A stretch of 64,000 nt of DNA from a virus. The notes under the pieces are model-generated. The model saw nothing but the letters and a program-made list of their open reading frames with translations. It did not search any database and was not told where the DNA came from. Below, piece by piece: positions 1-64,000 of the stretch. Made by a program: the position numbers and the translations under genes. The stretch lies in the IMG/VR virus record IMGVR_UViG_3300025127_000009, positions 62,001 to 126,000 of that record; one strand, 5' to 3'. Within the stretch, counting starts at the first letter, position 1; every line of letters starts with the position of its first letter.

Positions 1-2644
1 CTGAGGGTGGTAATCCCATATTTTTCAAAGTGTCTGCTGTCTTTTCGTATAGACTTGCTTTTTCTTCAGCGTTAGCAAAAGGATTGTCTTCATTCTTTTT
101 GTTGATATCAGATAAGGCCATCGCACCAAATTTTAGTAAATCAGCACAATCAGGTAACCTTATAGAATCTAAAATCATTTTAATAAGTGCGCACAAAAAT
201 GCCATAATCATATCTGCTATCAGAATTTTTATTTGAGGTATTATAAACTGTAATGGGTCAAAAGATGGCATCTTTGGAAGTTTTGGTAGTTTCCAATTAA
301 ACTCAAAATTCCAAGGACCTATCATTGGAACACACTTTAAAAAGTCACAAAGTATATAAGACATGTTCCATCTATTTAAAAACTGATTCCACATCTCTTC
401 TATGTCGCAAGGAATCTTGCCAAAATCAGGAACTAAATCTGCTGTCACAATTGATCCGCCTTTTTGTTCGAAAAAAGTAGATTCCATAAGTGAATTTACG
501 TTTCCTTCAAGCAACTTTGCAGCCTCTTCAAATTCCTGAGCGGCTGTTAGTAAACTTCCAGGATCAAAATTTATTTTTAAATCAACTAGAGGTTCTGTCT
601 TTTGATTAAAACTAAAAGATATTATTGGCCAATGATATTTGGCAAAAAACTCAACCGCAGGAGAAGATATTAATTCAACACAAGGATTAACAGTAGCCAC
701 CTCGCTTGCCATCTCATCAAGCGATACTAAATAGCCCATAATTGTCGGTGAAGTAAAAGGCTCCTCACTATTAAAACTTGGTATACCAGTTGTTAGTTCT
801 TCGACCTCTCCAGATGAATGTAGATAGTTTATTTTAATAATTCGATATCCAACAATGGTGCCGAAGGTTGGACCCTGTTTTGGTCGCTCATCTAGGTTTG
901 GAGACAAGTCTTCGTTTTCTGGTATTGATGCTGGAATATTTTTTCTAACCGGTGCAAAGAATATCTCTATTTTGTCACTTGAAAGAGGGCTTACAAGTAT
1001 AGAATAACCATTTGCTGCCATAAAACCACCAAGCGCTACTTGAACTGCTGCGAGTCTGTCTGCTTCGCTTTCAGGGTTAAAGTACGGTGTAATTGCATCT
1101 TTAGGCTTTTTGAAAGGAGACGCTTTTTCTACTCTAGGTTTATTTTTTAGTCTGAATTCTTTAATATCTGGCGCGAATGCCCTTATCTTTTCTGAAACAG
1201 CCAGTATGTTTGGTACAAAATTGCTTAACTTGTACGTAACCCTCACTGGATTTGAAAGCGCCAATTGCATTCTTTTTGATGCCATATCTGCTGCTTGGGA
1301 TGCTGCCCAGGCATCGTTACCAGGACCACCAAAAAACCCTCCTCTTCCAGATGTTGCGTCGGCCCAAGCATTTTTTAATGCATTTTTTCCAGCCTGTTCC
1401 AGTTTTCTCTTTTGACCTTTAGCCCACTTATCAACAGAGTCTTTAAATCTTCCAGCACCATCCCTCAAAAAGTCGCTTGTAAAAGGTTTTTTTAAGTCAT
1501 TAACTATAAAATCTTTGGCCTTGTTGAACCCATCTTCTGCCTCGTCTAAAGCATTACCAATTGCTTCATAGGTTGCTGGGTCTGCTAAGTTTACAGTGCC
1601 TCCAAGACGCCCTCTTTTGCCACCCCTTATTAAATCAAAAAGATCTCTTCTTATTGAAATCTTAATAGAATAAGTTGAACTAGGCCTAAAAGTTGGGTAC
1701 ATGATTTCTGTTACTGATGCAAATATCGGGGTAGCACCTGGCGTAAGATCTTGTCCAAAGAGAACATCAATCTTTTCTCCGTTTAACTGTTCGTTTAAAT
1801 CCATCCTATCCACCGTAAAGGTGAATCTCTGATTTTGCCTAAACCTATCTGATCTGTTTTGATATTGAACTATTTTTTCATACTGTTTTCTTTCATAATC
1901 TCCATCGTCACCTATTAGTTCATATAAGGCGTCCAGCCCCTCTGTACGTGGCGCTCCATCAACAACCCAAGTTGTATCTTTGCCATAAAAATCAAAAACA
2001 TTCAACACAGCCTCGCGAAACAATCCGCCCAACTGACTTTTTATATGAGAATCATCAGTCTGTGTCCCTTGTGGTCTTCTTACTTTTGTCACATAAGCGT
2101 ATTCCACAAACCTTCCTACAATCTTTGGAGGTTCTTGTTTTTCACCGGTCGTTTCAAAAGCCCGGTGCGCCATATTTAATTCTGTTTCTGCTAGTTTTTG
2201 AAACTCTGGAGATTCTAACAATTGCTTTGCTGCTTGCATGAATCCATTATCTAACATAACAAGGTAAGTTGGCTCTCCAAATTGTCCCTGTTCTGTAATA
2301 AACTCTCCTGGTGCGTCTATTCTAAGGTCTCCAATTCTTGCGCCACCAAGAGGATTTTCAAAACCTTCAATTGTCCACCCTGCTTTTTCGTAAATTTCGT
2401 CTCTATGATTCTGTTGCCATCTTCGCAGTGCTGTTTCAGTTATAATATCAAAAGTGGAATTAACCTCAGTAATAGAGCCAAGGCCCAAATAATACTTGAG
2501 TATTTGAATTATTAACCCACTAGGGCCTCTTTTCGGGTCGATTACCTGTTCTCTTCTGATTGGCAACTCAAAAGTAAATTCGGTGGCCTGTGTGCCTCCT
2601 TCAAAATTGTAATCATAAACTATAACGTATTTTTTCTTACTCAT
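1..2644 (-). CDS. Large virion structural protein, partial (C-terminus beyond left edge)
   Basis: An open frame of at least 881 codons begins at ATG 2642-2644 and runs off the left edge without a stop. I do not recognise a named family. The N-terminal ~110 residues look like a small globular domain. A TALRRWQQNHRD stretch there resembles the helix of peptidoglycan-binding-like domains, though this is weak. The middle is lysine/alanine rich, and the part near the edge is hydrophobic with cysteines (LIADMIMAFLCALIKMIL). It sits 6 bp from another large protein and 2 kb from a virion amidase, so a tail or baseplate role is inferred, not shown. Confidence 0.75.
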   Translation of the reverse strand, partial: MSKKKYVIVYDYNFEGGTQATEFTFELPIRREQVIDPKRGPSGLIIQILKYYLGLGSITEVNSTFDIITETALRRWQQNHRDEIYEKAGWTIEGFENPLGGARIGDLRIDAPGEFITEQGQFGEPTYLVMLDNGFMQAAKQLLESPEFQKLAETELNMAHRAFETTGEKQEPPKIVGRFVEYAYVTKVRRPQGTQTDDSHIKSQLGGLFREAVLNVFDFYGKDTTWVVDGAPRTEGLDALYELIGDDGDYERKQYEKIVQYQNRSDRFRQNQRFTFTVDRMDLNEQLNGEKIDVLFGQDLTPGATPIFASVTEIMYPTFRPSSTYSIKISIRRDLFDLIRGGKRGRLGGTVNLADPATYEAIGNALDEAEDGFNKAKDFIVNDLKKPFTSDFLRDGAGRFKDSVDKWAKGQKRKLEQAGKNALKNAWADATSGRGGFFGGPGNDAWAASQAADMASKRMQLALSNPVRVTYKLSNFVPNILAVSEKIRAFAPDIKEFRLKNKPRVEKASPFKKPKDAITPYFNPESEADRLAAVQVALGGFMAANGYSILVSPLSSDKIEIFFAPVRKNIPASIPENEDLSPNLDERPKQGPTFGTIVGYRIIKINYLHSSGEVEELTTGIPSFNSEEPFTSPTIMGYLVSLDEMASEVATVNPCVELISSPAVEFFAKYHWPIISFSFNQKTEPLVDLKINFDPGSLLTAAQEFEEAAKLLEGNVNSLMESTFFEQKGGSIVTADLVPDFGKIPCDIEEMWNQFLNRWNMSYILCDFLKCVPMIGPWNFEFNWKLPKLPKMPSFDPLQFIIPQIKILIADMIMAFLCALIKMILDSIRLPDCADLLKFGAMALSDINKKNEDNPFANAEEKASLYEKTADTLKNMGLPPS

Positions 2645-2650
2645 AATAAA

Positions 2651-4450
2651 CTAATTTAAATTGTTATAAGAACTTCTTATAGAAAGTTCACCACCTGCAT
2701 CTAAGTAGGTTTTTGATATAGTTTCTAGTTGCCACTTTTCCGCAAACGTAGAAAAAGCATCCAAAGATATAAGTTTTGTTAAAGATGATATACAAACAGG
2801 CAATGCAGTTGGAGAAGGCATAGTTGGCGCTCCTGGTGGAAAACTCTGTGGGTGGAAGTGTGTTGCCAAAGCCATATCAACTTCTGCCAAATTCATTATA
2901 ACAGAAGAAAGCGTTCCTATCGTTTTGTCTAAGGCATCTGACATTTCTCTCAACATCTCTACAAGATTGTTTCCTAAAATCATTGGTTGTAAATTGCTAT
3001 CATCATTACCTGCGATCAGGTCAATTCCGCGAGCATTTCTAGAACTAGTGCCACCTTGAGAATTAGGTAGTTGAGGGTGATGTGTTACTAGTTTTATCCC
3101 TGAGTCTCTGGCGATAATTCGAATTGCATCTGACTTCATCGCAATTGCGGACCTTGCTTTCATGTTTCCCACTACACCGTCTGCCAAACTAAAGTTAGAA
3201 TCTACATCTGTTTTTTGAGATATATAAATTCTAGCCGCATCACAAACCTGCTTTCCATCGCCATTAAGTGCATATCCAAATATAGGAGATGCTTTTACCA
3301 AGTTACCTTCTCTGTCATGGGATTGAGGGAATGGAGACATTCTTCCTACCACTATATCTATTGCACCCGCTTGAGTGTGACCTAAACCAGGCCCATATCC
3401 AGTTGAAATACCTGCAGGGCGATCTCGCCCTAAGACTATCCATGTGTTGTTTTTGCCACTTACGACCACATCAGACGAAATCTTTTTAAATTCTGGAACA
3501 GGCTCTGGGCAAGGCCTGTCCAAAAGTCCTGAGTTAGATGCTAATTGTGCTCTATCTAGTTCACCCCCCAGCATGCCTGATCTATCAATATTGGCTTTTT
3601 CTGTGGTTGTTGTCTCTACTGGTGCTGTTCCTGGTTTATCCGCAGGCGATCCCACATCACTTGATTTAAAATCTACACTACCTAACCCTAAATTGTTAGG
3701 ATTTAAACCGTCAGGTAAGCCCAAGTCTGCTTTCGCTGCATCAAGTATGGAGCCTGCATCGGAAATAACATTTCCCACATCAGGTGTAGATGATGCTCCG
3801 CTAGGAATATTTCCTTCGGGACTTGAAGTATTTTCGGTCTCCAATCCAAGACTCTTACCTCTGTCTGATAAGATAGATTCTTTTGAGCCTTGCGTTAAAT
3901 CTAATGGAGTTGGTTCAGGTGCAGGATATGTTTCAAGACCACCCTGACCATAAAATAAATTATTCCCGCGCAATTGCTCTAGAAAACTTTGCGTCTCATT
4001 TGCGTTTGTGGGCCTATCTGGCATACGAGTGCCGGAATACGGTCTTTGCTCCGTTGTATTAAATGTTGGTGCTGGACTTGCTTCAGATCTGGTGATACTA
4101 CCTAAAATTCTTATTTGCAAATTATTTGTAGAGGCAGCCCATTCATCATACTGTTCTTTATTGTCAAACGTTAATTCTTCTAATTCCTCCCCAGTATCTG
4201 CATTTATAACTTTAACTATATATGTTGAGTCTGTTGGTGTACCAGTTCTTTCTATTCCTGCGCTTCTAGGGGTGGGTGGATTTTCACCATATTCTGGTTG
4301 TTTAATCTCTCGACCATCACCTTGATTGTCTAATTTTAAACTTTGTCTCGGGGGATCAATCCTTGGCGCGATATTAGTTCCTGACGGTGCTAACGATTGC
4401 GTGTGCGTGGGCTTTAATCTAACTAATGCTAATCTATTAATATCTACCAT
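2651..4450 (-). CDS. Putative virion structural (baseplate/tail) protein, 599 aa
   Basis: The first ~320 residues are low-complexity, proline, serine and glycine rich (PAPEPTPLDL, PGTAPVETTTTE), typical of an extended linker. A compact domain follows from about residue 330, with ISTGYGPGLGHTQAGAIDIVVG and MKARSAIAMKSDAIRIIAR; it looks like a beta-rich structural domain. No enzyme motif is seen. ATG is preceded by GGTAAC. It lies between the 1-2644 protein and the amidase gene. The function as a virion part is inferred from size, composition and neighbours. Confidence 0.6.
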   Translation of the reverse strand: MVDINRLALVRLKPTHTQSLAPSGTNIAPRIDPPRQSLKLDNQGDGREIKQPEYGENPPTPRSAGIERTGTPTDSTYIVKVINADTGEELEELTFDNKEQYDEWAASTNNLQIRILGSITRSEASPAPTFNTTEQRPYSGTRMPDRPTNANETQSFLEQLRGNNLFYGQGGLETYPAPEPTPLDLTQGSKESILSDRGKSLGLETENTSSPEGNIPSGASSTPDVGNVISDAGSILDAAKADLGLPDGLNPNNLGLGSVDFKSSDVGSPADKPGTAPVETTTTEKANIDRSGMLGGELDRAQLASNSGLLDRPCPEPVPEFKKISSDVVVSGKNNTWIVLGRDRPAGISTGYGPGLGHTQAGAIDIVVGRMSPFPQSHDREGNLVKASPIFGYALNGDGKQVCDAARIYISQKTDVDSNFSLADGVVGNMKARSAIAMKSDAIRIIARDSGIKLVTHHPQLPNSQGGTSSRNARGIDLIAGNDDSNLQPMILGNNLVEMLREMSDALDKTIGTLSSVIMNLAEVDMALATHFHPQSFPPGAPTMPSPTALPVCISSLTKLISLDAFSTFAEKWQLETISKTYLDAGGELSIRSSYNNLN

Positions 4451-4474
4451 ATCAAGTTACCAAAACTTACTTCA

Positions 4475-4482
4475 TAATTATA
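4475..4482 (-). promoter_or_regulatory. Candidate late promoter box TATAATTA
   Basis: Minus-strand TATAATTA about 25 bp upstream of the 4450 start, with no recognisable -35. The same octamer type recurs in other gaps of the left 45 kb, where a gp55-like sigma is encoded. Confidence 0.4.
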
Positions 4483-4488
4483 AACCAT

Positions 4489-5961
4489 TTACTTTTTAGT
4501 TTTGTTAATATTAACAAACGGTCTCCACTTGCCACCAACAGACTGAAAATCATAATCATCTGTTGGGTATTGATCTTTGACCTGGGTTGAAATTAACCTT
4601 TCTGGATCGTCACTACCAAGAGGATTACTCAATCCTAAGCCCAATCTAGCAAAATCGAAATTATATCTCAAATCTACTCTGTTTCTCTGTACCATCCAGT
4701 GATGAATTATATGTTGGTTGTCCATAGGTATTCCTCTTCTGGAACATATGTCGCCTATCAAAGAGCCCAGTGCAGAGTATTGAGCGTTTGTATACATGCC
4801 TTCACCACCATATTTTCTATTTCCAGAGCGTGTATCCATAGCAGCCTGAAGGTCTATACCTATAGACCGCATGTTTATACTATTAGGATTCCAGGGCTGA
4901 TCGTTGTCTCCTGCTGCATGACTTACAGAATACGCTTCGGGAGTAAGCGCGTACACTGTTCCTTCCTTTGTTACATAATAGTGGCTACCTATATTAGATC
5001 TCCCTATAGATTTTCTACTTTGATCGACAAAAGAACGAACTGCGCTTTCACCAGATCTCCAACCATAACCTCCGTCATGTAACACAATTAAATCATATGA
5101 AAATCGAGCGGGCTTTTTCATTCGTCTGGCTGTTTGTCCATAATAAGTCATGTCAGAATTTAAAAAGACACCATCATCCAACTCTCCGTTATCTCCACCA
5201 GTAATAGAGGGAAAGTTACCCATTCTTTGAACCAACCCACCAGGTGAGCCTGCGCCACCAGCACCAAAACCGCCGAGTCCGCCAAAGCCACCTCCGCGTC
5301 CAACGGCTCCGATACCAAGACCACCAAGACCGCCGCCTGGTGCACCACTAGAGCCCGGAGAATGCGGAGGGGGAAAAGCAGCCTTTGCGCCAACCGCCGC
5401 TGCGCTAGGCTTAGTGCTATTAGATGCTGATGAATTTTTTGCATCGTCTGCAAAACTTTCTATGAAGCCAAAATTTGTACCTTTAAATTTAACTCTAGCA
5501 ACTTGACCAGTGCGATAAATGTTAGCCGCAGAAACAGAACCTTGATCAAATATTTCGTAAAATCTACTGAGCATTGTAAAAGGTACCATTTCAGGATCTA
5601 ACATAGACAAAGATCCTCCTTCCGCTACCCCATAATGAAGAACCACTGCCACATTTTCTAAATTTCTTGCCTCTTTTCGAATATCGCCCTGCGCTGACAT
5701 GATGATTCCTGCTATTTTTGGATCTGGGATGTTGTGAATACCCTCAAAAGCAAATGATTTAAATATAAGTGCCCTTCTCTCTCCTGATATACCATCGTCT
5801 TCTCTTTGGCCTTTTGCCATCTCGCTGGTCAAAGATGTAAGCGCTGATATAGGCTTTTCATTATCATCAACTACTATTGAATTAAAATTTAATTTTGAAT
5901 CATTAGAATCAATGTCAAAGAATCTTCTTACAACTCTGTCTGATGGCTTTTCTGCTGGCAT
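4489..5961 (-). CDS. Virion-associated N-acetylmuramoyl-L-alanine amidase fusion
   Basis: 490 aa. Residues ~1-175 form an unrecognised N-terminal domain, ~185-250 a glycine-rich hinge (GGLGGLGIGAVGRGGG), and ~290-460 an amidase_2/PGRP-like domain. Visible landmarks are LIVLHDGG (first His, likely Zn ligand), SHYYVTKEGTVYAL, SVSHAAG and IIHHWMVQRNRVDL (second His). The usual R-x-DPG ending is altered to RVDLRYNFD, so zinc coordination may differ. It would cleave the stem peptide from peptidoglycan. Fusion to a long N-terminal part and its place among structural genes suggest a tail-borne wall-piercing enzyme rather than a free endolysin. Start: GGAGGATTAGGT precedes ATG. Confidence 0.8.
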   Translation of the reverse strand: MPAEKPSDRVVRRFFDIDSNDSKLNFNSIVVDDNEKPISALTSLTSEMAKGQREDDGISGERRALIFKSFAFEGIHNIPDPKIAGIIMSAQGDIRKEARNLENVAVVLHYGVAEGGSLSMLDPEMVPFTMLSRFYEIFDQGSVSAANIYRTGQVARVKFKGTNFGFIESFADDAKNSSASNSTKPSAAAVGAKAAFPPPHSPGSSGAPGGGLGGLGIGAVGRGGGFGGLGGFGAGGAGSPGGLVQRMGNFPSITGGDNGELDDGVFLNSDMTYYGQTARRMKKPARFSYDLIVLHDGGYGWRSGESAVRSFVDQSRKSIGRSNIGSHYYVTKEGTVYALTPEAYSVSHAAGDNDQPWNPNSINMRSIGIDLQAAMDTRSGNRKYGGEGMYTNAQYSALGSLIGDICSRRGIPMDNQHIIHHWMVQRNRVDLRYNFDFARLGLGLSNPLGSDDPERLISTQVKDQYPTDDYDFQSVGGKWRPFVNINKTKK

Positions 5962-5963
5962 AC

Positions 5964-6260
5964 CTAATCCTCCGAATGTGAATTTATCATATCGAACAAT
6001 TCATCTCGTTCTTCGTCTGATATGGAAGTATCTTCTTGAGTTGCTGTTTTTTTATGGACTAATGTTGCAATTTTAACTAGTTGTTCGTTTGACCTTTGAA
6101 GGGTTTCTAAATATTTTGCCGCAACAATTCCGACCTCTCTGTGTCTGTCATCGCCAATTTGCATATACTTCATCAAACTCATTAGAAGAGTTTTTGTAGC
6201 GGCTCTATCTTCTTTGACGTTTCTAGTTGCTTCTGAAATTAGATCTTTTACATCTGACAT
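5964..6260 (-). CDS. Small helical protein of unknown function, 98 aa
   Basis: Charged, almost entirely helical sequence (DLISEATRNVKEDRAATKTL; KYLETLQRSNEQLVKIATL) ending in an acidic tail DELFDMINSHSED. It ends 2 bp before the amidase start and follows the sigma factor gene. I do not recognise the family. Its place between sigma factor and structural genes would fit a small packaging or assembly protein, but that is only positional. Confidence 0.6.
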   Translation of the reverse strand: MSDVKDLISEATRNVKEDRAATKTLLMSLMKYMQIGDDRHREVGIVAAKYLETLQRSNEQLVKIATLVHKKTATQEDTSISDEERDELFDMINSHSED

Positions 6261-6274
6261 ATAGTAATTATGAA

Positions 6275-6979
6275 TTAATTTAATTTATCACCGCGATCAT
6301 ATTTTATAATAAAATACTTATACCGTTCTCTCATTTTATTCAGGGTGTTGACAATTTGCTTTGTTTTAAGTCCGGTAATTTCTCTGAGATACAAATAGAC
6401 AGCCTTTTTGTTCAAAATATCAATCTTATCAACATTGTCTAATAAAATTTTTACAGCGGCTAGTACTTTTTTTTCATTCTCTTTAACAAAGAGGTTCGAA
6501 TCCTGCCATCGCTCTACTTCATTTTTTAAAGAAAGCCAGAACTCTTCTCTAGATCTTTTTTGTAAATAAGTATAATCAGTGTAAACCAATCTTTCATGCA
6601 TATTTTCATGAACTATATCATCATAAGGGATCTCTCTTTTTGTTCTTGTGGAATTCTTTTTAAATTTGTGTATAAACCAATGTTTCGTAATTACTGAAAA
6701 ATAGGAAAAAGCCTTTGACCCTCGGTTGGGGTCGTATTTGCTTAATATTGTTGTTAACCAAACTTTACAATCTTCTTTCAAAATATCAATGTTTGGGATA
6801 TTTGTAAACTTGTAAGTATAAATAATTTTATCTACCATCTCACTGAAAGCAGGCTGGATAAATTCAATGTACAGTTCTTCTCTCTTTTTTGAGCAATCGG
6901 TAAGACAATATTCCACTATCGCTTCTTCATGTACGCTGGTAAAATAATAATTCTTTTTTGCTTTTTTATCTCTGGGCAT
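6275..6979 (-). CDS. gp55-like RNA polymerase sigma factor for late genes
   Basis: 234 aa, about the size of T4 gp55. The segment around residues 60-115 resembles sigma-70 region 2: DILKEDCKVWLTTILSKYDP, NRGSKAFSYFSVITKHWFIH, then basic KFKKNSTRTKRE. The C-terminal half is charged and helical with no clear region 4, as expected for phage late sigmas that read only a -10 element. In T4 such a protein works with a sliding clamp coactivator; no clamp is in this window. It fits the isolated TATAATTW boxes seen in the left half. SD GGAAGAAG precedes ATG; the start overlaps the upstream gene by 14 bp. Confidence 0.75.
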   Translation of the reverse strand: MPRDKKAKKNYYFTSVHEEAIVEYCLTDCSKKREELYIEFIQPAFSEMVDKIIYTYKFTNIPNIDILKEDCKVWLTTILSKYDPNRGSKAFSYFSVITKHWFIHKFKKNSTRTKREIPYDDIVHENMHERLVYTDYTYLQKRSREEFWLSLKNEVERWQDSNLFVKENEKKVLAAVKILLDNVDKIDILNKKAVYLYLREITGLKTKQIVNTLNKMRERYKYFIIKYDRGDKLN

Positions 6980-7271
6980 CTTCTTCCATCACTGGCTCCT
7001 CCTCCGAAGCCAAAGTTAATAAATCTTCATGTGCCTCTATTTCCTCCAGCACTTCTTTTGAATGAGCGATCATTGCCTGAAGTGTTTGATCTCCATAAAA
7101 CATTTCTGACTCATGTATTAGTTCTACATGCTCTCTAAACTTAGATAAGATTTCTTGCAAAGTGCCCAAGTTTACAGATACAATGTATAACTTTCGAGCA
7201 GCCATGCCAGCGTATACAAGCAAAAACAAATTTGCTAACAGAGAGGCAGACAATATTGCTGTTTCATACAT
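6966..7271 (-). CDS. Small membrane-anchored protein, 101 aa
   Basis: One N-terminal membrane segment (ILSASLLANLFLLVYAGMAA) followed by a helical, acidic domain likely facing the cytoplasm or forming a coiled coil. No family recognised. Its ATG overlaps the stop of the upstream gene as TAATG, implying translational coupling. Confidence 0.6.
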   Translation of the reverse strand: MYETAILSASLLANLFLLVYAGMAARKLYIVSVNLGTLQEILSKFREHVELIHESEMFYGDQTLQAMIAHSKEVLEEIEAHEDLLTLASEEEPVMEEDAQR

Positions 7272-7522
7272 TATCTGTAAGATTCCTTGAGTTTTTGTTT
7301 CTCTTTTTTAAGTTCTGCTTTAGAATCTTCAATATGCTTTTTAACAATATCACCTGTTTTTTCCTTAAAGTTATCTTTGTCTACTTTTTTACTGATATTG
7401 GGTACAATTTTACCTATTTTGTTTGACTCACAATATATACAATTCTCTTGCGAATCATTCATACCTATAAAAACCTCAAAACGTTTTCCACAAGAAAAAC
7501 ACTCATAATCGTAAAGTGGCAC
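7271..7522 (-). CDS. FmdB-family zinc ribbon protein
   Basis: 83 aa from a GTG start at 7520-7522. The sequence begins VPLYDYECFSCGKRFEVF, the hallmark of FmdB-type ribbons, with CFSC and CIYC as the zinc ligands, then a lysine/glutamate-rich tail. The GTG is chosen because family members start at MPxYxY, GGAAG lies 8 nt upstream, and a longer version would overlap the next gene by 47 bp. Role unknown; a DNA- or protein-binding regulator is possible. Confidence 0.75.
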   Translation of the reverse strand: MPLYDYECFSCGKRFEVFIGMNDSQENCIYCESNKIGKIVPNISKKVDKDNFKEKTGDIVKKHIEDSKAELKKEKQKLKESYR

Positions 7523-7523
7523 G

Positions 7524-7754
7524 TTAATCACTTCCAACTGTATTTTCTGATTCTTCGATGTCATATTCATCTTCTTCGTTATCAGGTGTAACGGGCGAAT
7601 TTTGAATTACAGGCGGGTTTTGTACAACAACTTCCTCTTTGTCGTTTAAAACTAAATCAAACTCCTTCAAAATAGGCACAATGTCTACTTGGTGCATTAA
7701 AGAGTTTTGAAGTGCCAGCATTATGGCTCCTAGTGCCTGATCAGATAATTTCAT
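7524..7754 (-). CDS. Small acidic protein of unknown function, 76 aa
   Basis: Helical N-terminus (LSDQALGAIMLALQNSLMHQ) then a disordered proline/acidic tail (NEEDEYDIEESENTVGSD). In many T4-like phages a short protein of this shape is conserved, but I cannot name it. Spacing to both neighbours is a few bases. Confidence 0.55.
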   Translation of the reverse strand: MKLSDQALGAIMLALQNSLMHQVDIVPILKEFDLVLNDKEEVVVQNPPVIQNSPVTPDNEEDEYDIEESENTVGSD

Positions 7755-7758
7755 TATA

Positions 7759-8301
7759 TTAGTCCTCCGGGTGTGTATGTTTAAAAATAAAACTTATTAG
7801 TTTTCTAATAGATTCTTCAACACTTTCTTCATTTGTGTTAATTATAAGATCCGCATTAGATGGTTTTTCATATGGATCTGATATACCTGTAAAATTACGT
7901 ATTTTATTCGGATCATCATCTGGCAATAGAGCCCTTTTGTATAAACCTTTAGGGTCGCGTCCCACAAGAGTGTCTAGGTCACAATCTACAAAAACTGTTT
8001 TTGCCAACGAATTGTTCTCTAGAACTTCTTTTCTAATATCATCATAGGGGTTGATGGCAGACATGATGCAAATAACATTATTTCTAGAAAGTACTTTACC
8101 AACAAATGAAAGTCTTCTGATATTTGTGTTTCGATCTTCTTTTGAAAAACCTAAATCTTTACACAAACCCTCTCTGTACTCATCGCCGTCTATAACCTCT
8201 ACGTTATAACCCATCTCTTTGAGTGTTCTTTGCACTCCAAAACCAATAGTTGATTTTCCTGCTCCACTTAAACCAGTCATTTGAATAAAAATTCCTTTCA
8301 T
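7759..8301 (-). CDS. cysC: Adenylylsulfate (APS) kinase
   Basis: 180 aa. Phosphorylates APS to PAPS, the sulfate donor for sulfotransferases. P-loop TGLSGAGKST at residues 9-18, DGDEYR at 38-43, FSKEDRNTNIRR at 52-63 and DPKGLYKRA all match APS kinase. Full length for the family, no ATP-sulfurylase domain attached. The ATG at 8299-8301 overlaps the upstream stop (TGATG). It sits one gene from a sulfotransferase, so the phage appears to make PAPS for its own glycan sulfation rather than for sulfur assimilation. Confidence 0.93.
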   Translation of the reverse strand: MKGIFIQMTGLSGAGKSTIGFGVQRTLKEMGYNVEVIDGDEYREGLCKDLGFSKEDRNTNIRRLSFVGKVLSRNNVICIMSAINPYDDIRKEVLENNSLAKTVFVDCDLDTLVGRDPKGLYKRALLPDDDPNKIRNFTGISDPYEKPSNADLIINTNEESVEESIRKLISFIFKHTHPED

Positions 8302-8708
8302 CACACAGACTCCATTAAATGTTTTCTAACTAGATCATGAATGGAAGGATCGACATTTTCTTTCCAGGCGTCACTGTTTTCAACAATCTGATTTCTTATA
8401 CTAGTTGCTGAAATGAAGCCGACATTTTGAGGTGGTACGTGTTCATTAATTTCATATCCGACGCCACGTCCGTAGTTCACACTTTCAATATCAGGAATTC
8501 TAATTACCTGCACTTGCTCAGTATTGCCATAAACTTGCTGTATCATATTGATTGTCTGGTCTGTACTAAATGGATTTTTTGCATCAGGGGGAATATCTCT
8601 AACTGCTATTAACACTGGTATCTCTTTTGCTAACTTTTGATCTATCAACCACTTATGACCATTGTGAAAGGGTTGCCAGCGTCCTATAAACAATGCTTTT
8701 TTAACCAT
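8301..8708 (-). CDS. HxGH-type nucleotidyltransferase (NadM/cytidylyltransferase-like)
   Basis: 135 aa. FIGRWQPFHNGH (HxGH at 15-18) and ISATSIR near residue 100 are the signature motifs of the nucleotidylyltransferase superfamily that includes NMN adenylyltransferase, cytidylyltransferases and ATP sulfurylase. Size is closest to NadM-like enzymes. It is wedged between APS kinase and a sulfotransferase, so a role in sulfate activation or in activating a glycan precursor is possible. Substrate cannot be told from sequence. Confidence 0.75.
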   Translation of the reverse strand: MVKKALFIGRWQPFHNGHKWLIDQKLAKEIPVLIAVRDIPPDAKNPFSTDQTINMIQQVYGNTEQVQVIRIPDIESVNYGRGVGYEINEHVPPQNVGFISATSIRNQIVENSDAWKENVDPSIHDLVRKHLMESV

Positions 8709-9405
8709 TTGCTACTTCCTCCTTCATGTATCCTAAGGTTTTAAGGCAAGATTCAAATGCCGGTATTTCAAATTCATCACATATTTCTTTATAAGCATTC
8801 AAGTCTTTTCCTATAGACTGTGTACCTAATTTTCTTTTGCCATAATTTTGCTTTGCAGACTCATCACCTGCTCTGGCCAAAACAGAAACATTCCATTCAA
8901 AAACCCAATCTTCAACATAATCGGGGTAATTTTTAAAACTGTGTTCTGATTCTAAACCAAATCTTTGCTCTATTTCGTTCTGTATTCTGCCCGGATATTT
9001 AATTAGATCTTCATACCTAACCTCTAAATCTATTACATCTTTAAACATTCCTCTTTGCCTAATCGATTCAATCCAGCGACGAGGTTTTACCCATTTACCA
9101 TCAGACAAAACAACATCTCTGCCATCTCGTACAACATTTATAATTGCTACACTTTCTTTTTTAATTGTATTGTGTTGCTCTTCAAAATTAGGCATCAAAA
9201 CATTACTTAACAAGGCAGGCGGGTGCCTTTTGCCGACGACGAAAGGTTTGTCGCTCTTATATTTAATAAAATCTTCAAAAGACAATTCATGCCCATCAAA
9301 TCCTTTCTTATAAAGAACATCCATATTCTTAAATGCATAAAACATTCTCAATAATAGTGTTGTACCAGACTTTGCACAGCCTGTAATAAAAATTTTCTTA
9401 CTCAT
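8701..9405 (-). CDS. PAPS-dependent sulfotransferase
   Basis: 234 aa. The 5'-phosphosulfate loop GCAKSGTTLLL at residues 9-19 and the 3'-phosphate motif INVVRDGRDVVLSDG define a sulfotransferase. Start at ATG 9403-9405, which overlaps the upstream TAA (TAATG) and has GGGAGA 4-5 nt before it. PAPS would come from the APS kinase two genes downstream. The likely acceptor is a sugar made by the adjoining glycosyltransferases; this is inference from context. Confidence 0.88.
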   Translation of the reverse strand: MSKKIFITGCAKSGTTLLLRMFYAFKNMDVLYKKGFDGHELSFEDFIKYKSDKPFVVGKRHPPALLSNVLMPNFEEQHNTIKKESVAIINVVRDGRDVVLSDGKWVKPRRWIESIRQRGMFKDVIDLEVRYEDLIKYPGRIQNEIEQRFGLESEHSFKNYPDYVEDWVFEWNVSVLARAGDESAKQNYGKRKLGTQSIGKDLNAYKEICDEFEIPAFESCLKTLGYMKEEVANG

Positions 9406-10028
9406 TATATCTCCCAAGTTTTGTATTCTGGATCTTTTGTTTTGTTATTATCATGCATGCGATAACGATAAAATGGAATCTTCAAGTGATCTATCTTGTA
9501 ATCTTGTCCCAATCTTTTTCTTAACTCTTCTTCTTCTCTGTGTCTCATCTTTTCATTGTACCCACCTGATGCTGTGAATACATCCTTGCGATACATTATA
9601 CCACATGAAATGTTTTGTTTTTCTGCATACCTTCTTTCTAAAACGTTCTCGAAGTCATCAACCATCAGATAGTCGCAAGAAACGCAGAATACATCATGAT
9701 TCGCTTCTAGATAAGTTTTCATTATATAACACATATCTGCGTTAACATAGTCATCAGCATCAACTCTAATAAAAAATTGACCTCTTGCGTGTTGTATACC
9801 AACATTACTCGCTACAGCAATTCCTGAATTTTTAGATGTGCTAACTAGTTTAATTTGATCTTTAAATGGATCCATTATCTCAATTGAATTGTCTGTGCTG
9901 CAATCATCTACAACGATCACTTCATGCTTAACTATTCTCTGATTTAAACAACTTCGTATTGCTCTAGGCACATACCTACTGTAATTGTAATTTGTTATTA
10001 TAATTGAAACATCAGGATTAGAACTCAC
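9405..10028 (-). CDS. Family 2 glycosyltransferase
   Basis: 207 aa GT-A fold. Landmarks: VSIIITNYNYSRYVPRAIRS, VIVVDDCSTDNS and the metal-binding RVDADDYVN. A second conserved block HREEEELRKRLG corresponds to the ED-type catalytic segment. Soluble, no membrane helix. Located in the overlapping glycan operon between NeuB-like synthase and sulfotransferase. Confidence 0.85.
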   Translation of the reverse strand: MSSNPDVSIIITNYNYSRYVPRAIRSCLNQRIVKHEVIVVDDCSTDNSIEIMDPFKDQIKLVSTSKNSGIAVASNVGIQHARGQFFIRVDADDYVNADMCYIMKTYLEANHDVFCVSCDYLMVDDFENVLERRYAEKQNISCGIMYRKDVFTASGGYNEKMRHREEEELRKRLGQDYKIDHLKIPFYRYRMHDNNKTKDPEYKTWEI

Positions 10029-10731
10029 TGTTTTTCTCCAGTATTTCCAAGTTCTTAATTAATCTAACATATTCTTGAAGACTATCTTTGTCAAACGAGG
10101 CTATGTGCCCACCTTCTGTACCAGATTGAGCATATATGTTATTCGAAAAATGTTTTTCTAAATATATCGCTCCCCTCATATATGCACGTACAGATGCAGC
10201 AATACCCAAACTGTGGTCGCTGTATCCGGTATATGCCCCTTCTTTGAAGAAGGGCATTTTTCTAAGTTTTTCATCATCTAGATAAGTTGGATACTTTGAC
10301 ACACAAAAAAGGTAATCAATATTACCATCCTTGCCGTAAGGAAATTGTCCAAATTCGTGCATACCTGTTGAAATCAACGTTGGCTTATTTTCTGCTAAGA
10401 TAAGTTCTGAAAGTTCTCTATCAAACTTTGATGTTCTGCTAGCAATTTTATGCGTTTCGACATTGAAGTCTTGCAGCCACTCAAGCCTTTCTTTATCAAA
10501 TACAGATGCCATAAACTCTATGCCGATTAAACTACAGTAGTTTGATAACTCCAAAGCATCATTGTACGATATGTCTCTATATTTTTTATTCTTTACACCT
10601 AACAATTTTTCAGAATCCATCAACTGTACTTTTACAGCGTGCGCCCCTGATGTGAACGCATTCAAAGTCATTCTTTTTAATTCTTGTAAACTTCCGAAAT
10701 GCTGGTTGCACAAATCAACTATTATTTTCAT
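10018..10731 (-). CDS. NeuB/PseI/LegI-like nonulosonic acid synthase, catalytic domain only
   Basis: 237 aa TIM barrel of the sialic acid synthase family, which condenses a 6-carbon N-acyl sugar with phosphoenolpyruvate. Seen: GAHAVKVQ, EFMASVFD, KIASRTSKFD, PTLISTGM, FCVSKYPT, YTGYSDHSLGIAA and YLEKHF. The family is usually ~340 aa with a C-terminal antifreeze-like (SAF) domain; that domain is absent here and no separate copy is visible nearby. Adjacent formyltransferase, deacetylase and CMP-transferase genes support the assignment. Which nonulosonate is made cannot be told. Confidence 0.85.
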   Translation of the reverse strand: MKIIVDLCNQHFGSLQELKRMTLNAFTSGAHAVKVQLMDSEKLLGVKNKKYRDISYNDALELSNYCSLIGIEFMASVFDKERLEWLQDFNVETHKIASRTSKFDRELSELILAENKPTLISTGMHEFGQFPYGKDGNIDYLFCVSKYPTYLDDEKLRKMPFFKEGAYTGYSDHSLGIAASVRAYMRGAIYLEKHFSNNIYAQSGTEGGHIASFDKDSLQEYVRLIKNLEILEKNSEF

Positions 10732-11413
10732 TTAAAAACCTTTTTATTTTATCTTTACATGTAAGATTGATTTCTTTCATTATATCAGAATTCATATCTT
10801 TTGTTTGGAAAAGTTTACCTCGATGATTCAACCTCTTTCTATCCACATCATTATTGATGATGCTTTGCAAGTTATCAATCAACATCACAAAACCGAGTTG
10901 ACATGTTTTAAAAAATAACTTATCAGGTGTATCTGTCTCTACGACTTTAACTGTATCTTGGTCTATTATGTCCCCACCGTCAATAGATGAATCAATATAA
11001 TGCAATGTTGTTCCAATTTTGTCAAAATTTTCTTCATAAATTGCCCAATACGAACTATCAACTCCACGATAGTGTTGAACTAACCCAGTGTGTATGTTTA
11101 CACACCCATATTCAGGAATACTATAAATTTCTTTTGGTAAAAGTGGCGCACCAAAAATAAAACCAACTTTTGGTTTTTTTCTTCTCAATGAAGTTAAAAC
11201 TAGATCATCTTTTAAATGAGATTTGTTGCACATCAGATACATAGAACCAATGCCAGACGCTCTAGGCCAAAACCTTCTTTCTTGTTTTGTAAAGTTTTTA
11301 TCGCGATTTTCTTTTGGTACAACGATAATTTGATCTATTGGCAAATGCATTCTTAAGGTGTTTAAAAATTGTATGTGTCTAGCCTGGTTGGATGTGATTG
11401 CAAAATAACTCAT
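10715..11413 (-). CDS. Formyltransferase-family enzyme (sugar N-formyltransferase candidate)
   Basis: 232 aa. The core GCVNIHTGLVQHYRGVDSSY and GTTLHYIDSSIDGGDIIDQD contains the Asn-His...Asp catalytic residues of the 10-formyl-THF transformylase family (GART, Fmt, WbtJ/VioF-type sugar formylases). It overlaps the NeuB-like gene by 17 bp. In this setting formylation of an amino sugar on the way to a nonulosonic acid is the simplest reading; a methionyl-tRNA formyltransferase is unlikely from context. Confidence 0.8.
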   Translation of the reverse strand: MSYFAITSNQARHIQFLNTLRMHLPIDQIIVVPKENRDKNFTKQERRFWPRASGIGSMYLMCNKSHLKDDLVLTSLRRKKPKVGFIFGAPLLPKEIYSIPEYGCVNIHTGLVQHYRGVDSSYWAIYEENFDKIGTTLHYIDSSIDGGDIIDQDTVKVVETDTPDKLFFKTCQLGFVMLIDNLQSIINNDVDRKRLNHRGKLFQTKDMNSDIMKEINLTCKDKIKRFLNENNS

Positions 11414-12099
11414 AGTTGCACTGGCAATGTTCCTATTCTTTTAAATGCTTCTGCCCGCTTGTTGGGGCCAATAGAATACCCTCTTACTCTGGACAGTCCA
11501 TCTAAATAAAATTCAATTCCAGGTATAATACCTAACTGAGATGAGTACACTTCCATTGCATATTCTTTTGCAGAATACTCTTTAGTTATATCTACCACAA
11601 AGTCTGGATTTGAAAAGGGATCTAATATTTCAAAACTTAGTAATTGAGATACCGCATGTGGTTCACCCAATTCCTCTAAAATATTTTCTGAGCATTTCCA
11701 AGTTGCTTCTTCTACAATCATCGAGGTGTTTTTGTGATCTCTGTGCTTGCAGATCTGGTTGTGGGTCAGTATTATGTCTGGCTTTACTTCTCTTATTTTT
11801 TTAATAACAGAATGAAATGTTTTTTTGTTGTTTGTTACTTCTTGGCAAGGTATACCAAGAGTGTGTATCTTTGAAACCCCTAGTACATGACACGCCAAAG
11901 ATGCTTCTTTCATTCTAATATCTGTAATATTTTCTCTCATATTAATATCACAACCTTGTTCTATGCCTGTGCCTCCGTCAGTCATAAAACAAACTTGAAC
12001 ATCTGATCCAGATCTTGACCACTTTGTAATTGTTCCTCCGCACCCAATTGTTTCATCATCTTGATGTGCAGCAAAAACTAAAACTTTTTTACTCAACAT
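11410..12099 (-). CDS. PIG-L/LmbE-family N-deacetylase
   Basis: 229 aa. VLVFAAHQDDETIGCGGT carries the AHxDDE zinc motif, and THNQICKHRDHKNTS the third zinc ligand region (HxDH). The family removes N-acetyl groups from GlcNAc-type sugars. Next to a formyltransferase it suggests acetyl-to-formyl exchange on an amino sugar. Four-base overlap with the formyltransferase gene. Confidence 0.87.
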   Translation of the reverse strand: MLSKKVLVFAAHQDDETIGCGGTITKWSRSGSDVQVCFMTDGGTGIEQGCDINMRENITDIRMKEASLACHVLGVSKIHTLGIPCQEVTNNKKTFHSVIKKIREVKPDIILTHNQICKHRDHKNTSMIVEEATWKCSENILEELGEPHAVSQLLSFEILDPFSNPDFVVDITKEYSAKEYAMEVYSSQLGIIPGIEFYLDGLSRVRGYSIGPNKRAEAFKRIGTLPVQL

Positions 12100-12661
12100 T
12101 TATTCCCAAACTTTCTATTGCGTTGACATCTTCTTTTGAATGTACATCTATCAAATCGCAAACATAAGCCCCAGTCTTAACACTTAAATCTCTTTGATAA
12201 ACATACCAAGATTTCATTATTCGAAATGCTGCATTTTGCATCAGATTACCACCAACACTTATTAACTCATTTCTTTCATTTTGTAAAAAACAGTTAATTG
12301 CATCGTCCAGTATATTAGATGTAATTTGAGGTGAATTGGCTTGCAGAGAAATAACAACATCTTCTCTATCGCTTCTTTCTGATTCTTTTATAAAAGAATA
12401 ACAGTCTCTTATGGCATCCATCTTATAAACATGATCTTTAGATAAAGCAGGCGCTCTATCATGTACTTTGGCTCCATATGAGAGTGCTATTTTTTTTATC
12501 TCCAAATCTTCTGTTGAGACCCATACATCTGTTACAAACTTACTGTGTTGTGCAGCCTTTATAGCCCAAAACAACATTGGCTTACCCCATACAGGATATA
12601 TATTTTTCCTGTGAAGTCTTTTAGAACCTCCACGGGCAGGTATTATTGCGATTACTTTCAT
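12089..12661 (-). CDS. CMP-nonulosonate cytidylyltransferase (NeuA/PseF-like)
   Basis: 190 aa. IPARGGSKRLHRKNI is the CTP-binding signature of CMP-sialate synthetases; DVWVSTEDLEIKKIA and VVISLQANSPQ follow as expected. Compact, with no C-terminal hydrolase domain. Start ATG 12659-12661 chosen because AGAGG lies 7 nt upstream. It would activate the product of the NeuB-like enzyme for transfer. Overlaps the deacetylase by 11 bp. Confidence 0.87.
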   Translation of the reverse strand: MKVIAIIPARGGSKRLHRKNIYPVWGKPMLFWAIKAAQHSKFVTDVWVSTEDLEIKKIALSYGAKVHDRAPALSKDHVYKMDAIRDCYSFIKESERSDREDVVISLQANSPQITSNILDDAINCFLQNERNELISVGGNLMQNAAFRIMKSWYVYQRDLSVKTGAYVCDLIDVHSKEDVNAIESLGINVE

Positions 12662-12672
12662 TAACAAACCTC

Positions 12673-13389
12673 TTACTTAAAAAGGAACCCCATCACTTCT
12701 TTTGTGTTGCTTTTCTTAAGAACGAATCTTTCATTGGTGGCATCCCACTTGTTTCTCATTCTAACTATTTCCGATAAGTCTTCAGAATATTGAAACAAAT
12801 TAAACGTCTCTTCTTCGAAAAAATAAGATTCACTTGCCAAGTGAACAGACTCTTCAAAAACATTTCTTGGTCCCGGATTGTTTCCGGGCCTGTAATATAT
12901 ATCGTCAAACACAATACATCCACCTGGAGCAATAAGCCTGTAAGCGTTCTCAAAATCTTTCTTACATTGATCGTACTTGTGATTGCCATCGATGATTGTT
13001 AAATCAAAGGATGCATCTGGCATTTTTGATAATACTTCTGAAGAATCACCACAAACATAATTAACGTATTCCCCTAAATTAAATTTATTAATTAGTGATT
13101 TAGATTTTAACACAAACTCCTCGTTTATGTCAATTGTTGTAACTTTACCTTTTGCTTCAGAGTCTTCTAATGCTTTTGCCATATACAAACAACTAAACCC
13201 AGGTCCGGTACCAATATCTAAAATGTTTTTATATTTTCTATCTTTTATAATGCAGTAGATTGCTTGGGCCTCGCACACCTTAATAGACCCTTTTATGTAA
13301 TCGGGGATAGACGACACAGTATATCCCTCTTCGTACAGATCAACAAGGTCTTCTTTGTTTCTAGAAACTAGATCGTGTATATAACTCAT
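12673..13389 (-). CDS. SAM-dependent methyltransferase (class I)
   Basis: 238 aa. ILDIGTGPGFSCLYMAKAL (SAM loop), VTTIDINEEF (acidic loop end) and DLTIIDGNHKYDQCKKDF match the Methyltransf_24 / cephalosporin-hydroxylase-like group common in O-antigen clusters. Likely modifies a sugar or glycan hydroxyl; the acceptor is unknown. Preceded by a late-type TATAATTC box. Confidence 0.8.
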   Translation of the reverse strand: MSYIHDLVSRNKEDLVDLYEEGYTVSSIPDYIKGSIKVCEAQAIYCIIKDRKYKNILDIGTGPGFSCLYMAKALEDSEAKGKVTTIDINEEFVLKSKSLINKFNLGEYVNYVCGDSSEVLSKMPDASFDLTIIDGNHKYDQCKKDFENAYRLIAPGGCIVFDDIYYRPGNNPGPRNVFEESVHLASESYFFEEETFNLFQYSEDLSEIVRMRNKWDATNERFVLKKSNTKEVMGFLFK

Positions 13390-13408
13390 TTTTGCTCCCT
13401 GTTAAATT

Positions 13409-13416
13409 GAATTATA
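13409..13416 (-). promoter_or_regulatory. Candidate late promoter box TATAATTC
   Basis: Minus-strand GTTATAATTC overlapping the stop region of the upstream gene and 20 bp ahead of the methyltransferase ATG. No -35 is visible. Confidence 0.35.
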
Positions 13417-14443
13417 ACAGAACATTAAGTAAATTTTTAGATGAATTGGTGTGGTTATGAAGCCACTCTTCTTTTGCCTTCTCGAAAGACTGTTTTTTAG
13501 CGCCTTTTACGACTTGAATCATAGCATTCAACTTTGAAGTGTTAAAAGACGGATCCAGTGACTTAAGGTTTAAACAATAATCATAATCGTAGAGGTAAGA
13601 ATGGGTTACCCTATGTTTGTGAATTCTTCCATGTCTTTTCGCAGGTTTAATATCAAAATTAATTAAAGGAACATTATGCATTACGCATTCTTCTATCATT
13701 GTCGATCCAGAATTTACAACTAAATCACAAACCTCTAATAGTTCTTGAGTGGTATGTGGAAACCAAGAATCATCAAAAAATAATCTATTTCCATCCTCAG
13801 TTATTTTTTTTATTGTCTTTTTATCTATCGGATCTTTGCCTCTGCTTTTTATAAGAACCTGCCACCCCAGATCATTAAAGTTTTTAATTATGCTAATAGG
13901 CATATTGTGTAAATCTCTAGATTTTGGCCAAATGAACAAAACTTTTTTAGTATCTTTGTTTAGTTTATATTTTTCTAGAACCAGTTTGCTTTCTATGTCT
14001 ACGTCATATTTTGTTGTTCCAAAGTAAACATTTTTTTCAGTATTGCATTCATAGAAATCAGCGATATTTTTACTCGGCATCATAATCATATCATAAACTT
14101 GCTGATAATTAAACTTATGATAATTTAACACGAAATCAGTTTGATAAGTGGTTGTAACTTTTTTATCAACCTTGCATTGCGTTATTATATCCATACAAGA
14201 TTTCTCATTAGTAATAATATTATTTTTTACTTTTGTTAGTGAAGATATATTTTCTAAATTAACCGAATATTTTGAAATAAATTTTTCTAATTCTAAAAAG
14301 TTTTTTTCTAGCGATGGGCAGTTATACTTATTAGATTTTGCCATGTAAAACGTCGATGTTGCTCCGAGTTTCTTACCTTGTATAACTATCGGTGCAAAGT
14401 ATCTTAAGTGTGTCATTTCTCTGAGACAAAAATTCAGATCCAT
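13412..14443 (-). CDS. GT-B-like glycosyltransferase or glycerophosphotransferase-like protein
   Basis: 343 aa from ATG 14441-14443, which overlaps the upstream TAA (TAATG). The C-terminal half has the GT-B style nucleotide-binding segment ELLEVCDLVVNSGSTMIEEC followed by VPLINFD, as in UDP-GlcNAc epimerase, MurG-like and CDP-glycerol transferases. N-terminal half is not recognisable. A PseG-type UDP-sugar hydrolase also has a GT-B fold, so that role is an alternative. Operon context supports glycan synthesis. Confidence 0.6.
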   Translation of the reverse strand: MDLNFCLREMTHLRYFAPIVIQGKKLGATSTFYMAKSNKYNCPSLEKNFLELEKFISKYSVNLENISSLTKVKNNIITNEKSCMDIITQCKVDKKVTTTYQTDFVLNYHKFNYQQVYDMIMMPSKNIADFYECNTEKNVYFGTTKYDVDIESKLVLEKYKLNKDTKKVLFIWPKSRDLHNMPISIIKNFNDLGWQVLIKSRGKDPIDKKTIKKITEDGNRLFFDDSWFPHTTQELLEVCDLVVNSGSTMIEECVMHNVPLINFDIKPAKRHGRIHKHRVTHSYLYDYDYCLNLKSLDPSFNTSKLNAMIQVVKGAKKQSFEKAKEEWLHNHTNSSKNLLNVLL

Positions 14444-15339
14444 TATAAATTCTCTGCCACTTCTAACACTTTTGCCATGCAACTTTGCCAAGAATATGGT
14501 TTATATTTGTTTTTAATTAAAGAAATATTAGAATTTAACAAATCTACCAATTCACTCTCACTCGAAAACACATTTTCTTCTCCGGCAAATTCTACAGCAC
14601 CACCGCCTTCACTATAAACTATAGTTGGTATACCGCACGCTACACTTTCAATTATGTGATTTGGCCCAGGATCATATCTTGTACCACTAACATAAACATC
14701 GTACTTCGACAATTCCTCTCCTAACTCTAAACCGTGAAGAGGCCTAATCATCATCGAGTTGTCCAAAGACTTTTTACAATTTCCAATATACGTAAAAGTA
14801 AACTTATCATCACTCCTTACATATTCATTTAAGAACATATAATAATCTAAACCTTTCATTGGATTGTTTGACCAATGGTGAGTAACAATATTAATTTTGT
14901 TGTTATCAATCTTCTTTCTTGGTTGAAAGTGATTTAAATCAACACCATTATAAACTACTGAATGATTTTTACAGCCCCAACCCAACGACAGGTGATGATC
15001 TTTTATCCAATTAGAAACAAAAATTGTATGATCTGATATCAAACTGCAGTTTCTAAGCATTGCATTCATGTTGTTTGTATTTTTTCTAGCATCACACTCA
15101 TTAACTCTATGCATTATCTTGACATTGGGAAATCTTTTTTTAAAATTATAAATTTCATTTATAGAAACATTTGTACTGCCATATCTTGGATCTTGAATAA
15201 AGATTAAATCTATATCATCTTCCAAGTGAGGAGTTACAGTATGACCTTTCTTTTTAAACTGATCATAAAAGGCTTTTAAGAAGAGGTTGCCTCCACCCCA
15301 CGGGCCATCTACGGGTACTCTGTTTATAAATACTTTCAT
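14443..15339 (-). CDS. Family 4 glycosyltransferase
   Basis: 298 aa. Typical GT4 landmarks: GPWGGGNLFLKAFYDQFKKK near the N-terminus, VVYNGVDLNHFQP, and the donor-binding DPGPNHIIESVACGIPTIVY with E-x7-E spacing. Adds a sugar from a nucleotide donor to a growing glycan. Overlaps neighbours by one base on each side. Confidence 0.85.
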   Translation of the reverse strand: MKVFINRVPVDGPWGGGNLFLKAFYDQFKKKGHTVTPHLEDDIDLIFIQDPRYGSTNVSINEIYNFKKRFPNVKIMHRVNECDARKNTNNMNAMLRNCSLISDHTIFVSNWIKDHHLSLGWGCKNHSVVYNGVDLNHFQPRKKIDNNKINIVTHHWSNNPMKGLDYYMFLNEYVRSDDKFTFTYIGNCKKSLDNSMMIRPLHGLELGEELSKYDVYVSGTRYDPGPNHIIESVACGIPTIVYSEGGGAVEFAGEENVFSSESELVDLLNSNISLIKNKYKPYSWQSCMAKVLEVAENL

Positions 15340-16250
15340 TACATTTTTGATAAAACTGTTACAAATTCACTAAAACCTTGCGGTATGTGAATTTTTTTAA
15401 CGTTCTCTAGAGCCACTTTTGTATCAGTGGCACCACTATCTATATTACCGGGTTTAAATATAGATTTTTCACTTAATATTAAGCCTGCAGCACCAACATC
15501 TGTAGATAATATTGGAACTTCTATTGTTGCACATTCAAATATCGCTTGAGGTCCACCCTCATGGCGGGAAGCGACTATATACAAGTCTAAAGAATTATAT
15601 AGTTTGTTTAAATCTTCAAATGAAGGCAACTCATAATAGTGGTATTTTATACCAACATCTTCGAGCCTATTCATAACATATTGTCTGCGCCAGCCAGCCA
15701 GTAAAACTTCAACTTTTTTTGTTTTTGAAATTTGGTAAACGGCATCACAAAATTGATCTGGCCCTTTTTCTAGTTTTGGAGATTTAAGATCTGAGCCCTC
15801 GGTGTCTCTTTGAAAGGAACCAATCAAATACACGTCTTTTTTTATATTTAATTTTTCTCTAATTTTCAACTTGTTGTTCAGATTCTTCCACAAATTTTGA
15901 TTTACCCAAAACGGCTGCGTAAAAATAGGCTTGTTTGTAATATTTTTAATTTGATCTTTTGTTTTCTCACTAGGTACGTGATACATATCAACTAAAGCAT
16001 CACGATGCAAAAATTCGTTTAACTTAAAAGAATCAAACTTTTCTGGAACTATGTGATGAATGGTGCAAAGTACTTTTTTGCTTCGCAATATTTCTAATGG
16101 TATCCGCATCCACTGCCAGGGAGCGATAATCCAAATTATATCTGCTTCTAAGGGGTTTTCAGTAGAGATGTTCGGATTATTTTCATACCACTCTTTTCTA
16201 AACCTATCTACTACCCAAGATTCTTGTGGATTGTTTAGATATACCTTCAC
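15339..16250 (-). CDS. Family 4 glycosyltransferase
   Basis: 303 aa GT-B. YLIGSFQRDTEGSDLKSPKL marks the linker to the C-terminal Rossmann domain, and LYIVASRHEGGPQAIFECAT with VPILSTDVGAAG is the nucleotide-sugar site. N-terminus is shorter than in typical GT4 enzymes but complete in fold terms. Acceptor unknown. Confidence 0.83.
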   Translation of the reverse strand: MKVYLNNPQESWVVDRFRKEWYENNPNISTENPLEADIIWIIAPWQWMRIPLEILRSKKVLCTIHHIVPEKFDSFKLNEFLHRDALVDMYHVPSEKTKDQIKNITNKPIFTQPFWVNQNLWKNLNNKLKIREKLNIKKDVYLIGSFQRDTEGSDLKSPKLEKGPDQFCDAVYQISKTKKVEVLLAGWRRQYVMNRLEDVGIKYHYYELPSFEDLNKLYNSLDLYIVASRHEGGPQAIFECATIEVPILSTDVGAAGLILSEKSIFKPGNIDSGATDTKVALENVKKIHIPQGFSEFVTVLSKM

Positions 16251-16951
16251 TTTCTTAATATTACTATACCATTGTCTGTAGATTTTCTATCTTCATTGAA
16301 GAGGTGGCCATGAAAACAGACCAATTCTGCTGAATATGATGGATTATTTTGTAGTATTTCATCTACAACTTTTTTAACAGAAAATTTAGTTGGATGATAA
16401 TCATCAAATAAAATAATACCACCTTCGCGAACTAATTGATCGCATATCTGAAAATCTTCTCTGATAATATTAATGTTTTCGTGATCACCATCTATAAATG
16501 CAAGATCAATTTCACCCTCGTATTCTTGAACAATAAACGGTATTTCTGACCTATGTTTAAACGATATCTTTTCTTTTTCTTGCCCTTCCACCATTTGATA
16601 CAACTCATAATTGGAAACTTGAAATGGCTGATATGCAATTGCTTCATTCTTTTTTTGAAAGTGCGAAACTATATCAACTGTTATGATTTCTTCTATTTCC
16701 TCTTCCAGGGCAACAGAATAGCACGCTGTTCCTCTACCTGTTCCTATTTCAAAGAAAGTAGAAGCACCAATGTGATTTGCTATAGACTTAACTAGAAAAC
16801 ATTGTTCAGACCCATACGACATTTCACCGCTCTTCTTAGTCTTATCGACTCTTGTTTTCGTCAACATGCATATGCTAGTCAAAGGTTTTAAATCTTTATT
16901 CCAGTCGTAATTAATTTTTTCAAAATATTCTACTAAGTTAGTTGTTTTCAT
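16247..16951 (-). CDS. SAM-dependent methyltransferase
   Basis: 234 aa. ASTFFEIGTGRGTACYSVAL is the SAM-binding loop, IITVDIV the acidic strand, and DLAFIDGDHENINIIREDF plus IILFDDYHP the Methyltransf_24 pattern. Second such enzyme in the glycan operon; probably a sugar O-methyltransferase. Confidence 0.78.
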   Translation of the reverse strand: MKTTNLVEYFEKINYDWNKDLKPLTSICMLTKTRVDKTKKSGEMSYGSEQCFLVKSIANHIGASTFFEIGTGRGTACYSVALEEEIEEIITVDIVSHFQKKNEAIAYQPFQVSNYELYQMVEGQEKEKISFKHRSEIPFIVQEYEGEIDLAFIDGDHENINIIREDFQICDQLVREGGIILFDDYHPTKFSVKKVVDEILQNNPSYSAELVCFHGHLFNEDRKSTDNGIVILRK

Positions 16952-17846
16952 GTAATCTCCCTAAAAAATCGGAATATTGTTTTGCTACAAAAGTCATATC
17001 AATATTCGAAGAATGTAAATTCTCTCTTTTGTTTTGAAAATTTAAAGCAGGAGGATTGTACAAATCTAAAGGCTTAAAATCCCAATCTTCCTCTTCGATT
17101 ATCTGCGCGTCCAAACCTGCTATCTCTTTGGTTCCCCCAGATGAGGAACATATAATTTTACATCCAGATGCCCTTGCATCAACAACAACGTTAGGACAGT
17201 GATCTAGCCAAGCCAAATGAATAAAATAATCGCTTGCTTTATATACAGATATAAGATCGTTAATGTTTAAATTTCCAATATAAAAAATTCTTTTATGCTT
17301 TAAAATTTGAGACTTATCAACATCTCCTGCAATTATTAGACCGTCCCTTTCAGCACTGTGTTCTAAAAAATAACGAATATTTTCAGACAATCTTTTGTGT
17401 GGTCTCCAACTAGATGCACAACACCATATTTTATCGTAAGTTCTTGTGAAAGAATTATTCAATGGCCTTATGTTTTTTATATATTCAAAATCTGCACCAT
17501 TTCTTATAATTTTGTAGTTATGGTGATGTCCAAAATAATTAAATATGAGATCTTTGTTAAACTGAGTTTGGAATATAACTCCTGCCGCTTCATCGTATGT
17601 TCGTTTAATTAAACTATTCTGCATATTATAATCAAACTTGTTGTTAAAATAAATTCCATCCAGTCTTTGAACTAACGGGATGTTTTCTATTTTATTGTTT
17701 CTCTGTATAAAAGACAACTGTAGATCGAAGGCTTTATCAAACCTAAAAGTATGATCTAACAATTCTAGATATCTTTTAAGTTTGTTACCAAAGTGATTTG
17801 GGCCAGAAGTTGACATAATGTTTACGTTATCTAAAAATATGTTCAC
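16938..17846 (-). CDS. Family 4 glycosyltransferase
   Basis: 302 aa. KIWCCASSWRPHKRLSENIR and YKASDYFIHLAWLDHCPNVV followed by DARASGCKIICSSSGGTKEI are clear GT4 donor-site motifs. VPLVQRLDGIYF lies in the acceptor half. Overlaps both neighbours by a few bases. Confidence 0.83.
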   Translation of the reverse strand: MNIFLDNVNIMSTSGPNHFGNKLKRYLELLDHTFRFDKAFDLQLSFIQRNNKIENIPLVQRLDGIYFNNKFDYNMQNSLIKRTYDEAAGVIFQTQFNKDLIFNYFGHHHNYKIIRNGADFEYIKNIRPLNNSFTRTYDKIWCCASSWRPHKRLSENIRYFLEHSAERDGLIIAGDVDKSQILKHKRIFYIGNLNINDLISVYKASDYFIHLAWLDHCPNVVVDARASGCKIICSSSGGTKEIAGLDAQIIEEEDWDFKPLDLYNPPALNFQNKRENLHSSNIDMTFVAKQYSDFLGRLHENN

Positions 17847-18586
17847 AACGAAGATACCCTACCATACGGAGTTTTATTTGTTACAATCGACTCAATTCTT
17901 AATTGTTGAGCCCTGTGTGCTCTATCAACTGATATCGGATTCAATCTGTTGTAAATATACAAAACTTTGTTGATCAACGTGATTCGATCTGGGCCTGCCA
18001 TCTCCACCATCGGATACATCATAACCCTATCAAAAGTAAATTTATAAAACTCGTCATCTTCATCTATCATGTCTTTAACATTAATTTTTTCAAACAACTC
18101 TTTTTTGAATGTTCTAAGATGAGAAAAAGACCAATGTTTTTTTCTTATATTGGTGTTCCAATATTCTTCTGTTACATACTCTGGTGTTACCACTTGATAA
18201 TTATCATTTTGCATATATGACCCAACAGTTAACCAGCAATCGGTGCTGTTATACACAGAATTTAGATACGACAAAACATTGTTGTCTGCCAAATAATCAT
18301 CACCATCCAATGTTAAAATTATAGTACCATCTTTTGCTGTTGTTATGTGATCATATAAATTTTTAAGCGCTCTAACGTTTTTTTTATTTGATACTAATTT
18401 AAATTTTTTGTTTGAATTAGAAAGTATTTCTTCTACCTTCATTTGTGTATTATCTGTTGATGCATCGTTAATGTAAACAACATCAAAATTATCGTATTCT
18501 TGTTCTAATGCAGAATTAAGATTTTTTTCTACCCATTCTTCGCAGTTGTACGCTGGTATCACTATTGTAAAATGATTCGACTTCAT
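17843..18586 (-). CDS. Family 2 glycosyltransferase
   Basis: 247 aa starting at ATG 18584-18586, two bases after the upstream stop; an upstream TTG in frame is less likely. FTIVIPAYNCEEWVEKNLNS, VVYINDASTDNT and the DxD motif ILTLDGDDYLADNN define a GT-A enzyme. Confidence 0.85.
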   Translation of the reverse strand: MKSNHFTIVIPAYNCEEWVEKNLNSALEQEYDNFDVVYINDASTDNTQMKVEEILSNSNKKFKLVSNKKNVRALKNLYDHITTAKDGTIILTLDGDDYLADNNVLSYLNSVYNSTDCWLTVGSYMQNDNYQVVTPEYVTEEYWNTNIRKKHWSFSHLRTFKKELFEKINVKDMIDEDDEFYKFTFDRVMMYPMVEMAGPDRITLINKVLYIYNRLNPISVDRAHRAQQLRIESIVTNKTPYGRVSSL

Positions 18587-18588
18587 TT

Positions 18589-20685
18589 TTAAAATGCTTT
18601 TTGCCAAAAATACTTTGGTCTAGACTTTAAATATTCTACCGTTCCAGCGTAATCTTGATTAAACCACTCCTCGTCTTTGTGTTGCACTAAGTCGTTAATA
18701 TCTAATTCACAACCAAGCAACTTAGCCTCAATAACCATTCTTGGGCAAGTATCTAGACCAGATGGCTTAAAGCAAAGACCCTTCGACTCTGCTAGTTTTT
18801 GCAAAAATTCTTTGTAGTTCATATTCCACAAAACCTCGTAGTCATACTTATTTTCTCTACAGTGAGCCTCTGTTTCGTTTAGTCCCTTCACCCAACTTCG
18901 AGATCCAAGTACAACCCATTTGTCGTTCTTGTTCTTAGAAGAGTCTTGCAAATGATCAACAAAAGCAAAAAAACTTTCATCAAACAATGATGATAAAACG
19001 AACATGTTTTTGTTTTTTAATCCCGGTAATAGTGAGTTGTGTAAATTCATTTGTTCTTTTGACATAAAGAAGACAGATTTAGCGTTGTTGCAAAAACTTG
19101 TAAGCGCTTGGCCTCTATCTGTATTTTTGTAGTCGCATGTAGTTCTTTCCACCATTTCATATAGTTTTGGGTTTCTGTGTTTACAGAATTTGTAATCAAA
19201 CTCTACAAAACTATAGGATATGTTTGATTCTATTATATCCTTAATTATCTCATCGGTTAGCCCAGCAATATTGCCAAATACCCATTTAGCATCTGTGTTA
19301 TTGTTGATGAAATCTTTTGTAAGTTCTTTGCTATGCACTTTTACTTTTTTATTAGACTCGCAATTGCTAATTAGCGTTTGAAGGCTCATTTCCGCGCCAC
19401 CAACGTAGTCCTCTACAAACAAATCACTTACAAATATATATTCAGGTTTAACTAACCACTTCTCGGGAATTAGAGTATTAAGCATTTTCTCTAGTATAAT
19501 ATCTAAATTAACAGTTGACTTTAGGTGACTTGCTAACTTTTTTGCCCAAGAAAGATAAACACCATAATCTTTATAAACATTTCTTATCTTGTTTTTAAAA
19601 TCAAATTCTGACGGATAGCACCACATGGCATCTTGTTGTAAAACTCCGTCCCACACAGCCTCTTTTTGTATATGCCTTAAAGTGTAATCCACCTTTGAAA
19701 ACAAGGCTTTATTCTTCATCTTTTTAGTTCTTTTATTTCGGACTGGAGCGTATAGAAAATCCATATGTCCAGACCATCCAGGTGCTACAACTGGTAGTTC
19801 ATTGTATGCTGCTTCAAATAGTGGTAAACCAAAACCCTCTCCGTGGGTCGCACTAATGATGGCTTTTATTTTGGGGTGCTTATATAAAGAATTTATTTCT
19901 TCATCAGTCATATCTCCGTGCATAAAATACAACGAAGCCTTGCTGTCCTGTAAACCTTTAATTTCTATAAGTTGCTTGATTCTATTTAAACAATGCTCCC
20001 TATCTGCAATGCAGTTTTTTGCCATATTTGTTTTTAAAACTAATCCAACTTCTTCATCTTTAAATTCAGTCAAGAACCATTCTATTGTATTTTCTAAATT
20101 TTTTCTTATGCCCCACTGTGCTACGCAAAGAAAATTAAAATCTGTTTCTAATTCTAAATCTAAATCTGGACTATTTGGATACTCTCTGATAGGATAACTA
20201 ACGACTTCTACTGGCGCTCCGCAACCAACTCTTAACTCTTGTCCTGTCTTTTCATTTTTTGCTTGATAGAAAGTATTTTCAAATCCCCATTTTGCAAAAG
20301 TACTAGGCACAACTATTTTGCTCATCTCATATGATTTTTCAATCCAACTAGGAGCAACCTTGGTAGCCTCAATCCCGGCTGTGACACAAACACTGTAGGG
20401 CGCTTTCTTTTCAAACTCCACTGGAATTCCTATATGGATATGCACATCGAAATTTCTGTTTTCTTCTTTTAAAAGTTGAAACTTTGTTACTAAACTGTGA
20501 ATCCAATCTATTTCTTCACTATTGATACTTTGAAGCCAGTTTGTATCTCCCCAAGAAAGCGGTGAAACATATAAATCAAAATTTTCAATTCTTTTTCTTA
20601 ACGCTTGAAGCACTAACCTAGTGTGAACCCCGTATCCCGATCTTGTAAGCGCTGGGCCTTCTACTAATACTTTTACTACGCTCAT
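18589..20685 (-). CDS. Double-domain glycosyltransferase (two GT-B units)
   Basis: 698 aa, about twice the size of a GT4 enzyme. First unit: EGPALTRSGYGVHTRLVLQA, FNFLCVAQWGIRKNLENTIE, and AIISATHGEGFGLPLFEAAY. A second, more divergent unit from ~residue 415 opens with FVSDLFVEDYVGGAEMSLQT and ends with LCFKPSGLDTCPRMVIEAKL, a second donor site. It may add two sugars in succession, or the second unit may bind acceptor. A TATAAATA sequence just upstream lies inside the preceding gene. Confidence 0.8.
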   Translation of the reverse strand: MSVVKVLVEGPALTRSGYGVHTRLVLQALRKRIENFDLYVSPLSWGDTNWLQSINSEEIDWIHSLVTKFQLLKEENRNFDVHIHIGIPVEFEKKAPYSVCVTAGIEATKVAPSWIEKSYEMSKIVVPSTFAKWGFENTFYQAKNEKTGQELRVGCGAPVEVVSYPIREYPNSPDLDLELETDFNFLCVAQWGIRKNLENTIEWFLTEFKDEEVGLVLKTNMAKNCIADREHCLNRIKQLIEIKGLQDSKASLYFMHGDMTDEEINSLYKHPKIKAIISATHGEGFGLPLFEAAYNELPVVAPGWSGHMDFLYAPVRNKRTKKMKNKALFSKVDYTLRHIQKEAVWDGVLQQDAMWCYPSEFDFKNKIRNVYKDYGVYLSWAKKLASHLKSTVNLDIILEKMLNTLIPEKWLVKPEYIFVSDLFVEDYVGGAEMSLQTLISNCESNKKVKVHSKELTKDFINNNTDAKWVFGNIAGLTDEIIKDIIESNISYSFVEFDYKFCKHRNPKLYEMVERTTCDYKNTDRGQALTSFCNNAKSVFFMSKEQMNLHNSLLPGLKNKNMFVLSSLFDESFFAFVDHLQDSSKNKNDKWVVLGSRSWVKGLNETEAHCRENKYDYEVLWNMNYKEFLQKLAESKGLCFKPSGLDTCPRMVIEAKLLGCELDINDLVQHKDEEWFNQDYAGTVEYLKSRPKYFWQKAF

Positions 20686-21950
20686 AATACTTTATTTATA
20701 CTCCAATGTTTTAGATTTCTAGATTCCCAAGAGCCCTGTTCTTCATGAATTTTTGTCAGTAAATTGTCCCAAGAACTAATATAATTTTCCATACTATAAT
20801 TTTTCATTACGTGTTCTCGACCTTTTTTGCCAAGTTCTTCAAGTTCTTTTTCGCTTTTTGAAAACATTTCTACCATAGCGTTTGAAACTTCTTCACCATT
20901 TACTCTATCTTCATATATCCAAGGAACTTCTTGCGACCCTATGATTGCTTTAGAAGCAGGCTGCAAACCTATACCAAACCAATCTTTACCATTTGTTACC
21001 TGCTCTTGCAATCCGCCTGTCATGTTGACAATTATTGGTGTTTCAGTTGCAAGAGATTCCAACGTAGAGAGACCAAAACCTTCTGCATCAGATATGTTAA
21101 TTGTACAATCACAAGAATTATAAAGCACTGATAACTGTTCTATTGAAATTTTTTGGGTAGATAATTTAAATTGATCGTCATCTAGATTAAGTCGCTTTTT
21201 AATTGCGTATAAATCTTGACCATTTGGATCATTTGGCTCAGTATGCATAATAAGCGTTGCCTTATCTCTCCCCACCTTATCTAAGAAATCATTAAACCAA
21301 AATATTAACGAACCAGATTGTTTTCTTCTAGCGTTTCTGTTGTTCCAGAAAAATACAAACCTTTTGTTACCTTTTGAATCAATGCCTACTTGATTTTCTT
21401 TTTTAAAGTGTTCAATCGTTTTTGTGTCTTTTATTTTCTCAAAAACAGAATCGTTTACTGCGTGAGGTATATGATACAAATCAACCTCTGGCGCTACATT
21501 TGCTACAATATCATTCGTTACCTTACTAATTGTAACAATGGCGTCGTTGGATAAATACCACTTTCTATTGAAAGTAGGGTAAGGTAGGTTGTCCCACACA
21601 TGATAATAAACCAAAGGAGCCACAGATCGTACTTCATTTTCTATCTCCCACAACCATGTCCAAAATCTTGGATCTGTCATAATCCAAACAATATCTGGCT
21701 TTTGCGCATGTAAAAGAGCCCTCACTTGTTCTTTTGAGCCGTAACCATCTACAGGGAATATAACCCAATCATCTCCGTATTCTTCTGTTTTTATGGGTTG
21801 ATAATCGTGATGTTTTATGGCACCACCAAAACAAACAAACTGAAATCTGCCAGTTTTTAGAAGGCCTTCTATCATATATCTTGTTTGGGTGCCGACACCA
21901 GATGGCGCGAGGGGACTATCTGCCAAGCAGAAAACTTTTATTTTTTTCAT
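20682..21950 (-). CDS. Family 4 glycosyltransferase
   Basis: 422 aa, full GT4 length. N-terminal CLADSPLAPSGVGTQTRYMI, VTISKVTNDIVANV, and the donor site CTINISDAEGFGLSTLESLA with TPIIVNMTGGLQEQV. Likely the first glycosyltransferase of the block in order of transcription. Confidence 0.85.
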   Translation of the reverse strand: MKKIKVFCLADSPLAPSGVGTQTRYMIEGLLKTGRFQFVCFGGAIKHHDYQPIKTEEYGDDWVIFPVDGYGSKEQVRALLHAQKPDIVWIMTDPRFWTWLWEIENEVRSVAPLVYYHVWDNLPYPTFNRKWYLSNDAIVTISKVTNDIVANVAPEVDLYHIPHAVNDSVFEKIKDTKTIEHFKKENQVGIDSKGNKRFVFFWNNRNARRKQSGSLIFWFNDFLDKVGRDKATLIMHTEPNDPNGQDLYAIKKRLNLDDDQFKLSTQKISIEQLSVLYNSCDCTINISDAEGFGLSTLESLATETPIIVNMTGGLQEQVTNGKDWFGIGLQPASKAIIGSQEVPWIYEDRVNGEEVSNAMVEMFSKSEKELEELGKKGREHVMKNYSMENYISSWDNLLTKIHEEQGSWESRNLKHWSINKVL

Positions 21951-21953
21951 ATA

Positions 21954-22778
21954 TTACCTACAATGTTCAGTTTGATAAAATTCACAATATTTACAGGCTG
22001 TACGATTCTTAATAACGTTTCCTGCTTTAATGTTGTGTATCGCTTTTTTTAAATGCGCTAAAGCGTTACTTGTTTTTCTTTCTCCACTAGAAACTCTAAA
22101 TATCTCTGCTTTATCTTTTTTTGCAGTTCTTTTCAATAAAGCAAAATGTGTTTCAATGTTGTTCACATCAATATTATACTTCAAAGCGTAAAAGTTTTTA
22201 TACAAAGTTAACTGATATGAGATTATTTTATCTGTTTTCTTTTTCATGTCCCACCCCCAAGAACAAGTTTTCCAATCAATTATGTGATATTTGCCGTCTT
22301 CAGTTTTTAAGACGAGATCAATAAAACCCTTAAATTTATAATCTGTATCATGATCTTGTGTGCGAATATTTTCGAACAACATCTCTTCGACAGCAATCAC
22401 TTGATATTGATGAAAATGACTAGTTAATGATGGCAATATGTATTGTATGATATCGTCACCCTGTTTTCTCATATCTATTACAAGTTTTTTATTTAACTGA
22501 TGGGTTTTTGAAATTTCGGTTAACTCTTCCAAAAACTTTTTTTGAAATATGAGTTTTGCTTGTTCTATTTTTGAATTATCAACTACTAATTCTTCGCAAA
22601 CAAAATGTAAAGCCGTACCAAAAGCGGTGTATTCATTTCCCTGAAACTTTTTTATTTTGTCCAGATACACTAGTTTGTGCTTGTGGCTGCACTCCGTCCA
22701 CATCTTCATTTCTGAGTAACTTATCTTTTTGATTGGCGTTTGACCGACGTCTTGGAGTACTTTTAACTGATTTGACAT
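21954..22778 (-). CDS. PD-(D/E)XK nuclease with Fe-S cysteines (RecB/Cas4-like)
   Basis: 274 aa. SYSEMKMWTECSHKHKLVYL, AFGTALHFVCEEL, FKGFIDLVLKTEDGKYHIID and DWKT form the PD-(D/E)XK core. The C-terminal CKYCEFYQTEHC with the early WTEC cysteine resembles the 4Fe-4S cluster of Cas4/AddB-type exonucleases. Probably a DNA end-processing or recombination nuclease. Its first ~48 codons overlap the end of the gene at 22633-23016 in another frame. Confidence 0.82.
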   Translation of the reverse strand: MSNQLKVLQDVGQTPIKKISYSEMKMWTECSHKHKLVYLDKIKKFQGNEYTAFGTALHFVCEELVVDNSKIEQAKLIFQKKFLEELTEISKTHQLNKKLVIDMRKQGDDIIQYILPSLTSHFHQYQVIAVEEMLFENIRTQDHDTDYKFKGFIDLVLKTEDGKYHIIDWKTCSWGWDMKKKTDKIISYQLTLYKNFYALKYNIDVNNIETHFALLKRTAKKDKAEIFRVSSGERKTSNALAHLKKAIHNIKAGNVIKNRTACKYCEFYQTEHCR

Positions 22779-23016
22779 TTTTTTCTTCTTTCTTTTTTGA
22801 GAAAACCCAAGTACCTTTTAGTGTAGGGTTGTTACCTGTAGTGCTGCAAAATGCATGATTTTTAATTTCAATACTGCTGATATTGTACCCTTCTTTTTTT
22901 AAAAAGTCAAGTACTTGATCGGTATCAATCGAAGCATATGGGTCTTTTGCAAACTTTCTTTCTTTTAAGGATGCGTGAACCTTAATTTCATCATTGCTAG
23001 TTTCTAACTTAAACAT
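22633..23016 (-). CDS. Unknown protein with basic disordered tail, 127 aa
   Basis: Residues 1-75 look folded (VHASLKERKFAKDPYASIDT, FCSTTGNNPTLKGTWVFSKK). Residues 76-127 are lysine, serine and glutamine rich. The last 146 bp overlap the nuclease gene in a different frame. SD GGAGTTAGAAA precedes ATG. Both overlapping frames look usable; the disordered tail is what one expects when a frame is constrained by a neighbour. Confidence 0.55.
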   Translation of the reverse strand: MFKLETSNDEIKVHASLKERKFAKDPYASIDTDQVLDFLKKEGYNISSIEIKNHAFCSTTGNNPTLKGTWVFSKKKEEKNVKSVKSTPRRRSNANQKDKLLRNEDVDGVQPQAQTSVSGQNKKVSGK

Positions 23017-23653
23017 TTTCTAACTCCTCTAATTTTTTATATAAAACTGGACTGACTTTCTTTAAATAGATGTCTTTATGATAAAAATATGCTTCAAATC
23101 CATTAGCAAAGTATTCTCTTAGGGATGTTGCACCGTAAGGAGAGAAATATATACCTTGAGATATAGATGTCATCTCCGGATAACCTACATCATTGTAAAA
23201 AAAATCATCTAACCTTTTATCATATTCTACTTTTGACATCTCCAGAGAAGAATAACGATATCCATTTTTTTCGAGTTCCCCGTGAAGTTGCATTCTTTTT
23301 TTGACGAACTCTCTTTCTAGTTGTAAATCTGAATAAATTTCATTCCAGAAACCATCTTCTACTGCATGGCCAATTTCATGAATTATATCATCAATAACAG
23401 AAGAATTGTCTATTTGTGTACTTGAAACATAAATCGCACCATCCTTAAATGCTGCATTGAAGTGCATTTTTGTCAAGAAATCAAAATTTCCAAATATCAC
23501 ATAATCAACTAGTCTCCTAAAAGATCTTGGCAGTCTATCAAGAACTTTCGATAATTGTTTGCGATCTAAAGCAAAATTTAAATCGTCTTTAACAATCATG
23601 TTGATTCCGGAAACAGCAAAAAAGTTTTTTTTATTCTTGATGTGATTTTTCAT
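23009..23653 (-). CDS. Zinc metallopeptidase-like protein (HEIGH motif)
   Basis: About 214 aa. DDIIHEIGHAVEDGF is a classic HExxH zinc site, and SLREYFANGFEAYFYH supplies a downstream Glu in a layout like lethal-factor-type (ATLF) peptidases. No signal peptide. Start uncertain: ATG 23651-23653 is used; an ATG at ~23599 with GGAATCAAC is an alternative. Target unknown; cleavage of a host protein is possible. Confidence 0.65.
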   Translation of the reverse strand: MKNHIKNKKNFFAVSGINMIVKDDLNFALDRKQLSKVLDRLPRSFRRLVDYVIFGNFDFLTKMHFNAAFKDGAIYVSSTQIDNSSVIDDIIHEIGHAVEDGFWNEIYSDLQLEREFVKKRMQLHGELEKNGYRYSSLEMSKVEYDKRLDDFFYNDVGYPEMTSISQGIYFSPYGATSLREYFANGFEAYFYHKDIYLKKVSPVLYKKLEELENV

Positions 23654-23906
23654 TTGCAATCTTTTCGCCAGCCTCAACATCTACTAAGGCTTGATGGTAT
23701 CCTCTTACCCAATTCTCTTCAGACACACAAAGAATTAATTCTGGAAACTCCTGAGATAAAACTTCTACAATCATTTCAAGATTAACTTCTTCGTTTTCTG
23801 GGTTTTTGACACCTCCTACATATTGCACGATATGGTCTTTCAATTCGCTTTCGTTGTTCATTTTAATCACATCTTTTAATGTGCTTTTTTCATCAAGTAT
23901 GTCCAT
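23631..23906 (-). CDS. Small protein of unknown function, 91 aa
   Basis: Acidic, with the conserved-looking EENWVRGYHQALVDVEAGEK near the C-terminus, a pattern seen in small phage proteins of unknown role. Strong SD (AAGGAGAAAAA) before ATG. Overlaps the metallopeptidase gene slightly. Confidence 0.6.
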   Translation of the reverse strand: MDILDEKSTLKDVIKMNNESELKDHIVQYVGGVKNPENEEVNLEMIVEVLSQEFPELILCVSEENWVRGYHQALVDVEAGEKIANEKSHQE

Positions 23907-23915
23907 TTTTTCTCC

Positions 23916-25238
23916 TTAAAGTATCTTTGATGCTATTGTTGCAACTTTAGATCTCTCACCTTTTACTAAAGTTATGTGACCTGCGACCTGTTGATTTTTA
24001 AATTTTTCTATGACATAGGTTAAGCCATTGCTTGTTTGATCCAGGTATACATTATCAATCTGTTCAATATCACCGGTCAAAACTATTTTTGTGCCTTCAC
24101 CCACCCTAGTAAGCACTGTTTTTATTTCGTGTTTTGTCATATTCTGTGCTTCGTCAATAATGATGTAGGAATTTGCTATAGATCGTCCCCGAATAAAAGT
24201 CATGGCCTCGACCTCTATTTTACCTTCTTCCTGATACATGTCCAAAGTAACTTTATCATTACCCATCAGATTTTGCAAATTGTCTTGGATCGGAGCCAAC
24301 CAAGGCATCATTTTATCTTCCATTGTTCCCGGCAAAAATCCTATATCCTTCCCTACTGGTTCAACGGGTTTTGTTACGATAACTCGCCTATAATTTAAAT
24401 CATTAGCAGTCTCTCCAAAACACTGTTGAAGGCCTGCAGCGAGTGCCAATAGTGTCTTTCCAGAGCCTGCTTTGCCGATTATGCTGACTAAATGAATGTC
24501 TGGATCAGTAAGCAAATCTAATGCAAAATTTTGTTCTTTATTTTTTGGACGCACACCCCATATTCCAGTTTTAAAACTATCTACTTTTTTGACGGGGACT
24601 TCATAATTTTTGAATTTGACTAGCGCTGTCTTTTTTTCATTTGAATTACTAATCAGCATCACAAACTGATTAGGTACCAGAGAGACATCGTTTTCTTCCA
24701 AATACACATCTTCTGACTTATAGATAGAATCTATTATTTGTTCATCGACTAGGTGGTTTTCTAGTCCAGTATATAGTGTTTCTATATCTTCTACCACCTG
24801 ATCATCGTTGTAATCTTGACAAGGAACTCCAAGAGAATCGCACTTAACACGCATGTTAATATCTCTAGAAACCAGCACAACCTCAACTTTGTTTTTGTTT
24901 TCTTTTTTAAGACTTAAAACTGTTGCTATAATTTGATTATCCGGGTTGTCTAAATCCAAATCATCTGGCAAACAAAAAGGATCATATTTTTTGACATACA
25001 GATTTGATTTGCCATCATTGATTGTAACTCCATCAAATAAATTACCATCTTGCCTCATTTCGTCCAATTTTCTAATTATATTTCTTGCGTGTACACCAAC
25101 AGAATCCTGTCTTTTTTTATGTTTATCGATTTCGTCTAACACTTTTAGTGGTATTGCAATATCGGCTCCCACAAATTTGTGAAGACAATTAGCGTCTGTT
25201 AAGAAGACATTGGTGTCTAAAACGTATATATTCTTCAA
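23916..25238 (-). CDS. phoH: PhoH-family ATPase with N-terminal PIN domain (PhoH2)
   Basis: 440 aa. Residues 1-~140 are a PIN ribonuclease domain (YVLDTNVFLTDANCL, VVLVSRDINMRVKCD). Residues ~215-440 are the PhoH ATPase: Walker A IGKAGSGKTLLALAAG, Walker B SYIIIDEAQNMT, sensor VLTGDIEQID. In PhoH2 proteins the ATPase drives RNA unwinding and the PIN domain cuts RNA. Common in marine phages, function in infection unsettled. Start is TTG 25236-25238 with AAAGGTG upstream, preceded by a TATAATAT box. Confidence 0.9.
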   Translation of the reverse strand: MKNIYVLDTNVFLTDANCLHKFVGADIAIPLKVLDEIDKHKKRQDSVGVHARNIIRKLDEMRQDGNLFDGVTINDGKSNLYVKKYDPFCLPDDLDLDNPDNQIIATVLSLKKENKNKVEVVLVSRDINMRVKCDSLGVPCQDYNDDQVVEDIETLYTGLENHLVDEQIIDSIYKSEDVYLEENDVSLVPNQFVMLISNSNEKKTALVKFKNYEVPVKKVDSFKTGIWGVRPKNKEQNFALDLLTDPDIHLVSIIGKAGSGKTLLALAAGLQQCFGETANDLNYRRVIVTKPVEPVGKDIGFLPGTMEDKMMPWLAPIQDNLQNLMGNDKVTLDMYQEEGKIEVEAMTFIRGRSIANSYIIIDEAQNMTKHEIKTVLTRVGEGTKIVLTGDIEQIDNVYLDQTSNGLTYVIEKFKNQQVAGHITLVKGERSKVATIASKIL

Positions 25239-25254
25239 TCAATTCACCTTTTCT

Positions 25255-25262
25255 ATATTATA
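25255..25262 (-). promoter_or_regulatory. Candidate late promoter box TATAATAT
   Basis: Minus-strand ATTATAATATAG about 17 bp upstream of the phoH TTG start, in the divergent gap to the protease gene. Confidence 0.35.
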
Positions 25263-25330
25263 ATTAGTTTATTTGCAGGGTTTTAAAAAAAATATTATTT
25301 TTATAACATAGTTATTTTAGAAGACAAATT

Positions 25331-26071
25331 ATGCACACGAAAATAACAATATTGTGTTTATTTATCGTAGGCTTAATTGCCGGGTGTGCATCTTTACAAG
25401 AAAGAAGAGCCTTCAAAATAAAATCATATGTAAAAGTTTTCTCTACAGTGGTCGGTACTAAATGTATAACTGATGTAAAAAATAAGAACCAATCTATTTG
25501 TATTGAAACTGAATTTACCTCTTCCGGTTCTGGCTCTATAGTTCATCAAACAAAAGACGAAACATCGATTTTAACCGCCGCTCACGTTTGTTTATATGAT
25601 TTGCCAGATGAAATAGAGAAAGAATTTGACAAAATAGAAAGAAAATATAAAATTCAAACTAGTGATAAAAAAATTAGAGAAGTCTTTCTTAGAAAGATCT
25701 CTCCTGGCTTTAAAAACAACAAAGGCATAGATCTTTGCTTGTTAAACTCTCCAAAATTAGATCTACCAAAACTTCACCTATCTAGCCAAGGACCTAAACT
25801 TGGAGAAAGAATTTACAATATGGCTTCGCCTCACGGTTCTTACAACCCACCAGCACCCATAATGTTTAGTGGGCATTATAGTGGAGAAAATGAAAACGGA
25901 CCTGAGTGTATTGTTACTTTACCATCAGCACCAGGAAGTTCTGGTAGTCCACTTCTTAACAGTAGAGGTGAACTAGTTGGTTTAGTTTTCGCTGTTAACA
26001 TGGAATTATCTACTCTTACAATGTGTGTGAAATATACAACATTAAAAGAATTCTTAGACGCCAGTTTATAG
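25331..26071 (+). CDS. Trypsin-like serine protease lipoprotein
   Basis: 246 aa, the only convincing plus-strand gene of the window. N-terminal lipoprotein signal ends in LIAGC (Cys19). The protease domain shows SSGSGSIVHQ, the catalytic His in ILTAAHVC (H85), Asp in KGIDLCLL, and Ser in APGSSGSPLLN. It would be tethered in the periplasm or outer membrane of a Gram-negative host. SD-like AGAAGA precedes ATG. Possible plus-strand promoter TTGCAG-N17-TATTTT at about 25275-25303. Divergent from phoH and convergent with a tiny gene; likely an independently expressed cargo gene. Confidence 0.85.
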   Translation: MHTKITILCLFIVGLIAGCASLQERRAFKIKSYVKVFSTVVGTKCITDVKNKNQSICIETEFTSSGSGSIVHQTKDETSILTAAHVCLYDLPDEIEKEFDKIERKYKIQTSDKKIREVFLRKISPGFKNNKGIDLCLLNSPKLDLPKLHLSSQGPKLGERIYNMASPHGSYNPPAPIMFSGHYSGENENGPECIVTLPSAPGSSGSPLLNSRGELVGLVFAVNMELSTLTMCVKYTTLKEFLDASL

Positions 26072-26236
26072 CCCCATTTTAATCCACTTATCAACTTTCT
26101 GTTCTTTTATCTCTACAATCTTTCTCAGTCTCTTGGCATATTGAACTTTATTGTTGTTTTCTGCTAGTTCTATATCTTTCCACATTTTTTCAATTTCAAT
26201 TTTAAGTGCGTTAATTCTATTGTTATATTTTTTCAT
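26066..26236 (-). CDS. Small coiled-coil protein, 56 aa
   Basis: Begins MKKYNNRINALKIEIEKMWK, a continuous charged helix likely forming a coiled coil. GAGATAAAA upstream of ATG 26234-26236. Its stop overlaps the end of the convergent protease gene by 6 bp. Not recognised. Confidence 0.55.
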   Translation of the reverse strand: MKKYNNRINALKIEIEKMWKDIELAENNNKVQYAKRLRKIVEIKEQKVDKWIKMGL

Positions 26237-26244
26237 TTTTTATC

Positions 26245-26544
26245 TCACAATTTTTCAAATATAATATGAAGTTTAAATAATAAATTTATTCCATGAGTAC
26301 CGGTACCGAGTTTTGGAAAAAAATGAACTGTCTTTACAAGTGGGATATCTTCAATTTTTTTAATAAAAGACAAACTTAGTCTATCTACCAACAATTGAAA
26401 TGTATATTCCCTTCCATAAACTTTTGCCAAATCTTTCCAGAGAATCTTTACTTCCTTTTCCCCCTTAAGGGCATTTTCTAGTAAAATTTTTATCTGATCG
26501 ATTGTTAATTCTTTCTTTTTAACTCTTCTTTTTCTAGTAGCCAT
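26245..26544 (-). CDS. Small basic protein of unknown function, 99 aa
   Basis: MATRKRRVKKKELTIDQIKI start, helical first half, then FFPKLGTGTHGINLLFKLHI. The ATG at 26542-26544 has GGAGGT ten bases upstream. Overlaps the zinc ribbon gene by 11 bp. Family unknown; the basic N-terminus could bind nucleic acid. Confidence 0.55.
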   Translation of the reverse strand: MATRKRRVKKKELTIDQIKILLENALKGEKEVKILWKDLAKVYGREYTFQLLVDRLSLSFIKKIEDIPLVKTVHFFPKLGTGTHGINLLFKLHIIFEKL

Positions 26545-26737
26545 CCTTGTACCAACCTCCACCTTTTAAGACAAAACTGCTTTTACCTATTATATTATAT
26601 AGTGTTAGTTCACCATCTTGACCACTGTAACACACTGGGCAGGGGCCTGGATTTTTAAGCATCTTTTTTTGTTCATAGGTCATTAACATAGACATGGTGT
26701 GGCCACAATTGCTACACTCAAAATTATACATGGGCAT
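26534..26737 (-). CDS. FmdB-like zinc ribbon protein
   Basis: 67 aa. Starts MPMYNFECSNCGHTMSML with a second CPVCYSG pair, the FmdB ribbon layout. Second protein of this family in the window (see 7271-7522); they share little beyond the ribbon. Confidence 0.72.
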   Translation of the reverse strand: MPMYNFECSNCGHTMSMLMTYEQKKMLKNPGPCPVCYSGQDGELTLYNIIGKSSFVLKGGGWYKDGY

Positions 26738-26738
26738 T

Positions 26739-27371
26739 CTAAATAATCTCGTCTATCAGCCCATATTTGAGACACTTTTCTGCTTCCCACCAAAGATCAT
26801 GTTTTAAGATGTCTTCTAAAACTTTTTCTGGAATCTTTGTATGTTCTCTGTATATATTTTTTATTTTTTCCATTAACATTTCTGAATTTTCAATATCATC
26901 CTTCATTTCATGAAACTTTCCCCACATTCCTCCCGATAACTGGTGAATTAACATGCATGAATTTTTGTGCATACTTCTATGATGGCCAACAACTGACATC
27001 ATAGTTGCCGCAGATGCTGCGCAACCATCAATTATAGTTTCGACTTCTGTTTTAGAATTTTTAATGTAATCTATTGCTGCTAGTGCAGCAAAGACAGACC
27101 CGCCATAACTATTTATGTGTATCTTTATCGGAGGTGGACTATAGCCTATCACTTTTGACTTTTCAAAGGTATTGTTAAAACTTACAATTGCTTGATTTAA
27201 TTTTAAAATCTTTGGACGTGTTACGGCAGAATAAAAATATATTCTATTGTCTGCTGAAGTTACTGTATTAAAGTCATCTGCTCCAGCATTTTGCCTCTCT
27301 TGCAAAGATTCATGCACAGACAAAGGAGAGGACTCCTTTTCTTCTTTGCTCCCCCAAAATTTATCTCTCAT
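26739..27371 (-). CDS. clpP: ClpP-family serine protease
   Basis: 210 aa, standard ClpP length. IKIHINSYGGSVFAALAAID, the Ser motif IDGCAASAATMMSVVG, the His motif SCMLIHQLSGGMWGK and a downstream Asp region match Clp peptidases. No Clp ATPase is in the window, so it may use a host unfoldase. It could instead be a head maturation protease, since some phages use ClpP-fold enzymes, but no head gene adjoins it. SD GGAGATTAA before ATG, with a TATAATTT box upstream. Confidence 0.87.
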   Translation of the reverse strand: MRDKFWGSKEEKESSPLSVHESLQERQNAGADDFNTVTSADNRIYFYSAVTRPKILKLNQAIVSFNNTFEKSKVIGYSPPPIKIHINSYGGSVFAALAAIDYIKNSKTEVETIIDGCAASAATMMSVVGHHRSMHKNSCMLIHQLSGGMWGKFHEMKDDIENSEMLMEKIKNIYREHTKIPEKVLEDILKHDLWWEAEKCLKYGLIDEII

Positions 27372-27388
27372 TTAATCTCCTATTGATG

Positions 27389-27396
27389 AAATTATA
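27389..27396 (-). promoter_or_regulatory. Candidate late promoter box TATAATTT
   Basis: Minus-strand ATTATAATTTC, 18 bp before the clpP ATG, with an AT-rich upstream flank but no -35 at the correct spacing. Confidence 0.4.
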
Positions 27397-27420
27397 ATAT
27401 CACAAAAAACAATATTTTTT

Positions 27421-27927
27421 TTAATTGTCAGTAACGATTGCAGAAGGCAGAGACATTGCCCTGATAATAAAAGGAGGGTATTCATTTGACCAAACAATTG
27501 TTTGATCACCAGAAAGGCTGGACTTTGCGGCTATATAATATGTATAAGATTTTCCAGGGGTCAGGCCAGTTAAAACCCAAGAAGCATTTATCATAACATC
27601 GTCTGATTCTTCAGCCTGCCAAAACAATCTTTCATCGCCAGCACTGTAAGAAGAATTAGTACTTATTGCCAAACTCAAACGAGCAGAATTGGTACCATCT
27701 GTGTCGGTTATATGAAAAAGAGTTTGTAGTTCCACATTTCCGCTAAAAGGTGCTTTGAAAGTTATTTTTGCTGTTTGATCAGTAGAGGCTATGTTTGTCA
27801 TAGTGGTCGTTACAGCATAAGATTGATTGCTAGCATTGTCTAGTGCTACGTAGGAAAGTATCAAACCACCTGCATTGATGTGTTTTGGGAGTATCTTTCT
27901 TATTCCTATATCTTTTAAACCGGCCAT
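27421..27927 (-). CDS. Beta-rich probable virion protein, 168 aa
   Basis: Threonine/serine-rich beta pattern (TTTMTNIASTDQTAKITFKA, SWVLTGLTPGKSYTYYIAAK) resembling a fibronectin-III-like or decoration-protein fold. Start ATG 27925-27927 with GAGGG five bases before. A capsid decoration or fibre role is inferred from composition only. Confidence 0.6.
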   Translation of the reverse strand: MAGLKDIGIRKILPKHINAGGLILSYVALDNASNQSYAVTTTMTNIASTDQTAKITFKAPFSGNVELQTLFHITDTDGTNSARLSLAISTNSSYSAGDERLFWQAEESDDVMINASWVLTGLTPGKSYTYYIAAKSSLSGDQTIVWSNEYPPFIIRAMSLPSAIVTDN

Positions 27928-27935
27928 ATTTACCC

Positions 27936-28286
27936 TCACTCTATAATAGTATTTAGGTTGTATTTTCTAATATAAGACTTGAATTCAGTAACACTAAGAC
28001 CTAACAAGGAGGCTGCTTGTTTTTGAGAATTACAAAAGCGTAAAGAAAACCTAACCAAAGACTCTTTAGTTATCTGATTAATATTTTTAAATATAGGATA
28101 CCCGAATAGTTTACCATTTAGTCCTCTAGCACTTAACTCTAATTTGGCTGCTATTAATTCTTCTAGTGTTAAACTTGAAAGTACCAATTCGAAATCTTTA
28201 TTTTCAAATCTTTGTTCTATATCTTTAAGTACTGATTTGTACTTTTTTCTTTGTTTCTTCAAAACCACCAAACCCAACCACCTCAC
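27936..28286 (-). CDS. Fis-type helix-turn-helix protein
   Basis: Up to 116 aa. The C-terminal RFCNSQKQAASLLGLSVTEF KSYIRKYNL pattern matches the HTH of Fis and NtrC-type regulators (HTH_8). The N-terminal part is basic and helical. True start uncertain: the first in-frame codon is GTG 28286, but a TTG or GTG five to six codons later lies at better distance from GAGGTGG. Likely DNA binding; a regulator of late or structural genes is possible. Confidence 0.6.
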   Translation of the reverse strand: MRWLGLVVLKKQRKKYKSVLKDIEQRFENKDFELVLSSLTLEELIAAKLELSARGLNGKLFGYPIFKNINQITKESLVRFSLRFCNSQKQAASLLGLSVTEFKSYIRKYNLNTIIE

Positions 28287-28344
28287 TAAAATAGCATATT
28301 TTTTTTATGAATAAAAGATTTTTTTTGAAAAAAATAAATTTATT

Positions 28345-29073
28345 TTACTGACTTAGTTCGTCTGATCCCAAATCTTCTTGTTCATCTGGGTTATATGAAT
28401 CTGATTCTGGCTCGTCGGGCGCTCCGGCTAACTCTTCTTCAAATTTATCAAAGTATAATTTTATATTTGTTAGTAGATAATCATAAAATAATTCACGATC
28501 ATCCTGATTATGTAGGCTCTTGTATGCTTTTACGATTTCGCTCTTCGTTTGCTCAAAGTCTCTATAAGCATAATCACGACCAGTTAATTCTTCACCCTCA
28601 AGACCAAATTTTTCTTTAGGGTCTTCCTCTTCTTCTTCTTTGGGTCTAACGTCAATAAATTTATCTTCTTCGCTAGCGTTTAAAGGATCATCGTCATCAT
28701 CAGTTATGTTGATGTCTACCTCACTGATCTCTTCTTCATCTTTAACGTCAGCAGCCAAATCTACAGGTTTAAGTTCATTTTCTATAGCATTAAGTATATG
28801 TCTTCTGTAGGATTGTCTTTGTTCTGGATCTGTTGTTAACGATTTAAAGCCAGCCTCTAAAACCTCTACAATTTTATTTAATAAAACTTCAAGAGCATTA
28901 ATGGCTGTGCTCGGATGAGGATTTTTATCTACATCAGCCTCTGTAATTATTTTTCCTATCACAGACCTAAGTCTGAACTTTTCAGAAACCTCTTCTATTG
29001 TGGTTCTAATAAATTTTCTCCTTTCGGCTAAAAGAAATTTATTGATTGTACTTCTTAATTTTAGTTGTTCCAT
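28345..29073 (-). other. Possible internal in-frame translation start in the 987-aa gene
   Basis: Within the long frame, AAGGA lies 8 nt before ATG 29071-29073, which would give a separate 242-aa product starting MEQLKLRSTINKFLLAERRK. This N-terminus looks like a phage head-protein start (short amphipathic helix ending LLAE). Whether it is used cannot be told from sequence. Confidence 0.35.
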
Positions 29074-31308
29074 TATTTCAATCCTTGAATTGTAGTTCAC
29101 CTCACCAAAGTAATTAGTTTTCTTTTTTTGTTTCTTTTTGTTTTTACTTGGAGGTGAAACATGACCAGCAACTGCCGCAGCAACAGATGCTTCTTCGATA
29201 TCTTCCTCAGTATCGCAATCATTTTCGTTTTTCATGAATGCATTAGATTTATCAACTGGTCTGGCTTGATTAAACGGCGCACCGTATTTTGTTAAATCTT
29301 TCCTTCCAGTATCAAGCAATCTTTTATGGCTTTTGCTAGTTCTGGGCTTAGCCACTGCGGTTTGAAAACTTTCTTCCAGTTGATCATCCGATAAAGATTC
29401 CGAATCCATAACTTGTTCCGGCTCTTGTTTTTTTTTAACTCCAATAACATTATAAATTAACTCCGGGTCAACACCTTGAGGGATAAATTTTGTTATGTCT
29501 TCTCCCTTCTCTAGTGCTTCTCTAAATTCTGTGGCCCCCAATCCTTTATAGGTTGGAATTGCAAACTCACTAACATCGCCAGCGTAAACATTAGGCAAGG
29601 TGGATTCTTCATTGTGAAAATCTCTAAAAAGCCACCAATCAGGTTTTTGAGTTGATGGATCTTTTTCTCCAGTTTCTGGGTTTTTGCTTCCCGTTTTTGG
29701 GTCTAATTTATCGCTTCTGATAGGCACAACCATGTCTCCTTCGCTAGGAAATCCAATTTTTGCTAGCGCCTCATCCTCACCATTTAAAATATCAAACACA
29801 ACTTGAACAGGCGAATTCATACTAGACTTAACTACTGTAACTTGATTTCTATTAATTCCTTCAACTTCCATAAACTTATTTAACAAAGTTATAGAATGAT
29901 CTGCAGTTATTTTTGTACCATCACTCAAATCTCTGTCAATCGGACTAACAAGAACCAAAACATGACTACATTTCTTAAGCGCTTCTTTGATACTAAAGAG
30001 ATGCCCATTGTGAGGAGGTTTAAATTTTCCAGGATACACACCAAGAACTCTCTTGATATCCATGTATTCTACACTTTTGCCCTCCTCTTCTCTTAACTCT
30101 TTTCTTTCGCTTTGCCTATATTTCATTCCAAGAATTTGGTTGATAGGTGCAAAATTGCCTGTCAACTTATACGTAACATTGTCTGGACCAACAAAAACAA
30201 AACCTTCTGAAGAACCGATGTGCGCTGTTTTCACATCTTTTAATTTTTCAAGTTGTTTCGTTAACACTTTTATTTGCTCTTCATCTCCAGAATTCATAAC
30301 CTGAAGCCTAACGTCTTCTATCGCTTGTCGTATAGTTTCAGAGTTTTTTGATGGGTCTAAAATAAAAGCACTTTCAAACGCTCGCAATGCTTCAATTGCA
30401 AAATCATGTATCACCTCTTCAAGAGGAAGAACAGCGTCTTTGAACAACTGTTTGTTTTTTATAAGAGAAGAAACTTGAGTTTTTATTTCTTTTGGAAGGC
30501 CTTTTGTGATCTGAGGTGCGCCTAGAGCGCCTTTAAGGTTTAGCAACCTTAATACAACTTCTCGCTTCATTTCGTTTGATAGTGGTAGTTCCTTCACATG
30601 AGGCACTAAATTGGCAGCAATCATGTCGTTAATGTGATTATCATCATCTAATCCATACGTTTTTTGAATTTGCTTTATTCCACCTAATGCATTCTTGAGT
30701 GGTTCTTCGCTTAAAAACTTTTCTAATTGACGTATTGCTCCAACTTGGATGCGATAATTGTCTTTTGCAACCCTCTTGTTCATTCTTTCCATAGAAGATA
30801 TAAGTTTCTGCAAATTTTCAGATAAATCAACATCTATCACTTTTCTAGTTCTAGGGTCGATTCTAACATGTCCAACTCTATGAATTACCAGTTCTGTAGT
30901 GCTATAGTTGACAACGTTGATTGTTCTATAGTCAATAACTTCAGAATTGTAAAATATTTCGGCATCACCACCAAATATGTCTATTTGATCTTGTCGGTCC
31001 AACCCACGTACAGCCCTTTCAAAATTTTGAAATGCAGTGTTAAACGCTTTTTCAACTCCACCTCGTCCGCTAAATTTGGCGGCTAGTTGCTCAGCATCTA
31101 AACCACCTGCTTTAAGAGTTGTTTTGTTTCTTACGGCCTTTGCTTTTCCTTCTTTGACAGAATAGGAGACATAAAGATTCATACCGTCAAGTTTTTCTGT
31201 GCCTGTCAACTCACCTTGAGAGGCTGCTTTTAGTATTTCTTTTAACTGCCCAAATTTTAAAGCGCCATTATCATAGAGATGATTCATATGGCCGTAATAA
31301 GCACCCAT
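28345..31308 (-). CDS. Ligase-like adenylation domain fused to HxGH nucleotidyltransferase and virion-type tail
   Basis: 987 aa. Residues ~1-180 and ~370-400 form a split nucleotidyltransferase (RNA/DNA ligase-like) domain: motif I TEKLDGMN with Lys39, FGGDAEIFYN, EGFVFVGPDN and the motif V-like TYKLTGNF. A helical insert lies between. Residues ~420-620 are a HxGH nucleotidylyltransferase (YPGKFKPPHNGHLFSIKEAL). The last ~350 residues are acidic and lysine-rich with two related LRSxIxK segments. This architecture is known from marine phages, usually annotated only as nucleotidyltransferase. RNA repair or cofactor synthesis are options. SD AGGAGATC before ATG. Confidence 0.75.
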   Translation of the reverse strand: MGAYYGHMNHLYDNGALKFGQLKEILKAASQGELTGTEKLDGMNLYVSYSVKEGKAKAVRNKTTLKAGGLDAEQLAAKFSGRGGVEKAFNTAFQNFERAVRGLDRQDQIDIFGGDAEIFYNSEVIDYRTINVVNYSTTELVIHRVGHVRIDPRTRKVIDVDLSENLQKLISSMERMNKRVAKDNYRIQVGAIRQLEKFLSEEPLKNALGGIKQIQKTYGLDDDNHINDMIAANLVPHVKELPLSNEMKREVVLRLLNLKGALGAPQITKGLPKEIKTQVSSLIKNKQLFKDAVLPLEEVIHDFAIEALRAFESAFILDPSKNSETIRQAIEDVRLQVMNSGDEEQIKVLTKQLEKLKDVKTAHIGSSEGFVFVGPDNVTYKLTGNFAPINQILGMKYRQSERKELREEEGKSVEYMDIKRVLGVYPGKFKPPHNGHLFSIKEALKKCSHVLVLVSPIDRDLSDGTKITADHSITLLNKFMEVEGINRNQVTVVKSSMNSPVQVVFDILNGEDEALAKIGFPSEGDMVVPIRSDKLDPKTGSKNPETGEKDPSTQKPDWWLFRDFHNEESTLPNVYAGDVSEFAIPTYKGLGATEFREALEKGEDITKFIPQGVDPELIYNVIGVKKKQEPEQVMDSESLSDDQLEESFQTAVAKPRTSKSHKRLLDTGRKDLTKYGAPFNQARPVDKSNAFMKNENDCDTEEDIEEASVAAAVAGHVSPPSKNKKKQKKKTNYFGEVNYNSRIEIMEQLKLRSTINKFLLAERRKFIRTTIEEVSEKFRLRSVIGKIITEADVDKNPHPSTAINALEVLLNKIVEVLEAGFKSLTTDPEQRQSYRRHILNAIENELKPVDLAADVKDEEEISEVDINITDDDDDPLNASEEDKFIDVRPKEEEEEDPKEKFGLEGEELTGRDYAYRDFEQTKSEIVKAYKSLHNQDDRELFYDYLLTNIKLYFDKFEEELAGAPDEPESDSYNPDEQEDLGSDELSQ

Positions 31309-31321
31309 TAGAAGATCTCCT

Positions 31322-32185
31322 TTATTTGATAAGTCTAGACATCAAGGCTTCGTTAATTTTTTCAAGTTTAATATTTTTAAGACTATTAATGCTGTTTTGT
31401 GATTTCTTAACTTCAGTTAAAGGGTTAACAGCAGTCTTAGACTCTTCCTGAATTTCTGGTTCTTGAGTTTCTTCCAATTCTTCTTGTTCTTCAAGTTGCA
31501 TATCTAAAATATCTGACAGTGCTTCGTTGAAACGAGAATACATTTGTTCACCAGCCATAGCATCTCTTTGAGCCATAAGTTGTGTTAAATCTTTTATTCC
31601 ACCCAATTTACGTTGAATGTGCTGGTCAATTTCTGCAATCTTTAATCCTTTTTCTGGATCTATGCTAACTTCAGATCCTCCACGGGGACCAATCTCTTCA
31701 GAATAAGTTTCTTCTTCTCCCTCGCTATAAGGAAGACGGCCCATGGCTTTACCTTGTTTGTAGGCTTTCATATATGCTGCTTGCACATCTGGGTCGTAGT
31801 ATTTGTGTGGCTTTACACCCTGTCTACCGTGACGCATGCCTTGTTTTTTTATTGCTTCTGCTTTTTCTTCGTCTGTCTGGGGTCCGATATCTTCTGGATC
31901 CACATATTTAAGAGGGTCGTCACCTTCTTCTACTTTTTCTTCGTCACCTTTTTTATCTTGCTTTGCCTTTACGTGCTTACGTAGTTGAGGTGGGATTTCT
32001 CCCTTCTTTGGCTTGCCAGCAGGTTTCTTGCCAGACTTGCCTTCTTTTTCTTTTTTGTCTTTCTGAGCCTTGCTTATTGGCTCTTTTGTATCACCGTCGC
32101 CATCCACATCTGGAAAATCTGGCTTTGCTGCTTCTTTTAAAATTGCTACTACCTTTTCTTTGATTAAGTCTTTAAGTTGATCCAT
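31322..32185 (-). other. Possible internal in-frame translation start in the metallopeptidase fusion
   Basis: AGGAG is placed 8 nt before ATG 32183-32185, in frame with the 425-aa gene. The product would be 287 aa, starting MDQLKDLIKEKVVAILKEAA, and would contain only the charged virion-type part without the HELVH domain. Confidence 0.4.
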
Positions 32186-32599
32186 TTTTTGTTCTCCTAT
32201 AGAAATTGGTGAGTTTGTTTGACTTTTGTGGGAATCTTCCCAATCACGAAATAACATATTTCCCTTTAAGTATGCTTCTTCTTCCATACTTCTCATGTGT
32301 GAATCTTTTTGAGCGTATCCCTCTGGTGTTTGTACATTTTTCAAATCACCTCTCATGTTTTGAGCGTGGTGCACCAATTCATGAGCCAAAGATCTTAAAG
32401 CATCTTTAGGGTGTCTGTTAGAAATATATACTGTGATTGCTTGATTTGCTGGCTCGTAATGAGCCGTGCGTCCAAGCATAGACTTTGAGTTATTTTCGTC
32501 GGTTACAAACTCAACACTTGGATTATTATCATATCCAAGATGTTCTTTGCAGTAAGACATTAGATCGCCAGAGGCTGTTTTGAAGTTATCATCATACAT
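31322..32599 (-). CDS. Zinc metallopeptidase-like domain fused to charged phage head-type segment
   Basis: 425 aa. Residues ~60-100 hold SLAHELVHHAQNMRG, an HExxH zinc site, with a downstream EEEAYLKGN glutamate cluster. From ~140 the protein becomes lysine/glutamate rich and contains DFPDVDGDGDTKEPISKAQK, a motif I associate with marine phage virion proteins. No N-terminal packaging tag, but an internal start is possible. The gene's Shine-Dalgarno AGG lies in the stem of a hairpin just upstream. Confidence 0.65.
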   Translation of the reverse strand: MYDDNFKTASGDLMSYCKEHLGYDNNPSVEFVTDENNSKSMLGRTAHYEPANQAITVYISNRHPKDALRSLAHELVHHAQNMRGDLKNVQTPEGYAQKDSHMRSMEEEAYLKGNMLFRDWEDSHKSQTNSPISIGEQKMDQLKDLIKEKVVAILKEAAKPDFPDVDGDGDTKEPISKAQKDKKEKEGKSGKKPAGKPKKGEIPPQLRKHVKAKQDKKGDEEKVEEGDDPLKYVDPEDIGPQTDEEKAEAIKKQGMRHGRQGVKPHKYYDPDVQAAYMKAYKQGKAMGRLPYSEGEEETYSEEIGPRGGSEVSIDPEKGLKIAEIDQHIQRKLGGIKDLTQLMAQRDAMAGEQMYSRFNEALSDILDMQLEEQEELEETQEPEIQEESKTAVNPLTEVKKSQNSINSLKNIKLEKINEALMSRLIK

Positions 32600-32601
32600 A
32601 A

Positions 32602-32621
32602 AAAATACCTAAAGGTATTTT
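32602..32621 (-). promoter_or_regulatory. Hairpin over the ribosome binding site
   Basis: Perfect 8-bp stem AAAATACC / GGTATTTT with a 4-base loop, immediately before the ATG at 32599. On the minus strand it runs into T6, so it resembles a weak terminator. It also sequesters the AGG that would act as Shine-Dalgarno. Confidence 0.5.
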
Positions 32622-32627
32622 AATTAG

Positions 32628-33632
32628 TTAAATTATTTCCTTATTTCCAGAAAACAATACGTTAATTCCCGGCCTTGCTTCCCCTAAATGCGATTCGATA
32701 TAGTCATACATCGATCCAGCATTTTCAAACTGCAACATATCGACACCGTGAAACAATTTCCAAGTTTCAATTTGATCCAGAACATCAACTTTGTTAATAA
32801 CCATTTTAGTCACGCCATTGATTTTAGCAGCCTTTTCTAATAGATCCACATCCATCCAATTAATTTGTCTAGGGCGGCCTGTGGTAGCACCATATTCTTC
32901 CCCAATGTCCCTTATAAGATCAAATTCTGGATCAATTCCTTCGAAATCTTTTGCTCCAACATAAGTTTCATATATTTTTGCCACACCCCAGACATCTCTT
33001 ATCGCTTGTGGCGGTACTCCATTTAGTATCGCTCCTCCAACTGTACAATGAGAAGACGTGACAAAAGGATAATCACCCCAATCTATGTCTAGCCCAAATC
33101 CTTGTGCACCTTCAAACAATATTTGAACGTCATCAAATTCTTTATTATTGTGAATCTCATCATACATGTCTATAATGTATTCTTCCAAATCAGGGATCTC
33201 TAGCGCTATCATGCCTTTTCTAGCATACTTGTCACGATACGCAGGACCATTCCCTCTTTTCGTAGTTCCTATTTCTGTATCTTTTTTATCTTCTGCCATG
33301 TGAAAATCTGTAATAATATGTACATTACTTGCGATTTTGATAAGACCCTCTGTCTTAACTCCTGCCTCTTCTAGCATTTCAATTTCGTCAAAAAATTGAT
33401 TTAAATTAAGAACACAACCAGGACCAATAACAGACTTTATACCGTGTAAAACACCGCAAGGAATATGGTGAGTTATGAGTTTTTTTCCGTTATGATAAAT
33501 AGTATGGCCTGCATTACATCCACCGTTGTAGCGTATAACGTGGGTATAATCGTTTTGAGAACATAAATAATTGGCGATTTTACCTTTTCCGCAGTCGCCG
33601 TACTGTAGATCTACAATTACATCTGCTAACAT
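32628..33632 (-). CDS. purA: Adenylosuccinate synthetase (short PurA/PurZ-type)
   Basis: 334 aa, shorter than bacterial PurA (~430) and near archaeal PurA and phage PurZ size. P-loop DLQYGDCGKGK with Asp13 in the catalytic position; NGGCNAGHTIYHNGKKLITH, GTTKRGNGPAYRDKYAR, LFEGAQGFGLDID and GATTGRPRQINW are the IMP and GTP contacts. Phage PurZ enzymes that make 2-aminoadenylate replace the catalytic Asp with Ser; here Asp is kept, pointing to ordinary AMP synthesis or an intermediate type. No DpoZ, DatZ or MazZ is in the window. SD GGAGTAAAA before ATG. Confidence 0.88.
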   Translation of the reverse strand: MLADVIVDLQYGDCGKGKIANYLCSQNDYTHVIRYNGGCNAGHTIYHNGKKLITHHIPCGVLHGIKSVIGPGCVLNLNQFFDEIEMLEEAGVKTEGLIKIASNVHIITDFHMAEDKKDTEIGTTKRGNGPAYRDKYARKGMIALEIPDLEEYIIDMYDEIHNNKEFDDVQILFEGAQGFGLDIDWGDYPFVTSSHCTVGGAILNGVPPQAIRDVWGVAKIYETYVGAKDFEGIDPEFDLIRDIGEEYGATTGRPRQINWMDVDLLEKAAKINGVTKMVINKVDVLDQIETWKLFHGVDMLQFENAGSMYDYIESHLGEARPGINVLFSGNKEII

Positions 33633-33666
33633 TTTTACTCCTTGTTAGAACAGAGTTATTGTATCA

Positions 33667-33993
33667 TTAATTATCGTTTGATTTTATATTATCATCTTCC
33701 ATAAGATGACCAGAACTTCTAACAATTTCTCCACCAATATACTTTTTAACTGTTGCTAAATAATCACTAGCCTTTGTTATTTTAGATTCAATCCAATCAT
33801 CTAAATCAGTTTCATCTCCAAACATGTTTAAAAGTTCTTGCACATCTCTAGAAATGGCCATTAGGTTGGTTCTTGCCATTTTTCCTGGACTCTTTTGTTT
33901 GCCATCTGCGGCTTGAGGCCCAACGCCCATATCACAGGGAGAATGATCTGCGCATGCTTCAAGTACTAGTTTTTTTAATTCATCAATGTCCAT
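33667..33993 (-). CDS. Conserved phage protein of unknown function, 108 aa
   Basis: The block LLNMFGDETDLDDWIESKIT KASDYLATVKKYI is a pattern I recall from many T4-like marine phages, always of unknown role. The N-terminal part has ADHSPCDMGVG. Helical, soluble. Follows purA's upstream gap with GAGGGTCG before ATG. A virion or core-associated role is possible but not shown. Confidence 0.6.
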   Translation of the reverse strand: MDIDELKKLVLEACADHSPCDMGVGPQAADGKQKSPGKMARTNLMAISRDVQELLNMFGDETDLDDWIESKITKASDYLATVKKYIGGEIVRSSGHLMEDDNIKSNDN

Positions 33994-34020
33994 TTTACGA
34001 CCCTCTGTTGTAAATAGTGT

Positions 34021-34842
34021 CTACTCACGTATATGCTTCATATTAGCAAACCAGTTATTTACATTTTCGAGCCAACCAAGCGCTTTTGGGTGAGAATACA
34101 AATCTCTACTGTAAGACCTTCCAGCATGAGAAGACAATACCATTTCATCTAACCAATGCTCCTCCCCTCTTGTGCCCTCTTCTAGAAATTGACACTCTTG
34201 TCCTGCAGATTTTCTCCTAAGAGGCATTGGAATACCATCATATCCGTTTGTTTTTAAATTATGACAAAGTTGCCAGCCGGTATCCAAATCTAGTTTCATA
34301 CCAGGATCATTTCCATATACATGTTGGTTTTCGCTGTTGATATCAATAATTCTTTTTGCATTTTCTTCTGGCTTAAAAGATATATTGCAATCCTTTATTA
34401 TTTGTGTTTTGAATATTGACGTTACTACATTTGGAAAATTTTGATATTTTTTTGGTTCACCTTTACGATTAGGATCATACTGCGACCCAACTATCGCAAT
34501 GTTATCTTTAATCTTTTCTAACATCAGTTTTTCCCAGTGCTGATTAAGATAGACAATATCACAATCAGTAACCAAGCAATGTTCTGCGTCAACATGTTCC
34601 ATCAGCAAATCAAGTGCTTCTCCGTGGCCCATACTAAATTCCCCTGGAGAAATACAATCAAAAACTTCTATTTTATATTTCGATTTTATCTGCTTGGCCA
34701 TAGGGATATATTCAGGTGTATCATTGACACCCAATAAAAATCTAAACTTTGTATCAAAATCTGCGGTCAACTCAATTGTATTAACCATCAATTGCACATA
34801 GGGCAGAGAGTTTCTTCCACATGCAACTATAACATCAATCAT
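34021..34842 (-). CDS. GT-A-fold glycosyltransferase-like protein
   Basis: 273 aa. CGRNSLPYVQLMVNTIELTA and the DxD-type HCLVTDCDIVYLNQHW indicate a GT-A nucleotide-sugar enzyme, with SMGHGEALDLLMEHVDAEHC between. Four-base overlap with the formyltransferase/oxygenase fusion gene. SD GGAGATAAAA. Confidence 0.72.
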   Translation of the reverse strand: MIDVIVACGRNSLPYVQLMVNTIELTADFDTKFRFLLGVNDTPEYIPMAKQIKSKYKIEVFDCISPGEFSMGHGEALDLLMEHVDAEHCLVTDCDIVYLNQHWEKLMLEKIKDNIAIVGSQYDPNRKGEPKKYQNFPNVVTSIFKTQIIKDCNISFKPEENAKRIIDINSENQHVYGNDPGMKLDLDTGWQLCHNLKTNGYDGIPMPLRRKSAGQECQFLEEGTRGEEHWLDEMVLSSHAGRSYSRDLYSHPKALGWLENVNNWFANMKHIRE

Positions 34843-36314
34843 TTTTTATCTCCTATTTTTGATCTTTCAATCCCTATTTGTCGAACTGATTCAGGATCTT
34901 CTGGTCTTTTGACAAAAAGCGCCTTACTTCTATTAATTGAGTCTTCATCGCTCATTATACTCCAAGTTATACATTTTCTTAAAAAACTAACTTTTGGAAC
35001 TCCATGATATGATTTATCTGTATTTTGAAATATAACTAATCTGTTTATTCTGGGTTTAACTTTGTGCACACAATAGGTCATATCATCATTCCAACATTCT
35101 AAATCTCCATCACTACCTTCACTGAGGTAGAGGAGGCACGTTATCTCTTTTCTAAGGTTGTTGGTAGGATGTCTCCTAGCATCGCTATGTATAAGTTGAA
35201 ATGATTTTGGTAGCATCATTCTAAGACCAGACCACCTCATTGTTTTGTCTGAAATGAGGTTTTGCACATTTGTTATTTCTGAAATTTCTTTTGTTGTATC
35301 ATCACTATGCACAAAATCTAAAAAGTCTTGCAAGGTATTACTAAGACCATCTTTCGAACTTATTGACAACATTAGATGCTCTAATGTGTTTTCTTTGTCA
35401 CCAACTTTTTTATGGCCTGAGTGCCATAAAGAATCAGATATATCAGGCCACTCATTTAATATTTCATTGAGGGCTTCCTGTTTTAAAAAATTATCAACAA
35501 TCCATATTTTAAAGGGTGATTGAGTGTGTTGTGACAGCCTGTATTCGCCAATGTTTTTATCTTTTCGTTTCATTTTTTTTAATATTCCATCGTCATGAGA
35601 TTCAAGTTTTAAATATACTTTTTTGTTTCCTAATGTTAGATAGGGAGATTTTTTCTTATCAAATGTTAAAGATAGTATTTCATTAAGAAACAATTCTTTG
35701 TCTTTAATAAACTTATTTGAAATTTCATGATTTAAGTCTGAATTTTTAAAATATTTAAAATCTTCATCGTGCGTCATCAGAGATAATTGTGTATGATCAT
35801 TTTTCAGTGTGCTTTTAAAATTATCTTTCAACATCGAAAGTCCTATTTCATTAGCCTTAAAAAATAGATCTTCTGCTGTCTGGTCCCGATTAACCAAAAA
35901 ACATCTTGTGTCTATTATTTTTCCCTCATCTAGTTTTTCATCCATAAAATGCATCGTGCTTCCATGAAATTTTTCTTTATTTCTAATAACCCAAGTCGCA
36001 CAGTGACGTCCTCTGTATTTTAGTCTATAAGAATGATGAAAATTTATTATTCCTCGCGGTACGCGAGTTAATTGTTCTTTTTTTATTATTCTCCAGTAAC
36101 CCAAAGAAAAAATAATGTCTGACTTGTCTATTAATTCTTCAAGTGATTGTGATTCTACTAAATTGATGCAGTTTTCTTTTAGGAAATTAGAATCATTTGT
36201 CAATATTCCAGATATATTAAAGTAATCAGAAGTCTCTTCTTCTAATAAAATCCACTTCAAATAAGAAGCAAAACTATTTTGTTTAGCGTTAAATAATATG
36301 CCGCAGTTTATCAT
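34839..36314 (-). CDS. Formyltransferase fused to a 2-oxoglutarate/Fe(II) oxygenase
   Basis: 491 aa. Residues ~1-200 are a formyltransferase: GIINFHHSYRLKYRGRHCAT and GSTMHFMDEKLDEGKIIDTR carry the catalytic N-x-H and D. Residues ~265-470 resemble prolyl-4-hydroxylase-type oxygenases: LIHSDARRHPTNN (HxD), LLYLSEGSDGDLECWND and IFQNTDKSYHGVPKV (distal His). A short charged linker joins them. In a dehydratase-aminotransferase operon, the first half probably formylates an amino sugar and the second may hydroxylate the same intermediate or a protein carrier. I do not know this fusion from bacteria. Confidence 0.78.
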   Translation of the reverse strand: MINCGILFNAKQNSFASYLKWILLEEETSDYFNISGILTNDSNFLKENCINLVESQSLEELIDKSDIIFSLGYWRIIKKEQLTRVPRGIINFHHSYRLKYRGRHCATWVIRNKEKFHGSTMHFMDEKLDEGKIIDTRCFLVNRDQTAEDLFFKANEIGLSMLKDNFKSTLKNDHTQLSLMTHDEDFKYFKNSDLNHEISNKFIKDKELFLNEILSLTFDKKKSPYLTLGNKKVYLKLESHDDGILKKMKRKDKNIGEYRLSQHTQSPFKIWIVDNFLKQEALNEILNEWPDISDSLWHSGHKKVGDKENTLEHLMLSISSKDGLSNTLQDFLDFVHSDDTTKEISEITNVQNLISDKTMRWSGLRMMLPKSFQLIHSDARRHPTNNLRKEITCLLYLSEGSDGDLECWNDDMTYCVHKVKPRINRLVIFQNTDKSYHGVPKVSFLRKCITWSIMSDEDSINRSKALFVKRPEDPESVRQIGIERSKIGDKK

Positions 36315-37447
36315 TGTTTGTTAATAACACCTAATAGCGAATCTGCTATGTATTTTACATCTTTTTCTGATAGCCACCAACCACAAGGTAAACTAATTTG
36401 ATGTGCGGCAAACTTGTTGGTGTTAACTAGATCATTTCCAGTCTCTTTAAAGCAATCATATGGATGATTGGGGACGTGAATAACGCCGGTATGAATATCT
36501 AAATTTGCCATATCGCTAATAACTCTGTCACGATTAATAGAAGAATCTAGAAGAACCGTATAAATCCAATAGGCTGGATCCATGTGATTATCAATTTTAA
36601 GCGGAGTAATATTTTTGTTTTTTAAAAAATAATTTTTATAAAGAGCCGCATTGTTTTTGTGAGTTCCTACTATAAAATCTTTTCGCTCTAAATTAGATAT
36701 TCCAATGGCTGCTGAAAGGTTGTTCATGTTTAATTTCCATCCAACCTCTTTTATGTTTGAATCCCATCTACGACCTTTCCAATTTCCATCTTCATCCTTA
36801 AGGCGATCTCTGTCAAAACCGTACCATTTTAGTCTGGCAGCATATTCATGATCATTGTCATTTAGACAAACAATCGCTCCCCCATCTCCGGTCGTAATGT
36901 GCTTTATAGCCTGAAAACTATAGCAAGTTATATCTGCCCAATGACTAACTTCTTTATTCTTGTAAGTGCTCCCGAAAGAGTGCGCAGCGTCTTGGATAAG
37001 TTTTATCCCATTTTCCCTACATATACTTTGCAACTTTTCTAATTTACAAGGGACACCAGCCCAGTTTACGCATATAACTGCTTTTGTTTTGTTGGTTATC
37101 TTTCGTATTACGTCTTCTGGGTCTATGTTTCCTGTTTCATATTCAATATCTGCCCATATTGTTTTTGCACCTAGCCACTCAGTTGAAACGTTTGTCGCAA
37201 CACAAGTCATTGATGGGGCAATTACTTCGTCTCCAAAGCCGACGCCTGCTATTTTCAAAGCCATCATGAGGGATCCGGTGCAAGAACTTGTCATAGTTAC
37301 ATTGTCTTGATCAAGAATCTCTTTTAGTAATCTTCTTATTTCTAATACTTCTCTACCTTCATTTAGAAATCCAGATTCTAAAACCTTTCTAATTCTTGAC
37401 ATTACATCTTCTATATCAACATGAACTTTAAACAAGGGGTATTTCAT
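36311..37447 (-). CDS. DegT/DnrJ/EryC1-family sugar aminotransferase (PseC-like)
   Basis: 378 aa. TSSCTGSLMMALKIAGVGFG, DEVIAPSMTCVATN, IQDAAHSFGSTY and the PLP lysine in SFQAIKHITTGDGGAI are family hallmarks. It would transaminate the 4-keto sugar produced by the adjoining dehydratase. Overlaps both neighbours by 4 bp. Confidence 0.9.
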   Translation of the reverse strand: MKYPLFKVHVDIEDVMSRIRKVLESGFLNEGREVLEIRRLLKEILDQDNVTMTSSCTGSLMMALKIAGVGFGDEVIAPSMTCVATNVSTEWLGAKTIWADIEYETGNIDPEDVIRKITNKTKAVICVNWAGVPCKLEKLQSICRENGIKLIQDAAHSFGSTYKNKEVSHWADITCYSFQAIKHITTGDGGAIVCLNDNDHEYAARLKWYGFDRDRLKDEDGNWKGRRWDSNIKEVGWKLNMNNLSAAIGISNLERKDFIVGTHKNNAALYKNYFLKNKNITPLKIDNHMDPAYWIYTVLLDSSINRDRVISDMANLDIHTGVIHVPNHPYDCFKETGNDLVNTNKFAAHQISLPCGWWLSEKDVKYIADSLLGVINKQ

Positions 37448-38454
37448 TTTCTTACCTCATCGATGTTTTTCCCCACAAAATCTGAAATCTCTTTGTTCAA
37501 GATTTCTAGGCTTTCTAAATAATCTTTCAATTCTTGTTTTGTGACCAAAGATTTAGAACTATCCATTGAATAATCTTTTTCTTCATTAAAGGGCATTGTA
37601 TATGAAGGTGAAACTGCAAGATATTTTTCTACTTTTCTAGTTCTCAGAGACTCTGAATCATTAATAAGGTCTTCGTGTATTTTTTCACCGGGCCTCATTC
37701 CAATTATCTCTATTGGTTTGCCAGAAATTTCAGAAAATATTTCTGCTAAATCTATCACTTTCATCGATTTCAACTCTGGAATCCAGGTTTCTCCTGTTTT
37801 ACCAAATTTCATAGAAGCATCTATCAAGTCAACACTCTCTTCTAAAGTCATAATATATCTTGTCATTCTTTTGTCTGTTACAGTTATTTTTTCTTTGTGT
37901 TCTGATTGATATTTGAACAAAGGTATAATACTACCTCTAGAATTTAATACATTTCCATATCTGACTGCGACAAAATTAATATTTAAGCCTAAATCACTAA
38001 CAGATGTCACTATTCTTTCCGCAATTGACTTACACATACCATAAACATTTATTGGGGAGCATGCCTTGTCTGTACTGACCATTAAAACCGTTTCTAAGTT
38101 ATTTAACTTCTCATGATTGTCTTTTACAACATCAACAACGTTTTCAATTCCAAGAATATTTGTTTTTATGCTCTCAAGAGGCGATTTTTCACATACATCA
38201 ACATGTTTGAGGGCAGATGCAAGTATTATGTGGGTTGGTTTGAAATTTAAAATTGCATCTTTGCATCTTTGTTGGTCTCTTATATCTCCAACAATAAATG
38301 AAAGATTTTCATGACCCATTTCATTCCTGATTGTCCAATGTTTGGATTCATCTCTAGAAAAAACACAAACCTTGTTACTCAAGATGTACCTTTTGATAAG
38401 CGTCTTACCAAGAGATCCAGTTCCTCCAAAAATTAGTATTTTTTTGTTTTTCAT
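37444..38454 (-). CDS. UDP-GlcNAc 4,6-dehydratase-like SDR (PseB/FlaA1 family)
   Basis: 336 aa. GGTGSLGKTLIKRYI (NAD site), HIILASALKHVDVCEKSPLE, VSTDKACSPINVYGMCK (catalytic D-K and YxxxK) and AVRYGNVLNSRGSIIP match inverting 4,6-dehydratases that start pseudaminic acid synthesis. ATG 38452-38454 with AGGAAT upstream; an in-frame TTG just before is rejected. First gene of its operon, behind a TATAATTT box. Confidence 0.9.
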   Translation of the reverse strand: MKNKKILIFGGTGSLGKTLIKRYILSNKVCVFSRDESKHWTIRNEMGHENLSFIVGDIRDQQRCKDAILNFKPTHIILASALKHVDVCEKSPLESIKTNILGIENVVDVVKDNHEKLNNLETVLMVSTDKACSPINVYGMCKSIAERIVTSVSDLGLNINFVAVRYGNVLNSRGSIIPLFKYQSEHKEKITVTDKRMTRYIMTLEESVDLIDASMKFGKTGETWIPELKSMKVIDLAEIFSEISGKPIEIIGMRPGEKIHEDLINDSESLRTRKVEKYLAVSPSYTMPFNEEKDYSMDSSKSLVTKQELKDYLESLEILNKEISDFVGKNIDEVRK

Positions 38455-38478
38455 CAAATATTCCTAAAATAATCAATG

Positions 38479-38486
38479 AAATTATA
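38479..38486 (-). promoter_or_regulatory. Candidate late promoter box TATAATTT
   Basis: Minus-strand ATGATATAATTTCATTG, 25 bp before the dehydratase ATG. Flanks share ATTTCAT with the box before clpP. Confidence 0.4.
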
Positions 38487-38509
38487 TCATAGGTATAAAA
38501 TAATTTTAA

Positions 38510-39406
38510 TTATAAGAGTTCAGTGTCTGGAGTTTCCCTGTATTTCTTTCTTGTTGACTTCATATACTCATAAACTCTTTTTCTTATTCTTTTTTGGTTT
38601 TGTTCTGAGTGATTTTCTATGTTAAATCTGTCATCCCTGTCTGATTCGTAATATTTCGTAATGAATTCTTCTACAAATTGCGCAGGAGTAAGTTCCTCCA
38701 TCCAATACGAATCCCCAGCCTTGGCTTCTCTCTCAAATTGACGAAAAGCCTCAATTAATCTGGCTTGTATCTCCTCTGTGGAGTCAACATATTCTTGAGA
38801 AGTTACATCAAATTGCTTTTTACCGCCCTTTGCCCTATACTGTTTAAAATTTGACCTAACAGAGTTAAGAAAGTGTGTTAGTTCATGATCTAGTACTTTA
38901 ACTAACTGCGATTTGTAAAAATTAAAGACTTCCGTGCCTTTATAAAAATTCTCATCTATTTTTCCTCTGTGGTAGAGATACATAACACCTTTAGAATCCA
39001 TTCCACCGCCAACATCGACTTGGCCGAATGGGTCTACTTGAAATAACAAGATTTTAAAGTTCTTCAAGGCGTTGCGAAAACTCACCATAGAATCAAAGAC
39101 TTCAAGAGAAAGGGGAACTTCCTCGCTGTATTTTAGCCACAGACTTTTAATTACTTCTTCTTTAAGTTCAAAAGCAACGGCCCAAGTTACAGTAAAATCA
39201 CCAATACCCTCTTTTCTGTTCTGCATTGATTCGTATTTGTCAAAAGGTGGCAAAAACCATCGGTCAGAAGCGGGCTGCGCAATTGAATATTTAAAATTTT
39301 CTATTTTTAAAACTCTTCTTACAAAAAAGGCTAAAATATCTTGATAAACATCATCTGTCTTTCTTTCGTTTAGATACTTTCTCCAATTTTCCATCAAAAT
39401 CTTCAC
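38510..39406 (-). CDS. Tagged zinc metallopeptidase-like protein (probable head cargo)
   Basis: 298 aa from GTG 39404-39406 (AGAGG 7 nt before). N-terminus MKILMENWRKYLNE carries the shared tag of this region and ends in L-N-E, like T4 prohead protease sites. The main domain has VLDHELTHFLNSVRS (HExxH) near residue 180 and later EEIQARLIEAFRQFE. Tail lysine-rich. By analogy to T4 internal proteins it may be packed in the head, trimmed, and injected. The analogy is inference. Confidence 0.7.
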   Translation of the reverse strand: MKILMENWRKYLNERKTDDVYQDILAFFVRRVLKIENFKYSIAQPASDRWFLPPFDKYESMQNRKEGIGDFTVTWAVAFELKEEVIKSLWLKYSEEVPLSLEVFDSMVSFRNALKNFKILLFQVDPFGQVDVGGGMDSKGVMYLYHRGKIDENFYKGTEVFNFYKSQLVKVLDHELTHFLNSVRSNFKQYRAKGGKKQFDVTSQEYVDSTEEIQARLIEAFRQFEREAKAGDSYWMEELTPAQFVEEFITKYYESDRDDRFNIENHSEQNQKRIRKRVYEYMKSTRKKYRETPDTELL

Positions 39407-39735
39407 TTATACACCTCTGCCAGACCTTCTTTTATAAGTAGTTGATTGATATTGACATTATCTACTAATATTTCGCCCAAACAGCGACCAAATTTGCCAA
39501 CACCTTTAGATTTTAAGATAAATTTTCCGTCAGAGGCCTCTAAAACGGCTTCTAAGCGACGTTTTGATGCTAGTCCAGCCTTCTTCTCGTCTGAATCTTT
39601 TGAGCGCGTCTCAGGGGCGTTAATTCCGAATAATCTAACACGTTTTTTGAGAGAAATACCAAAACCTAAGTCAATTTTGACGTCAATCGTGTCTCCGTCA
39701 ATAATTTTTATTAATTTGGCACGATACTCATACAT
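39403..39735 (-). CDS. Staphylococcal-nuclease-like (thermonuclease) protein
   Basis: 110 aa. LIKIIDGDTIDVKIDLGFGI, RVRLFGINAPETRS and GRCLGEILVDNVNINQLLI are SNase motifs, with catalytic Asp, Arg and Glu positions visible. No signal peptide. Unlike its neighbours it has no N-terminal tag. Degrades DNA/RNA in known homologues. Overlaps both adjacent genes. Confidence 0.87.
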   Translation of the reverse strand: MYEYRAKLIKIIDGDTIDVKIDLGFGISLKKRVRLFGINAPETRSKDSDEKKAGLASKRRLEAVLEASDGKFILKSKGVGKFGRCLGEILVDNVNINQLLIKEGLAEVYK

Positions 39736-40510
39736 TTTCCGTGATTTTTACGGTTAAATGTGATGATGACATCATTTTATCGTAGGATAAGACCTTAAGG
39801 GTTGTAACAATTTCTAGAATTCCATTGTTTCGAAGTATTTTGAATGCTAAATTCTCTGGAGAGTAGATTCCTTCTCTCTCTAGGCCACTTACCCTCATGT
39901 TTTTGGTTTTTTTCTTGAATTTTTCACACAAACTGTAGACTAATTTGTATTCCTTCTCCGCAAAGAGGTCTTGAATCTTTTCTACTTCGTCATTCAGGGC
40001 ACTTGCCTTCTTCTCTGCAGTGAGAAGATCCAATTCAACGTCATCTCTCGATGGTTCTTCAAGCCATTCACCTGTCTTGATAGAGTAGAGGCCCAAAGAT
40101 TTGTGTTCTTCGTTGATATCTTGAAAATAAATTTCAACTTCGTGACCATTTATTATAATTGTGTGGTTTTTGTTCCACAAAGTCTTCTGAGAGTTAAGAT
40201 ATTTACCCACAAGTTCATCATTTTGATCAACATCGGCAAAATCTAGCATAATATGAAGGTCTATGTCAGACAAATTGTGCCAATTATATGACGCAATTGA
40301 TCCGGTGATCGTTATATCTTTAATTTTGCCTTCTAGGTTTAGTTCTGCAATGATATCTTCGGCAATTTTCATTAATTTTCGTCTGACGTTAACGTCTAGA
40401 CGGTCTCTAAACCAAAACTTTGGATGAAGAGTGTCTTTAACTTTCATATCGGAAGTGTCAAACTCTTCTTCTTTAAGAAAATTTTTCCAATTTTTAGCCA
40501 AACTGCTCAT
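39728..40510 (-). CDS. Tagged nucleotidyltransferase (pol-beta fold), probable head cargo
   Basis: 260 aa. N-terminus MSSLAKNWKNFLKEEE shows the shared tag with L-K-E. The enzyme core has ITITGSIASYNWHNLSDIDL with DxD (GS-x10-DxD) and EVEIYFQDI for the third carboxylate. This group adds nucleotides to RNA, protein or small molecules. The substrate is unknown. Similar proteins are frequent in marine T4-like phages. Confidence 0.75.
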   Translation of the reverse strand: MSSLAKNWKNFLKEEEFDTSDMKVKDTLHPKFWFRDRLDVNVRRKLMKIAEDIIAELNLEGKIKDITITGSIASYNWHNLSDIDLHIMLDFADVDQNDELVGKYLNSQKTLWNKNHTIIINGHEVEIYFQDINEEHKSLGLYSIKTGEWLEEPSRDDVELDLLTAEKKASALNDEVEKIQDLFAEKEYKLVYSLCEKFKKKTKNMRVSGLEREGIYSPENLAFKILRNNGILEIVTTLKVLSYDKMMSSSHLTVKITENV

Positions 40511-40919
40511 CTTTTACTACCTCAATCGCTATTTTTTCGAATTTTGAAGGATTTTGTATCTTCATAACGTCTACAAATGCGTGATCAGTGTGCTCATTGC
40601 TTAAAATTATGTTTCCTTTTTCATGAACTGATCTAAAATATGCAATATTTTCTTTTTTTGTATACAACGTTGCTCGAAATATTTCTAAACCAGTTTCTTC
40701 TTCAACTTCTCTCTTCAATCCATCAAGCATGCTTTCACCTTCCTTAATATGACCACCAGGTAAATCCATTTCACCGGCATATTTTTCCATATAATTTGAT
40801 CTTTTCAAGAAAAGAACATGATTGTGCTTGTTTAAAAGAACTAATTTAACAACTTGCGACGTATCTGGAGATTCATTTTCTAACAAGTACTGTCTCCACT
40901 CTTTAAAAATCGATTTCAT
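40494..40919 (-). CDS. Tagged Nudix hydrolase, probable head cargo
   Basis: 141 aa. Tag MKSIFKEWRQYLLENE at the N-terminus (L-L-E). Nudix box GGHIKEGESMLDGLKREVEE followed by ETGLEI fits GX5EX7REUXEEXGU. Substrate could be a modified nucleotide, NAD or capped RNA. Overlaps the nucleotidyltransferase by 17 bp. Confidence 0.85.
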   Translation of the reverse strand: MKSIFKEWRQYLLENESPDTSQVVKLVLLNKHNHVLFLKRSNYMEKYAGEMDLPGGHIKEGESMLDGLKREVEEETGLEIFRATLYTKKENIAYFRSVHEKGNIILSNEHTDHAFVDVMKIQNPSKFEKIAIEVVKDEQFG

Positions 40920-40933
40920 AAGACAAAAGCCTC

Positions 40934-41125
40934 CTAGATGTCTATAATTATAACTCTAGAAGAAACTTCTGAATCTTCTTCGTCAACGTCATGCGACATT
41001 TCAGGCACTTCTAAATCAATGTGTAGTGGAATCTGGCAGGGTGATTCTTCCTCTTCCGGAAGATCCCACAAATACCAGTCATCAAAATTTAGAAAATGTC
41101 CCATACATTTAATTAGGGACTCCAT
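40934..41125 (-). CDS. Small acidic protein, 63 aa
   Basis: Starts MESLIKCMGHFLNFDDWYLW and continues acidic to SSRVIIIDI. GGAGAATATAAA precedes ATG. Not recognised. Confidence 0.5.
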   Translation of the reverse strand: MESLIKCMGHFLNFDDWYLWDLPEEEESPCQIPLHIDLEVPEMSHDVDEEDSEVSSRVIIIDI

Positions 41126-41436
41126 TTTATATTCTCCTCTATGTTGTCACTAATTCTATTTCCATTTATCCACAAGGAACATACCGGCCCTTCTATTGGG
41201 TTAATAGTTCTTAGTAAATAAACAGCCTCTTCCACCTTATTTAACTGAATTATTCTTATTTTATCAAAAGCACCTTCTGCTTCATCAAAGAAAAAACCGT
41301 ATTTTTTTAAATATTCAGTGTAATTTACTGGGTTGTGTATGACAACGACAACATCTTCGTGATGAAGAAGAGAAATATAATTGCCTATTAGTTCATCTAG
41401 ATCAACATGATAGCATATGTGATCTATTCTTCTCAT
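41113..41436 (-). CDS. Unknown protein, 107 aa
   Basis: Alternating hydrophobic strands (DVVVVIHNPVNY, FDKIRIIQLNKVEEAVYLLR) suggest a small alpha/beta fold. Overlaps the neighbours by 4-13 bp. No family recognised. Confidence 0.55.
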   Translation of the reverse strand: MRRIDHICYHVDLDELIGNYISLLHHEDVVVVIHNPVNYTEYLKKYGFFFDEAEGAFDKIRIIQLNKVEEAVYLLRTINPIEGPVCSLWINGNRISDNIEENIKWSP

Positions 41437-41930
41437 TTGGAGTGTTTATCAGCAACTGTTTGGCTAGCCCATGCGTTTGGTTTAAGTTTGCATTCTAGTC
41501 CATATCCTGATACGTATCCTTTAAGCATCTCCGAATGCTTTGATGTACCATTGTTTGACGCAAATGGTGAGACGTCTAAGTGAAGTTCTATGTTTGATGG
41601 TTCAATATCGTGATTTGTCATTAGTAATTCAGCAACACGGACAGATCTTCTTGTTTCCTCCGTAATTCTTGTTACTAAATTTTTATAACTTGAGGGACTT
41701 AGATTTTCTTTAAAGAAAAAATATCTACCTCTTGTGCCATTTCCGTGAAGACATATTGTAGTGGCAAAACAAACTTTGCCTTTTGAGGGAAAAGAATCAG
41801 ATCCAATATAGATTGTTGCACCTTTTTCTAATCTTTCATCAATAATGTTAAGAATTTCTTTAAAGGTAGTCTTTTTTCTAGAGCCAGTATACCATATAGT
41901 GCTTAAGTATTCTGCGTTATCCTCTAACAT
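41433..41930 (-). CDS. RNase H-like protein of the DUF458/YkuK group
   Basis: 165 aa. TIYIGSDSFPSKGKVCFATT, IELHLDVSP and LECKLKPNAWASQTVADKHS reproduce the strand/acid pattern of YkuK-like proteins, predicted RNase H-fold nucleases. Role in phage unknown. Confidence 0.72.
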   Translation of the reverse strand: MLEDNAEYLSTIWYTGSRKKTTFKEILNIIDERLEKGATIYIGSDSFPSKGKVCFATTICLHGNGTRGRYFFFKENLSPSSYKNLVTRITEETRRSVRVAELLMTNHDIEPSNIELHLDVSPFASNNGTSKHSEMLKGYVSGYGLECKLKPNAWASQTVADKHSK

Positions 41931-42120
41931 AAAAATTGCCTCTCTTCTTAAGTACTACGTTAGTTTTAATATAATTATCTTTATTTTTAATTTCTACATC
42001 GTAGTGACCATCTAAGAGGCCTCTTCTTTCTTCTTCTTTCATCATATGTCTCATAGTGAGGTATATGCTTAACAAAGTGATGATAGAACCCATCATCATT
42101 CCAATTCCTAGAAGTTCCAT
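41917..42120 (-). CDS. Small single-pass membrane protein, 67 aa
   Basis: MELLGIGMMMGSIITLLSIY is one membrane helix, followed by a basic/acidic tail. ATG 42118-42120 is used because AGGAG lies 5 nt before it. Late TATAATTA box upstream. Confidence 0.55.
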   Translation of the reverse strand: MELLGIGMMMGSIITLLSIYLTMRHMMKEEERRGLLDGHYDVEIKNKDNYIKTNVVLKKRGNFYVRG

Positions 42121-42142
42121 GTACACTCCTTTGTGATGGATC

Positions 42143-42150
42143 TAATTATA
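42143..42150 (-). promoter_or_regulatory. Candidate late promoter box TATAATTA
   Basis: Minus-strand GCTATAATTAG about 23 bp before the ATG at 42120, following an A/T-rich run. Confidence 0.4.
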
Positions 42151-42176
42151 GCATATATCTTTTAGAAAAAAAAGAC

Positions 42177-42983
42177 TTATTTTTCAAAAATTTCAAGGAG
42201 AGCCATTTTTACATGTTTTCTAATTGTGTCCAAGTCCCTTTCTGGCAAATCAGACGTGTTGTCGTTATAGTAAAGTGCATTATCAATATCTGTCATGATA
42301 CTTTCAATTTTATCTTCCGTTGTATCTGCCTGGAATGTTTCAAATAAGTTTTTTAAGAACTCAACGCCTTTCTTCGCTGCGCCTTTCATTTGCCTACCAG
42401 CATCCTCTGCGTCATCTAGAAAAGCATCAACATTTTTCATATATTCAGAATCGGCATAGATATCTTCTTCTTCCTCTTCTTCAGGTTCTTTTTGACCAGG
42501 AGATTCGCCTGTTAACAAAAATTTAATTAATTCTTCTTTTGTAACCTCTTGGCCCATTGGAAAGTCTTCTGATGTGGCACCAAGCATTCTTAGCGACATA
42601 TCTCTGCTTGATCGATCTAGACCTGTAATTCTTTCTGACTCTAGGTGTTCGTTTAGCGCACGAAGTTCCATGTCTAAGAATCTATCGCTTTGAGCCAACT
42701 TTTTCTTTTGTGCGTCGGTCATTTTACCTTTGACAACCATTTGTTCTATTTTGGCTTTAGGTGCGGCTTCCGCACCGCCAGTTGGAGCCATAGGAGCCAG
42801 TACAGCAAAGGCTAATGCCATCGCTTTAAGTGCATTGCTTGATTTTGATGATATTTTTTGCAAGATCCCTTCCTTTACTAATTGTTCGTAGATTATATCT
42901 TGATATAACTGCAAGTTCTCTTCTGTTATCATATCATCATCAATAAATGATTTCCAGTTTTCCATTATAATTTTGTGTTTCAT
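42177..42983 (-). CDS. Tagged acidic protein, probable head cargo or core
   Basis: 268 aa from ATG 42981-42983 with AAGGACATT upstream. N-terminus MKHKIIMENWKSFIDDDMIT holds the tag. A short hydrophobic run (ALKAMALAFAVLAPMAPTGG) around 50 ends in an AEAAPKA signal-like site, then a helical acidic region with EEEEEEDIYADSEY. It could be a prohead core protein or an injected protein with a cryptic signal. Confidence 0.6.
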   Translation of the reverse strand: MKHKIIMENWKSFIDDDMITEENLQLYQDIIYEQLVKEGILQKISSKSSNALKAMALAFAVLAPMAPTGGAEAAPKAKIEQMVVKGKMTDAQKKKLAQSDRFLDMELRALNEHLESERITGLDRSSRDMSLRMLGATSEDFPMGQEVTKEELIKFLLTGESPGQKEPEEEEEEDIYADSEYMKNVDAFLDDAEDAGRQMKGAAKKGVEFLKNLFETFQADTTEDKIESIMTDIDNALYYNDNTSDLPERDLDTIRKHVKMALLEIFEK

Positions 42984-42993
42984 GTTAATGTCC

Positions 42994-43509
42994 TTACCAT
43001 TTTCTACAGGACCAGTATCTTGCTTTTGTTTTTGGTCCTGGATTGTCACAATTGTGTCTAGCCCTAAATGATTTTCTACGCTTTGGGTTGGACTTCTTAA
43101 TTCTCATGTTTGGATCACCAAAGTTAACCTTTTTTATATTTTTAGTTTTAGGGTCTTTTACAAATACTTTAAACTTTTTTACGTCACCTCTCATTGGCTT
43201 GTTAAGTTTAACTTTGCGGCCACGATATTCTGCTTCTACAACAACATCGTCCCAAAATTCTAGGTCTTCCTCTACAACAGAACCATCTTCATATAGTGCA
43301 TCTGAGATATAAAAATAACTTTCATCTAAGTCATCAATATCATAATTATCGTAATCTTCGTCCTCGAATTCATCATCATCATCTTCTTCGTAATCAAATT
43401 CACGGTCATCTTCATAATATCCTGGAGGTGCCTTAGCAGATCTAGGATCACTCATCTTAAGCCCTTCAGTGAATTTTCTCCAGTTTTCTAGTATAAGTTT
43501 GATACTCAT
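42994..43509 (-). CDS. Tagged protein with acidic middle and Arg/Cys-rich tail
   Basis: 171 aa. Tag MSIKLILENWRKFTEGLK, then a D/E/Y run (FDYEEDDDDEFEDEDYDNYD), a folded part with VKLNKPMRGDVKKFKVFVKD, and a C-terminal KRRKSFRARHNCDNPGPKTK with ARYWSCRKW. The tail type recurs in marine phage virion proteins and may bind DNA or zinc. Confidence 0.65.
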   Translation of the reverse strand: MSIKLILENWRKFTEGLKMSDPRSAKAPPGYYEDDREFDYEEDDDDEFEDEDYDNYDIDDLDESYFYISDALYEDGSVVEEDLEFWDDVVVEAEYRGRKVKLNKPMRGDVKKFKVFVKDPKTKNIKKVNFGDPNMRIKKSNPKRRKSFRARHNCDNPGPKTKARYWSCRKW

Positions 43510-43865
43510 TTTTTCTTCCTCTTGGATTTACTTTGTTTAACGTTTTTAGCCTTACCCCTACGATTTGGGTTTGGATCTTCCTTTCTTTTCTTTTTGGCCC
43601 TCTTATCTCTTTCTTTTTTGCTTAATCGTGCGCGATCATCTGGATCTCTGCAATAAGGTTTTGTTTTCTGGCCAGGTTGTTTAGCACAAGGTTTACCGTC
43701 GTATTTACCGCCTGCCTGGACCCATCCACCACCTTTAAACCAGTCTCTGAGGGAATATCCCTTACTTTTAGCGCCTTTGCCGTCTCTTCTGCCGCCCTTG
43801 CGCTTCTTTTCAAGATATAATTTAATTTCTTCCTTGATGATCTCTTCTATCTCTAAATCAATCAT
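43506..43865 (-). CDS. Very basic small protein (probable DNA-binding head protein)
   Basis: 119 aa. MIDLEIEEIIKEEIKLYLEK start, then GYSLRDWFKGGGWVQAGGKY, CAKQPGQKTKPYCRDPDD and a lysine/arginine tail. N-terminal helix resembles the tag but lacks Trp. Strong positive charge suggests binding packaged DNA. Confidence 0.62.
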   Translation of the reverse strand: MIDLEIEEIIKEEIKLYLEKKRKGGRRDGKGAKSKGYSLRDWFKGGGWVQAGGKYDGKPCAKQPGQKTKPYCRDPDDRARLSKKERDKRAKKKRKEDPNPNRRGKAKNVKQSKSKRKKK

Positions 43866-44719
43866 TTCTTTTTCCTCATACGCTGGGTTTTCTTTTTCGA
43901 AGCCTCTTTTCTTTTTTTAGCATAATCATATGCTCTTTTTAATCTTGCTTTTACCTTTGGATCCTTGGCTCTTTTATATGCTGCACGAACACGTTGATGT
44001 ACAAGATTAATTATTTGTGATTGTCTTTTATGGGACTTACTCTTAAAACTAGCCTTAGAAAAGGTATCTCTGATATCAGAAACAGAACTAAATTTAACAC
44101 TTACAGTATCTTTTGGATTTTCATCTGTATAAAGTCTTCTGCTAGAACCTTTTGGCTTTTTACCTGTCCCTTTTTTAGGATCTTTGCCTTCTTCTGCTTT
44201 TACACAATTTCTATATGTGCGACCAAACATTTTTTTTGTTTTTCTGGTTGGGTGCGTTTTATAACCCTTTTGGCAACGTTCCGCTACTTTTTTAGCGGTA
44301 GCAGTAGAAATAGCGTATCGCTTCTCATCTGGCATATCAGGGTTATCTCTTTTCAATGCCGCAGCAATTTCTTTTTTCTTTTTATATTCAGGTTTGCTTA
44401 GTTTTCTTTCTTTGAAATTTTTTTTTTCGTTTCCGGGGGTGGCATCTTCATTTGTTTTTTTGGATTTGTTTCCCCAATTTTTCGCGCCAACTTTTCTGCA
44501 CTTTACGAGTGCACCGGAGGCATATGCGCTAGGCCACACAGCATAACGCGATTTTACCTTGTGATAGCAAGCATCACGCTTGCCTGTCTTTTTCTTCTTC
44601 TTTTTCTTTTTGCGCTTCTTTTCTTGGAGAAATTCTTCGATTTCTTCGGTGATGATTTCGTCAAGATCCCCGGCGAAGCCGTCCAAAATTTTGCGCCAAT
44701 TTTTTGTTGTAGTGTCCAT
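43862..44719 (-). CDS. Tagged, highly basic head-type protein, 285 aa
   Basis: MDTTTKNWRKILDGFAGDLD tag, then IITEEIEEFLQEKK with possible cleavage motifs, a poly-lysine run and the block ACYHKVKSRYAVWPSAYASG ALVKCRK known from many phage virion proteins. Further basic repeats, ending KKKTQRMRKKK. Calculated charge is clearly strongly positive. Probably enters the head with DNA. Confidence 0.68.
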   Translation of the reverse strand: MDTTTKNWRKILDGFAGDLDEIITEEIEEFLQEKKRKKKKKKKKTGKRDACYHKVKSRYAVWPSAYASGALVKCRKVGAKNWGNKSKKTNEDATPGNEKKNFKERKLSKPEYKKKKEIAAALKRDNPDMPDEKRYAISTATAKKVAERCQKGYKTHPTRKTKKMFGRTYRNCVKAEEGKDPKKGTGKKPKGSSRRLYTDENPKDTVSVKFSSVSDIRDTFSKASFKSKSHKRQSQIINLVHQRVRAAYKRAKDPKVKARLKRAYDYAKKRKEASKKKTQRMRKKK

Positions 44720-44760
44720 ACTCTATAAATAGTATGTTTTGCGAGAAAAAGAAATAACAA

Positions 44761-45189
44761 CTACAGGTCTAAAAAGTAAAAGGCTATTTCTTTGACGCCT
44801 ACATACCAGCCATCATCTCCGTTAGGATAAGATATAAGCATTGTAGGATAGGTTTCTACCCCTACTAACCAGGCTAAATGAGAAGCCCACTTATCTTCGG
44901 CATTAACCCAGACAACTTTGTCATCTAAGCCTCTATGTTTGATAAATTTTTCTAATTGTTTGCAGGGACCACACCAGGGGGTAGTAAATATGACTCTAAC
45001 GGGATTCTCCTTATCGGAGAGCAACCGATCTAGTTCATGTTCACTAACGTATTTGCCTCCAGCCCGATGAACTACCTCACCATCGTAGGCTACAGAGATT
45101 TCGGCTTTTCTTTTTTGTACAGGCCCACCACAGGCCACAACTAACGATAACATAAAGAATCCAATTAAAGCGTATAGAACGTACCTCAT
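44761..45189 (-). CDS. Thioredoxin-fold lipoprotein
   Basis: 142 aa. Lipoprotein signal MRYVLYALIGFFMLSLVVAC with Cys20 as lipidation site, then RVIFTTPWCGPCKQLEKFIK with the WCGPC active site and cis-Pro region ETYPTMLISYP. Predicted to sit in the periplasm or outer membrane and reduce or form disulfides there. Strong SD GGAGGTAG. An unusual phage cargo. Confidence 0.85.
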   Translation of the reverse strand: MRYVLYALIGFFMLSLVVACGGPVQKRKAEISVAYDGEVVHRAGGKYVSEHELDRLLSDKENPVRVIFTTPWCGPCKQLEKFIKHRGLDDKVVWVNAEDKWASHLAWLVGVETYPTMLISYPNGDDGWYVGVKEIAFYFLDL

Positions 45190-45262
45190 AATAACTACCT
45201 CCTAGAGGTAACTATCGGGCAAAGGTAGGATAATGTAGGATATTATTAAACGCGGATATTTT

Positions 45263-45592
45263 TTATCGCTGAGAAATGCGATCAATTGCGAATCGGCCAA
45301 CGACCGCATCGGGCGCGGAGGCTTTATCGCGAGTTTGGATAGCGAACATTTCCCCGTCATGGGAGACCCTGAGAGGATCCCTTCCTCGCATTGGATCGTA
45401 ATCGGCCTTTATACCTTGGCCTTGAAGCGCATCGGCTAGATCGCTTAGTTTACGTATCTCATCTCTATACCCCTGGCGGACCATATTCCTCAACACTTTC
45501 ATCAGATCCGGGGCAAGTTCATCGCCTTCTTGCAGGCTTGTGTCCTCTACTTCATTAACAAACTTTTTCCACTCTTCAAGAATCTTTTTCAT
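45263..45592 (-). CDS. Tagged small protein, probable head cargo
   Basis: 109 aa from ATG 45590-45592 (GGAGAATTCC upstream). Tag MKKILEEWKKFVNEVED, with V-N-E. The remainder (LRNMVRQGYRDEIRKLSDLA; HDGEMFAIQTRDKA) is a small folded domain I do not recognise. Confidence 0.62.
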   Translation of the reverse strand: MKKILEEWKKFVNEVEDTSLQEGDELAPDLMKVLRNMVRQGYRDEIRKLSDLADALQGQGIKADYDPMRGRDPLRVSHDGEMFAIQTRDKASAPDAVVGRFAIDRISQR

Positions 45593-45767
45593 TGCTGGAA
45601 TTCTCCTTTCCAAAATTATTTAGATAGTTTTCTAACGCCTTCTGGATTTTACCCTCAATCACAATGTGGTGTTCTTCGCTAATCATATCGATCATCTCTG
45701 TGCGATTTCTGGCTGCTTCCCAAGGCGTTAATTTGTTGGCATCTAACCCAACGCAAATTATGCACAT
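45576..45767 (-). CDS. Small conserved phage protein, MCIIC type
   Basis: 63 aa. MCIICVGLDANKLTPWEAAR NRTEM is a motif I recall from many T4-like phages, function unknown. The two cysteines may bind metal. Start ATG 45765-45767 lies one base after the stop of the Cys-rich peptide gene, so translation is probably coupled. Confidence 0.65.
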   Translation of the reverse strand: MCIICVGLDANKLTPWEAARNRTEMIDMISEEHHIVIEGKIQKALENYLNNFGKENSSNEKDS

Positions 45768-45768
45768 T

Positions 45769-45864
45769 TTAGCAACACCCAGCCTCGCATGCGCAACATC
45801 CACAACAACAGCAACAGTGCTTAGCATCAAACAACTTAACTAATTTGTGTAGTAATCTCTTCAT
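45769..45864 (-). CDS. 31-residue cysteine-rich peptide
   Basis: A basic amphipathic start MKRLLHKLVKLFDAKH is followed by a tail CCCCCGCCACEAGCC, with ten cysteines in the last fifteen residues. AGGAG lies 9 nt before ATG 45862-45864, a strong ribosome site, and the next gene starts one base after the stop. A metal-binding or membrane-associated peptide is plausible; no homologue known to me. Confidence 0.6.
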   Translation of the reverse strand: MKRLLHKLVKLFDAKHCCCCCGCCACEAGCC

Positions 45865-45924
45865 CTTTAAAATCTCCTAAAATTTTTCTGGGTGTTTTTT
45901 AGTACACATTTTAAATAGTTTTGC

Positions 45925-46050
45925 TTATCCCTTATATCTCGGAATTTTCTTAGCCGCATCGTAAACGTCCTTAGCCGGCGCGGACGGGGTGTCTGCGCTG
46001 CTAGGGCCTAGTATGCCGGGGGGAGGGGGAGGGGGGGTGTCAATCAGCGT
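45925..46050 (-). other. Out-of-frame coding-like segment with proline run
   Basis: On the minus strand a frame reads IDTPPPPPPGILGPSSADTP, continues SAPAKDVYDAAKKIPRYKG and stops at 45925. It has no ATG or usual start, opening only after a TAA at 46051. It overlaps the stop (TGA C) of the gene at 46040-46252 in the +1 frame. It may be the remains of, or a frameshifted extension to, that gene. Confidence 0.3.
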
Positions 46051-46252
46051 TTACATGAAACGCCGCCAAAGTATCATAAATGATATCAACATCAACCGGG
46101 GCGTCTGCGTCATTCTCCAGGTCTAACAGTACATCCAACTCTAACTCTTCATCGTCGAGGATATCGGTGATAGTGATATCACCGTCAACAATGCGGGCGA
46201 ACTTAGGAGCGGCGACATTAGCGGCTACAGGGCAAGAGGGGAACAACATCAT
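46040..46252 (-). CDS. Small acidic protein, 70 aa
   Basis: MMLFPSCPVAANVAAPKFAR then an acidic stretch DGDITITDILDDEELELDVL. GGAGTTTATT precedes the double ATG. Stop is TGA followed by C, next to a polyproline-coding segment in another frame. Confidence 0.5.
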   Translation of the reverse strand: MMLFPSCPVAANVAAPKFARIVDGDITITDILDDEELELDVLLDLENDADAPVDVDIIYDTLAAFHVNAD

Positions 46253-46279
46253 AATAAACTCCAGATTAATAAAAAACTT

Positions 46280-46657
46280 TTAACAGGCGATGTCTATAGA
46301 AAGGGTCGGATCATCAGCGATGGCCTGAGCGAATGCCTTAAGGTCTAACGAATCATTCGCACACACCCACGCTTTGGATCCCCATGTATCAAGCGACTTA
46401 ATATTGTATTGGTAAAATAACTGTGCATGAAATCGCTTGGCAAGCGCTTTGGTGCTCATGTCAACGCCTGAATTCTTATGCCTGGCCAGATAGCGGTAAC
46501 CATCAACCCACCGCGCACCAAGGCGGTTAACCCGTGCGCACCAAATCGGGCTGTCTTCCAAGCGCTTGAATACTTCATTCCTGGTCTTGCTAGTCTGCCA
46601 AATCTTGATAAATTCAATTGCCTCTCTCTGAACTTCGCAACGAAAGTAAACGGCCAT
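46280..46657 (-). CDS. Unknown protein, 125 aa
   Basis: MAVYFRCEVQREAIEFIKIW; helical, with conserved-looking WCARVNRLGARWVDGYRYLA. ATG 46655-46657 with GGAGTCTATC. Not recognised. Its leader shares the ACTCCAGA-TAATAAAAAA string with the leader of the 46040 gene. Confidence 0.55.
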   Translation of the reverse strand: MAVYFRCEVQREAIEFIKIWQTSKTRNEVFKRLEDSPIWCARVNRLGARWVDGYRYLARHKNSGVDMSTKALAKRFHAQLFYQYNIKSLDTWGSKAWVCANDSLDLKAFAQAIADDPTLSIDIAC

Positions 46658-46675
46658 GATAGACTCCAGACTAAT

Positions 46676-46709
46676 AAAAAAAAATAATGGGGGGACATTG
46701 CGTCCCCCC
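46676..46709 (-). terminator. Rho-independent terminator
   Basis: GGGGGGAC-ATTGC-GTCCCCCC, an 8-bp GC-rich stem, followed on the minus strand by ATTATTTTTTTTTATT. Lies after the 46734-47084 gene. Confidence 0.8.
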
Positions 46710-46733
46710 GTTGAAGGGCTCACCGGGCGGTGA

Positions 46734-47084
46734 TTAACTAGGGAATAGGTCGGCGGCTGGCTTCTTTGCTTTCGCCTTGCTTCCCTTAGTGGCGGGGGTG
46801 GAATTCTTAGCCTTCGGAGCCTTGCGGGTCAACTGGGCCTCATTGGCATTAATAAAGTTTTGAATGGTGCCGTCTTCTACCATTGCAATGATCTTTTCCC
46901 ACTGGCCAGCGTAAAGGGTGACGGGCATTCGCTGGAGACCATAAACAGAGATCGCCCCCTTCTGAGATACCTTGAGGCGCGCAAGTCCTTTGGTCTTCTC
47001 TTTAAGCGCTTTCAATTCATTCTGCATTGCTTCTAGTTCAGCGATACGGGCGAAAAGGGCTTGATTTGTATTCTCGTTAGCCAT
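46734..47084 (-). CDS. Coiled-coil protein with basic tail, 116 aa
   Basis: Coiled coil ALFARIAELEAMQNELKALK, a folded part ISVYGLQRMPVTLYAGQWEK, then a Lys/Ala tail KAKNSTPATKGSKAKAKKPA. ATG 47082-47084 with GGAGGCC. Could bind nucleic acid; not recognised. Own promoter at 47157 and terminator at 46676, so a monocistronic unit. Confidence 0.6.
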   Translation of the reverse strand: MANENTNQALFARIAELEAMQNELKALKEKTKGLARLKVSQKGAISVYGLQRMPVTLYAGQWEKIIAMVEDGTIQNFINANEAQLTRKAPKAKNSTPATKGSKAKAKKPAADLFPS

Positions 47085-47156
47085 TGATGGCCTCCATTCA
47101 ATTATGGCCGCGTAGGGCCGGGTTAAGTTACTGTGACAACCGTTAGTCACATTCTA

Positions 47157-47184
47157 ATAATAGCAGATAATTGGTCGCGGTCAA
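47157..47184 (-). promoter_or_regulatory. Sigma70-type promoter TTGACC-N16-TATTAT
   Basis: Minus strand, reads into the 46734-47084 gene. A 21-bp shared element lies 35 bp further upstream (47220). Confidence 0.7.
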
Positions 47185-47219
47185 GTACTTTTAAAAGAAA
47201 AATTAATTTTTTTTTGTTT

Positions 47220-47240
47220 CGCAATGATTACAGGATCTTA
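47220..47240 (-). repeat. Upstream element copy 1
   Basis: Minus strand TAAGATCCTGTAATCATTGC; most divergent of seven copies of the consensus TAAGTWNTTGAAWTYATT. Confidence 0.55.
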
Positions 47241-47244
47241 GAAT

Positions 47245-47466
47245 TCACGATTCAAGTTCCTTTTCTAAATCGGTGTCGTTAAAGACTGCCACGATTAGCC
47301 CGTTAAGATCCTCTAATTCTTGCTTGGCATGTACACTCAATCGGGACAGTCCAGGCCGTGACCCTTCCAAGGTCTCTTGGCGCTGATGGGTGAAGTCTTG
47401 CACGACCTCACGCAATAGGGCCAACTGAAATGAATTGAGCAGTACACTATGAAGCGAATGATTCAT
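47245..47466 (-). CDS. Small helical protein, 73 aa
   Basis: MNHSLHSVLLNSFQLALLRE, helical, soluble, no motif. Start 47464-47466 with GGTGAAACC before it. Driven by the promoter at 47510. Confidence 0.5.
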   Translation of the reverse strand: MNHSLHSVLLNSFQLALLREVVQDFTHQRQETLEGSRPGLSRLSVHAKQELEDLNGLIVAVFNDTDLEKELES

Positions 47467-47509
47467 ATGGGTTTCACCTTTCAAGTTGTTTTGCCTCGCT
47501 GACTTTCAA

Positions 47510-47538
47510 AGTATCGCAAAACTAAAAACGAATTGCAA
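47510..47538 (-). promoter_or_regulatory. Sigma70-type promoter TTGCAA-N17-GATACT
   Basis: Followed by TTGAAAGTCAGCGAGG, nearly identical to the start of the transcript from 48499, so the two promoters look duplicated. Confidence 0.7.
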
Positions 47539-47563
47539 ATAAAAATTTAATAAATCGTAAAAC

Positions 47564-47584
47564 CGCAATGATTCCAAGTACTTA
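47564..47584 (-). repeat. Upstream element copy 2
   Basis: TAAGTACTTGGAATCATTGC, ending 26 bp upstream of the -35 of the 47510 promoter and overlapping the stop region of the upstream gene. Confidence 0.65.
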
Positions 47585-47836
47585 GACTTTCCATTTAATC
47601 TTCTCTAACCATTTAGGCTCGCAATTATTAGCCAATAAGAGGAAACGGGCCGCCTTGGCCTTACCCTCTGCTAGGGTGTCCGCTTCCCCTGTCCATTCTA
47701 GGTCGTCCGTAGTCCCTACGACTATCGAGTAGTGATCATCCCGAATGCGCTTGATTAGCGCTAAGCGCTGGCATTCATCCCTTGTTAGCCATTCCGCACC
47801 CCATGTTTCATCGTCGTAGCGTTCCCATTCTAACAT
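47582..47836 (-). CDS. Unknown protein, 84 aa
   Basis: MLEWERYDDETWGAEWLTRD; tryptophan-rich small domain with YSIVVGTTDDLEWTGEADTL. Start 47834-47836 after GGGGAATGACC. No family recognised. Confidence 0.5.
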   Translation of the reverse strand: MLEWERYDDETWGAEWLTRDECQRLALIKRIRDDHYSIVVGTTDDLEWTGEADTLAEGKAKAARFLLLANNCEPKWLEKIKWKV

Positions 47837-47900
47837 TCGGTCATTCCCCGTTAATATATTGACGATAAAAAGGGTTAGAAAACTAACGTGCATCCCCTAG

Positions 47901-47960
47901 ATACACCCCATAACACTCATATACACTCTATGCCACTATAAAACACTTTATACCACATAT
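47901..47960. repeat. Six helically phased 10-bp repeats
   Basis: Plus strand units ATACACCCCA, TAACACTCAT, ATACACTCTA, TGCCACTATA, AAACACTTTA, TACCACATAT. Every unit has CAC at positions 4-6, giving exact 10-bp spacing over 60 bp. Non-coding. Protein-binding array or degenerate iteron is possible. Confidence 0.6.
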
Positions 47961-47999
47961 GCGTATGAGCGTAACCCTAACCACTACTCAGCAAAAATG

Positions 48000-48065
48000 C
48001 TATCGCTTCTTAGTCCTAACCCAACTATTAGAAACGCTCTTTTTTCTGCTCTTATACTTTGCCAT
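48000..48065 (-). CDS. 21-residue basic peptide
   Basis: MAKYKSRKKSVSNSWVRTKK with a final R; ten of 21 residues are Lys or Arg. AAAGG lies 7 nt before ATG 48063-48065. It is the best candidate product in an otherwise sparse 440-bp stretch (47,837-48,274), which also holds the 10-bp repeats and AT-rich sequence. Confidence 0.4.
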   Translation of the reverse strand: MAKYKSRKKSVSNSWVRTKKR

Positions 48066-48247
48066 AGTTAACCCTTTATTACAAGTAAAAAATGCAAGGG
48101 GAATCTTTTTTTATCTTTACCCCTTATCGGATAACTCTATAGCGCTTGAGATTTTTTGCCTGCATTCTTGCCTATAAAGATTTTCCTCTGTTCTGTTTTT
48201 TCTCTCTTTTTTCTAGGGACCATCACGAATCATTTTTTCCTCCTACG

Positions 48248-48374
48248 CGAGAGATTTTTCTGTAATCATTCCAGTTACATACACGGGCGAGAGATTTTTT
48301 TGTGCTCTCCTAATCTCACAAACTCTACCTTCTCATGCGGGTGGGTGCCTGAGAGATTTTTCTGTAACCATTCC
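48248..48374. repeat. Direct repeats with GAGAGATTTTTCTGTAA core
   Basis: Plus-strand 25-bp copies at 48248-48272 and 48350-48374 differ at two positions; a shorter third copy (CGAGAGATTTTTTTGTG) is at 48288. Two copies overlap the 3' part of the 60-aa gene. Confidence 0.6.
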
Positions 48375-48457
48375 CATCTATCGTGCAACTGTTCTCTATC
48401 TGATGAGATTCGCATGTACTGTTTCTCGCCTATCTTGAACACTAATTCGTACAGCAT
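48275..48457 (-). CDS. Small protein, 60 aa
   Basis: MLYELVFKIGEKQYMRISSD, beta-alpha pattern with a basic end. AAGGGTAACC precedes ATG. Its last third is made of the local direct repeats (QKNLS, KKIS). Confidence 0.45.
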   Translation of the reverse strand: MLYELVFKIGEKQYMRISSDREQLHDRWEWLQKNLSGTHPHEKVEFVRLGEHKKISRPCM

Positions 48458-48498
48458 TGGTTACCCTTTTTTATTTTTCTTACCTCGCCGACTTTTAA

Positions 48499-48527
48499 AG
48501 TATCGCAAATTCCAAAATTGAATGCAA
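48499..48527 (-). promoter_or_regulatory. Sigma70-type promoter TTGCAT-N17-GATACT
   Basis: Followed by TTAAAAGTCGGCGAGG as in the 47510 promoter. Reads into the 48275 gene. Confidence 0.7.
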
Positions 48528-48551
48528 GAAATATTTTAACTTTCTTTTTTG

Positions 48552-48572
48552 TCCAATGATTTCAATTATTTA
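48552..48572 (-). repeat. Upstream element copy 3
   Basis: TAAATAATTGAAATCATTGG, 24 bp upstream of the -35 of the 48499 promoter; includes the stop codon of the 48562 gene. Confidence 0.65.
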
Positions 48573-48825
48573 GCAGTCCAGAAAACTTTGGGTGACCCTG
48601 TGCCTTGAGCGTATGGACAGAATCAACCACTGCAAAGCATACCTTCTTATCTGTTATCCTTTCATTCTCATAATTGTGCAAAGCGATCAAGGTTTGCAGC
48701 GCCCCATCACTATCGCTTGCCGCTTTCTGTACTGCAGTGTACATATCAAGCGCAGCCTCATGATCTCCGCTTGCATACAGTGTTAGCAACTCGTCACCAT
48801 ACTGATTCACGTTTATGTCTACCAT
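48562..48825 (-). CDS. Helical repeat-like small protein, 87 aa
   Basis: MVDINVNQYGDELLTLYASG followed by DHEAALDMYTAVQKAASDSD, helix pairs resembling TPR-like hairpins. Similar helical wording (ENYQAAVDLWHELR) occurs in the 49572 protein, so the two may be distant paralogues. Confidence 0.5.
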   Translation of the reverse strand: MVDINVNQYGDELLTLYASGDHEAALDMYTAVQKAASDSDGALQTLIALHNYENERITDKKVCFAVVDSVHTLKAQGHPKFSGLLNN

Positions 48826-49049
48826 TCCATCTCCCTACAAACTTCCTGAAAAAAACTATCTGGATAGCCATTGTAGTTATATAATCGGCAAGTCGTCCCG
48901 TGATCAAAACCATCTAACTGGCCACCGTCGCCACCATTGGCCATATCGATATATTGTCTCTTGACTTCCCTTAACATGGAAGCGCTGGCCATTGATCCAT
49001 GTGCTTGCATCTCCCTGTAATGCTTGACTATTTGATCAACCGTTTGCAT
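48819..49049 (-). CDS. Small protein, 76 aa
   Basis: MQTVDQIVKHYREMQAHGSM then a glycine-rich turn and YNYNGYPDSFFQEVCREMEW. Overlaps the next gene by 7 bp. Not recognised. Confidence 0.5.
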   Translation of the reverse strand: MQTVDQIVKHYREMQAHGSMASASMLREVKRQYIDMANGGDGGQLDGFDHGTTCRLYNYNGYPDSFFQEVCREMEW

Positions 49050-49052
49050 TTC

Positions 49053-49343
49053 TTATCCCTTCCTCATGTTATGTAGGAAAGCGCCGTCATCTACGAAATC
49101 GGCATGCATGCGAGCATACCCTACATGTTTGCTGGTGGTCATAGACTGAAACCCATAATTTGTACCGCTAGTGTAATCACGCGCTATCTTTTGGCCGTGC
49201 TCATTAGTGGTGCCAATAAGCAAACTATAACTGTATAAATTCTGGCCATCGGTGCTAAACTGGCCCGTGCTATTTGCCGCGCCCTGATTCATCGCCCAAT
49301 TACCGGCAACGCTTCGTGTATCTGTTTTAAAGATTCTAGACAT
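49053..49343 (-). CDS. Small beta-rich protein, 96 aa
   Basis: MSRIFKTDTRSVAGNWAMNQ; core NLYSYSLLIGTTNEHGQKIA followed by RDYTSGTNYG and TTSKHVGYAR. The 'show-symbol, S-Y-x-L-I ... TTSKH' layout recurs in small phage and archaeal-virus proteins of unknown role. Start 49341-49343 after GGAGAATGAAT. Confidence 0.6.
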   Translation of the reverse strand: MSRIFKTDTRSVAGNWAMNQGAANSTGQFSTDGQNLYSYSLLIGTTNEHGQKIARDYTSGTNYGFQSMTTSKHVGYARMHADFVDDGAFLHNMRKG

Positions 49344-49569
49344 ATTCATTCTCCATATCCTCAATTGCGGTTTCACGTAGGCTTTCTGTACTCTCGTTAT
49401 CATAACATGCAAAGCCGCGCAATTCAAGATGATTAATCAATTCCTTGCGATTCATGCTCTTTATGCCTTGCCATGATGTCTCTATGAAAGTACCCTTACG
49501 GGTTTCTAAAATACTTTTCACTGGTGTTTTCTCCCTATTCATTCTGATAATCGTTGCTAGATCCCACAT
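49336..49569 (-). CDS. Unknown protein, 77 aa
   Basis: MWDLATIIRMNREKTPVKSI; C-terminal half RKELINHLELRGFACYDNES looks SAP/helix-like. Start 49567-49569 immediately after the upstream stop. Confidence 0.5.
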   Translation of the reverse strand: MWDLATIIRMNREKTPVKSILETRKGTFIETSWQGIKSMNRKELINHLELRGFACYDNESTESLRETAIEDMENEYV

Positions 49570-49571
49570 GA

Positions 49572-49874
49572 TTAATACTCGGCTCCAATCTTTCTTGTTG
49601 CGTGTATGAGATCTTCCTTGCATATGTTAGTCACGTTAATGAATAACCTTATACCTGCGGACTCGCTACCTCCTACCGTATTGCTCCGGATAAACCGTAG
49701 TTCATGCCACAAATCAACCGCTGCCTGGTAGTTCTCACTAGACACGAACGCTTGAATTTGCCTTGTACACATATCAGTCAGAATAGGCATATTCTTTTGT
49801 TTTTCATATATCTCGTCTAGTCTCTCAAGTAAATCGCGCTCTTCATTCATTTTGGCTAACCTTTGCTCGTTCAT
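49572..49874 (-). CDS. Helical protein, 100 aa, near-leaderless
   Basis: MNEQRLAKMNEERDLLERLD coiled start, then ENYQAAVDLWHELR. Start ATG 49872-49874 is used because an earlier in-frame ATG lies between the promoter's -35 and -10 boxes. No Shine-Dalgarno is seen; the -10 ends only 9 bases before the ATG. Confidence 0.5.
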   Translation of the reverse strand: MNEQRLAKMNEERDLLERLDEIYEKQKNMPILTDMCTRQIQAFVSSENYQAAVDLWHELRFIRSNTVGGSESAGIRLFINVTNICKEDLIHATRKIGAEY

Positions 49875-49883
49875 CTTGTATAC

Positions 49884-49912
49884 ATTAAAGCACATAAAAA
49901 AAATTGGCGCAA
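49884..49912 (-). promoter_or_regulatory. Sigma70-type promoter TTGCGC-N17-TTTAAT
   Basis: Reads into the 49572 gene. Upstream lies an inverted repeat TCGCGA-N9-TCGCGA at 49921-49941. Confidence 0.55.
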
Positions 49913-49937
49913 GAAAAAAATCGCGAAATCGTAAATC

Positions 49938-49958
49938 GCGAATAAAATCAATTACTTA
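49938..49958 (-). repeat. Upstream element copy 4
   Basis: TAAGTAATTGATTTTATTCG, next to the TCGCGAAATCGTAAATCGCG inverted repeat; includes the stop of the 49952 gene. Confidence 0.6.
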
Positions 49959-50146
49959 TCAACCAAACGTAACACCCTTCTATCAATAGTCTTATACTTT
50001 CCTGATATGTGCATGCATTCCCAATAGCCATCAATAACCGTAGAGGGCTTGACCACCAAATAGAGATCATTGGCCCGCTCTTTCTTAGTGCGTCCCGGTA
50101 CTGATTCTAATACCCTGACAAATGCACCTGGTTTGATCTCATCCAT
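49952..50146 (-). CDS. Small SH3/KOW-like protein, 64 aa
   Basis: MDEIKPGAFVRVLESVPGRT, YLVVKPSTVIDGYWECMHIS. The 'K-x-G-x-x-V' opening and strand pattern match the paralogous family further right. Start 50144-50146 with AAGGTAAG. Confidence 0.55.
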   Translation of the reverse strand: MDEIKPGAFVRVLESVPGRTKKERANDLYLVVKPSTVIDGYWECMHISGKYKTIDRRVLRLVDK

Positions 50147-50399
50147 TATTCTTACCTTTCGCCGGGAAATACTGTAGTCTACCCTGTGCAACCGCATTTG
50201 TCAACTTAATTGCACTATCACACTTCTTAGTGTAACGCACCGTGCCACCTAGTGGCTTCTCTAAATGCCATTCTGGGCTCATCAAGACATAATCAACCAA
50301 TTGAAGCGCTGGCCCATTATCCGTATTAGTAACTAAACCCCATGCCCTATGTGGACCAAAGTAGAACATGTCCCCTACTTTATACTTATTAACTGCCAT
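50139..50399 (-). CDS. Small beta-rich SH3-like protein, 86 aa
   Basis: MAVNKYKVGDMFYFGPHRAW then GLVTNTDNGPALQLVDYVLM. Opens with KVGD and continues with alternating strands. Start 50397-50399 with AGGGGTTGAC. Confidence 0.55.
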   Translation of the reverse strand: MAVNKYKVGDMFYFGPHRAWGLVTNTDNGPALQLVDYVLMSPEWHLEKPLGGTVRYTKKCDSAIKLTNAVAQGRLQYFPAKGKNNG

Positions 50400-50408
50400 T
50401 GTCAACCC

Positions 50409-50705
50409 CTACCAACACTGATGGTCAATAATACAATCACCGAATGACCACCGGACCTCTGCTAGTGTCCAGCAACCAGGACGACGAAACACTCTATCAG
50501 GATCGCATACCTCCACTAGATGGTGACTATCAGGACAGTCAATATCAGTCTGCCCGTAGTCAAAATCACGAGGACTACAACCGTCGTAAGAGTAGACCAC
50601 ATGGCTTGATACCGTTGTACGTCTCCGAGGCGGATTGTATTCCTCTTCTACTGTAAGAGCACACCCAGTGCTTAAGAGCGCTGCAATCGTCAATAACTTA
50701 ATCAT
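50409..50705 (-). CDS. Lipoprotein with disulfide-rich domain
   Basis: 98 aa. MIKLLTIAALLSTGCALTVE is a lipoprotein signal (LSTGC). Six further cysteines (DGCSPRD, IDCPDS, VEVCDP, PGCWTL, GDCIIDHQCW) suggest a disulfide-bonded extracytoplasmic domain. GAGGAAAGC before ATG 50703-50705. A surface-exclusion role would fit but is a guess. Confidence 0.7.
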   Translation of the reverse strand: MIKLLTIAALLSTGCALTVEEEYNPPRRRTTVSSHVVYSYDGCSPRDFDYGQTDIDCPDSHHLVEVCDPDRVFRRPGCWTLAEVRWSFGDCIIDHQCW

Positions 50706-50735
50706 GCTTTCCTCGTTTTCCTCACCAACAATTGC

Positions 50736-50765
50736 ATTATAGCGCGAAAAAAAATCAAAAGTCAA
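50736..50765 (-). promoter_or_regulatory. Sigma70-type promoter TTGACT-N18-TATAAT
   Basis: Perfect -10; drives the lipoprotein gene at 50409. Confidence 0.75.
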
Positions 50766-50777
50766 ATAAAAAATTTT

Positions 50778-50798
50778 CTTAATGATTTCAAGAACTTA
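50778..50798 (-). repeat. Upstream element copy 5
   Basis: TAAGTTCTTGAAATCATTAA between tRNA-Lys and the promoter at 50736. Confidence 0.65.
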
Positions 50799-50799
50799 G

Positions 50800-50872
50800 T
50801 GGGTCACCCCGGACTCGAACCGGGAACCAGCGGATTAAAAGTCCGATGCGCTACCAATTGCGCCAGTGACCC
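50800..50872 (-). tRNA. tRNA-Lys (anticodon TTT)
   Basis: Acceptor GGGTCAC/GTGACCC, anticodon loop CTTTTAA, T-loop GGTTCGAGTCC, discriminator A. CCA not encoded. Clover leaf is regular. Confidence 0.95.
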
Positions 50873-50937
50873 TAAAGAGGTGGTTTTATTATATGTAGCC
50901 GCATAGCGAGACCACCTAAACTCGCCGGAGGTAACCT

Positions 50938-51051
50938 TTAAAAACTACTCTGAATTAGAGCGACCATACGATGAAACCCATTTACCATACCTGTTAATCC
51001 TATCAGATCCCCCAATAAAAAGCAACCAATACCTATTAAAATTTTATCCAT
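50938..51051 (-). CDS. 37-residue membrane peptide
   Basis: MDKILIGIGCFLLGDLIGLT is one membrane segment. Overlaps the end of the upstream gene by 8 bp; weak SD. Low certainty. Confidence 0.4.
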   Translation of the reverse strand: MDKILIGIGCFLLGDLIGLTGMVNGFHRMVALIQSSF

Positions 51052-51289
51052 CGCGATTGTCATCCCTTAATGGCACTAACTCCCTGATAACACTCCTCAA
51101 ATCGTTAGCAATAAACCATTTATCATAATCAAAAACATCTACCATGTTATAAACGGCGCGTTCAAAAGAAAGCCTACGGTTTAAAACATCCTCCGCTTTA
51201 CCCCTTAAATCCTTTTCATACCTGTAGCCCTCTGCTAATATCTCCTCTTTATTCCTTAGAATATCCTCAAGACTATCTTGAAAGGTCAT
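51044..51289 (-). CDS. Small charged protein, 81 aa
   Basis: MTFQDSLEDILRNKEEILAE; helical, charged, no motif. AAGGGGTAAT before ATG 51287-51289. Follows the VWA gene by one base, so may act with it. Confidence 0.55.
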   Translation of the reverse strand: MTFQDSLEDILRNKEEILAEGYRYEKDLRGKAEDVLNRRLSFERAVYNMVDVFDYDKWFIANDLRSVIRELVPLRDDNRDG

Positions 51290-51290
51290 A

Positions 51291-52568
51291 TTACCCCTTC
51301 CCATCTACTGCAATAACCTTTTCACTAGTGTTAAAGTACGGTTGCCTGTAACCATCGGCATCTGTCAACCACATACGCTGACACTTGCTAGGCTTTGGCT
51401 TTGGAGCGTACATATCTGTCAAGATGATGTGGCCATCAAAGTCACCGCGCTGGTTAACATACTCAGTAGGAGCATTGAAACACGTACCGCCACTGAGAAC
51501 TCGCTCATATTTTCTCTTGTCCCCTTTCTTCCATACATAAATCTTACTCTCATCTACTTTTGTATCGAATGGAACGACTGTAAACTCTGCTAATTCAGCC
51601 AGTTTGTTCAATTCGGAAAAGAACATTGCTAACATCTCGTTACTTACAGATCCTGACTGATCAATTGATACCGCAATCTTGGCAACCCGCGCTTGTTTAC
51701 GGCCCGGATGTACGTATGGAAACCTCCTGTTAATCCTCTTGATAGAACTAGACTTGTTGGCACGTTGTGATGTCTTAACAAAATATCTTAAAACCTTCCT
51801 CCAGTCAATGACTGTCTTGATAGAATCCATAATTTTCTGGCGAGTAGACTGTGATACTGAACCCCACCCATTACTGGACGCGGCTTCCTGTGCTGCGTTT
51901 TTTACAATATCTTTTATACGTTCAGAAGCAATATCCTTTATCTCTTGCGGGCATTTACCCCACCCGCTATGATCATCTAAAGATTCCGGTGCAGGAGTAC
52001 CGCTAGAAGCGCCAGAATCGCCGTCTCCGGGGTTTTCTCCACTAGACCCACCATCGGACCCGTCTCCGCTACTACCTTGCCCAGAATCGCCGTCATTTCC
52101 AGATTGTGTAATGGCCTCTGGCAAGTTAGCAAGATACCATTCAGCGGACATACCTTTAGGCAAATCCTCAAACTGATCTTTACCCGGAATGAGACCACCC
52201 TCGGGCAGATTATCAATGTGGCTATTAATTGCTAAATCAGTAGCAATATTCCAATGTTGCATAGGCACGTTATCAGGCATACGGTCAGTAACATGCTTAA
52301 AAATAATATGGTAGAACTCATGCTTAAGCACTGCCAAGCGTTCTTTGCTGGTTAGAGCCTTAAAGAACTCAGGGTTGTACAACATCTCAAACTGTGCTGA
52401 ATCAGGGTTAACCATAACACCGGCAGTAGGCACCGAAAACGATGCACGCTTATCAATGCGCCGCGATATAGATGCAAAAAATGGCTCTTCTAAAAGCAAT
52501 TTTGCAGTGTGCATATTGAGATCAAAGGTCTGCTCATCCATAACTGTAGTCTCTTGTTGCGTTGTCAT
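51291..52568 (-). CDS. Metallopeptidase/VWA-like protein (DUF2201 type), partner of MoxR ATPase
   Basis: 425 aa. AVLKHEFYHIIFKHVTDR near residue 83 is a zinc site of the DUF2201 type; residues ~155-205 are a Gly/Ser/Asp-rich linker; the C-terminal third has KIAVSIDQSGSVSNEML, a VWA MIDAS (DxSxS). MoxR ATPases with such partners act as chaperone-like modules on metal- or ligand-bound targets. The pair is transcribed together but this gene also has its own promoter, whose -10 ends 6 bases before the ATG. Confidence 0.82.
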   Translation of the reverse strand: MTTQQETTVMDEQTFDLNMHTAKLLLEEPFFASISRRIDKRASFSVPTAGVMVNPDSAQFEMLYNPEFFKALTSKERLAVLKHEFYHIIFKHVTDRMPDNVPMQHWNIATDLAINSHIDNLPEGGLIPGKDQFEDLPKGMSAEWYLANLPEAITQSGNDGDSGQGSSGDGSDGGSSGENPGDGDSGASSGTPAPESLDDHSGWGKCPQEIKDIASERIKDIVKNAAQEAASSNGWGSVSQSTRQKIMDSIKTVIDWRKVLRYFVKTSQRANKSSSIKRINRRFPYVHPGRKQARVAKIAVSIDQSGSVSNEMLAMFFSELNKLAELAEFTVVPFDTKVDESKIYVWKKGDKRKYERVLSGGTCFNAPTEYVNQRGDFDGHIILTDMYAPKPKPSKCQRMWLTDADGYRQPYFNTSEKVIAVDGKG

Positions 52569-52574
52569 GATTGC

Positions 52575-52603
52575 ACTATAACCCTATCCAGAACAAATGT
52601 CAA
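52575..52603 (-). promoter_or_regulatory. Sigma70-type promoter TTGACA-N17-TATAGT
   Basis: Consensus -35; overlaps the stop codon of the MoxR gene. The ATG of the next gene falls at about +1. Confidence 0.75.
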
Positions 52604-53676
52604 TTATTTTCTACATCGCCAAGGATTTCAACCAGGAAATCCGACACTGAACGACCATCAACCGATGCCTGATGTAGACTAACAAGATTATCTCTTGCTG
52701 ATTCATCCTCCACTGAACCCATAACCGTCCACAATTTCATAGCAACCTCAGAGGGAAGCATAAAGAAATACCTTGCCACGTTATCCATTTGCTCTTGCGG
52801 CAAGACACTGTGGAAAGTCTCCGCTGATTCAAACTTGGCCACCATAGCAGTATGCTCATTGATACCAAAGTCTGCTAACTTAGAGAAGTCACCCTTGATA
52901 AGAATATCCTCAATAGACACTTGCCTGTCATAGTTAGCAATAAAATCCTTGAATGCTACCGCAGCCTCAAAACCAACAAAAGCACTGGTTAACTGAAACA
53001 ATAGAGCACCATCCTTGCTCTCATAAGCATTGGCATGCTGTAAACACTCGTCTAAACGCTCCCAAGAACGACGGGAAGGATAGACCTTGTTTGGCTCATA
53101 GTCATCGCTATGCTCAAGATGATTGTGGTTATGATTAATAAAATCCCACACTTCCGAGGACAAGCCGGTATCCTTGGCCCAGTTAAGCCAATCATCTACC
53201 GATGGTTCAATATCAAACACAGTCCACCTGTCAAGTTCAGCGGGATCCATCTCGCCTACCTGGTATTGGGCACCGTGCTCGCCACCATTAACAGCAGCAA
53301 ATACAAGGGTGTCATCATGTAGACAGTGGCCATTCAGTTTTCGACTATCTGTCAACTCAAAAATACCCTGACGCACCTCAACTGTGGCACGGTCTACCTC
53401 ATCCAAGAATAGAACAACTGGCTCATCACATGCACGCTTAAACCAATCCGGTGGATTAAAGGAAGTACTATTCCCATTGATAACAGGTAGACCAACAAGG
53501 TCACCTTCGGTCATCTGAGATGCGCGGCGTTCTACCACAGGCAACCCAATGTGGTCAGCATACTGATATACAACGGTAGACTTACCAATACCGTGACGGC
53601 CACGTAAGAGAACTGGCTTGCGAACACCTGTAACGTAACCGACGACGCTACCAAAAGTCTTGAAGTCAACTGCCAT
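52600..53676 (-). CDS. MoxR-type AAA+ ATPase
   Basis: 358 aa. Walker A RGRHGIGKSTVV (Lys32), RRASQMTEGDLVGLPVI (MoxR-typical), Walker B PVVLFLDEVDRATVEV, sensor LVFAAVNGG. C-terminal lid helices. Paired with the VWA/metallopeptidase gene downstream. Such pairs remodel protein complexes (RavA-ViaA and relatives) and also appear in some defence systems; in a phage early region it may disable or rewire a host complex. Confidence 0.87.
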   Translation of the reverse strand: MAVDFKTFGSVVGYVTGVRKPVLLRGRHGIGKSTVVYQYADHIGLPVVERRASQMTEGDLVGLPVINGNSTSFNPPDWFKRACDEPVVLFLDEVDRATVEVRQGIFELTDSRKLNGHCLHDDTLVFAAVNGGEHGAQYQVGEMDPAELDRWTVFDIEPSVDDWLNWAKDTGLSSEVWDFINHNHNHLEHSDDYEPNKVYPSRRSWERLDECLQHANAYESKDGALLFQLTSAFVGFEAAVAFKDFIANYDRQVSIEDILIKGDFSKLADFGINEHTAMVAKFESAETFHSVLPQEQMDNVARYFFMLPSEVAMKLWTVMGSVEDESARDNLVSLHQASVDGRSVSDFLVEILGDVENN

Positions 53677-53727
53677 GATGATTTACTCCTAATGAAAAGC
53701 AGTTAGTTTTTCGTTCTATCTTTTTTA

Positions 53728-53756
53728 ATTATGCACAAACGATTTACATATTGCAA
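53728..53756 (-). promoter_or_regulatory. Sigma70-type promoter TTGCAA-N17-CATAAT
   Basis: Drives the MoxR/VWA operon. Confidence 0.7.
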
Positions 53757-53780
53757 ACAAAAAATGAAAAATCGTAAAAA

Positions 53781-53801
53781 CAAAATAAATTCAATTACTT
53801 A
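53781..53801 (-). repeat. Upstream element copy 6
   Basis: TAAGTAATTGAATTTATTTT, followed by TTACGATTT as also seen near copies 2 and 4; includes the stop of the 53799 gene. Confidence 0.65.
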
Positions 53802-53978
53802 GCGACTACAACTTTTACAGACATAGCCACCCCACTCTGGCCGTTTAGCATTGGGGAAGTATTCATGGCAATAGAGACAATCCATACCGTAATTATTATC
53901 ACCGTTATGGTATCCCGTATCCCTATCGAACTGGAGACGGTTAGCCCTTGCAACAAATCGTACTCTAGCCTTACCCAT
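53799..53978 (-). CDS. Small zinc-ribbon protein, 59 aa
   Basis: MGKARVRFVARANRLQFDRD, then MDCLYCHEYFPNAK and VCKSCSR: two CxxC pairs 25 residues apart. TAATG overlap with the upstream gene. Confidence 0.65.
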   Translation of the reverse strand: MGKARVRFVARANRLQFDRDTGYHNGDNNYGMDCLYCHEYFPNAKRPEWGGYVCKSCSR

Positions 53979-54271
53979 TAGTCGTCATCCTCTTCTGGCA
54001 TTAATGGTAACAATCCAGCCTTTTCTAACTCCTGCATGTACTCATCAACTGACAAGCCATACTCACTAGCATTATCTGTCATCGCTTGCAGGAAGTCAAG
54101 AATTATTTTTCTAACCGCGTATTCTTTGTTGTCCTCGTCATCTTCAGGGCCACTATCTTTTAAAAGGTTTAATATGCGTTGCCATTCCCAGTTCTTGTGT
54201 TTGCCATTCTCACTCTTATTAACAAAGTCTGTTATTGAGGTAACATTATCCTTGTCGTCATCATCTTTCAT
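53978..54271 (-). CDS. Acidic helical protein, 97 aa
   Basis: MKDDDDKDNVTSITDFVNKS; central KNWEWQRILNLLKDSG and acidic end PEEDDD. Possibly a nucleic-acid mimic or scaffold; not recognised. Confidence 0.5.
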   Translation of the reverse strand: MKDDDDKDNVTSITDFVNKSENGKHKNWEWQRILNLLKDSGPEDDEDNKEYAVRKIILDFLQAMTDNASEYGLSVDEYMQELEKAGLLPLMPEEDDD

Positions 54272-54471
54272 TATTTACCTACACCTTTGGCCATATCAAC
54301 TGAAACAACATACTGATAAGCACCTTTATTATATGCTGGCGCTGTACACTTAGCCTTGCGGGCTGTCTCTACGCGAGCATTAGCAGCGCCGCACTCTAAG
54401 CAGGTCTTATAACCTAACGCTTTTCTTTTGGGGTTGTATTCTTCCCAGCATTCAACACAGATGGCTATCAT
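54271..54471 (-). CDS. Small zinc-ribbon protein, 66 aa
   Basis: CVECWEEYNPKRKALG and KTCLECGAANARVET carry two CxxC pairs. The basic tail may bind nucleic acid. Confidence 0.6.
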   Translation of the reverse strand: MIAICVECWEEYNPKRKALGYKTCLECGAANARVETARKAKCTAPAYNKGAYQYVVSVDMAKGVGK

Positions 54472-54475
54472 AATA

Positions 54476-54658
54476 TTATACCTTTCGCGCTTCGCTGATT
54501 ACTTCCATTTGGTTTTTAGGGTTTGAGGTAGTCATAACTTTTGGCCTGAACCATCTCACCACTCTCACCTCTTCCGTGCCTGGTATTTCCCTGATCACGA
54601 CACCGTGCCAATAGTCCCAAGGCGGCGCTTTATACTTTACTAGGTCACCAACCTTCAT
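54476..54658 (-). CDS. KVGDL-family SH3-like protein, 60 aa
   Basis: MKVGDLVKYKAPPWDYWHGV, VRVVRWFRP, ending MEVISEARKV. Keeps the family's C-terminal EVISE even though the following gene starts elsewhere, which argues for true homology. AGAGGAAAAC before ATG 54656-54658. Confidence 0.65.
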   Translation of the reverse strand: MKVGDLVKYKAPPWDYWHGVVIREIPGTEEVRVVRWFRPKVMTTSNPKNQMEVISEARKV

Positions 54659-54689
54659 TTGTTTTCCTCTGCAATCTTTGTATATTTGT

Positions 54690-54718
54690 ATTAAACCAAA
54701 ACAAAAAACAAAATGCAA
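54690..54718 (-). promoter_or_regulatory. Sigma70-type promoter TTGCAT-N17-TTTAAT
   Basis: Reads into the 54476 gene and the zinc-ribbon operon. Confidence 0.65.
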
Positions 54719-54732
54719 GAAAAATTTATTTA

Positions 54733-54753
54733 TTTAATAAATTCAAGAACTTA
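54733..54753 (-). repeat. Upstream element copy 7
   Basis: TAAGTTCTTGAATTTATTAA, 15 bp upstream of the 54690 promoter; contains the stop of the 54743 gene. Confidence 0.65.
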
Positions 54754-54937
54754 GCACTTCTTTGATAGCAAAGGTTGAGAACACTAAACCCTCACGATGC
54801 CAATCCGGAGCCTTATCCACCCATCGCACCTTTACACCATCAACTGGTGAATTGGGATGATCAGGATACATGTACTTAACATAAGTAACAATGCCCCTCT
54901 CGCCCTTGTTGGTCTCAATTAAATCACCGATTTTCAT
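54743..54937 (-). CDS. KVGDL-family SH3-like protein, 64 aa
   Basis: MKIGDLIETNKGERGIVTYV, VKVRWVDKAPDWH, ending IKEVLSS. Overlaps the upstream family member by 14 bp, the same overlap length as the recurring junction. Confidence 0.62.
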   Translation of the reverse strand: MKIGDLIETNKGERGIVTYVKYMYPDHPNSPVDGVKVRWVDKAPDWHREGLVFSTFAIKEVLSS

Positions 54938-55130
54938 CCTGCCCCCCTTTAAGTTCTCTTACACAGTCTTCTGGTAGCCACAACTTTTTGCCACTTGTAA
55001 GTAAAACCTCATAATGATACTCATCATCATCGTCGTGATACTCTATATCGTATGAAATTATTACTCCAGTAGAAGAGGCCCACTCACCTAGATCATACCA
55101 TTCTGCGTCAACTAAATCACCGATTTTCAT
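54924..55130 (-). CDS. KVGDL-family SH3-like protein, 68 aa
   Basis: MKIGDLVDAEWYDLGEWASS, TGVIISYDIEYHDDDDEYHY, LWLPEDCVRELKGG. GAGGTGTTGGC before ATG. Confidence 0.62.
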   Translation of the reverse strand: MKIGDLVDAEWYDLGEWASSTGVIISYDIEYHDDDDEYHYEVLLTSGKKLWLPEDCVRELKGGQDENR

Positions 55131-55294
55131 GCCAACACCTCAAATTCATAACCCCACCATTTTTCTTTCTTTCCGCTACCAGCAACCATAACACACCAAA
55201 GGTTAGTTTGACCGTAGGCATTACCGTGGGCATTTCCTGTTATTATCCCCACCTCGCGTCTCATAACGTGTTCAACCAAATCACCGACGTTCAC
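55127..55294 (-). CDS. KVGDL-family SH3-like protein, 55 aa, GTG start
   Basis: Read from GTG 55292-55294: (M)NVGDLVEHVMRREVGIITG, ending WWGYEFEVLA. Perfect GGAGG 6 nt before GTG, inside the 3' end of the preceding copy; stop overlaps the next ATG as ATGA. Confidence 0.65.
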   Translation of the reverse strand: MNVGDLVEHVMRREVGIITGNAHGNAYGQTNLWCVMVAGSGKKEKWWGYEFEVLA

Positions 55295-55460
55295 TGATAA
55301 CCTCCAGTAAACTAGTCTCTACAGGCATTGATGAATAATCATAAAGCAATACATAGCCTTGTAGTGGTGCAGATTTTCTAACAATATGTATTTTTCTAGT
55401 TTTCTCTTGGGTTCTGTTAAAAGGATTCGGTCTAAATCTTACTAAATCACCGGCTTTCAC
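55281..55460 (-). CDS. KVGDL-family SH3-like protein, 59 aa, GTG start
   Basis: GTG 55458-55460: (M)KAGDLVRFRPNPFNRTQEKT, ending LLEVISERR. Its last codons are also the SD and start of the next copy. Confidence 0.65.
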   Translation of the reverse strand: MKAGDLVRFRPNPFNRTQEKTRKIHIVRKSAPLQGYVLLYDYSSMPVETSLLEVISERR

Positions 55461-55647
55461 TGATAACCTCCACTGTATCTTGTGTACACCAGAATACACC
55501 GTAGTTAAACCAATTTACTTTTATTGGGTCTGGCTTGTCTAATTGAGTGTACGGCATTACATCTACCACAATACCGTGTACGTTGTCAAGATAAGGTACG
55601 CCAAACTTGTTGTGTTTTTTTACTAGTGTTCCGACCTTGATTTTCAT
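55447..55647 (-). CDS. KVGDL-family SH3-like protein, 66 aa
   Basis: MKIKVGTLVKKHNKFGVPYL, GIVVDVMPYT, IKVNWFNYG, ending TVEVISESR. ATG overlaps the upstream stop (ATGA). Confidence 0.65.
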   Translation of the reverse strand: MKIKVGTLVKKHNKFGVPYLDNVHGIVVDVMPYTQLDKPDPIKVNWFNYGVFWCTQDTVEVISESR

Positions 55648-55892
55648 GGCAAACTCTCAATTTCTACTGTTGAATCCCAAGTTACATCGCCGTTCTGCCA
55701 AAGTATTTTATGTCTAACTGGCCTCGATTCCTTTTCACCGTGCGGTTTCATCCACTGTGAATCTAGTATGATTCCAAATGTTCTACTTTTCCATAATCTA
55801 TCAGTTCCACAAAATATATCATACTGACGAGAGGACTCGCTCCACTGCACAGAATCACCTTTCTTTGGGTGATGTGAAATTGAATCAGTCAT
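55644..55892 (-). CDS. Divergent SH3-like family member, 82 aa
   Basis: MTDSISHHPKKGDSVQWSES, GIILDSQWMK, HKILWQNGDV, ending STVEIESLP. KKGD opening and V-x-W strand match the family. Confidence 0.55.
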   Translation of the reverse strand: MTDSISHHPKKGDSVQWSESSRQYDIFCGTDRLWKSRTFGIILDSQWMKPHGEKESRPVRHKILWQNGDVTWDSTVEIESLP

Positions 55893-56055
55893 CTTTGTTC
55901 TTCTTCATTTTTGAAGTGAACCTACCGTAGTTACCCATGCCATCGTAGTCCATCGTATCCTGGTTTGGCTCATCTCGCTTTTTTTCTTTTTGAATGTTAT
56001 CACCTGATTTAAAAAAAGTCAAGCCTTTAATTAGTGATGTCCAAAAATCAATCAT
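55885..56055 (-). CDS. Small charged protein, 56 aa
   Basis: MIDFWTSLIKGLTFFKSGDN then a charged tail with MDYDGMGNYGRFTSKMKKNK. AGGGAAGTTA before ATG 56053-56055; 18-nt leader from the promoter at 56079. Confidence 0.55.
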   Translation of the reverse strand: MIDFWTSLIKGLTFFKSGDNIQKEKKRDEPNQDTMDYDGMGNYGRFTSKMKKNKDD

Positions 56056-56078
56056 TAACTTCCCTCGCTATTTTTTAA

Positions 56079-56107
56079 ATCATACTAAACAAAATTTTGA
56101 AAGTCAA
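56079..56107 (-). promoter_or_regulatory. Sigma70-type promoter TTGACT-N17-TATGAT
   Basis: Very similar to the promoter at 61599 (both have TTTAGTATGATTTA). Overlaps the stop of the 56104 gene. Confidence 0.72.
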
Positions 56108-56349
56108 CATTTTTTTAAATTTTGTTTAGTCGCCAGGACTATATCCTTGTCATCAGCGGGCCACCAATTAGCGTTATTAACCGCCGCTGTCCAACTGCCA
56201 AAGTCTTTAACATCGTCAAGCCATACTATCAAGAACTCTTCAATATTACCATCGGCCCACTGTTCTCTTGATTTGGTCACCAGGCCCATTGCACCCGTGC
56301 CACAATAGTGATCATGAGGCTTGTATATCACTAGATCGCCTACCTTCAC
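56104..56349 (-). CDS. KVGDL-family SH3-like protein, 81 aa, GTG start
   Basis: GTG 56347-56349: (M)KVGDLVIYKPHDHYCGTGAM, FLIVWLDDVKDFG, WWPADDKDIVLAT. GGAGGTTATCA upstream lies in the preceding gene. Confidence 0.63.
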   Translation of the reverse strand: MKVGDLVIYKPHDHYCGTGAMGLVTKSREQWADGNIEEFLIVWLDDVKDFGSWTAAVNNANWWPADDKDIVLATKQNLKKC

Positions 56350-56542
56350 TGATAACCTCCAGTTTATCTTCTTCGTGCCACATTACACTAGAGTGAACTG
56401 TATTCCACCTTACGCGAACGTTTCTATGGTTGTCAGGGCCGTGAAGGGGACTAAACTCTAAGACTATGCCAACGTATTGATTATGTACACGGTCTGATAT
56501 ATACCTGCTCTTCTTGTACGCTATCAGGTCACCGACTTTCAC
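56312..56542 (-). CDS. KVGDL-family SH3-like protein, 76 aa, GTG start
   Basis: GTG 56540-56542: (M)KVGDLIAYKKSRYISDRVHN, VRVRWNTVHSS, LEVISEGRRSSDIQAS. The next copy reads GGCGAT instead of GGTGAT, which removes the usual TGA stop, so this protein is extended by eight residues. Confidence 0.65.
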   Translation of the reverse strand: MKVGDLIAYKKSRYISDRVHNQYVGIVLEFSPLHGPDNHRNVRVRWNTVHSSVMWHEEDKLEVISEGRRSSDIQAS

Positions 56543-56732
56543 TGATAACCTCAAACTCGCTTGGCTTATGTAGTTCGGGCTTGCGACCAGGATAAGCCAC
56601 TTTTATCAATCTTCCTGTGCCTAATATGCCGCCTGAATCTGCATCTGTACTTAAGCAAATTGCTACGGCTCTTTTTTGTTGGTGCAACTGTAACATGCCC
56701 CAGCGCTTTACTACTAAATCACCTTTTTTCAT
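56529..56732 (-). CDS. KVGDL-family SH3-like protein, 67 aa
   Basis: MKKGDLVVKRWGMLQLHQQK, RLIKVAYPGRKPELH, ending FEVISESR. ATGA overlap with the upstream membrane peptide. Confidence 0.65.
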   Translation of the reverse strand: MKKGDLVVKRWGMLQLHQQKRAVAICLSTDADSGGILGTGRLIKVAYPGRKPELHKPSEFEVISESR

Positions 56733-56842
56733 CTCTTAAACTCCCAATACGCTACTGATAACGCTATCAACATTAGTACACCAAGGATTACATACTCGGT
56801 GAATCCGTCTATCTGCATACTAACCATTGCGGCTTCATTCAT
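56729..56842 (-). CDS. 37-residue membrane peptide
   Basis: MNEAAMVSMQIDGFTEYVIL then GVLMLIALSVAYWEFKR; one membrane helix. AGAGGTAAAA before ATG. Confidence 0.5.
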   Translation of the reverse strand: MNEAAMVSMQIDGFTEYVILGVLMLIALSVAYWEFKR

Positions 56843-56945
56843 TTTTACCTCTGTATCCCCAATACAAACTACCAAAGAAGAGGAAGTCTGCTATAGCACC
56901 GTAGAGTAGCGGAGCGTCTAATATATACTGAGTTAAAGTAAACAT
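56835..56945 (-). CDS. 36-residue hydrophobic peptide
   Basis: MFTLTQYILDAPLLYGAIAD then FLFFGSLYWGYRGKNE. One base after the upstream stop (TAAAATG). Pairs with the adjacent membrane peptide by 8-bp overlap. Confidence 0.45.
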   Translation of the reverse strand: MFTLTQYILDAPLLYGAIADFLFFGSLYWGYRGKNE

Positions 56946-56946
56946 T

Positions 56947-57117
56947 TTATTGTTTCATTGGATAGATATAATCAATATGTGATTCTATCTTTTTACCGTC
57001 GCGACCCAGTAATTTTATCCATTCGCTATCTTCCTTTACTGGGCCAAGCGAAAGAAACGGACCTTGAAATCCGAGCGCTTCACCATAATCTACTCTTACT
57101 AATGTTCCCGCTTTCAT
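56947..57117 (-). CDS. KVGDL-like SH3 family protein, 56 aa
   Basis: MKAGTLVRVDYGEALGFQGP, SEWIKLLGRDGKKIESHIDY. AAGGAATTAGTC before ATG 57115-57117. Confidence 0.55.
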   Translation of the reverse strand: MKAGTLVRVDYGEALGFQGPFLSLGPVKEDSEWIKLLGRDGKKIESHIDYIYPMKQ

Positions 57118-57128
57118 GACTAATTCCT

Positions 57129-57704
57129 TTACGCGCTCTTTTTATTCTCTCTGTTAATCTCTACCAGTCTCTCAAACGCCCACTTTCTAATTTGATCTCT
57201 GGGATATGTAGTCATCTTAACGCAGGAATCTACACTAAGATTTGGATGATTTATAACTTCTCTCGCTATCCTGTTACCCTCATAAGAAGAATTAATTTCT
57301 TTATCATCCAATATCCAATTAGTGATATCATCAACTATATGCACCGGAGCGCGTAAACCGGCGTTACGCAAGAAACAACTGCTTAATCGCCAGCGGCCCA
57401 TATATGAACTTAGAAACTTCTTTTTATGATCAGAGTATAACTCTTCATATTTACTGATGTTATTTTCGTAGTGTCTATTAATAACCAACGTAGCCTTTAG
57501 AACATAAGATCTCTTAGTGCCGTCATTCCACAGCATTTCTTTCACGCTATCGCACAAGAATGGGTTTTCTGCTAAATACAAGTTAGCAACCTTATAGCCT
57601 TGTTCATATATCCTTACCTGCATGAACTCATCAATCCAGCGATTCTTAGCGAGATTGTTAAGTTCTGTATTGCACATGGATTCAACATAATTGGCTAGTG
57701 ACAT
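57129..57704 (-). CDS. Unknown helical protein, 191 aa
   Basis: MSLANYVESMCNTELNNLAK; many helices, with VKMTTYPRDQIRKWAFERLV at the end. Resembles HEAT-like helical repeats only loosely. Overlaps the upstream gene by 10 bp. Confidence 0.55.
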   Translation of the reverse strand: MSLANYVESMCNTELNNLAKNRWIDEFMQVRIYEQGYKVANLYLAENPFLCDSVKEMLWNDGTKRSYVLKATLVINRHYENNISKYEELYSDHKKKFLSSYMGRWRLSSCFLRNAGLRAPVHIVDDITNWILDDKEINSSYEGNRIAREVINHPNLSVDSCVKMTTYPRDQIRKWAFERLVEINRENKKSA

Positions 57705-57907
57705 TCCCTCTCCATTTCTTCCAATACTTCTAAAAGCATATCTTTCATGTCAAACGAACCGTAACCCCATCTAGGAGTTTTATACGGATCAATTCCTTCG
57801 ATCTTGTTTTTAATGATAGATGAAATTTTATCAAAAGTCAAATGTTTTTTTTCTTCGCTGGGTTCAATTTTAACTTCTGGGTGCAAACTAAACGGATCTA
57901 ACTTCAC
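57695..57907 (-). CDS. Small protein, 70 aa
   Basis: MKLDPFSLHPEVKIEPSEEK; then GIDPYKTPRWGYGSFDMKDM. Four-base overlap with the upstream gene. Not recognised. Confidence 0.5.
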   Translation of the reverse strand: MKLDPFSLHPEVKIEPSEEKKHLTFDKISSIIKNKIEGIDPYKTPRWGYGSFDMKDMLLEVLEEMERECH

Positions 57908-58518
57908 TTTCGCCCCTTTACTGCTTTTATTTCCTTCTCAATAACTTCGGCAATACGACCGACTTTTATGAACTTTACCCTGTAAGGTATTGCTCCCTTA
58001 CACGCCCTTGTAATAGGGCCATAATTAACTGATGTGACAACACCAATGTCACCCTTATAATATGTATTTGGTCTTCCCTCTACCAATTGACCTACACTGT
58101 ACTTTGGCTTATTCTTGTATTCGTTTAACACCTTTACAGCGTACTTGTTGGCGCACATCTTGTCAAATTCCACCTTGGAAAGCACATGACCCTTTGGATC
58201 ATCTAATACCTTCTTGACAGTGAAACTAAAGTATCCTTCTTCCGATGCCTCGTAATATTTGGCACACTTAACAGCAACATCACGGAGGTCATCACTGTAA
58301 GAAGTACTCCAGTTTTTTGCTTCTTCAATGGCTTTGTCACTGTAAATCCCCTCTATGCTTTCCAGGTATCTTTCTTGGCCAGGTGTCAAGTATCCTCTAT
58401 CATCGTAAAAACATTTGACATCATTTAAAAAATTAAGGTGTCGTTCTTTTCTGTAATGGTTTATAATTGTATCCGCAGCAATTGCATTTTTTGTGATTTT
58501 CGAAATTCGCTCAAGCAC
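57904..58518 (-). CDS. Protein with C-terminal SH3-like domain, 204 aa
   Basis: GTG 58516-58518 start (AAAGGAAAATTC upstream): (M)LERISKITKNAIAADTIINH. Helical first 140 residues, then KYSVGQLVEGRPNTYYKGDI GVVTSV and YRVKFIKVG, a KVGDL-type SH3 domain. Suggests the small family can act as a module on larger proteins. Confidence 0.58.
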   Translation of the reverse strand: MLERISKITKNAIAADTIINHYRKERHLNFLNDVKCFYDDRGYLTPGQERYLESIEGIYSDKAIEEAKNWSTSYSDDLRDVAVKCAKYYEASEEGYFSFTVKKVLDDPKGHVLSKVEFDKMCANKYAVKVLNEYKNKPKYSVGQLVEGRPNTYYKGDIGVVTSVNYGPITRACKGAIPYRVKFIKVGRIAEVIEKEIKAVKGRK

Positions 58519-58693
58519 TGAATTTTCCTTTCTCCATTTGTTCACATGCAATAATATCAAAAATTGTTTTTGTTTTCAACCTTTTTTTTAAAATATATGC
58601 GGCCTGTCTTTTTGAAATGGCTATTGAAACTTTGAAAACGGAATATGCTTCTTGTGATTGATCCAGTTTATAACACCAAGTTCTAAAAAGCAT
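58511..58693 (-). CDS. Small basic protein, 60 aa
   Basis: MLFRTWCYKLDQSQEAYSVF then KRQAAYILKKRLKTKTIFDI. Overlaps the next gene by 8 bp. Not recognised. Confidence 0.45.
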   Translation of the reverse strand: MLFRTWCYKLDQSQEAYSVFKVSIAISKRQAAYILKKRLKTKTIFDIIACEQMEKGKFSA

Positions 58694-58738
58694 GATTGTT
58701 CTCCACTAGATATCATTACTATAATTAGAGGCAAGATT

Positions 58739-58815
58739 TGGTCCACCCCCAGAGAATTGAACTCTGCTTTAGAACGCTTATAAGACGCCCCCTGACCACC
58801 AGCCAGCCGGGGTGG
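58739..58815 (-). tRNA. tRNA, probably Ile (anticodon TAT), atypical
   Basis: Acceptor CCACCCC/GGGGTGG, discriminator A, CCA encoded, T-arm CAGAG-TTCAATT-CTCTG. Anticodon loop CTTATAA. The anticodon stem has three G-U pairs, the D stem is irregular and position 8 is G rather than T. Could be a degenerate gene. Confidence 0.65.
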
Positions 58816-58821
58816 ATAAAG

Positions 58822-58894
58822 AGCCCGCGATAGGACTTGAACCTACAACTTATTGATTACAAATCAATTACTCTACCAATTGAGTTACACGGGC
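58822..58894 (-). tRNA. tRNA-Thr (anticodon TGT)
   Basis: Acceptor GCCCGTG/CGCGGGC, D-arm with AATTGGTAGAGT, anticodon loop TTTGTAA, T-loop GGTTCAAGTCC. CCA not encoded. Confidence 0.92.
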
Positions 58895-58898
58895 AGAA

Positions 58899-58919
58899 CC
58901 CCTTAGAAAAACTAAGGGG
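58899..58919 (-). terminator. Strong stem-loop between tRNA-Thr and small peptide gene
   Basis: CCCCTTAG-AAAAA-CTAAGGGG, perfect 8-bp stem. No T-run follows, so it may protect or process the tRNA transcript rather than terminate. Confidence 0.5.
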
Positions 58920-58927
58920 CATTGACC

Positions 58928-59017
58928 TTACTTGCCCTTTGGTGGGTTATTGTCACGACCGCCGCCGCTTGGGTTTCCAGTTGTTGATGGCCAACCACCG
59001 TTGTTACCACTAGACAT
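58928..59017 (-). CDS. 29-residue Gly/Asn/Pro-rich peptide
   Basis: MSSGNNGGWPSTTGNPSGGG then RDNNPPKGK. Very strong SD (AAAGGAGGTGATG) before ATG 59015-59017 and a stem-loop after its stop. I recall short peptides of this WPSTTGNPSGG type in phages but no function. Confidence 0.65.
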   Translation of the reverse strand: MSSGNNGGWPSTTGNPSGGGRDNNPPKGK

Positions 59018-59062
59018 ACAGCATCACCTCCTTTCATTAATTAATTTCACACTCACAAACAG

Positions 59063-59145
59063 TAGGGACGGAGGGACTTGAACCCACACGGCCAATAGCC
59101 GGGAGATTTTAAGTCTCCTGCGTCTACCTATTCCGCCACGTCCCC
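59063..59145 (-). tRNA. tRNA-Leu (anticodon TAA)
   Basis: Acceptor GGGGACG/CGTCCCT, anticodon loop CTTAAAA, long variable arm CCCGGCTATTGGCCGTG, discriminator A. CCA not encoded. Confidence 0.93.
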
Positions 59146-59250
59146 GTTTGATCTTTTTTCAACTTGATCGTGCCTAATCTTAGTATATAAAATAAAACTT
59201 GTCAAGCCAAAAACAAGAAAAAAAGTATAAATAAATTCTATAAAATTCAT
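59128..59250 (-). CDS. Possible 40-residue membrane peptide
   Basis: MNFIEFIYTFFLVFGLTSFI then a charged tail. AAGGATTAG before ATG; frame contains the promoter at 59177 and ends inside tRNA-Leu, so either it is real and overlapped or a chance frame. Confidence 0.3.
   Translation of the reverse strand: MNFIEFIYTFFLVFGLTSFILYTKIRHDQVEKRSNGDVAE
59177..59205 (-). promoter_or_regulatory. Sigma70-type promoter TTGACA-N17-TAAGAT
   Basis: Consensus -35; starts transcription about 25 bp before tRNA-Leu and so drives the Leu-peptide-Thr-Ile array. Confidence 0.78.
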
Positions 59251-59253
59251 ACT

Positions 59254-59430
59254 CTAATCCTTAAAATACACCGACATCCCCATTAACGTTGGTGCCCAAA
59301 GACCAATAAAGATACCAAACCTTTCGGCATGTGCAGGATCCTCCCCTGCGATTACCCACGTTGCAATCGACGCTGCAACAGACACCAGTGATGCGATAAA
59401 GCATCCAGATGAAAGTGTTTCTCTGTTCAT
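59254..59430 (-). CDS. Two-helix membrane protein, 58 aa
   Basis: MNRETLSSGCFIASLVSVAA; two hydrophobic segments separated by AGEDPAHAER. Strong SD AGGAGTGAAA before ATG 59428-59430. Confidence 0.55.
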   Translation of the reverse strand: MNRETLSSGCFIASLVSVAASIATWVIAGEDPAHAERFGIFIGLWAPTLMGMSVYFKD

Positions 59431-59473
59431 TTTCACTCCTCTTCTGGTGGTCTAACCACCTGCTAAATTAAAT

Positions 59474-59550
59474 TGGCACCCTGGGCAGGATTCGAACCTG
59501 CGACCTGCGGATTAGAAGTCCGATGTTCTATCCAACTGAACTACCAGGGC
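59474..59550 (-). tRNA. tRNA-Arg (anticodon TCT)
   Basis: Acceptor GCCCTGG/CCAGGGT, anticodon loop CTTCTAA, T-loop GGTTCGAATCC, discriminator G, CCA encoded. Its first 10 bases overlap the end of the UvdE gene. Confidence 0.95.
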
Positions 59551-60503
59551 ATAATCTTCTTTACTTCTTGAATTATATTTTCTCTTCTTAGGGAATCTCT
59601 GTATTCCAAAAGAGCCAACTCTTTCTTTTTACACTCTAGCATCATATCGTAAGTTTGTCCATAACTTTTTACAGGATTCTTAATATAATCTGAATGCGCT
59701 TGTGGCTTAATTTTATCGTCACCATATTCTAGTGCTCTTGACTCAGATAAGTGAACCACAGGACGAATACCGGCGGGCCAAGTAGACACCGCTAGTTTAA
59801 GCGCCTCCTCTTCTGTTTGACCACCAGTGCAAAAACGGTGATGATGATAATCAAAAACAATTGGTACTCCGACTTCCTTAAAGATGTATTCATAAAGATG
59901 CTTTGTAGACCACATGCTCGCCTTGTCATCATTCTCAAGTGTCAATCTCTTCTGACAATTCGCATCTAGTCTTTTGAATGCCTCGCACCATCGCTTGGCA
60001 GTCCCTTCAAAGTCACCGCCATACGTGCCACCAACATGAATGTTAATCTTGTTATAGTGGCTTGGGATAAATCCCATCATATCAAATATCTCTGAATGAT
60101 TATTAAGTTCGTGAATTGCTTTCTCTACAACATCTGGCCTTGGAGACCCCAGCACATTGAATGGACCAGGATGAAACGTCAACCGTTGCCCAGTCTCAAA
60201 TGCATACTCGCCTGCTAAGTCAAGTTGATAGCAGATATTGTTGTAGTCTGGCAAGTCGCTAAACTTATACTCTGACATCCAGGGAAAAATATCTGAGGAC
60301 ATACGATAGAACTTAATGTCATGCGCGTGATTCCATTCTAAAATCTTGAATAGATCCTTAACATTCAATAGAGAAATCTCTGAAGCATACTCTATCCCCT
60401 TGCTTTGAAATGTCTTTTTAATCATAGACCTATTTGTTGTGATGCGCTTAGACTTAGGCACATCAGATAGTGTCATGTTTATACACGCATAACCCAAGTT
60501 CAT
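59541..60503 (-). CDS. uvdE: UV damage endonuclease (UvdE/UvsE family)
   Basis: 320 aa TIM barrel. MNLGYACINMTLSDVPKSKR, FYRMSSDIFPWMSEYKFS, LTFHPGPFNVLGSPRP, INIHVGGTYGGDF, LTLENDD and VPIVFDYHHHRFC carry the metal ligands of UVDE. It nicks 5' to UV photoproducts, starting excision repair. Start ATG 60501-60503 (GGAGGTCG upstream; TAATG overlap) rather than an upstream GTG. An independent repair route would help a phage in sunlit water. Confidence 0.93.
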   Translation of the reverse strand: MNLGYACINMTLSDVPKSKRITTNRSMIKKTFQSKGIEYASEISLLNVKDLFKILEWNHAHDIKFYRMSSDIFPWMSEYKFSDLPDYNNICYQLDLAGEYAFETGQRLTFHPGPFNVLGSPRPDVVEKAIHELNNHSEIFDMMGFIPSHYNKINIHVGGTYGGDFEGTAKRWCEAFKRLDANCQKRLTLENDDKASMWSTKHLYEYIFKEVGVPIVFDYHHHRFCTGGQTEEEALKLAVSTWPAGIRPVVHLSESRALEYGDDKIKPQAHSDYIKNPVKSYGQTYDMMLECKKKELALLEYRDSLRRENIIQEVKKIMPW

Positions 60504-60586
60504 TACTTCGACCTCCACCAATCAATCATCATTTGGCCTACCCAAATGCCAACTGCAATTGTAATCACAGTTCCAATAAAATCCAT
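60503..60586 (-). CDS. 27-residue membrane peptide
   Basis: MDFIGTVITIAVGIWVGQMM then IDWWRSK. AAGGAGAGTGTATA before ATG and TAATG overlap with uvdE, so expression is coupled. Confidence 0.5.
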   Translation of the reverse strand: MDFIGTVITIAVGIWVGQMMIDWWRSK

Positions 60587-60598
60587 TATACACTCTCC

Positions 60599-61267
60599 TT
60601 AATAAATGTCAACAAAAAGTTTTCCGTTTTTCATATATCTCTCAAGCGCTTCAATGGCATGAGCATCTTGCCACTTATCATGTTCGCGATATGATTCAGG
60701 GATAATATTTGTTCTATTATAAACCTGCTTATCATAATGATTCGCTTTCTTGAGAACTTTTTTTACTTCCTCATGTGAATCTAGGTGTTCCGCTTTAAAA
60801 CTTGCAACTCTATTCACGGGAGAGAGTAAAGTCATTAACACATCAGGGTTTTGATAAGTCTTGCCTAAAGACCTTGCTGAACTCCAATCGCCCTCAGTTA
60901 CTCTATTTATAATGTCATTGAACTCCTCCGGTAACGTAGAGAAAGAGTGATAAATAGTTTTACCGCTCTTAGGGCCTGTCATGCACATTATCGCAACACG
61001 CCCGATACGACCTTTGGAAATAGGACTTACATCGTTTAGGCCAATTTCTTTAATCATTCCAGTTATAAGTTTTCTTTCGCGTGCGTAAGTTCCTTCTCTA
61101 AAAGAGACAAGAGCACCAGGACCAAACCCCATTTCTTCAAACTTTTGCTTTAGTTGTGATCGGTACTGATTAGTTGCTTTTTGCACCAACGCAGCGTCCT
61201 TCTTTAGCGTAGGACATGTTCTGCGGTTGTGCGTATATTGTGTGCAGTATGAACAGGCTTTTGCCAT
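60599..61267 (-). CDS. CCHC zinc-knuckle protein, 222 aa
   Basis: ATG 61265-61267 (AAAGGTAGC upstream). MAKACSYCTQYTHNRRTCPT matches C-x2-C-x4-H-x4-C, the zinc knuckle that binds single-stranded nucleic acid. Residues ~50-110 form an SH3-like part (FGPGALVSFREGTYARERKL; GMIKEIG), the rest is helical. Own promoter at 61304. Nucleic acid binding is inferred. Confidence 0.65.
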   Translation of the reverse strand: MAKACSYCTQYTHNRRTCPTLKKDAALVQKATNQYRSQLKQKFEEMGFGPGALVSFREGTYARERKLITGMIKEIGLNDVSPISKGRIGRVAIMCMTGPKSGKTIYHSFSTLPEEFNDIINRVTEGDWSSARSLGKTYQNPDVLMTLLSPVNRVASFKAEHLDSHEEVKKVLKKANHYDKQVYNRTNIIPESYREHDKWQDAHAIEALERYMKNGKLFVDIY

Positions 61268-61303
61268 GATGCTACCTTTCAAGTGTTGTTAAAACGTGAA
61301 TCT

Positions 61304-61332
61304 ATAATATAATTTAAAATTGTTTTTGTCAA
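61304..61332 (-). promoter_or_regulatory. Sigma70-type promoter TTGACA-N17-TATTAT
   Basis: Near-consensus; drives the zinc-knuckle gene. Overlaps the stop of the 61329 gene. Confidence 0.78.
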
Positions 61333-61592
61333 GAAGAAAATTTTACTTTCGCTATTTGCTTTAACCATTTTGCACGGATCCACTGTGTTTCCTTAGATGC
61401 CTCTGGATCTGGAGACTTCAACACTTTTATCATACAAGTATATTCGTCGTCATGCCACCTTTGCTCGCTGGTGTTTGTTTGAGGGTTGATTAGTTTAGTT
61501 TTGACGACCAAACCTAATAGTTTAGAGTTTTCCTCACTATAAGGAACGTCAACTTCAACCAGATCGCCTATGTCAAACTTTTGTCTAATCAT
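61329..61592 (-). CDS. KVGDL-family SH3-like protein, 87 aa, apparently leaderless
   Basis: MIRQKFDIGDLVEVDVPYSE, LGLVVKTKLINPQ, TQWIRAKWLKQIAK. No SD; the -10 box of its promoter ends 6 bases before the ATG, so the message would start at or near the A of ATG. Confidence 0.6.
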   Translation of the reverse strand: MIRQKFDIGDLVEVDVPYSEENSKLLGLVVKTKLINPQTNTSEQRWHDDEYTCMIKVLKSPDPEASKETQWIRAKWLKQIAKVKFSS

Positions 61593-61598
61593 ATCTAA

Positions 61599-61627
61599 AT
61601 CATACTAAATAAAAATTTAAAAGTCAA
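61599..61627 (-). promoter_or_regulatory. Sigma70-type promoter TTGACT-N17-TATGAT
   Basis: Near-copy of the promoter at 56079. Confidence 0.75.
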
Positions 61628-62062
61628 TTAAAAACCATCATCATCCATCAACCAACTAAAATCGAGGTCATACTCGCCCGTGTCATCAGGGTCTTTTACG
61701 TCTTTCTTGGCGACGTACCTTTTCTTTTGTACTTTTTTTTTATACTCTGGAACAATCGGTTGTTCATGTGCTGAATCATGATTTTGAATTATTCCATCAG
61801 ACATGGCTGGTAGATAAGAAGGATCTCCGCCTGGAAATACCCTGATCTTTTCTCCGTTGTCTAAAGTCATGACGGGATCTCCATTCTTTATCTCGTCATT
61901 TTCCATAACTTCTTTTGCAGTTAGATATTTATATTTCATCTTTGGTCTGCCATCTTGCATGTAAGAAGTTATGAACTTAAACTTACCCGCTTTGCTTGCC
62001 TTTACAGAAACCCTTTGCCCTTCCTTTATGAAGGATATATGTAAAATCTTTTTTTTACTCAC
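61628..62062 (-). CDS. Unknown basic protein, 144 aa
   Basis: MSKKKILHISFIKEGQRVSV; beta-rich first half with YKYLTAKEVMENDE, lysine-rich linker, acidic end LDFSWLMDDDGF that resembles a short docking peptide. Not recognised. Confidence 0.55.
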   Translation of the reverse strand: MSKKKILHISFIKEGQRVSVKASKAGKFKFITSYMQDGRPKMKYKYLTAKEVMENDEIKNGDPVMTLDNGEKIRVFPGGDPSYLPAMSDGIIQNHDSAHEQPIVPEYKKKVQKKRYVAKKDVKDPDDTGEYDLDFSWLMDDDGF

Positions 62063-62222
62063 CTTTCTTTCTCTCTAGTCTTTTACTTATAGAGTATTTA
62101 ATACGATCTTTGGCCAACAAACTAAGCGCATAAATACTACCAGCAGCCAGTACAGGAAACATTTGCACCAGCAATATACACGTATCATAGTGCGGTAGTC
62201 TTAGATTGTTTTTAATCTTCAT
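62055..62222 (-). CDS. Small membrane protein, 55 aa
   Basis: MKIKNNLRLPHYDTCILLVQ MFPVLAAGS: one membrane helix, basic tail SISKRLERKKGE. Start 62220-62222; weak SD. Confidence 0.45.
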   Translation of the reverse strand: MKIKNNLRLPHYDTCILLVQMFPVLAAGSIYALSLLAKDRIKYSISKRLERKKGE

Positions 62223-62475
62223 AAGTATACTCAAGCATCCTAATGTTCTTACAAAACCTAACAAACCTAACTGGAGCAAAGCCTGGTTTCTTTCTCTTTA
62301 AGATCGACGCTCTTGGCTCGCACCATTCATGAGTATCCGGCAAGTAAACTAAATATTTACCACCATCTACCTCTCTGTAAAACATGCCCTCTTTATCTTT
62401 TGCGTTATAACCAAAAACTTCGTAGTCATCAGTAAATATGACAACTTCGCCTTTTTTTAGTTTAACTTCTGACAT
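62212..62475 (-). CDS. Beta-rich small protein, 87 aa
   Basis: MSEVKLKKGEVVIFTDDYEV; KxGE opening and strands fit an SH3-like fold, then PRASILKRKK. Start 62473-62475, two bases after the upstream stop. Confidence 0.52.
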   Translation of the reverse strand: MSEVKLKKGEVVIFTDDYEVFGYNAKDKEGMFYREVDGGKYLVYLPDTHEWCEPRASILKRKKPGFAPVRFVRFCKNIRMLEYTYED

Positions 62476-62476
62476 A

Positions 62477-62611
62477 TTATTCACTCCCCAATATATAACA
62501 CAAATATGTAAACACAAACAAACCTATGATTAGCAGATAGGATACTGTACCGATCTCGGCTATCATAAGATCACCGATTGCCTCTAGTATTTCCTTAACT
62601 GCCAAATCCAT
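62477..62611 (-). CDS. 44-residue membrane peptide
   Basis: MDLAVKEILEAIGDLMIAEI then TVSYLLIIGLFVFTYLCYIL: amphipathic helix plus membrane helix. AGAAGATGT before ATG 62609-62611; overlaps the upstream gene by 28 bp. Confidence 0.45.
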   Translation of the reverse strand: MDLAVKEILEAIGDLMIAEIGTVSYLLIIGLFVFTYLCYILGSE

Positions 62612-62805
62612 ACATCTTCTACCTGCCCTGTATTCCAAACAACTTTATATTTTTTTGTTAAGTTTGGATTCGTATCATCTAAAATTCTCTCAATAATAAT
62701 TCCTCTAAGAGGCATCTTCTCGGGCTTAACATGCTCAGAATACCTCTTAAGGTCTGGTCTGACAAGAAGCCCTGGCTTGGCTTCTCTGTCTTTTATTCTA
62801 CCCAT
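62584..62805 (-). CDS. SH3-like small protein, 73 aa
   Basis: MGRIKDREAKPGLLVRPDLK; KPGLLV opening, RGIIIERILD and YKVVWNTGQVEDVWIWQL match the family's strand order. Confidence 0.55.
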   Translation of the reverse strand: MGRIKDREAKPGLLVRPDLKRYSEHVKPEKMPLRGIIIERILDDTNPNLTKKYKVVWNTGQVEDVWIWQLRKY

Positions 62806-63079
62806 TCTCGTAAAAGTTCATATTCTTTGAAATGTGTCTGGCCAATGCCTGAGAGGCGCTTAAGACATCATCCTGGTTATCACAGCACCAGGAGCCCTGC
62901 ATTGTGAGCATGTTACGGATATCAACAAACAACCTCTCAAAGGTCCCGTCAGCATCTTCTAGGCTCTTCGTGTCTAAATTATCATTTATATATCCATAAG
63001 TCTTTTGGGTATGCGTCTCGTCTACCCATTTGTATTGTGATCCACTGCGCTCTTCTGAAAAGTCATATCTGTTCTTCAT
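62798..63079 (-). CDS. Small protein, 93 aa
   Basis: MKNRYDFSEERSGSQYKWVD; central NMLTMQGSWCCDNQDDVLSA with a Cys pair. Overlaps both neighbours. Not recognised. Confidence 0.5.
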   Translation of the reverse strand: MKNRYDFSEERSGSQYKWVDETHTQKTYGYINDNLDTKSLEDADGTFERLFVDIRNMLTMQGSWCCDNQDDVLSASQALARHISKNMNFYENG

Positions 63080-63257
63080 TTAAAACTAAACTCCAAAATT
63101 TAAATTTAAGTATCTTGCCTTCGTTAAGGCCATTGTCCATAAGGACGTTATAATAATCGTTACCCAATACACCAACAATGGTGCCGCTTATATTCAGTGG
63201 TCTACCTAGCGGGTAGTCCGTTATGTATACTTTATCTCCCTTTTGATAGTCGGCCAT
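63063..63257 (-). CDS. SH3-like small protein, 64 aa
   Basis: MADYQKGDKVYITDYPLGRP, GTIVGVLGNDYYNVLMDNG, LKFKFWSLVLNEEQ. KGDKVYI opening fits the SH3/KOW pattern. Confidence 0.58.
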   Translation of the reverse strand: MADYQKGDKVYITDYPLGRPLNISGTIVGVLGNDYYNVLMDNGLNEGKILKFKFWSLVLNEEQI

Positions 63258-63292
63258 CTTTATTCATACTCCGATGGCCAGTTTGTTTTTAC

Positions 63293-63321
63293 ATTAAAAC
63301 AAAAATTTTGAATTATGTCAA
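63293..63321 (-). promoter_or_regulatory. Sigma70-type promoter TTGACA-N17-TTTAAT
   Basis: Consensus -35; drives the 63063 to 61628 gene chain. Overlaps the stop of the 63318 gene. Confidence 0.75.
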
Positions 63322-63527
63322 ATGTTTTTTCTATTATCTGCATAATCTTTTGCTTCCCTGAGTAGTTCACAGGTAGCATCAAGATTAAAGCGCTTTGGTA
63401 TTTGAATCATTGGGAGAATCCCGTGAACAATGAAGAAGACTGACCGACAAAGGAAACCTAATCCTATTGAGCATGCAAATTTTAAATGTGATAGGTATGT
63501 TTCGTTATTGTCAATCAAGTGCTTCAT
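63318..63527 (-). CDS. Small membrane protein (DUF6356-like), 69 aa
   Basis: MKHLIDNNETYLSHLKFACS IGLGF then VHGILPMIQ. The E-T-Y-x-x-H-x-x-F-A ... V-H-x-x-x-P order matches a small bacterial/phage membrane family I recall as DUF6356. Function unknown. Confidence 0.58.
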   Translation of the reverse strand: MKHLIDNNETYLSHLKFACSIGLGFLCRSVFFIVHGILPMIQIPKRFNLDATCELLREAKDYADNRKNI

Positions 63528-63534
63528 ACACTAA

Positions 63535-63795
63535 CTAGATCGAATAATCAGATCTTTCTGAGGAATCATCACCACCTATCGGGAAGTGAATCGTAACTTC
63601 TGGAGTTTGATCCTCCACAGTCAACGCAATACATTTAAATGTTGTTCCCTCTGGTGCGATATTCATACCGCAAACAGAACCGCGATTGCAAACGACCTGA
63701 TCAGATCTGCAATCATCTTGAATCTCCTCAAAGGAACCCTCCTCATCACCACAACCGATAAACATACACGCCAACAAAACTAAAACCGTCTTCAT
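63535..63795 (-). CDS. Lipoprotein, 86 aa
   Basis: MKTVLVLLACMFIGCGDEEG: lipobox FIGC at Cys15. Four further cysteines (DDCRSD, VVCNRG, SVCGMN, FKCIAL) suggest two disulfides. AAAGGAGGTTACT before ATG. Early-region outer-envelope cargo; superinfection exclusion is a possible role. Confidence 0.68.
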   Translation of the reverse strand: MKTVLVLLACMFIGCGDEEGSFEEIQDDCRSDQVVCNRGSVCGMNIAPEGTTFKCIALTVEDQTPEVTIHFPIGGDDSSERSDYSI

Positions 63796-63818
63796 AGTAA
63801 CCTCCTTTCTGTTTGTAT

Positions 63819-64000
63819 TTACAGTTTTAAAAATTTCTTATAATAATCTGGAAAATTTTGAAAGTATTTAGTCTGCATGAGATTTTTATGCGCCTTATTT
63901 AACACATCTTTTTTTATAATACTTACCAAAAAATACGGGGCTTGGCCCCTTGGATTAAACTCATCTATACTATATGTGTCGTTAGGATTGATACATATAG
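63819..64000 (-). CDS. C-terminal end of a gene beyond the right edge
   Basis: Frame open from the edge to TAA at 63819-63821; reads NDTYSIDEFNPRGQAPYFLV then a basic end TKYFQNFPDYYKKFLKL. At least 60 codons. Not identifiable from this part. Confidence 0.55.
   Translation of the reverse strand, partial: ICINPNDTYSIDEFNPRGQAPYFLVSIIKKDVLNKAHKNLMQTKYFQNFPDYYKKFLKL

What the first reader, a model, noticed from the sequence alone, without database searches (positions are those of the whole stretch)
7759..21950. Phage-encoded sulfated nonulosonic-acid glycan pathway inside late genes
A continuous minus-strand operon holds NeuB-like, NeuA-like, formyltransferase, PIG-L deacetylase, eight glycosyltransferase-type genes, two methyltransferases, APS kinase and sulfotransferase. 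With PseB- and PseC-like genes at 36.3-38.5 kb it covers most steps from UDP-GlcNAc to a CMP-activated sugar and its transfer. Location next to structural genes suggests glycosylation of virions, or remodelling of host surface during late infection. Sulfation of a phage-made glycan would be unusual.
Basis: partly seen in the sequence, partly recalled or inferred. Interest (0 to 1): 0.85.

Follow-up and report, generated by a model that had tools for sequence, protein, structure and literature searches.

The report
Marine phage glycan-and-sulfation gene island
A large marine virus of bacteria carries a swappable block of sugar-building genes that very probably makes an acidic, sulfated sugar coat for the virus or its infected host; such sugar islands are known in phages, but the compact sialic-acid-type synthase and the sulfation gene set are new to them and can be tested directly.

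Summary
The block lies in a hypervariable glycan island at a fixed locus, between an exonuclease and the late sigma factor, found across a whole phage clade including Flavobacterium and Microcystis phages.

Inside it is a conserved module: GT-B enzyme, NeuA, (PIG-L, formyltransferase), NeuB, GT2, sulfotransferase, (NTase, APS kinase). All 11 related records with the sulfotransferase have NeuB-GT2-sulfotransferase in that order.

The NeuB belongs to a clade without the SAF domain, shared with SAR11 and other bacteria, where it again sits beside the same GT2 in 8 of 9 clear cases. It keeps the metal/PEP residues but has changed acceptor residues, so its sugar product is unknown. PseB/PseC at 36-38 kb do not belong to this pathway: no module-bearing relative has the PseB homologue, and PseG is absent.

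NTase and APS kinase are partners across phages, sometimes fused and beside unrelated sulfotransferases, which suggests a compact PAPS-making pair. Whether virion or host surface is decorated stays open; I favour virion proteins.

The parts
7759..8304 (-). APS kinase (sulfate activation, PAPS formation)
   Evidence: Pfam APS_kinase 3.5e-47; above the NCBIfam apsK equivalog-domain cut-off, 179.6 vs 138.7
8301..8708 (-). small HIGH-type nucleotidyltransferase, partner of APS kinase; function inferred (adenylyl transfer)
   Evidence: CTP_transf_like 5.5e-5; nearest PDB relatives NMN adenylyltransferases; present or absent together with APS kinase in ten islands; 39 of 48 dereplicated phage loci have an APSK-like gene fused, adjacent or within 3 genes
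8701..9417 (-). sulfotransferase
   Evidence: Sulfotransfer_3 4e-6, just over cut-off; both PAPS-binding motifs invariant in 10 relatives
9405..10028 (-). GT2 glycosyltransferase (GT2a), constant neighbour of the SAF-less NeuB
   Evidence: Glycos_transf_2 8.3e-30; beside NeuB in all 10 ST-bearing islands read and in 8 of 9 cellular loci where a SAF-less NeuB was found
10018..10731 (-). SAF-less NeuB-family PEP-dependent ulosonate synthase
   Evidence: PF03102 3.7e-33; no SAF domain in the record; metal/PEP residues conserved against 1xuu but acceptor positions changed
10715..11413 (-). sugar N-formyltransferase
   Evidence: Formyl_trans_N 2.2e-13; next to NeuB in 8 islands and in one SAR11 genome
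11410..12099 (-). PIG-L-type deacetylase
   Evidence: PF02585 8.3e-29; always together with the formyltransferase in 8 islands
12089..12667 (-). NeuA/PseF-type CMP-sugar synthetase, short form
   Evidence: CTP_transf_3 4.9e-23; best NCBIfam PseF, 93.8 vs cut-off 205.7
12673..13389 (-). methyltransferase
   Evidence: Methyltransf_24 3.3e-23
13412..14491 (-). GT-B fold enzyme (2-epimerase/hydrolase or transferase), part of the conserved core
   Evidence: no Pfam/PHROG match; AF2 pLDDT 85; Foldseek to UDP-GlcNAc 2-epimerases and TagF; in all 11 modules
14443..15339 (-). GT4-like glycosyltransferase
   Evidence: below the Pfam cut-off
15339..16250 (-). GT4 glycosyltransferase
   Evidence: Glyco_trans_1_4 6e-11
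16247..16951 (-). methyltransferase
   Evidence: Methyltransf_24 5.9e-11
16938..17846 (-). GT4 glycosyltransferase
17843..18607 (-). GT2 glycosyltransferase (GT2b)
   Evidence: Glycos_transf_2 1.9e-19
18589..20685 (-). large GT4-type protein, conserved island entry gene 2
   Evidence: Glycos_transf_1 2.1e-8; conserved after the 422-aa GT in relatives
20682..21950 (-). GT4 glycosyltransferase, clade-wide first gene of the island
   Evidence: homologues in Flavobacterium, Microcystis and Rhodothermus phages and 155 IMG/VR stretches
21954..22778 (-). exonuclease, left flank of the island (PD-(D/E)XK nuclease in relatives)
   Evidence: PHROG exonuclease 4e-22; same neighbour in immuto and Mel-JY01
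6275..6979 (-). late sigma factor (gp55-like), right flank of the island
   Evidence: PHROG late sigma factor 7.5e-4; conserved flank
34021..34842 (-). GT2-like glycosyltransferase of the second, separate cluster
   Evidence: Glycos_transf_2 0.0044, below cut-off
34839..36314 (-). formyltransferase fused to a 2OG-Fe(II) oxygenase, second cluster
   Evidence: Formyl_trans_N 1.9e-15, 2OG-FeII_Oxy_3 3.2e-11
36311..37447 (-). DegT-type aminotransferase (PseC-like), second cluster
   Evidence: DegT 1.3e-84; PseC 234.5 vs cut-off 423.5
37444..38457 (-). NDP-sugar 4,6-dehydratase (PseB-like), second cluster
   Evidence: PseB 264.6 vs cut-off 407.8; absent from all module-bearing relatives

Best explanation
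This is the hypervariable glycan island of a clade of marine T4-like phages, carrying a conserved acidic-sugar/sulfation module related to bacterial surface-polysaccharide genes. The SAF-less NeuB condenses PEP with a host- or island-supplied sugar, PIG-L and the formyltransferase swap an N-acetyl for an N-formyl group, NeuA activates the product as a CMP-sugar, and GT2a (perhaps with the GT-B enzyme) transfers it onto a chain begun by the clade-wide GT4 enzymes. The sulfotransferase then sulfates the glycan with PAPS, which APS kinase and its nucleotidyltransferase partner help to make. The most likely acceptor is a phage virion protein glycosylated in the cytosol. Shown: gene content, order, module conservation, domain and active-site make-up, relation to cellular NeuB-GT2 pairs. 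Inferred: all activities, the order of steps, the sugar and the acceptor.
For: Domain matches. Module order conserved in ten other phage islands, one of them (G003) partial. Short NeuB in 12 and the sulfotransferase in 11 of 50 related records, always one gene (GT2) apart. Among the 47 records found by the 422-aa GT alone, nine have both and 38 neither. NeuB-GT2 adjacency also in 5 of 5 SAR11 genomes and in 3 of 4 readable loci of other Pseudomonadota, the fourth cut at a contig end. NTase and APS kinase together in 6 islands and both absent in 4; paired in 39 of 48 phage loci and near unrelated Sulfotransfer_1/2 genes. The entry GT is conserved in phages of Bacteroidota and cyanobacteria, whose host glycans differ, which argues for a phage-encoded acceptor. 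No predicted membrane flippase, polymerase or ligase in the island.
Against: No biochemical data. The NeuB has changed acceptor positions (E25 to D, D247 to G/A, no SAF Arg), so it could act on another substrate or be weak. Literature on similar cyanophage clusters favours host surface modification (PMC7824862; PMC9602691), and the same NeuB-GT2 pair lies in SAR11 surface-polysaccharide loci. No ATP sulfurylase family match at the NTase. Relatives with the sulfotransferase but without APS kinase (G002, G007, G009, G012) would have to use host PAPS. Records are uncultured; some are near-identical or share ancestry, so counts are not independent.
Confidence: 0.5

Rival explanations
1. The island remodels the host surface polysaccharide during infection: phage enzymes make the acidic, formylated, sulfated sugar in the cytosol, it is added to host lipid-linked glycan and exported by the host, blocking superinfecting phages or grazers.
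For: Standard reading of cyanophage LPS-type clusters. The SAF-less NeuB-GT2 pair is found in SAR11 surface loci beside ABC-transporter-like and UDP-sugar dehydrogenase genes, and the phage NeuB clade is sister to SAR11 members (98/96 support). Hypervariable content resembles O-antigen loci.
Against: No flippase, polymerase, ligase or membrane GT in the island. The entry GTs are conserved across phages of unrelated hosts. Benefit during one lytic cycle is uncertain.
Confidence: 0.33
2. The gene set completes a pseudaminic-type pathway from UDP-GlcNAc with PseB/PseC at 36-38 kb.
For: PseB- and PseC-like genes in the same record; NeuA scores best to PseF.
Against: The PseB homologue is absent from every module-bearing relative, including records of 190 and 193 kb. 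No PseG. NeuB far below the PseI cut-off. PseB/PseC sit 14 kb away with their own formyltransferase-2OG protein and GT.
Confidence: 0.08
3. The glycans are attached to phage DNA as hypermodified bases rather than to protein or lipid.
For: T-even phages glycosylate DNA (general knowledge); the record has many GTs and nucleotide genes.
Against: No hydroxymethylase was noticed among the large ORFs. Sulfated, CMP-sugar-derived oligosaccharides on DNA have no precedent known to me, and the island varies like a surface-glycan locus.
Confidence: 0.04
4. NTase plus APS kinase is not a sulfation pair but serves NAD or another nucleotide pathway, and the sulfotransferase uses host PAPS.
For: The NTase resembles NMN adenylyltransferases. 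In Stenotrophomonas phage Bhz60 a kinase-NTase fusion lies near NADAR and MazG-like genes. Several relatives have the sulfotransferase without the pair.
Against: The APS kinase here is a true APSK by curated cut-off. The pair recurs near unrelated sulfotransferases in other phages and sits in glycan islands and in a SAR11 surface locus.
Confidence: 0.35

Closest known systems
Cyanophage LPS/capsule-type gene clusters (P-SSM2, S-SSM7, S-SM2, S-SCSM1)
   Same: T4-like marine phages with a large, variable cluster of GTs, epimerases and sugar nucleotidyltransferases, in part near phoH (PMC3037559, PMC7824862, PMC9602691)
   Different: No NeuB or sulfation module is named in the passages read; here the locus is fixed between the exonuclease and the late sigma factor and holds a conserved NeuA-NeuB-GT2-sulfotransferase core
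Marine virus AG-345-L05 (Kyanoviridae) NeuB cluster
   Same: NeuB with a SpsF-like cytidylyltransferase, DegT aminotransferase and 2OG oxygenase in a glycan island
   Different: Longer NeuB (272 aa) of another clade, 26% identical; no sulfotransferase or APS kinase match
Flavobacterium phage immuto and Microcystis phage Mel-JY01 glycan islands
   Same: Same locus after the PD-(D/E)XK nuclease and homologous first GT
   Different: Different cargo; no NeuB, NeuA or sulfotransferase match
SAR11 and other Pseudomonadota loci with SAF-less NeuB + GT2
   Same: Same NeuB clade (100/100 support) directly beside the same GT2 family, in several beside a NeuA-like gene
   Different: Chromosomal polysaccharide loci, NeuA fused to a dehydrogenase in several, no phage-type sulfotransferase seen
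NeuB / PseI / LegI nonulosonic acid synthases
   Same: Pfam NeuB fold and metal/PEP residues
   Different: No SAF domain, changed acceptor residues, far below equivalog cut-offs
Bifunctional PAPS synthase (ATP sulfurylase-APS kinase)
   Same: APS kinase coupled to, and in some phages fused with, a HIGH-superfamily nucleotidyltransferase
   Different: The NTase is a 133-aa NMNAT-like protein, not PF01747 ATP sulfurylase

Membership tests
NeuB-type nonulosonic acid synthases | NeuB catalytic domain (PF03102) | tested here: met
   3.7e-33
NeuB-type nonulosonic acid synthases | Metal and PEP residues (1xuu T110, K129, S132, S154, S213, H215, H236) | tested here: met
   S76, K95, S98, S121, S171, H173, H194 in the alignment; conserved in relatives (S76 is S or T); residue roles from memory
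NeuB-type nonulosonic acid synthases | C-terminal SAF (antifreeze-like) domain | tested here: not met
   237 aa only, no SAF match in the record; absent in all short relatives
NeuB-type nonulosonic acid synthases | Scores over the equivalog cut-off for NeuB or PseI | tested here: not met
   103.9 vs 399.7 and 88.2 vs 340.3 bits
Pseudaminic acid pathway | PseG UDP-sugar hydrolase | tested here: not met
   no match at E up to 10
Pseudaminic acid pathway | PseH acetyltransferase | not tested
   no dedicated search; none was noticed among the operon genes
Pseudaminic acid pathway | PseB co-occurs with the NeuB module | tested here: not met
   0 of 12 module-bearing relatives
PAPS-dependent sulfation system | APS kinase | tested here: met
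   over the apsK cut-off
PAPS-dependent sulfation system | Sulfotransferase with PAPS-binding motifs | tested here: met
   Pfam 27.7 vs 27 bits; motifs invariant
PAPS-dependent sulfation system | ATP sulfurylase | tested here: not met
   no PF01747 match over cut-off in the record; the NTase is a candidate substitute only
Phage glycan (LPS-type) islands | Cluster of GTs plus sugar-activating enzymes in a T4-like phage, variable between relatives | tested here: met
Virion glycosylation systems | Glycan on purified virion protein | not testable with these tools
   needs mass spectrometry

The most novel reading that the evidence does not exclude
Phages carry a self-sufficient sulfation system: a 115-135-aa HIGH nucleotidyltransferase acting as a miniature sulfate adenylyltransferase, paired or fused with APS kinase, makes PAPS for phage sulfotransferases, and here it sulfates a new ulosonic-acid glycan made by a SAF-less NeuB and placed on virions.
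Probability: 0.2. Interest if true: 0.82.

Novelty: new variant of a known kind. Interest (0 to 1): 0.57.

Why it matters
Sugar islands in marine phages have been debated for years (functional or 'stuffer' DNA, host surface or virion; PMC3037559). Here one module keeps its order and active-site residues across ten phage islands while its neighbours are swapped, which argues for selected function. It names a small set of enzymes to assay. It extends phage chemistry to CMP-activated acidic sugars and sulfation, both almost absent from 50,697 catalogued phage records, and points to an unrecognised NTase-APS kinase pair that is common in uncultured phages.

Tried and rejected
(1) PseB/PseC as upstream steps: rejected on co-occurrence and missing PseG. 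(2) T4-type late promoter TATAAATA as evidence of late expression: 7 sites, 6.8 expected. (3) Assembly chimera: rejected, same flanks in ten contigs. (4) First AF2 model of 13412-14491 with four sequences was poor (pLDDT 53); redone with eleven. (5) Sulfotransferase profile against PDB: no match. (6) ATP sulfurylase in the record: none over cut-off. (7) Literature searches for phage NeuB plus sulfotransferase, nonulosonic acid, or APS kinase plus sulfotransferase gave nothing on this system; one paper states that phage sulfotransferase function is unclear (PMC10580990). (8) PurA-like gene as PurZ: it scores higher to PurA than to PurZ, both below cut-off.

Full report
What is there. The window is part of a 192,597-base virus record with T4-like features: large terminase, PhoH, head maturation protease, gp55-like late sigma factor, GroEL. 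Between the exonuclease (21954-22778) and FmdB-like/late-sigma genes (6275-7570) lie 17 tightly packed minus-strand genes. The sulfotransferase assignment by profile is marginal, but the two PAPS-binding motifs are invariant in ten relatives. APS kinase exceeds the curated apsK cut-off.

A fixed hypervariable locus. The gene next to the exonuclease (20682-21950, GT4) has homologues in Flavobacterium phages immuto, Microcystis phage Mel-JY01, Rhodothermus phage RM378 and a 484-kb uncultured phage, and 155 stretches in IMG/VR. In immuto and Mel-JY01 it also follows a PD-(D/E)XK nuclease, with one gene in between, and opens a cluster of GTs and sugar enzymes with different cargo. The finding is therefore the local content of a clade-wide glycan island. 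Similar clusters are known in cyanophages; published views are host-surface change or superinfection exclusion (PMC7824862; PMC9602691), and one paper leaves open whether they are only stuffer DNA (PMC3037559).

The conserved module. Reading ten relatives gives the order: GT-B enzyme, (methyltransferase), NeuA, (PIG-L, formyltransferase), NeuB, GT2a, sulfotransferase, (epimerase, UDP-sugar dehydrogenase), (NTase, APS kinase), FmdB, h101, late sigma. One of the ten (G003) holds only part of it. Upstream genes are swapped freely (heptose-type kinases and nucleotidyltransferases, carbamoyltransferase, WecB-like, SGNH hydrolase; assigned by eye). In 50 related records NeuB family genes occur in 18 above cut-off, the short form in 12, and this sulfotransferase family in 11, each with exactly one gene between NeuB and sulfotransferase. 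Among the 47 records found through the GT4 gene alone, nine have both and 38 neither. These nine are related, so the formal value (7e-10) only illustrates the link.

The NeuB. It belongs to a clade without the SAF domain (no SAF match in the record). Against N. meningitidis NeuB (1xuu, alignment) the residues I recall as metal and PEP ligands are kept, while two acceptor-side positions differ from longer phage NeuBs (E to D, D to G/A). Equivalog scores are far below cut-off. The same SAF-less form occurs in 5 of 297 Pelagibacteraceae genomes with clearly higher scores than full-length NeuBs and in 6 of 399 sampled Pseudomonadota. Next to it lies a GT2a homologue in all five SAR11 cases and in three of the four other loci where a short NeuB frame could be read; the fourth is cut at a contig end. 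The tree gives the SAF-less clade 100/100 support, the phage clade 100/99, and phages next to two SAR11 sequences at 98/96, one of which sits on a long branch. Acquisition from SAR11-like bacteria is thus plausible but not proven, and the host of this phage is unknown.

PseB/PseC are a different pathway. The PseB-like gene has a homologue in only one of 50 records, and that record lacks the module. PseG is absent. The genes 34021-38457 (GT, formyltransferase-2OG fusion, DegT aminotransferase, dehydratase) suffice on paper for a separate N-formylated 4-amino-4,6-dideoxyhexose and its transfer (inference from families).

Sulfation. NTase and APS kinase are present together in six islands and both absent from four others that keep the sulfotransferase. 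Beyond the island, the NTase has 243 relatives in IMG/VR. In 48 dereplicated loci, 39 have an APSK-like gene fused (4), adjacent (31) or within three genes (4); several of these loci are islands of the present kind. Unrelated sulfotransferases lie beside the pair in other phages: Sulfotransfer_1 directly before kinase and NTase (L231), Sulfotransfer_2 between APSK and NTase (L174). PHROG 10255 and Stenotrophomonas phage Bhz60 carry kinase and NTase as one protein, as does a SAR11 surface locus (L148). The simplest reading is a PAPS-making pair in which the NTase replaces ATP sulfurylase. By sequence, however, the NTase is closest to NMN adenylyltransferases and ATP sulfurylase is not matched there, so this remains a hypothesis.

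The unassigned core gene. 13412-14491 has no family match. With eleven sequences AlphaFold2 gives a confident GT-B fold closest to UDP-GlcNAc 2-epimerases and TagF. It could supply the NeuB acceptor (NeuC-like) or transfer a sugar.

Target. No predicted membrane flippase, polymerase or ligase lies in the island, and the entry GTs are shared by phages of unrelated hosts; both favour a phage protein as acceptor. The relation to host polysaccharide loci and the literature favour the host surface. I put virion proteins at about one half and the host surface at about one third.

Rarity. In 50,697 phage records NeuB is found in two phage records, both without annotation, this sulfotransferase in none, NeuA in no true phage, and APS kinase in four phage-labelled records.

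Verdict: observation confirmed; interpretation partly supported; a new variant of a known kind, with a testable sulfation pair as its most novel part.

Noticed in passing
window 38510-39406, 39728-40510, 40494-40919, 42177-43049, 42994-43509, 43862-44719, 45263-45613; L003:3999-6188; L007:5533-7869: Nine otherwise unrelated proteins share an N-terminal tag (such as MENWRKYLNE) in the first 35 residues; the motif is found in no other position in 46,628 residues of the record. It resembles T4 capsid-targeting sequences cut after LxE, so these may be capsid-packaged, injected proteins.
   Followed up: partly
window 4489-5961 and L002:16436-18166: The hub-like structural protein carries an amidase-type domain here, while its relative has a different C-terminal region with a peptidase-like HSHTLGQAVDIH motif: a swapped cell-wall enzyme on a shared N-terminus.
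   Followed up: partly
L013:6310-7338, 9986-10708, 11897-12721: One related phage island carries three different NeuB-family genes (342, 240 and 275 aa).
   Followed up: partly
window 32628-33632 and L007:16416-17453: The phage encodes a PurA-like adenylosuccinate synthase (nearer PurA than PurZ, both below cut-off) and an IMP dehydrogenase-like protein: purine supply genes.
   Followed up: partly
L007:12327-12710 and L007:10683-12278: Complete IscU iron-sulfur scaffold (over cut-off) beside a GroEL-like chaperonin in the phage record.
   Followed up: no
L174:104-814, L188:1917-2627, L170:2273-3004: In other phages the APS kinase is fused to a DUF2061 membrane domain (tested for L174; the others by sequence likeness), which would tether sulfate activation to the membrane.
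   Followed up: no
window 44001-62000: GC rises from about 0.34 to 0.40-0.46 in a stretch of mostly small, unassigned genes with five tRNAs.
   Followed up: no
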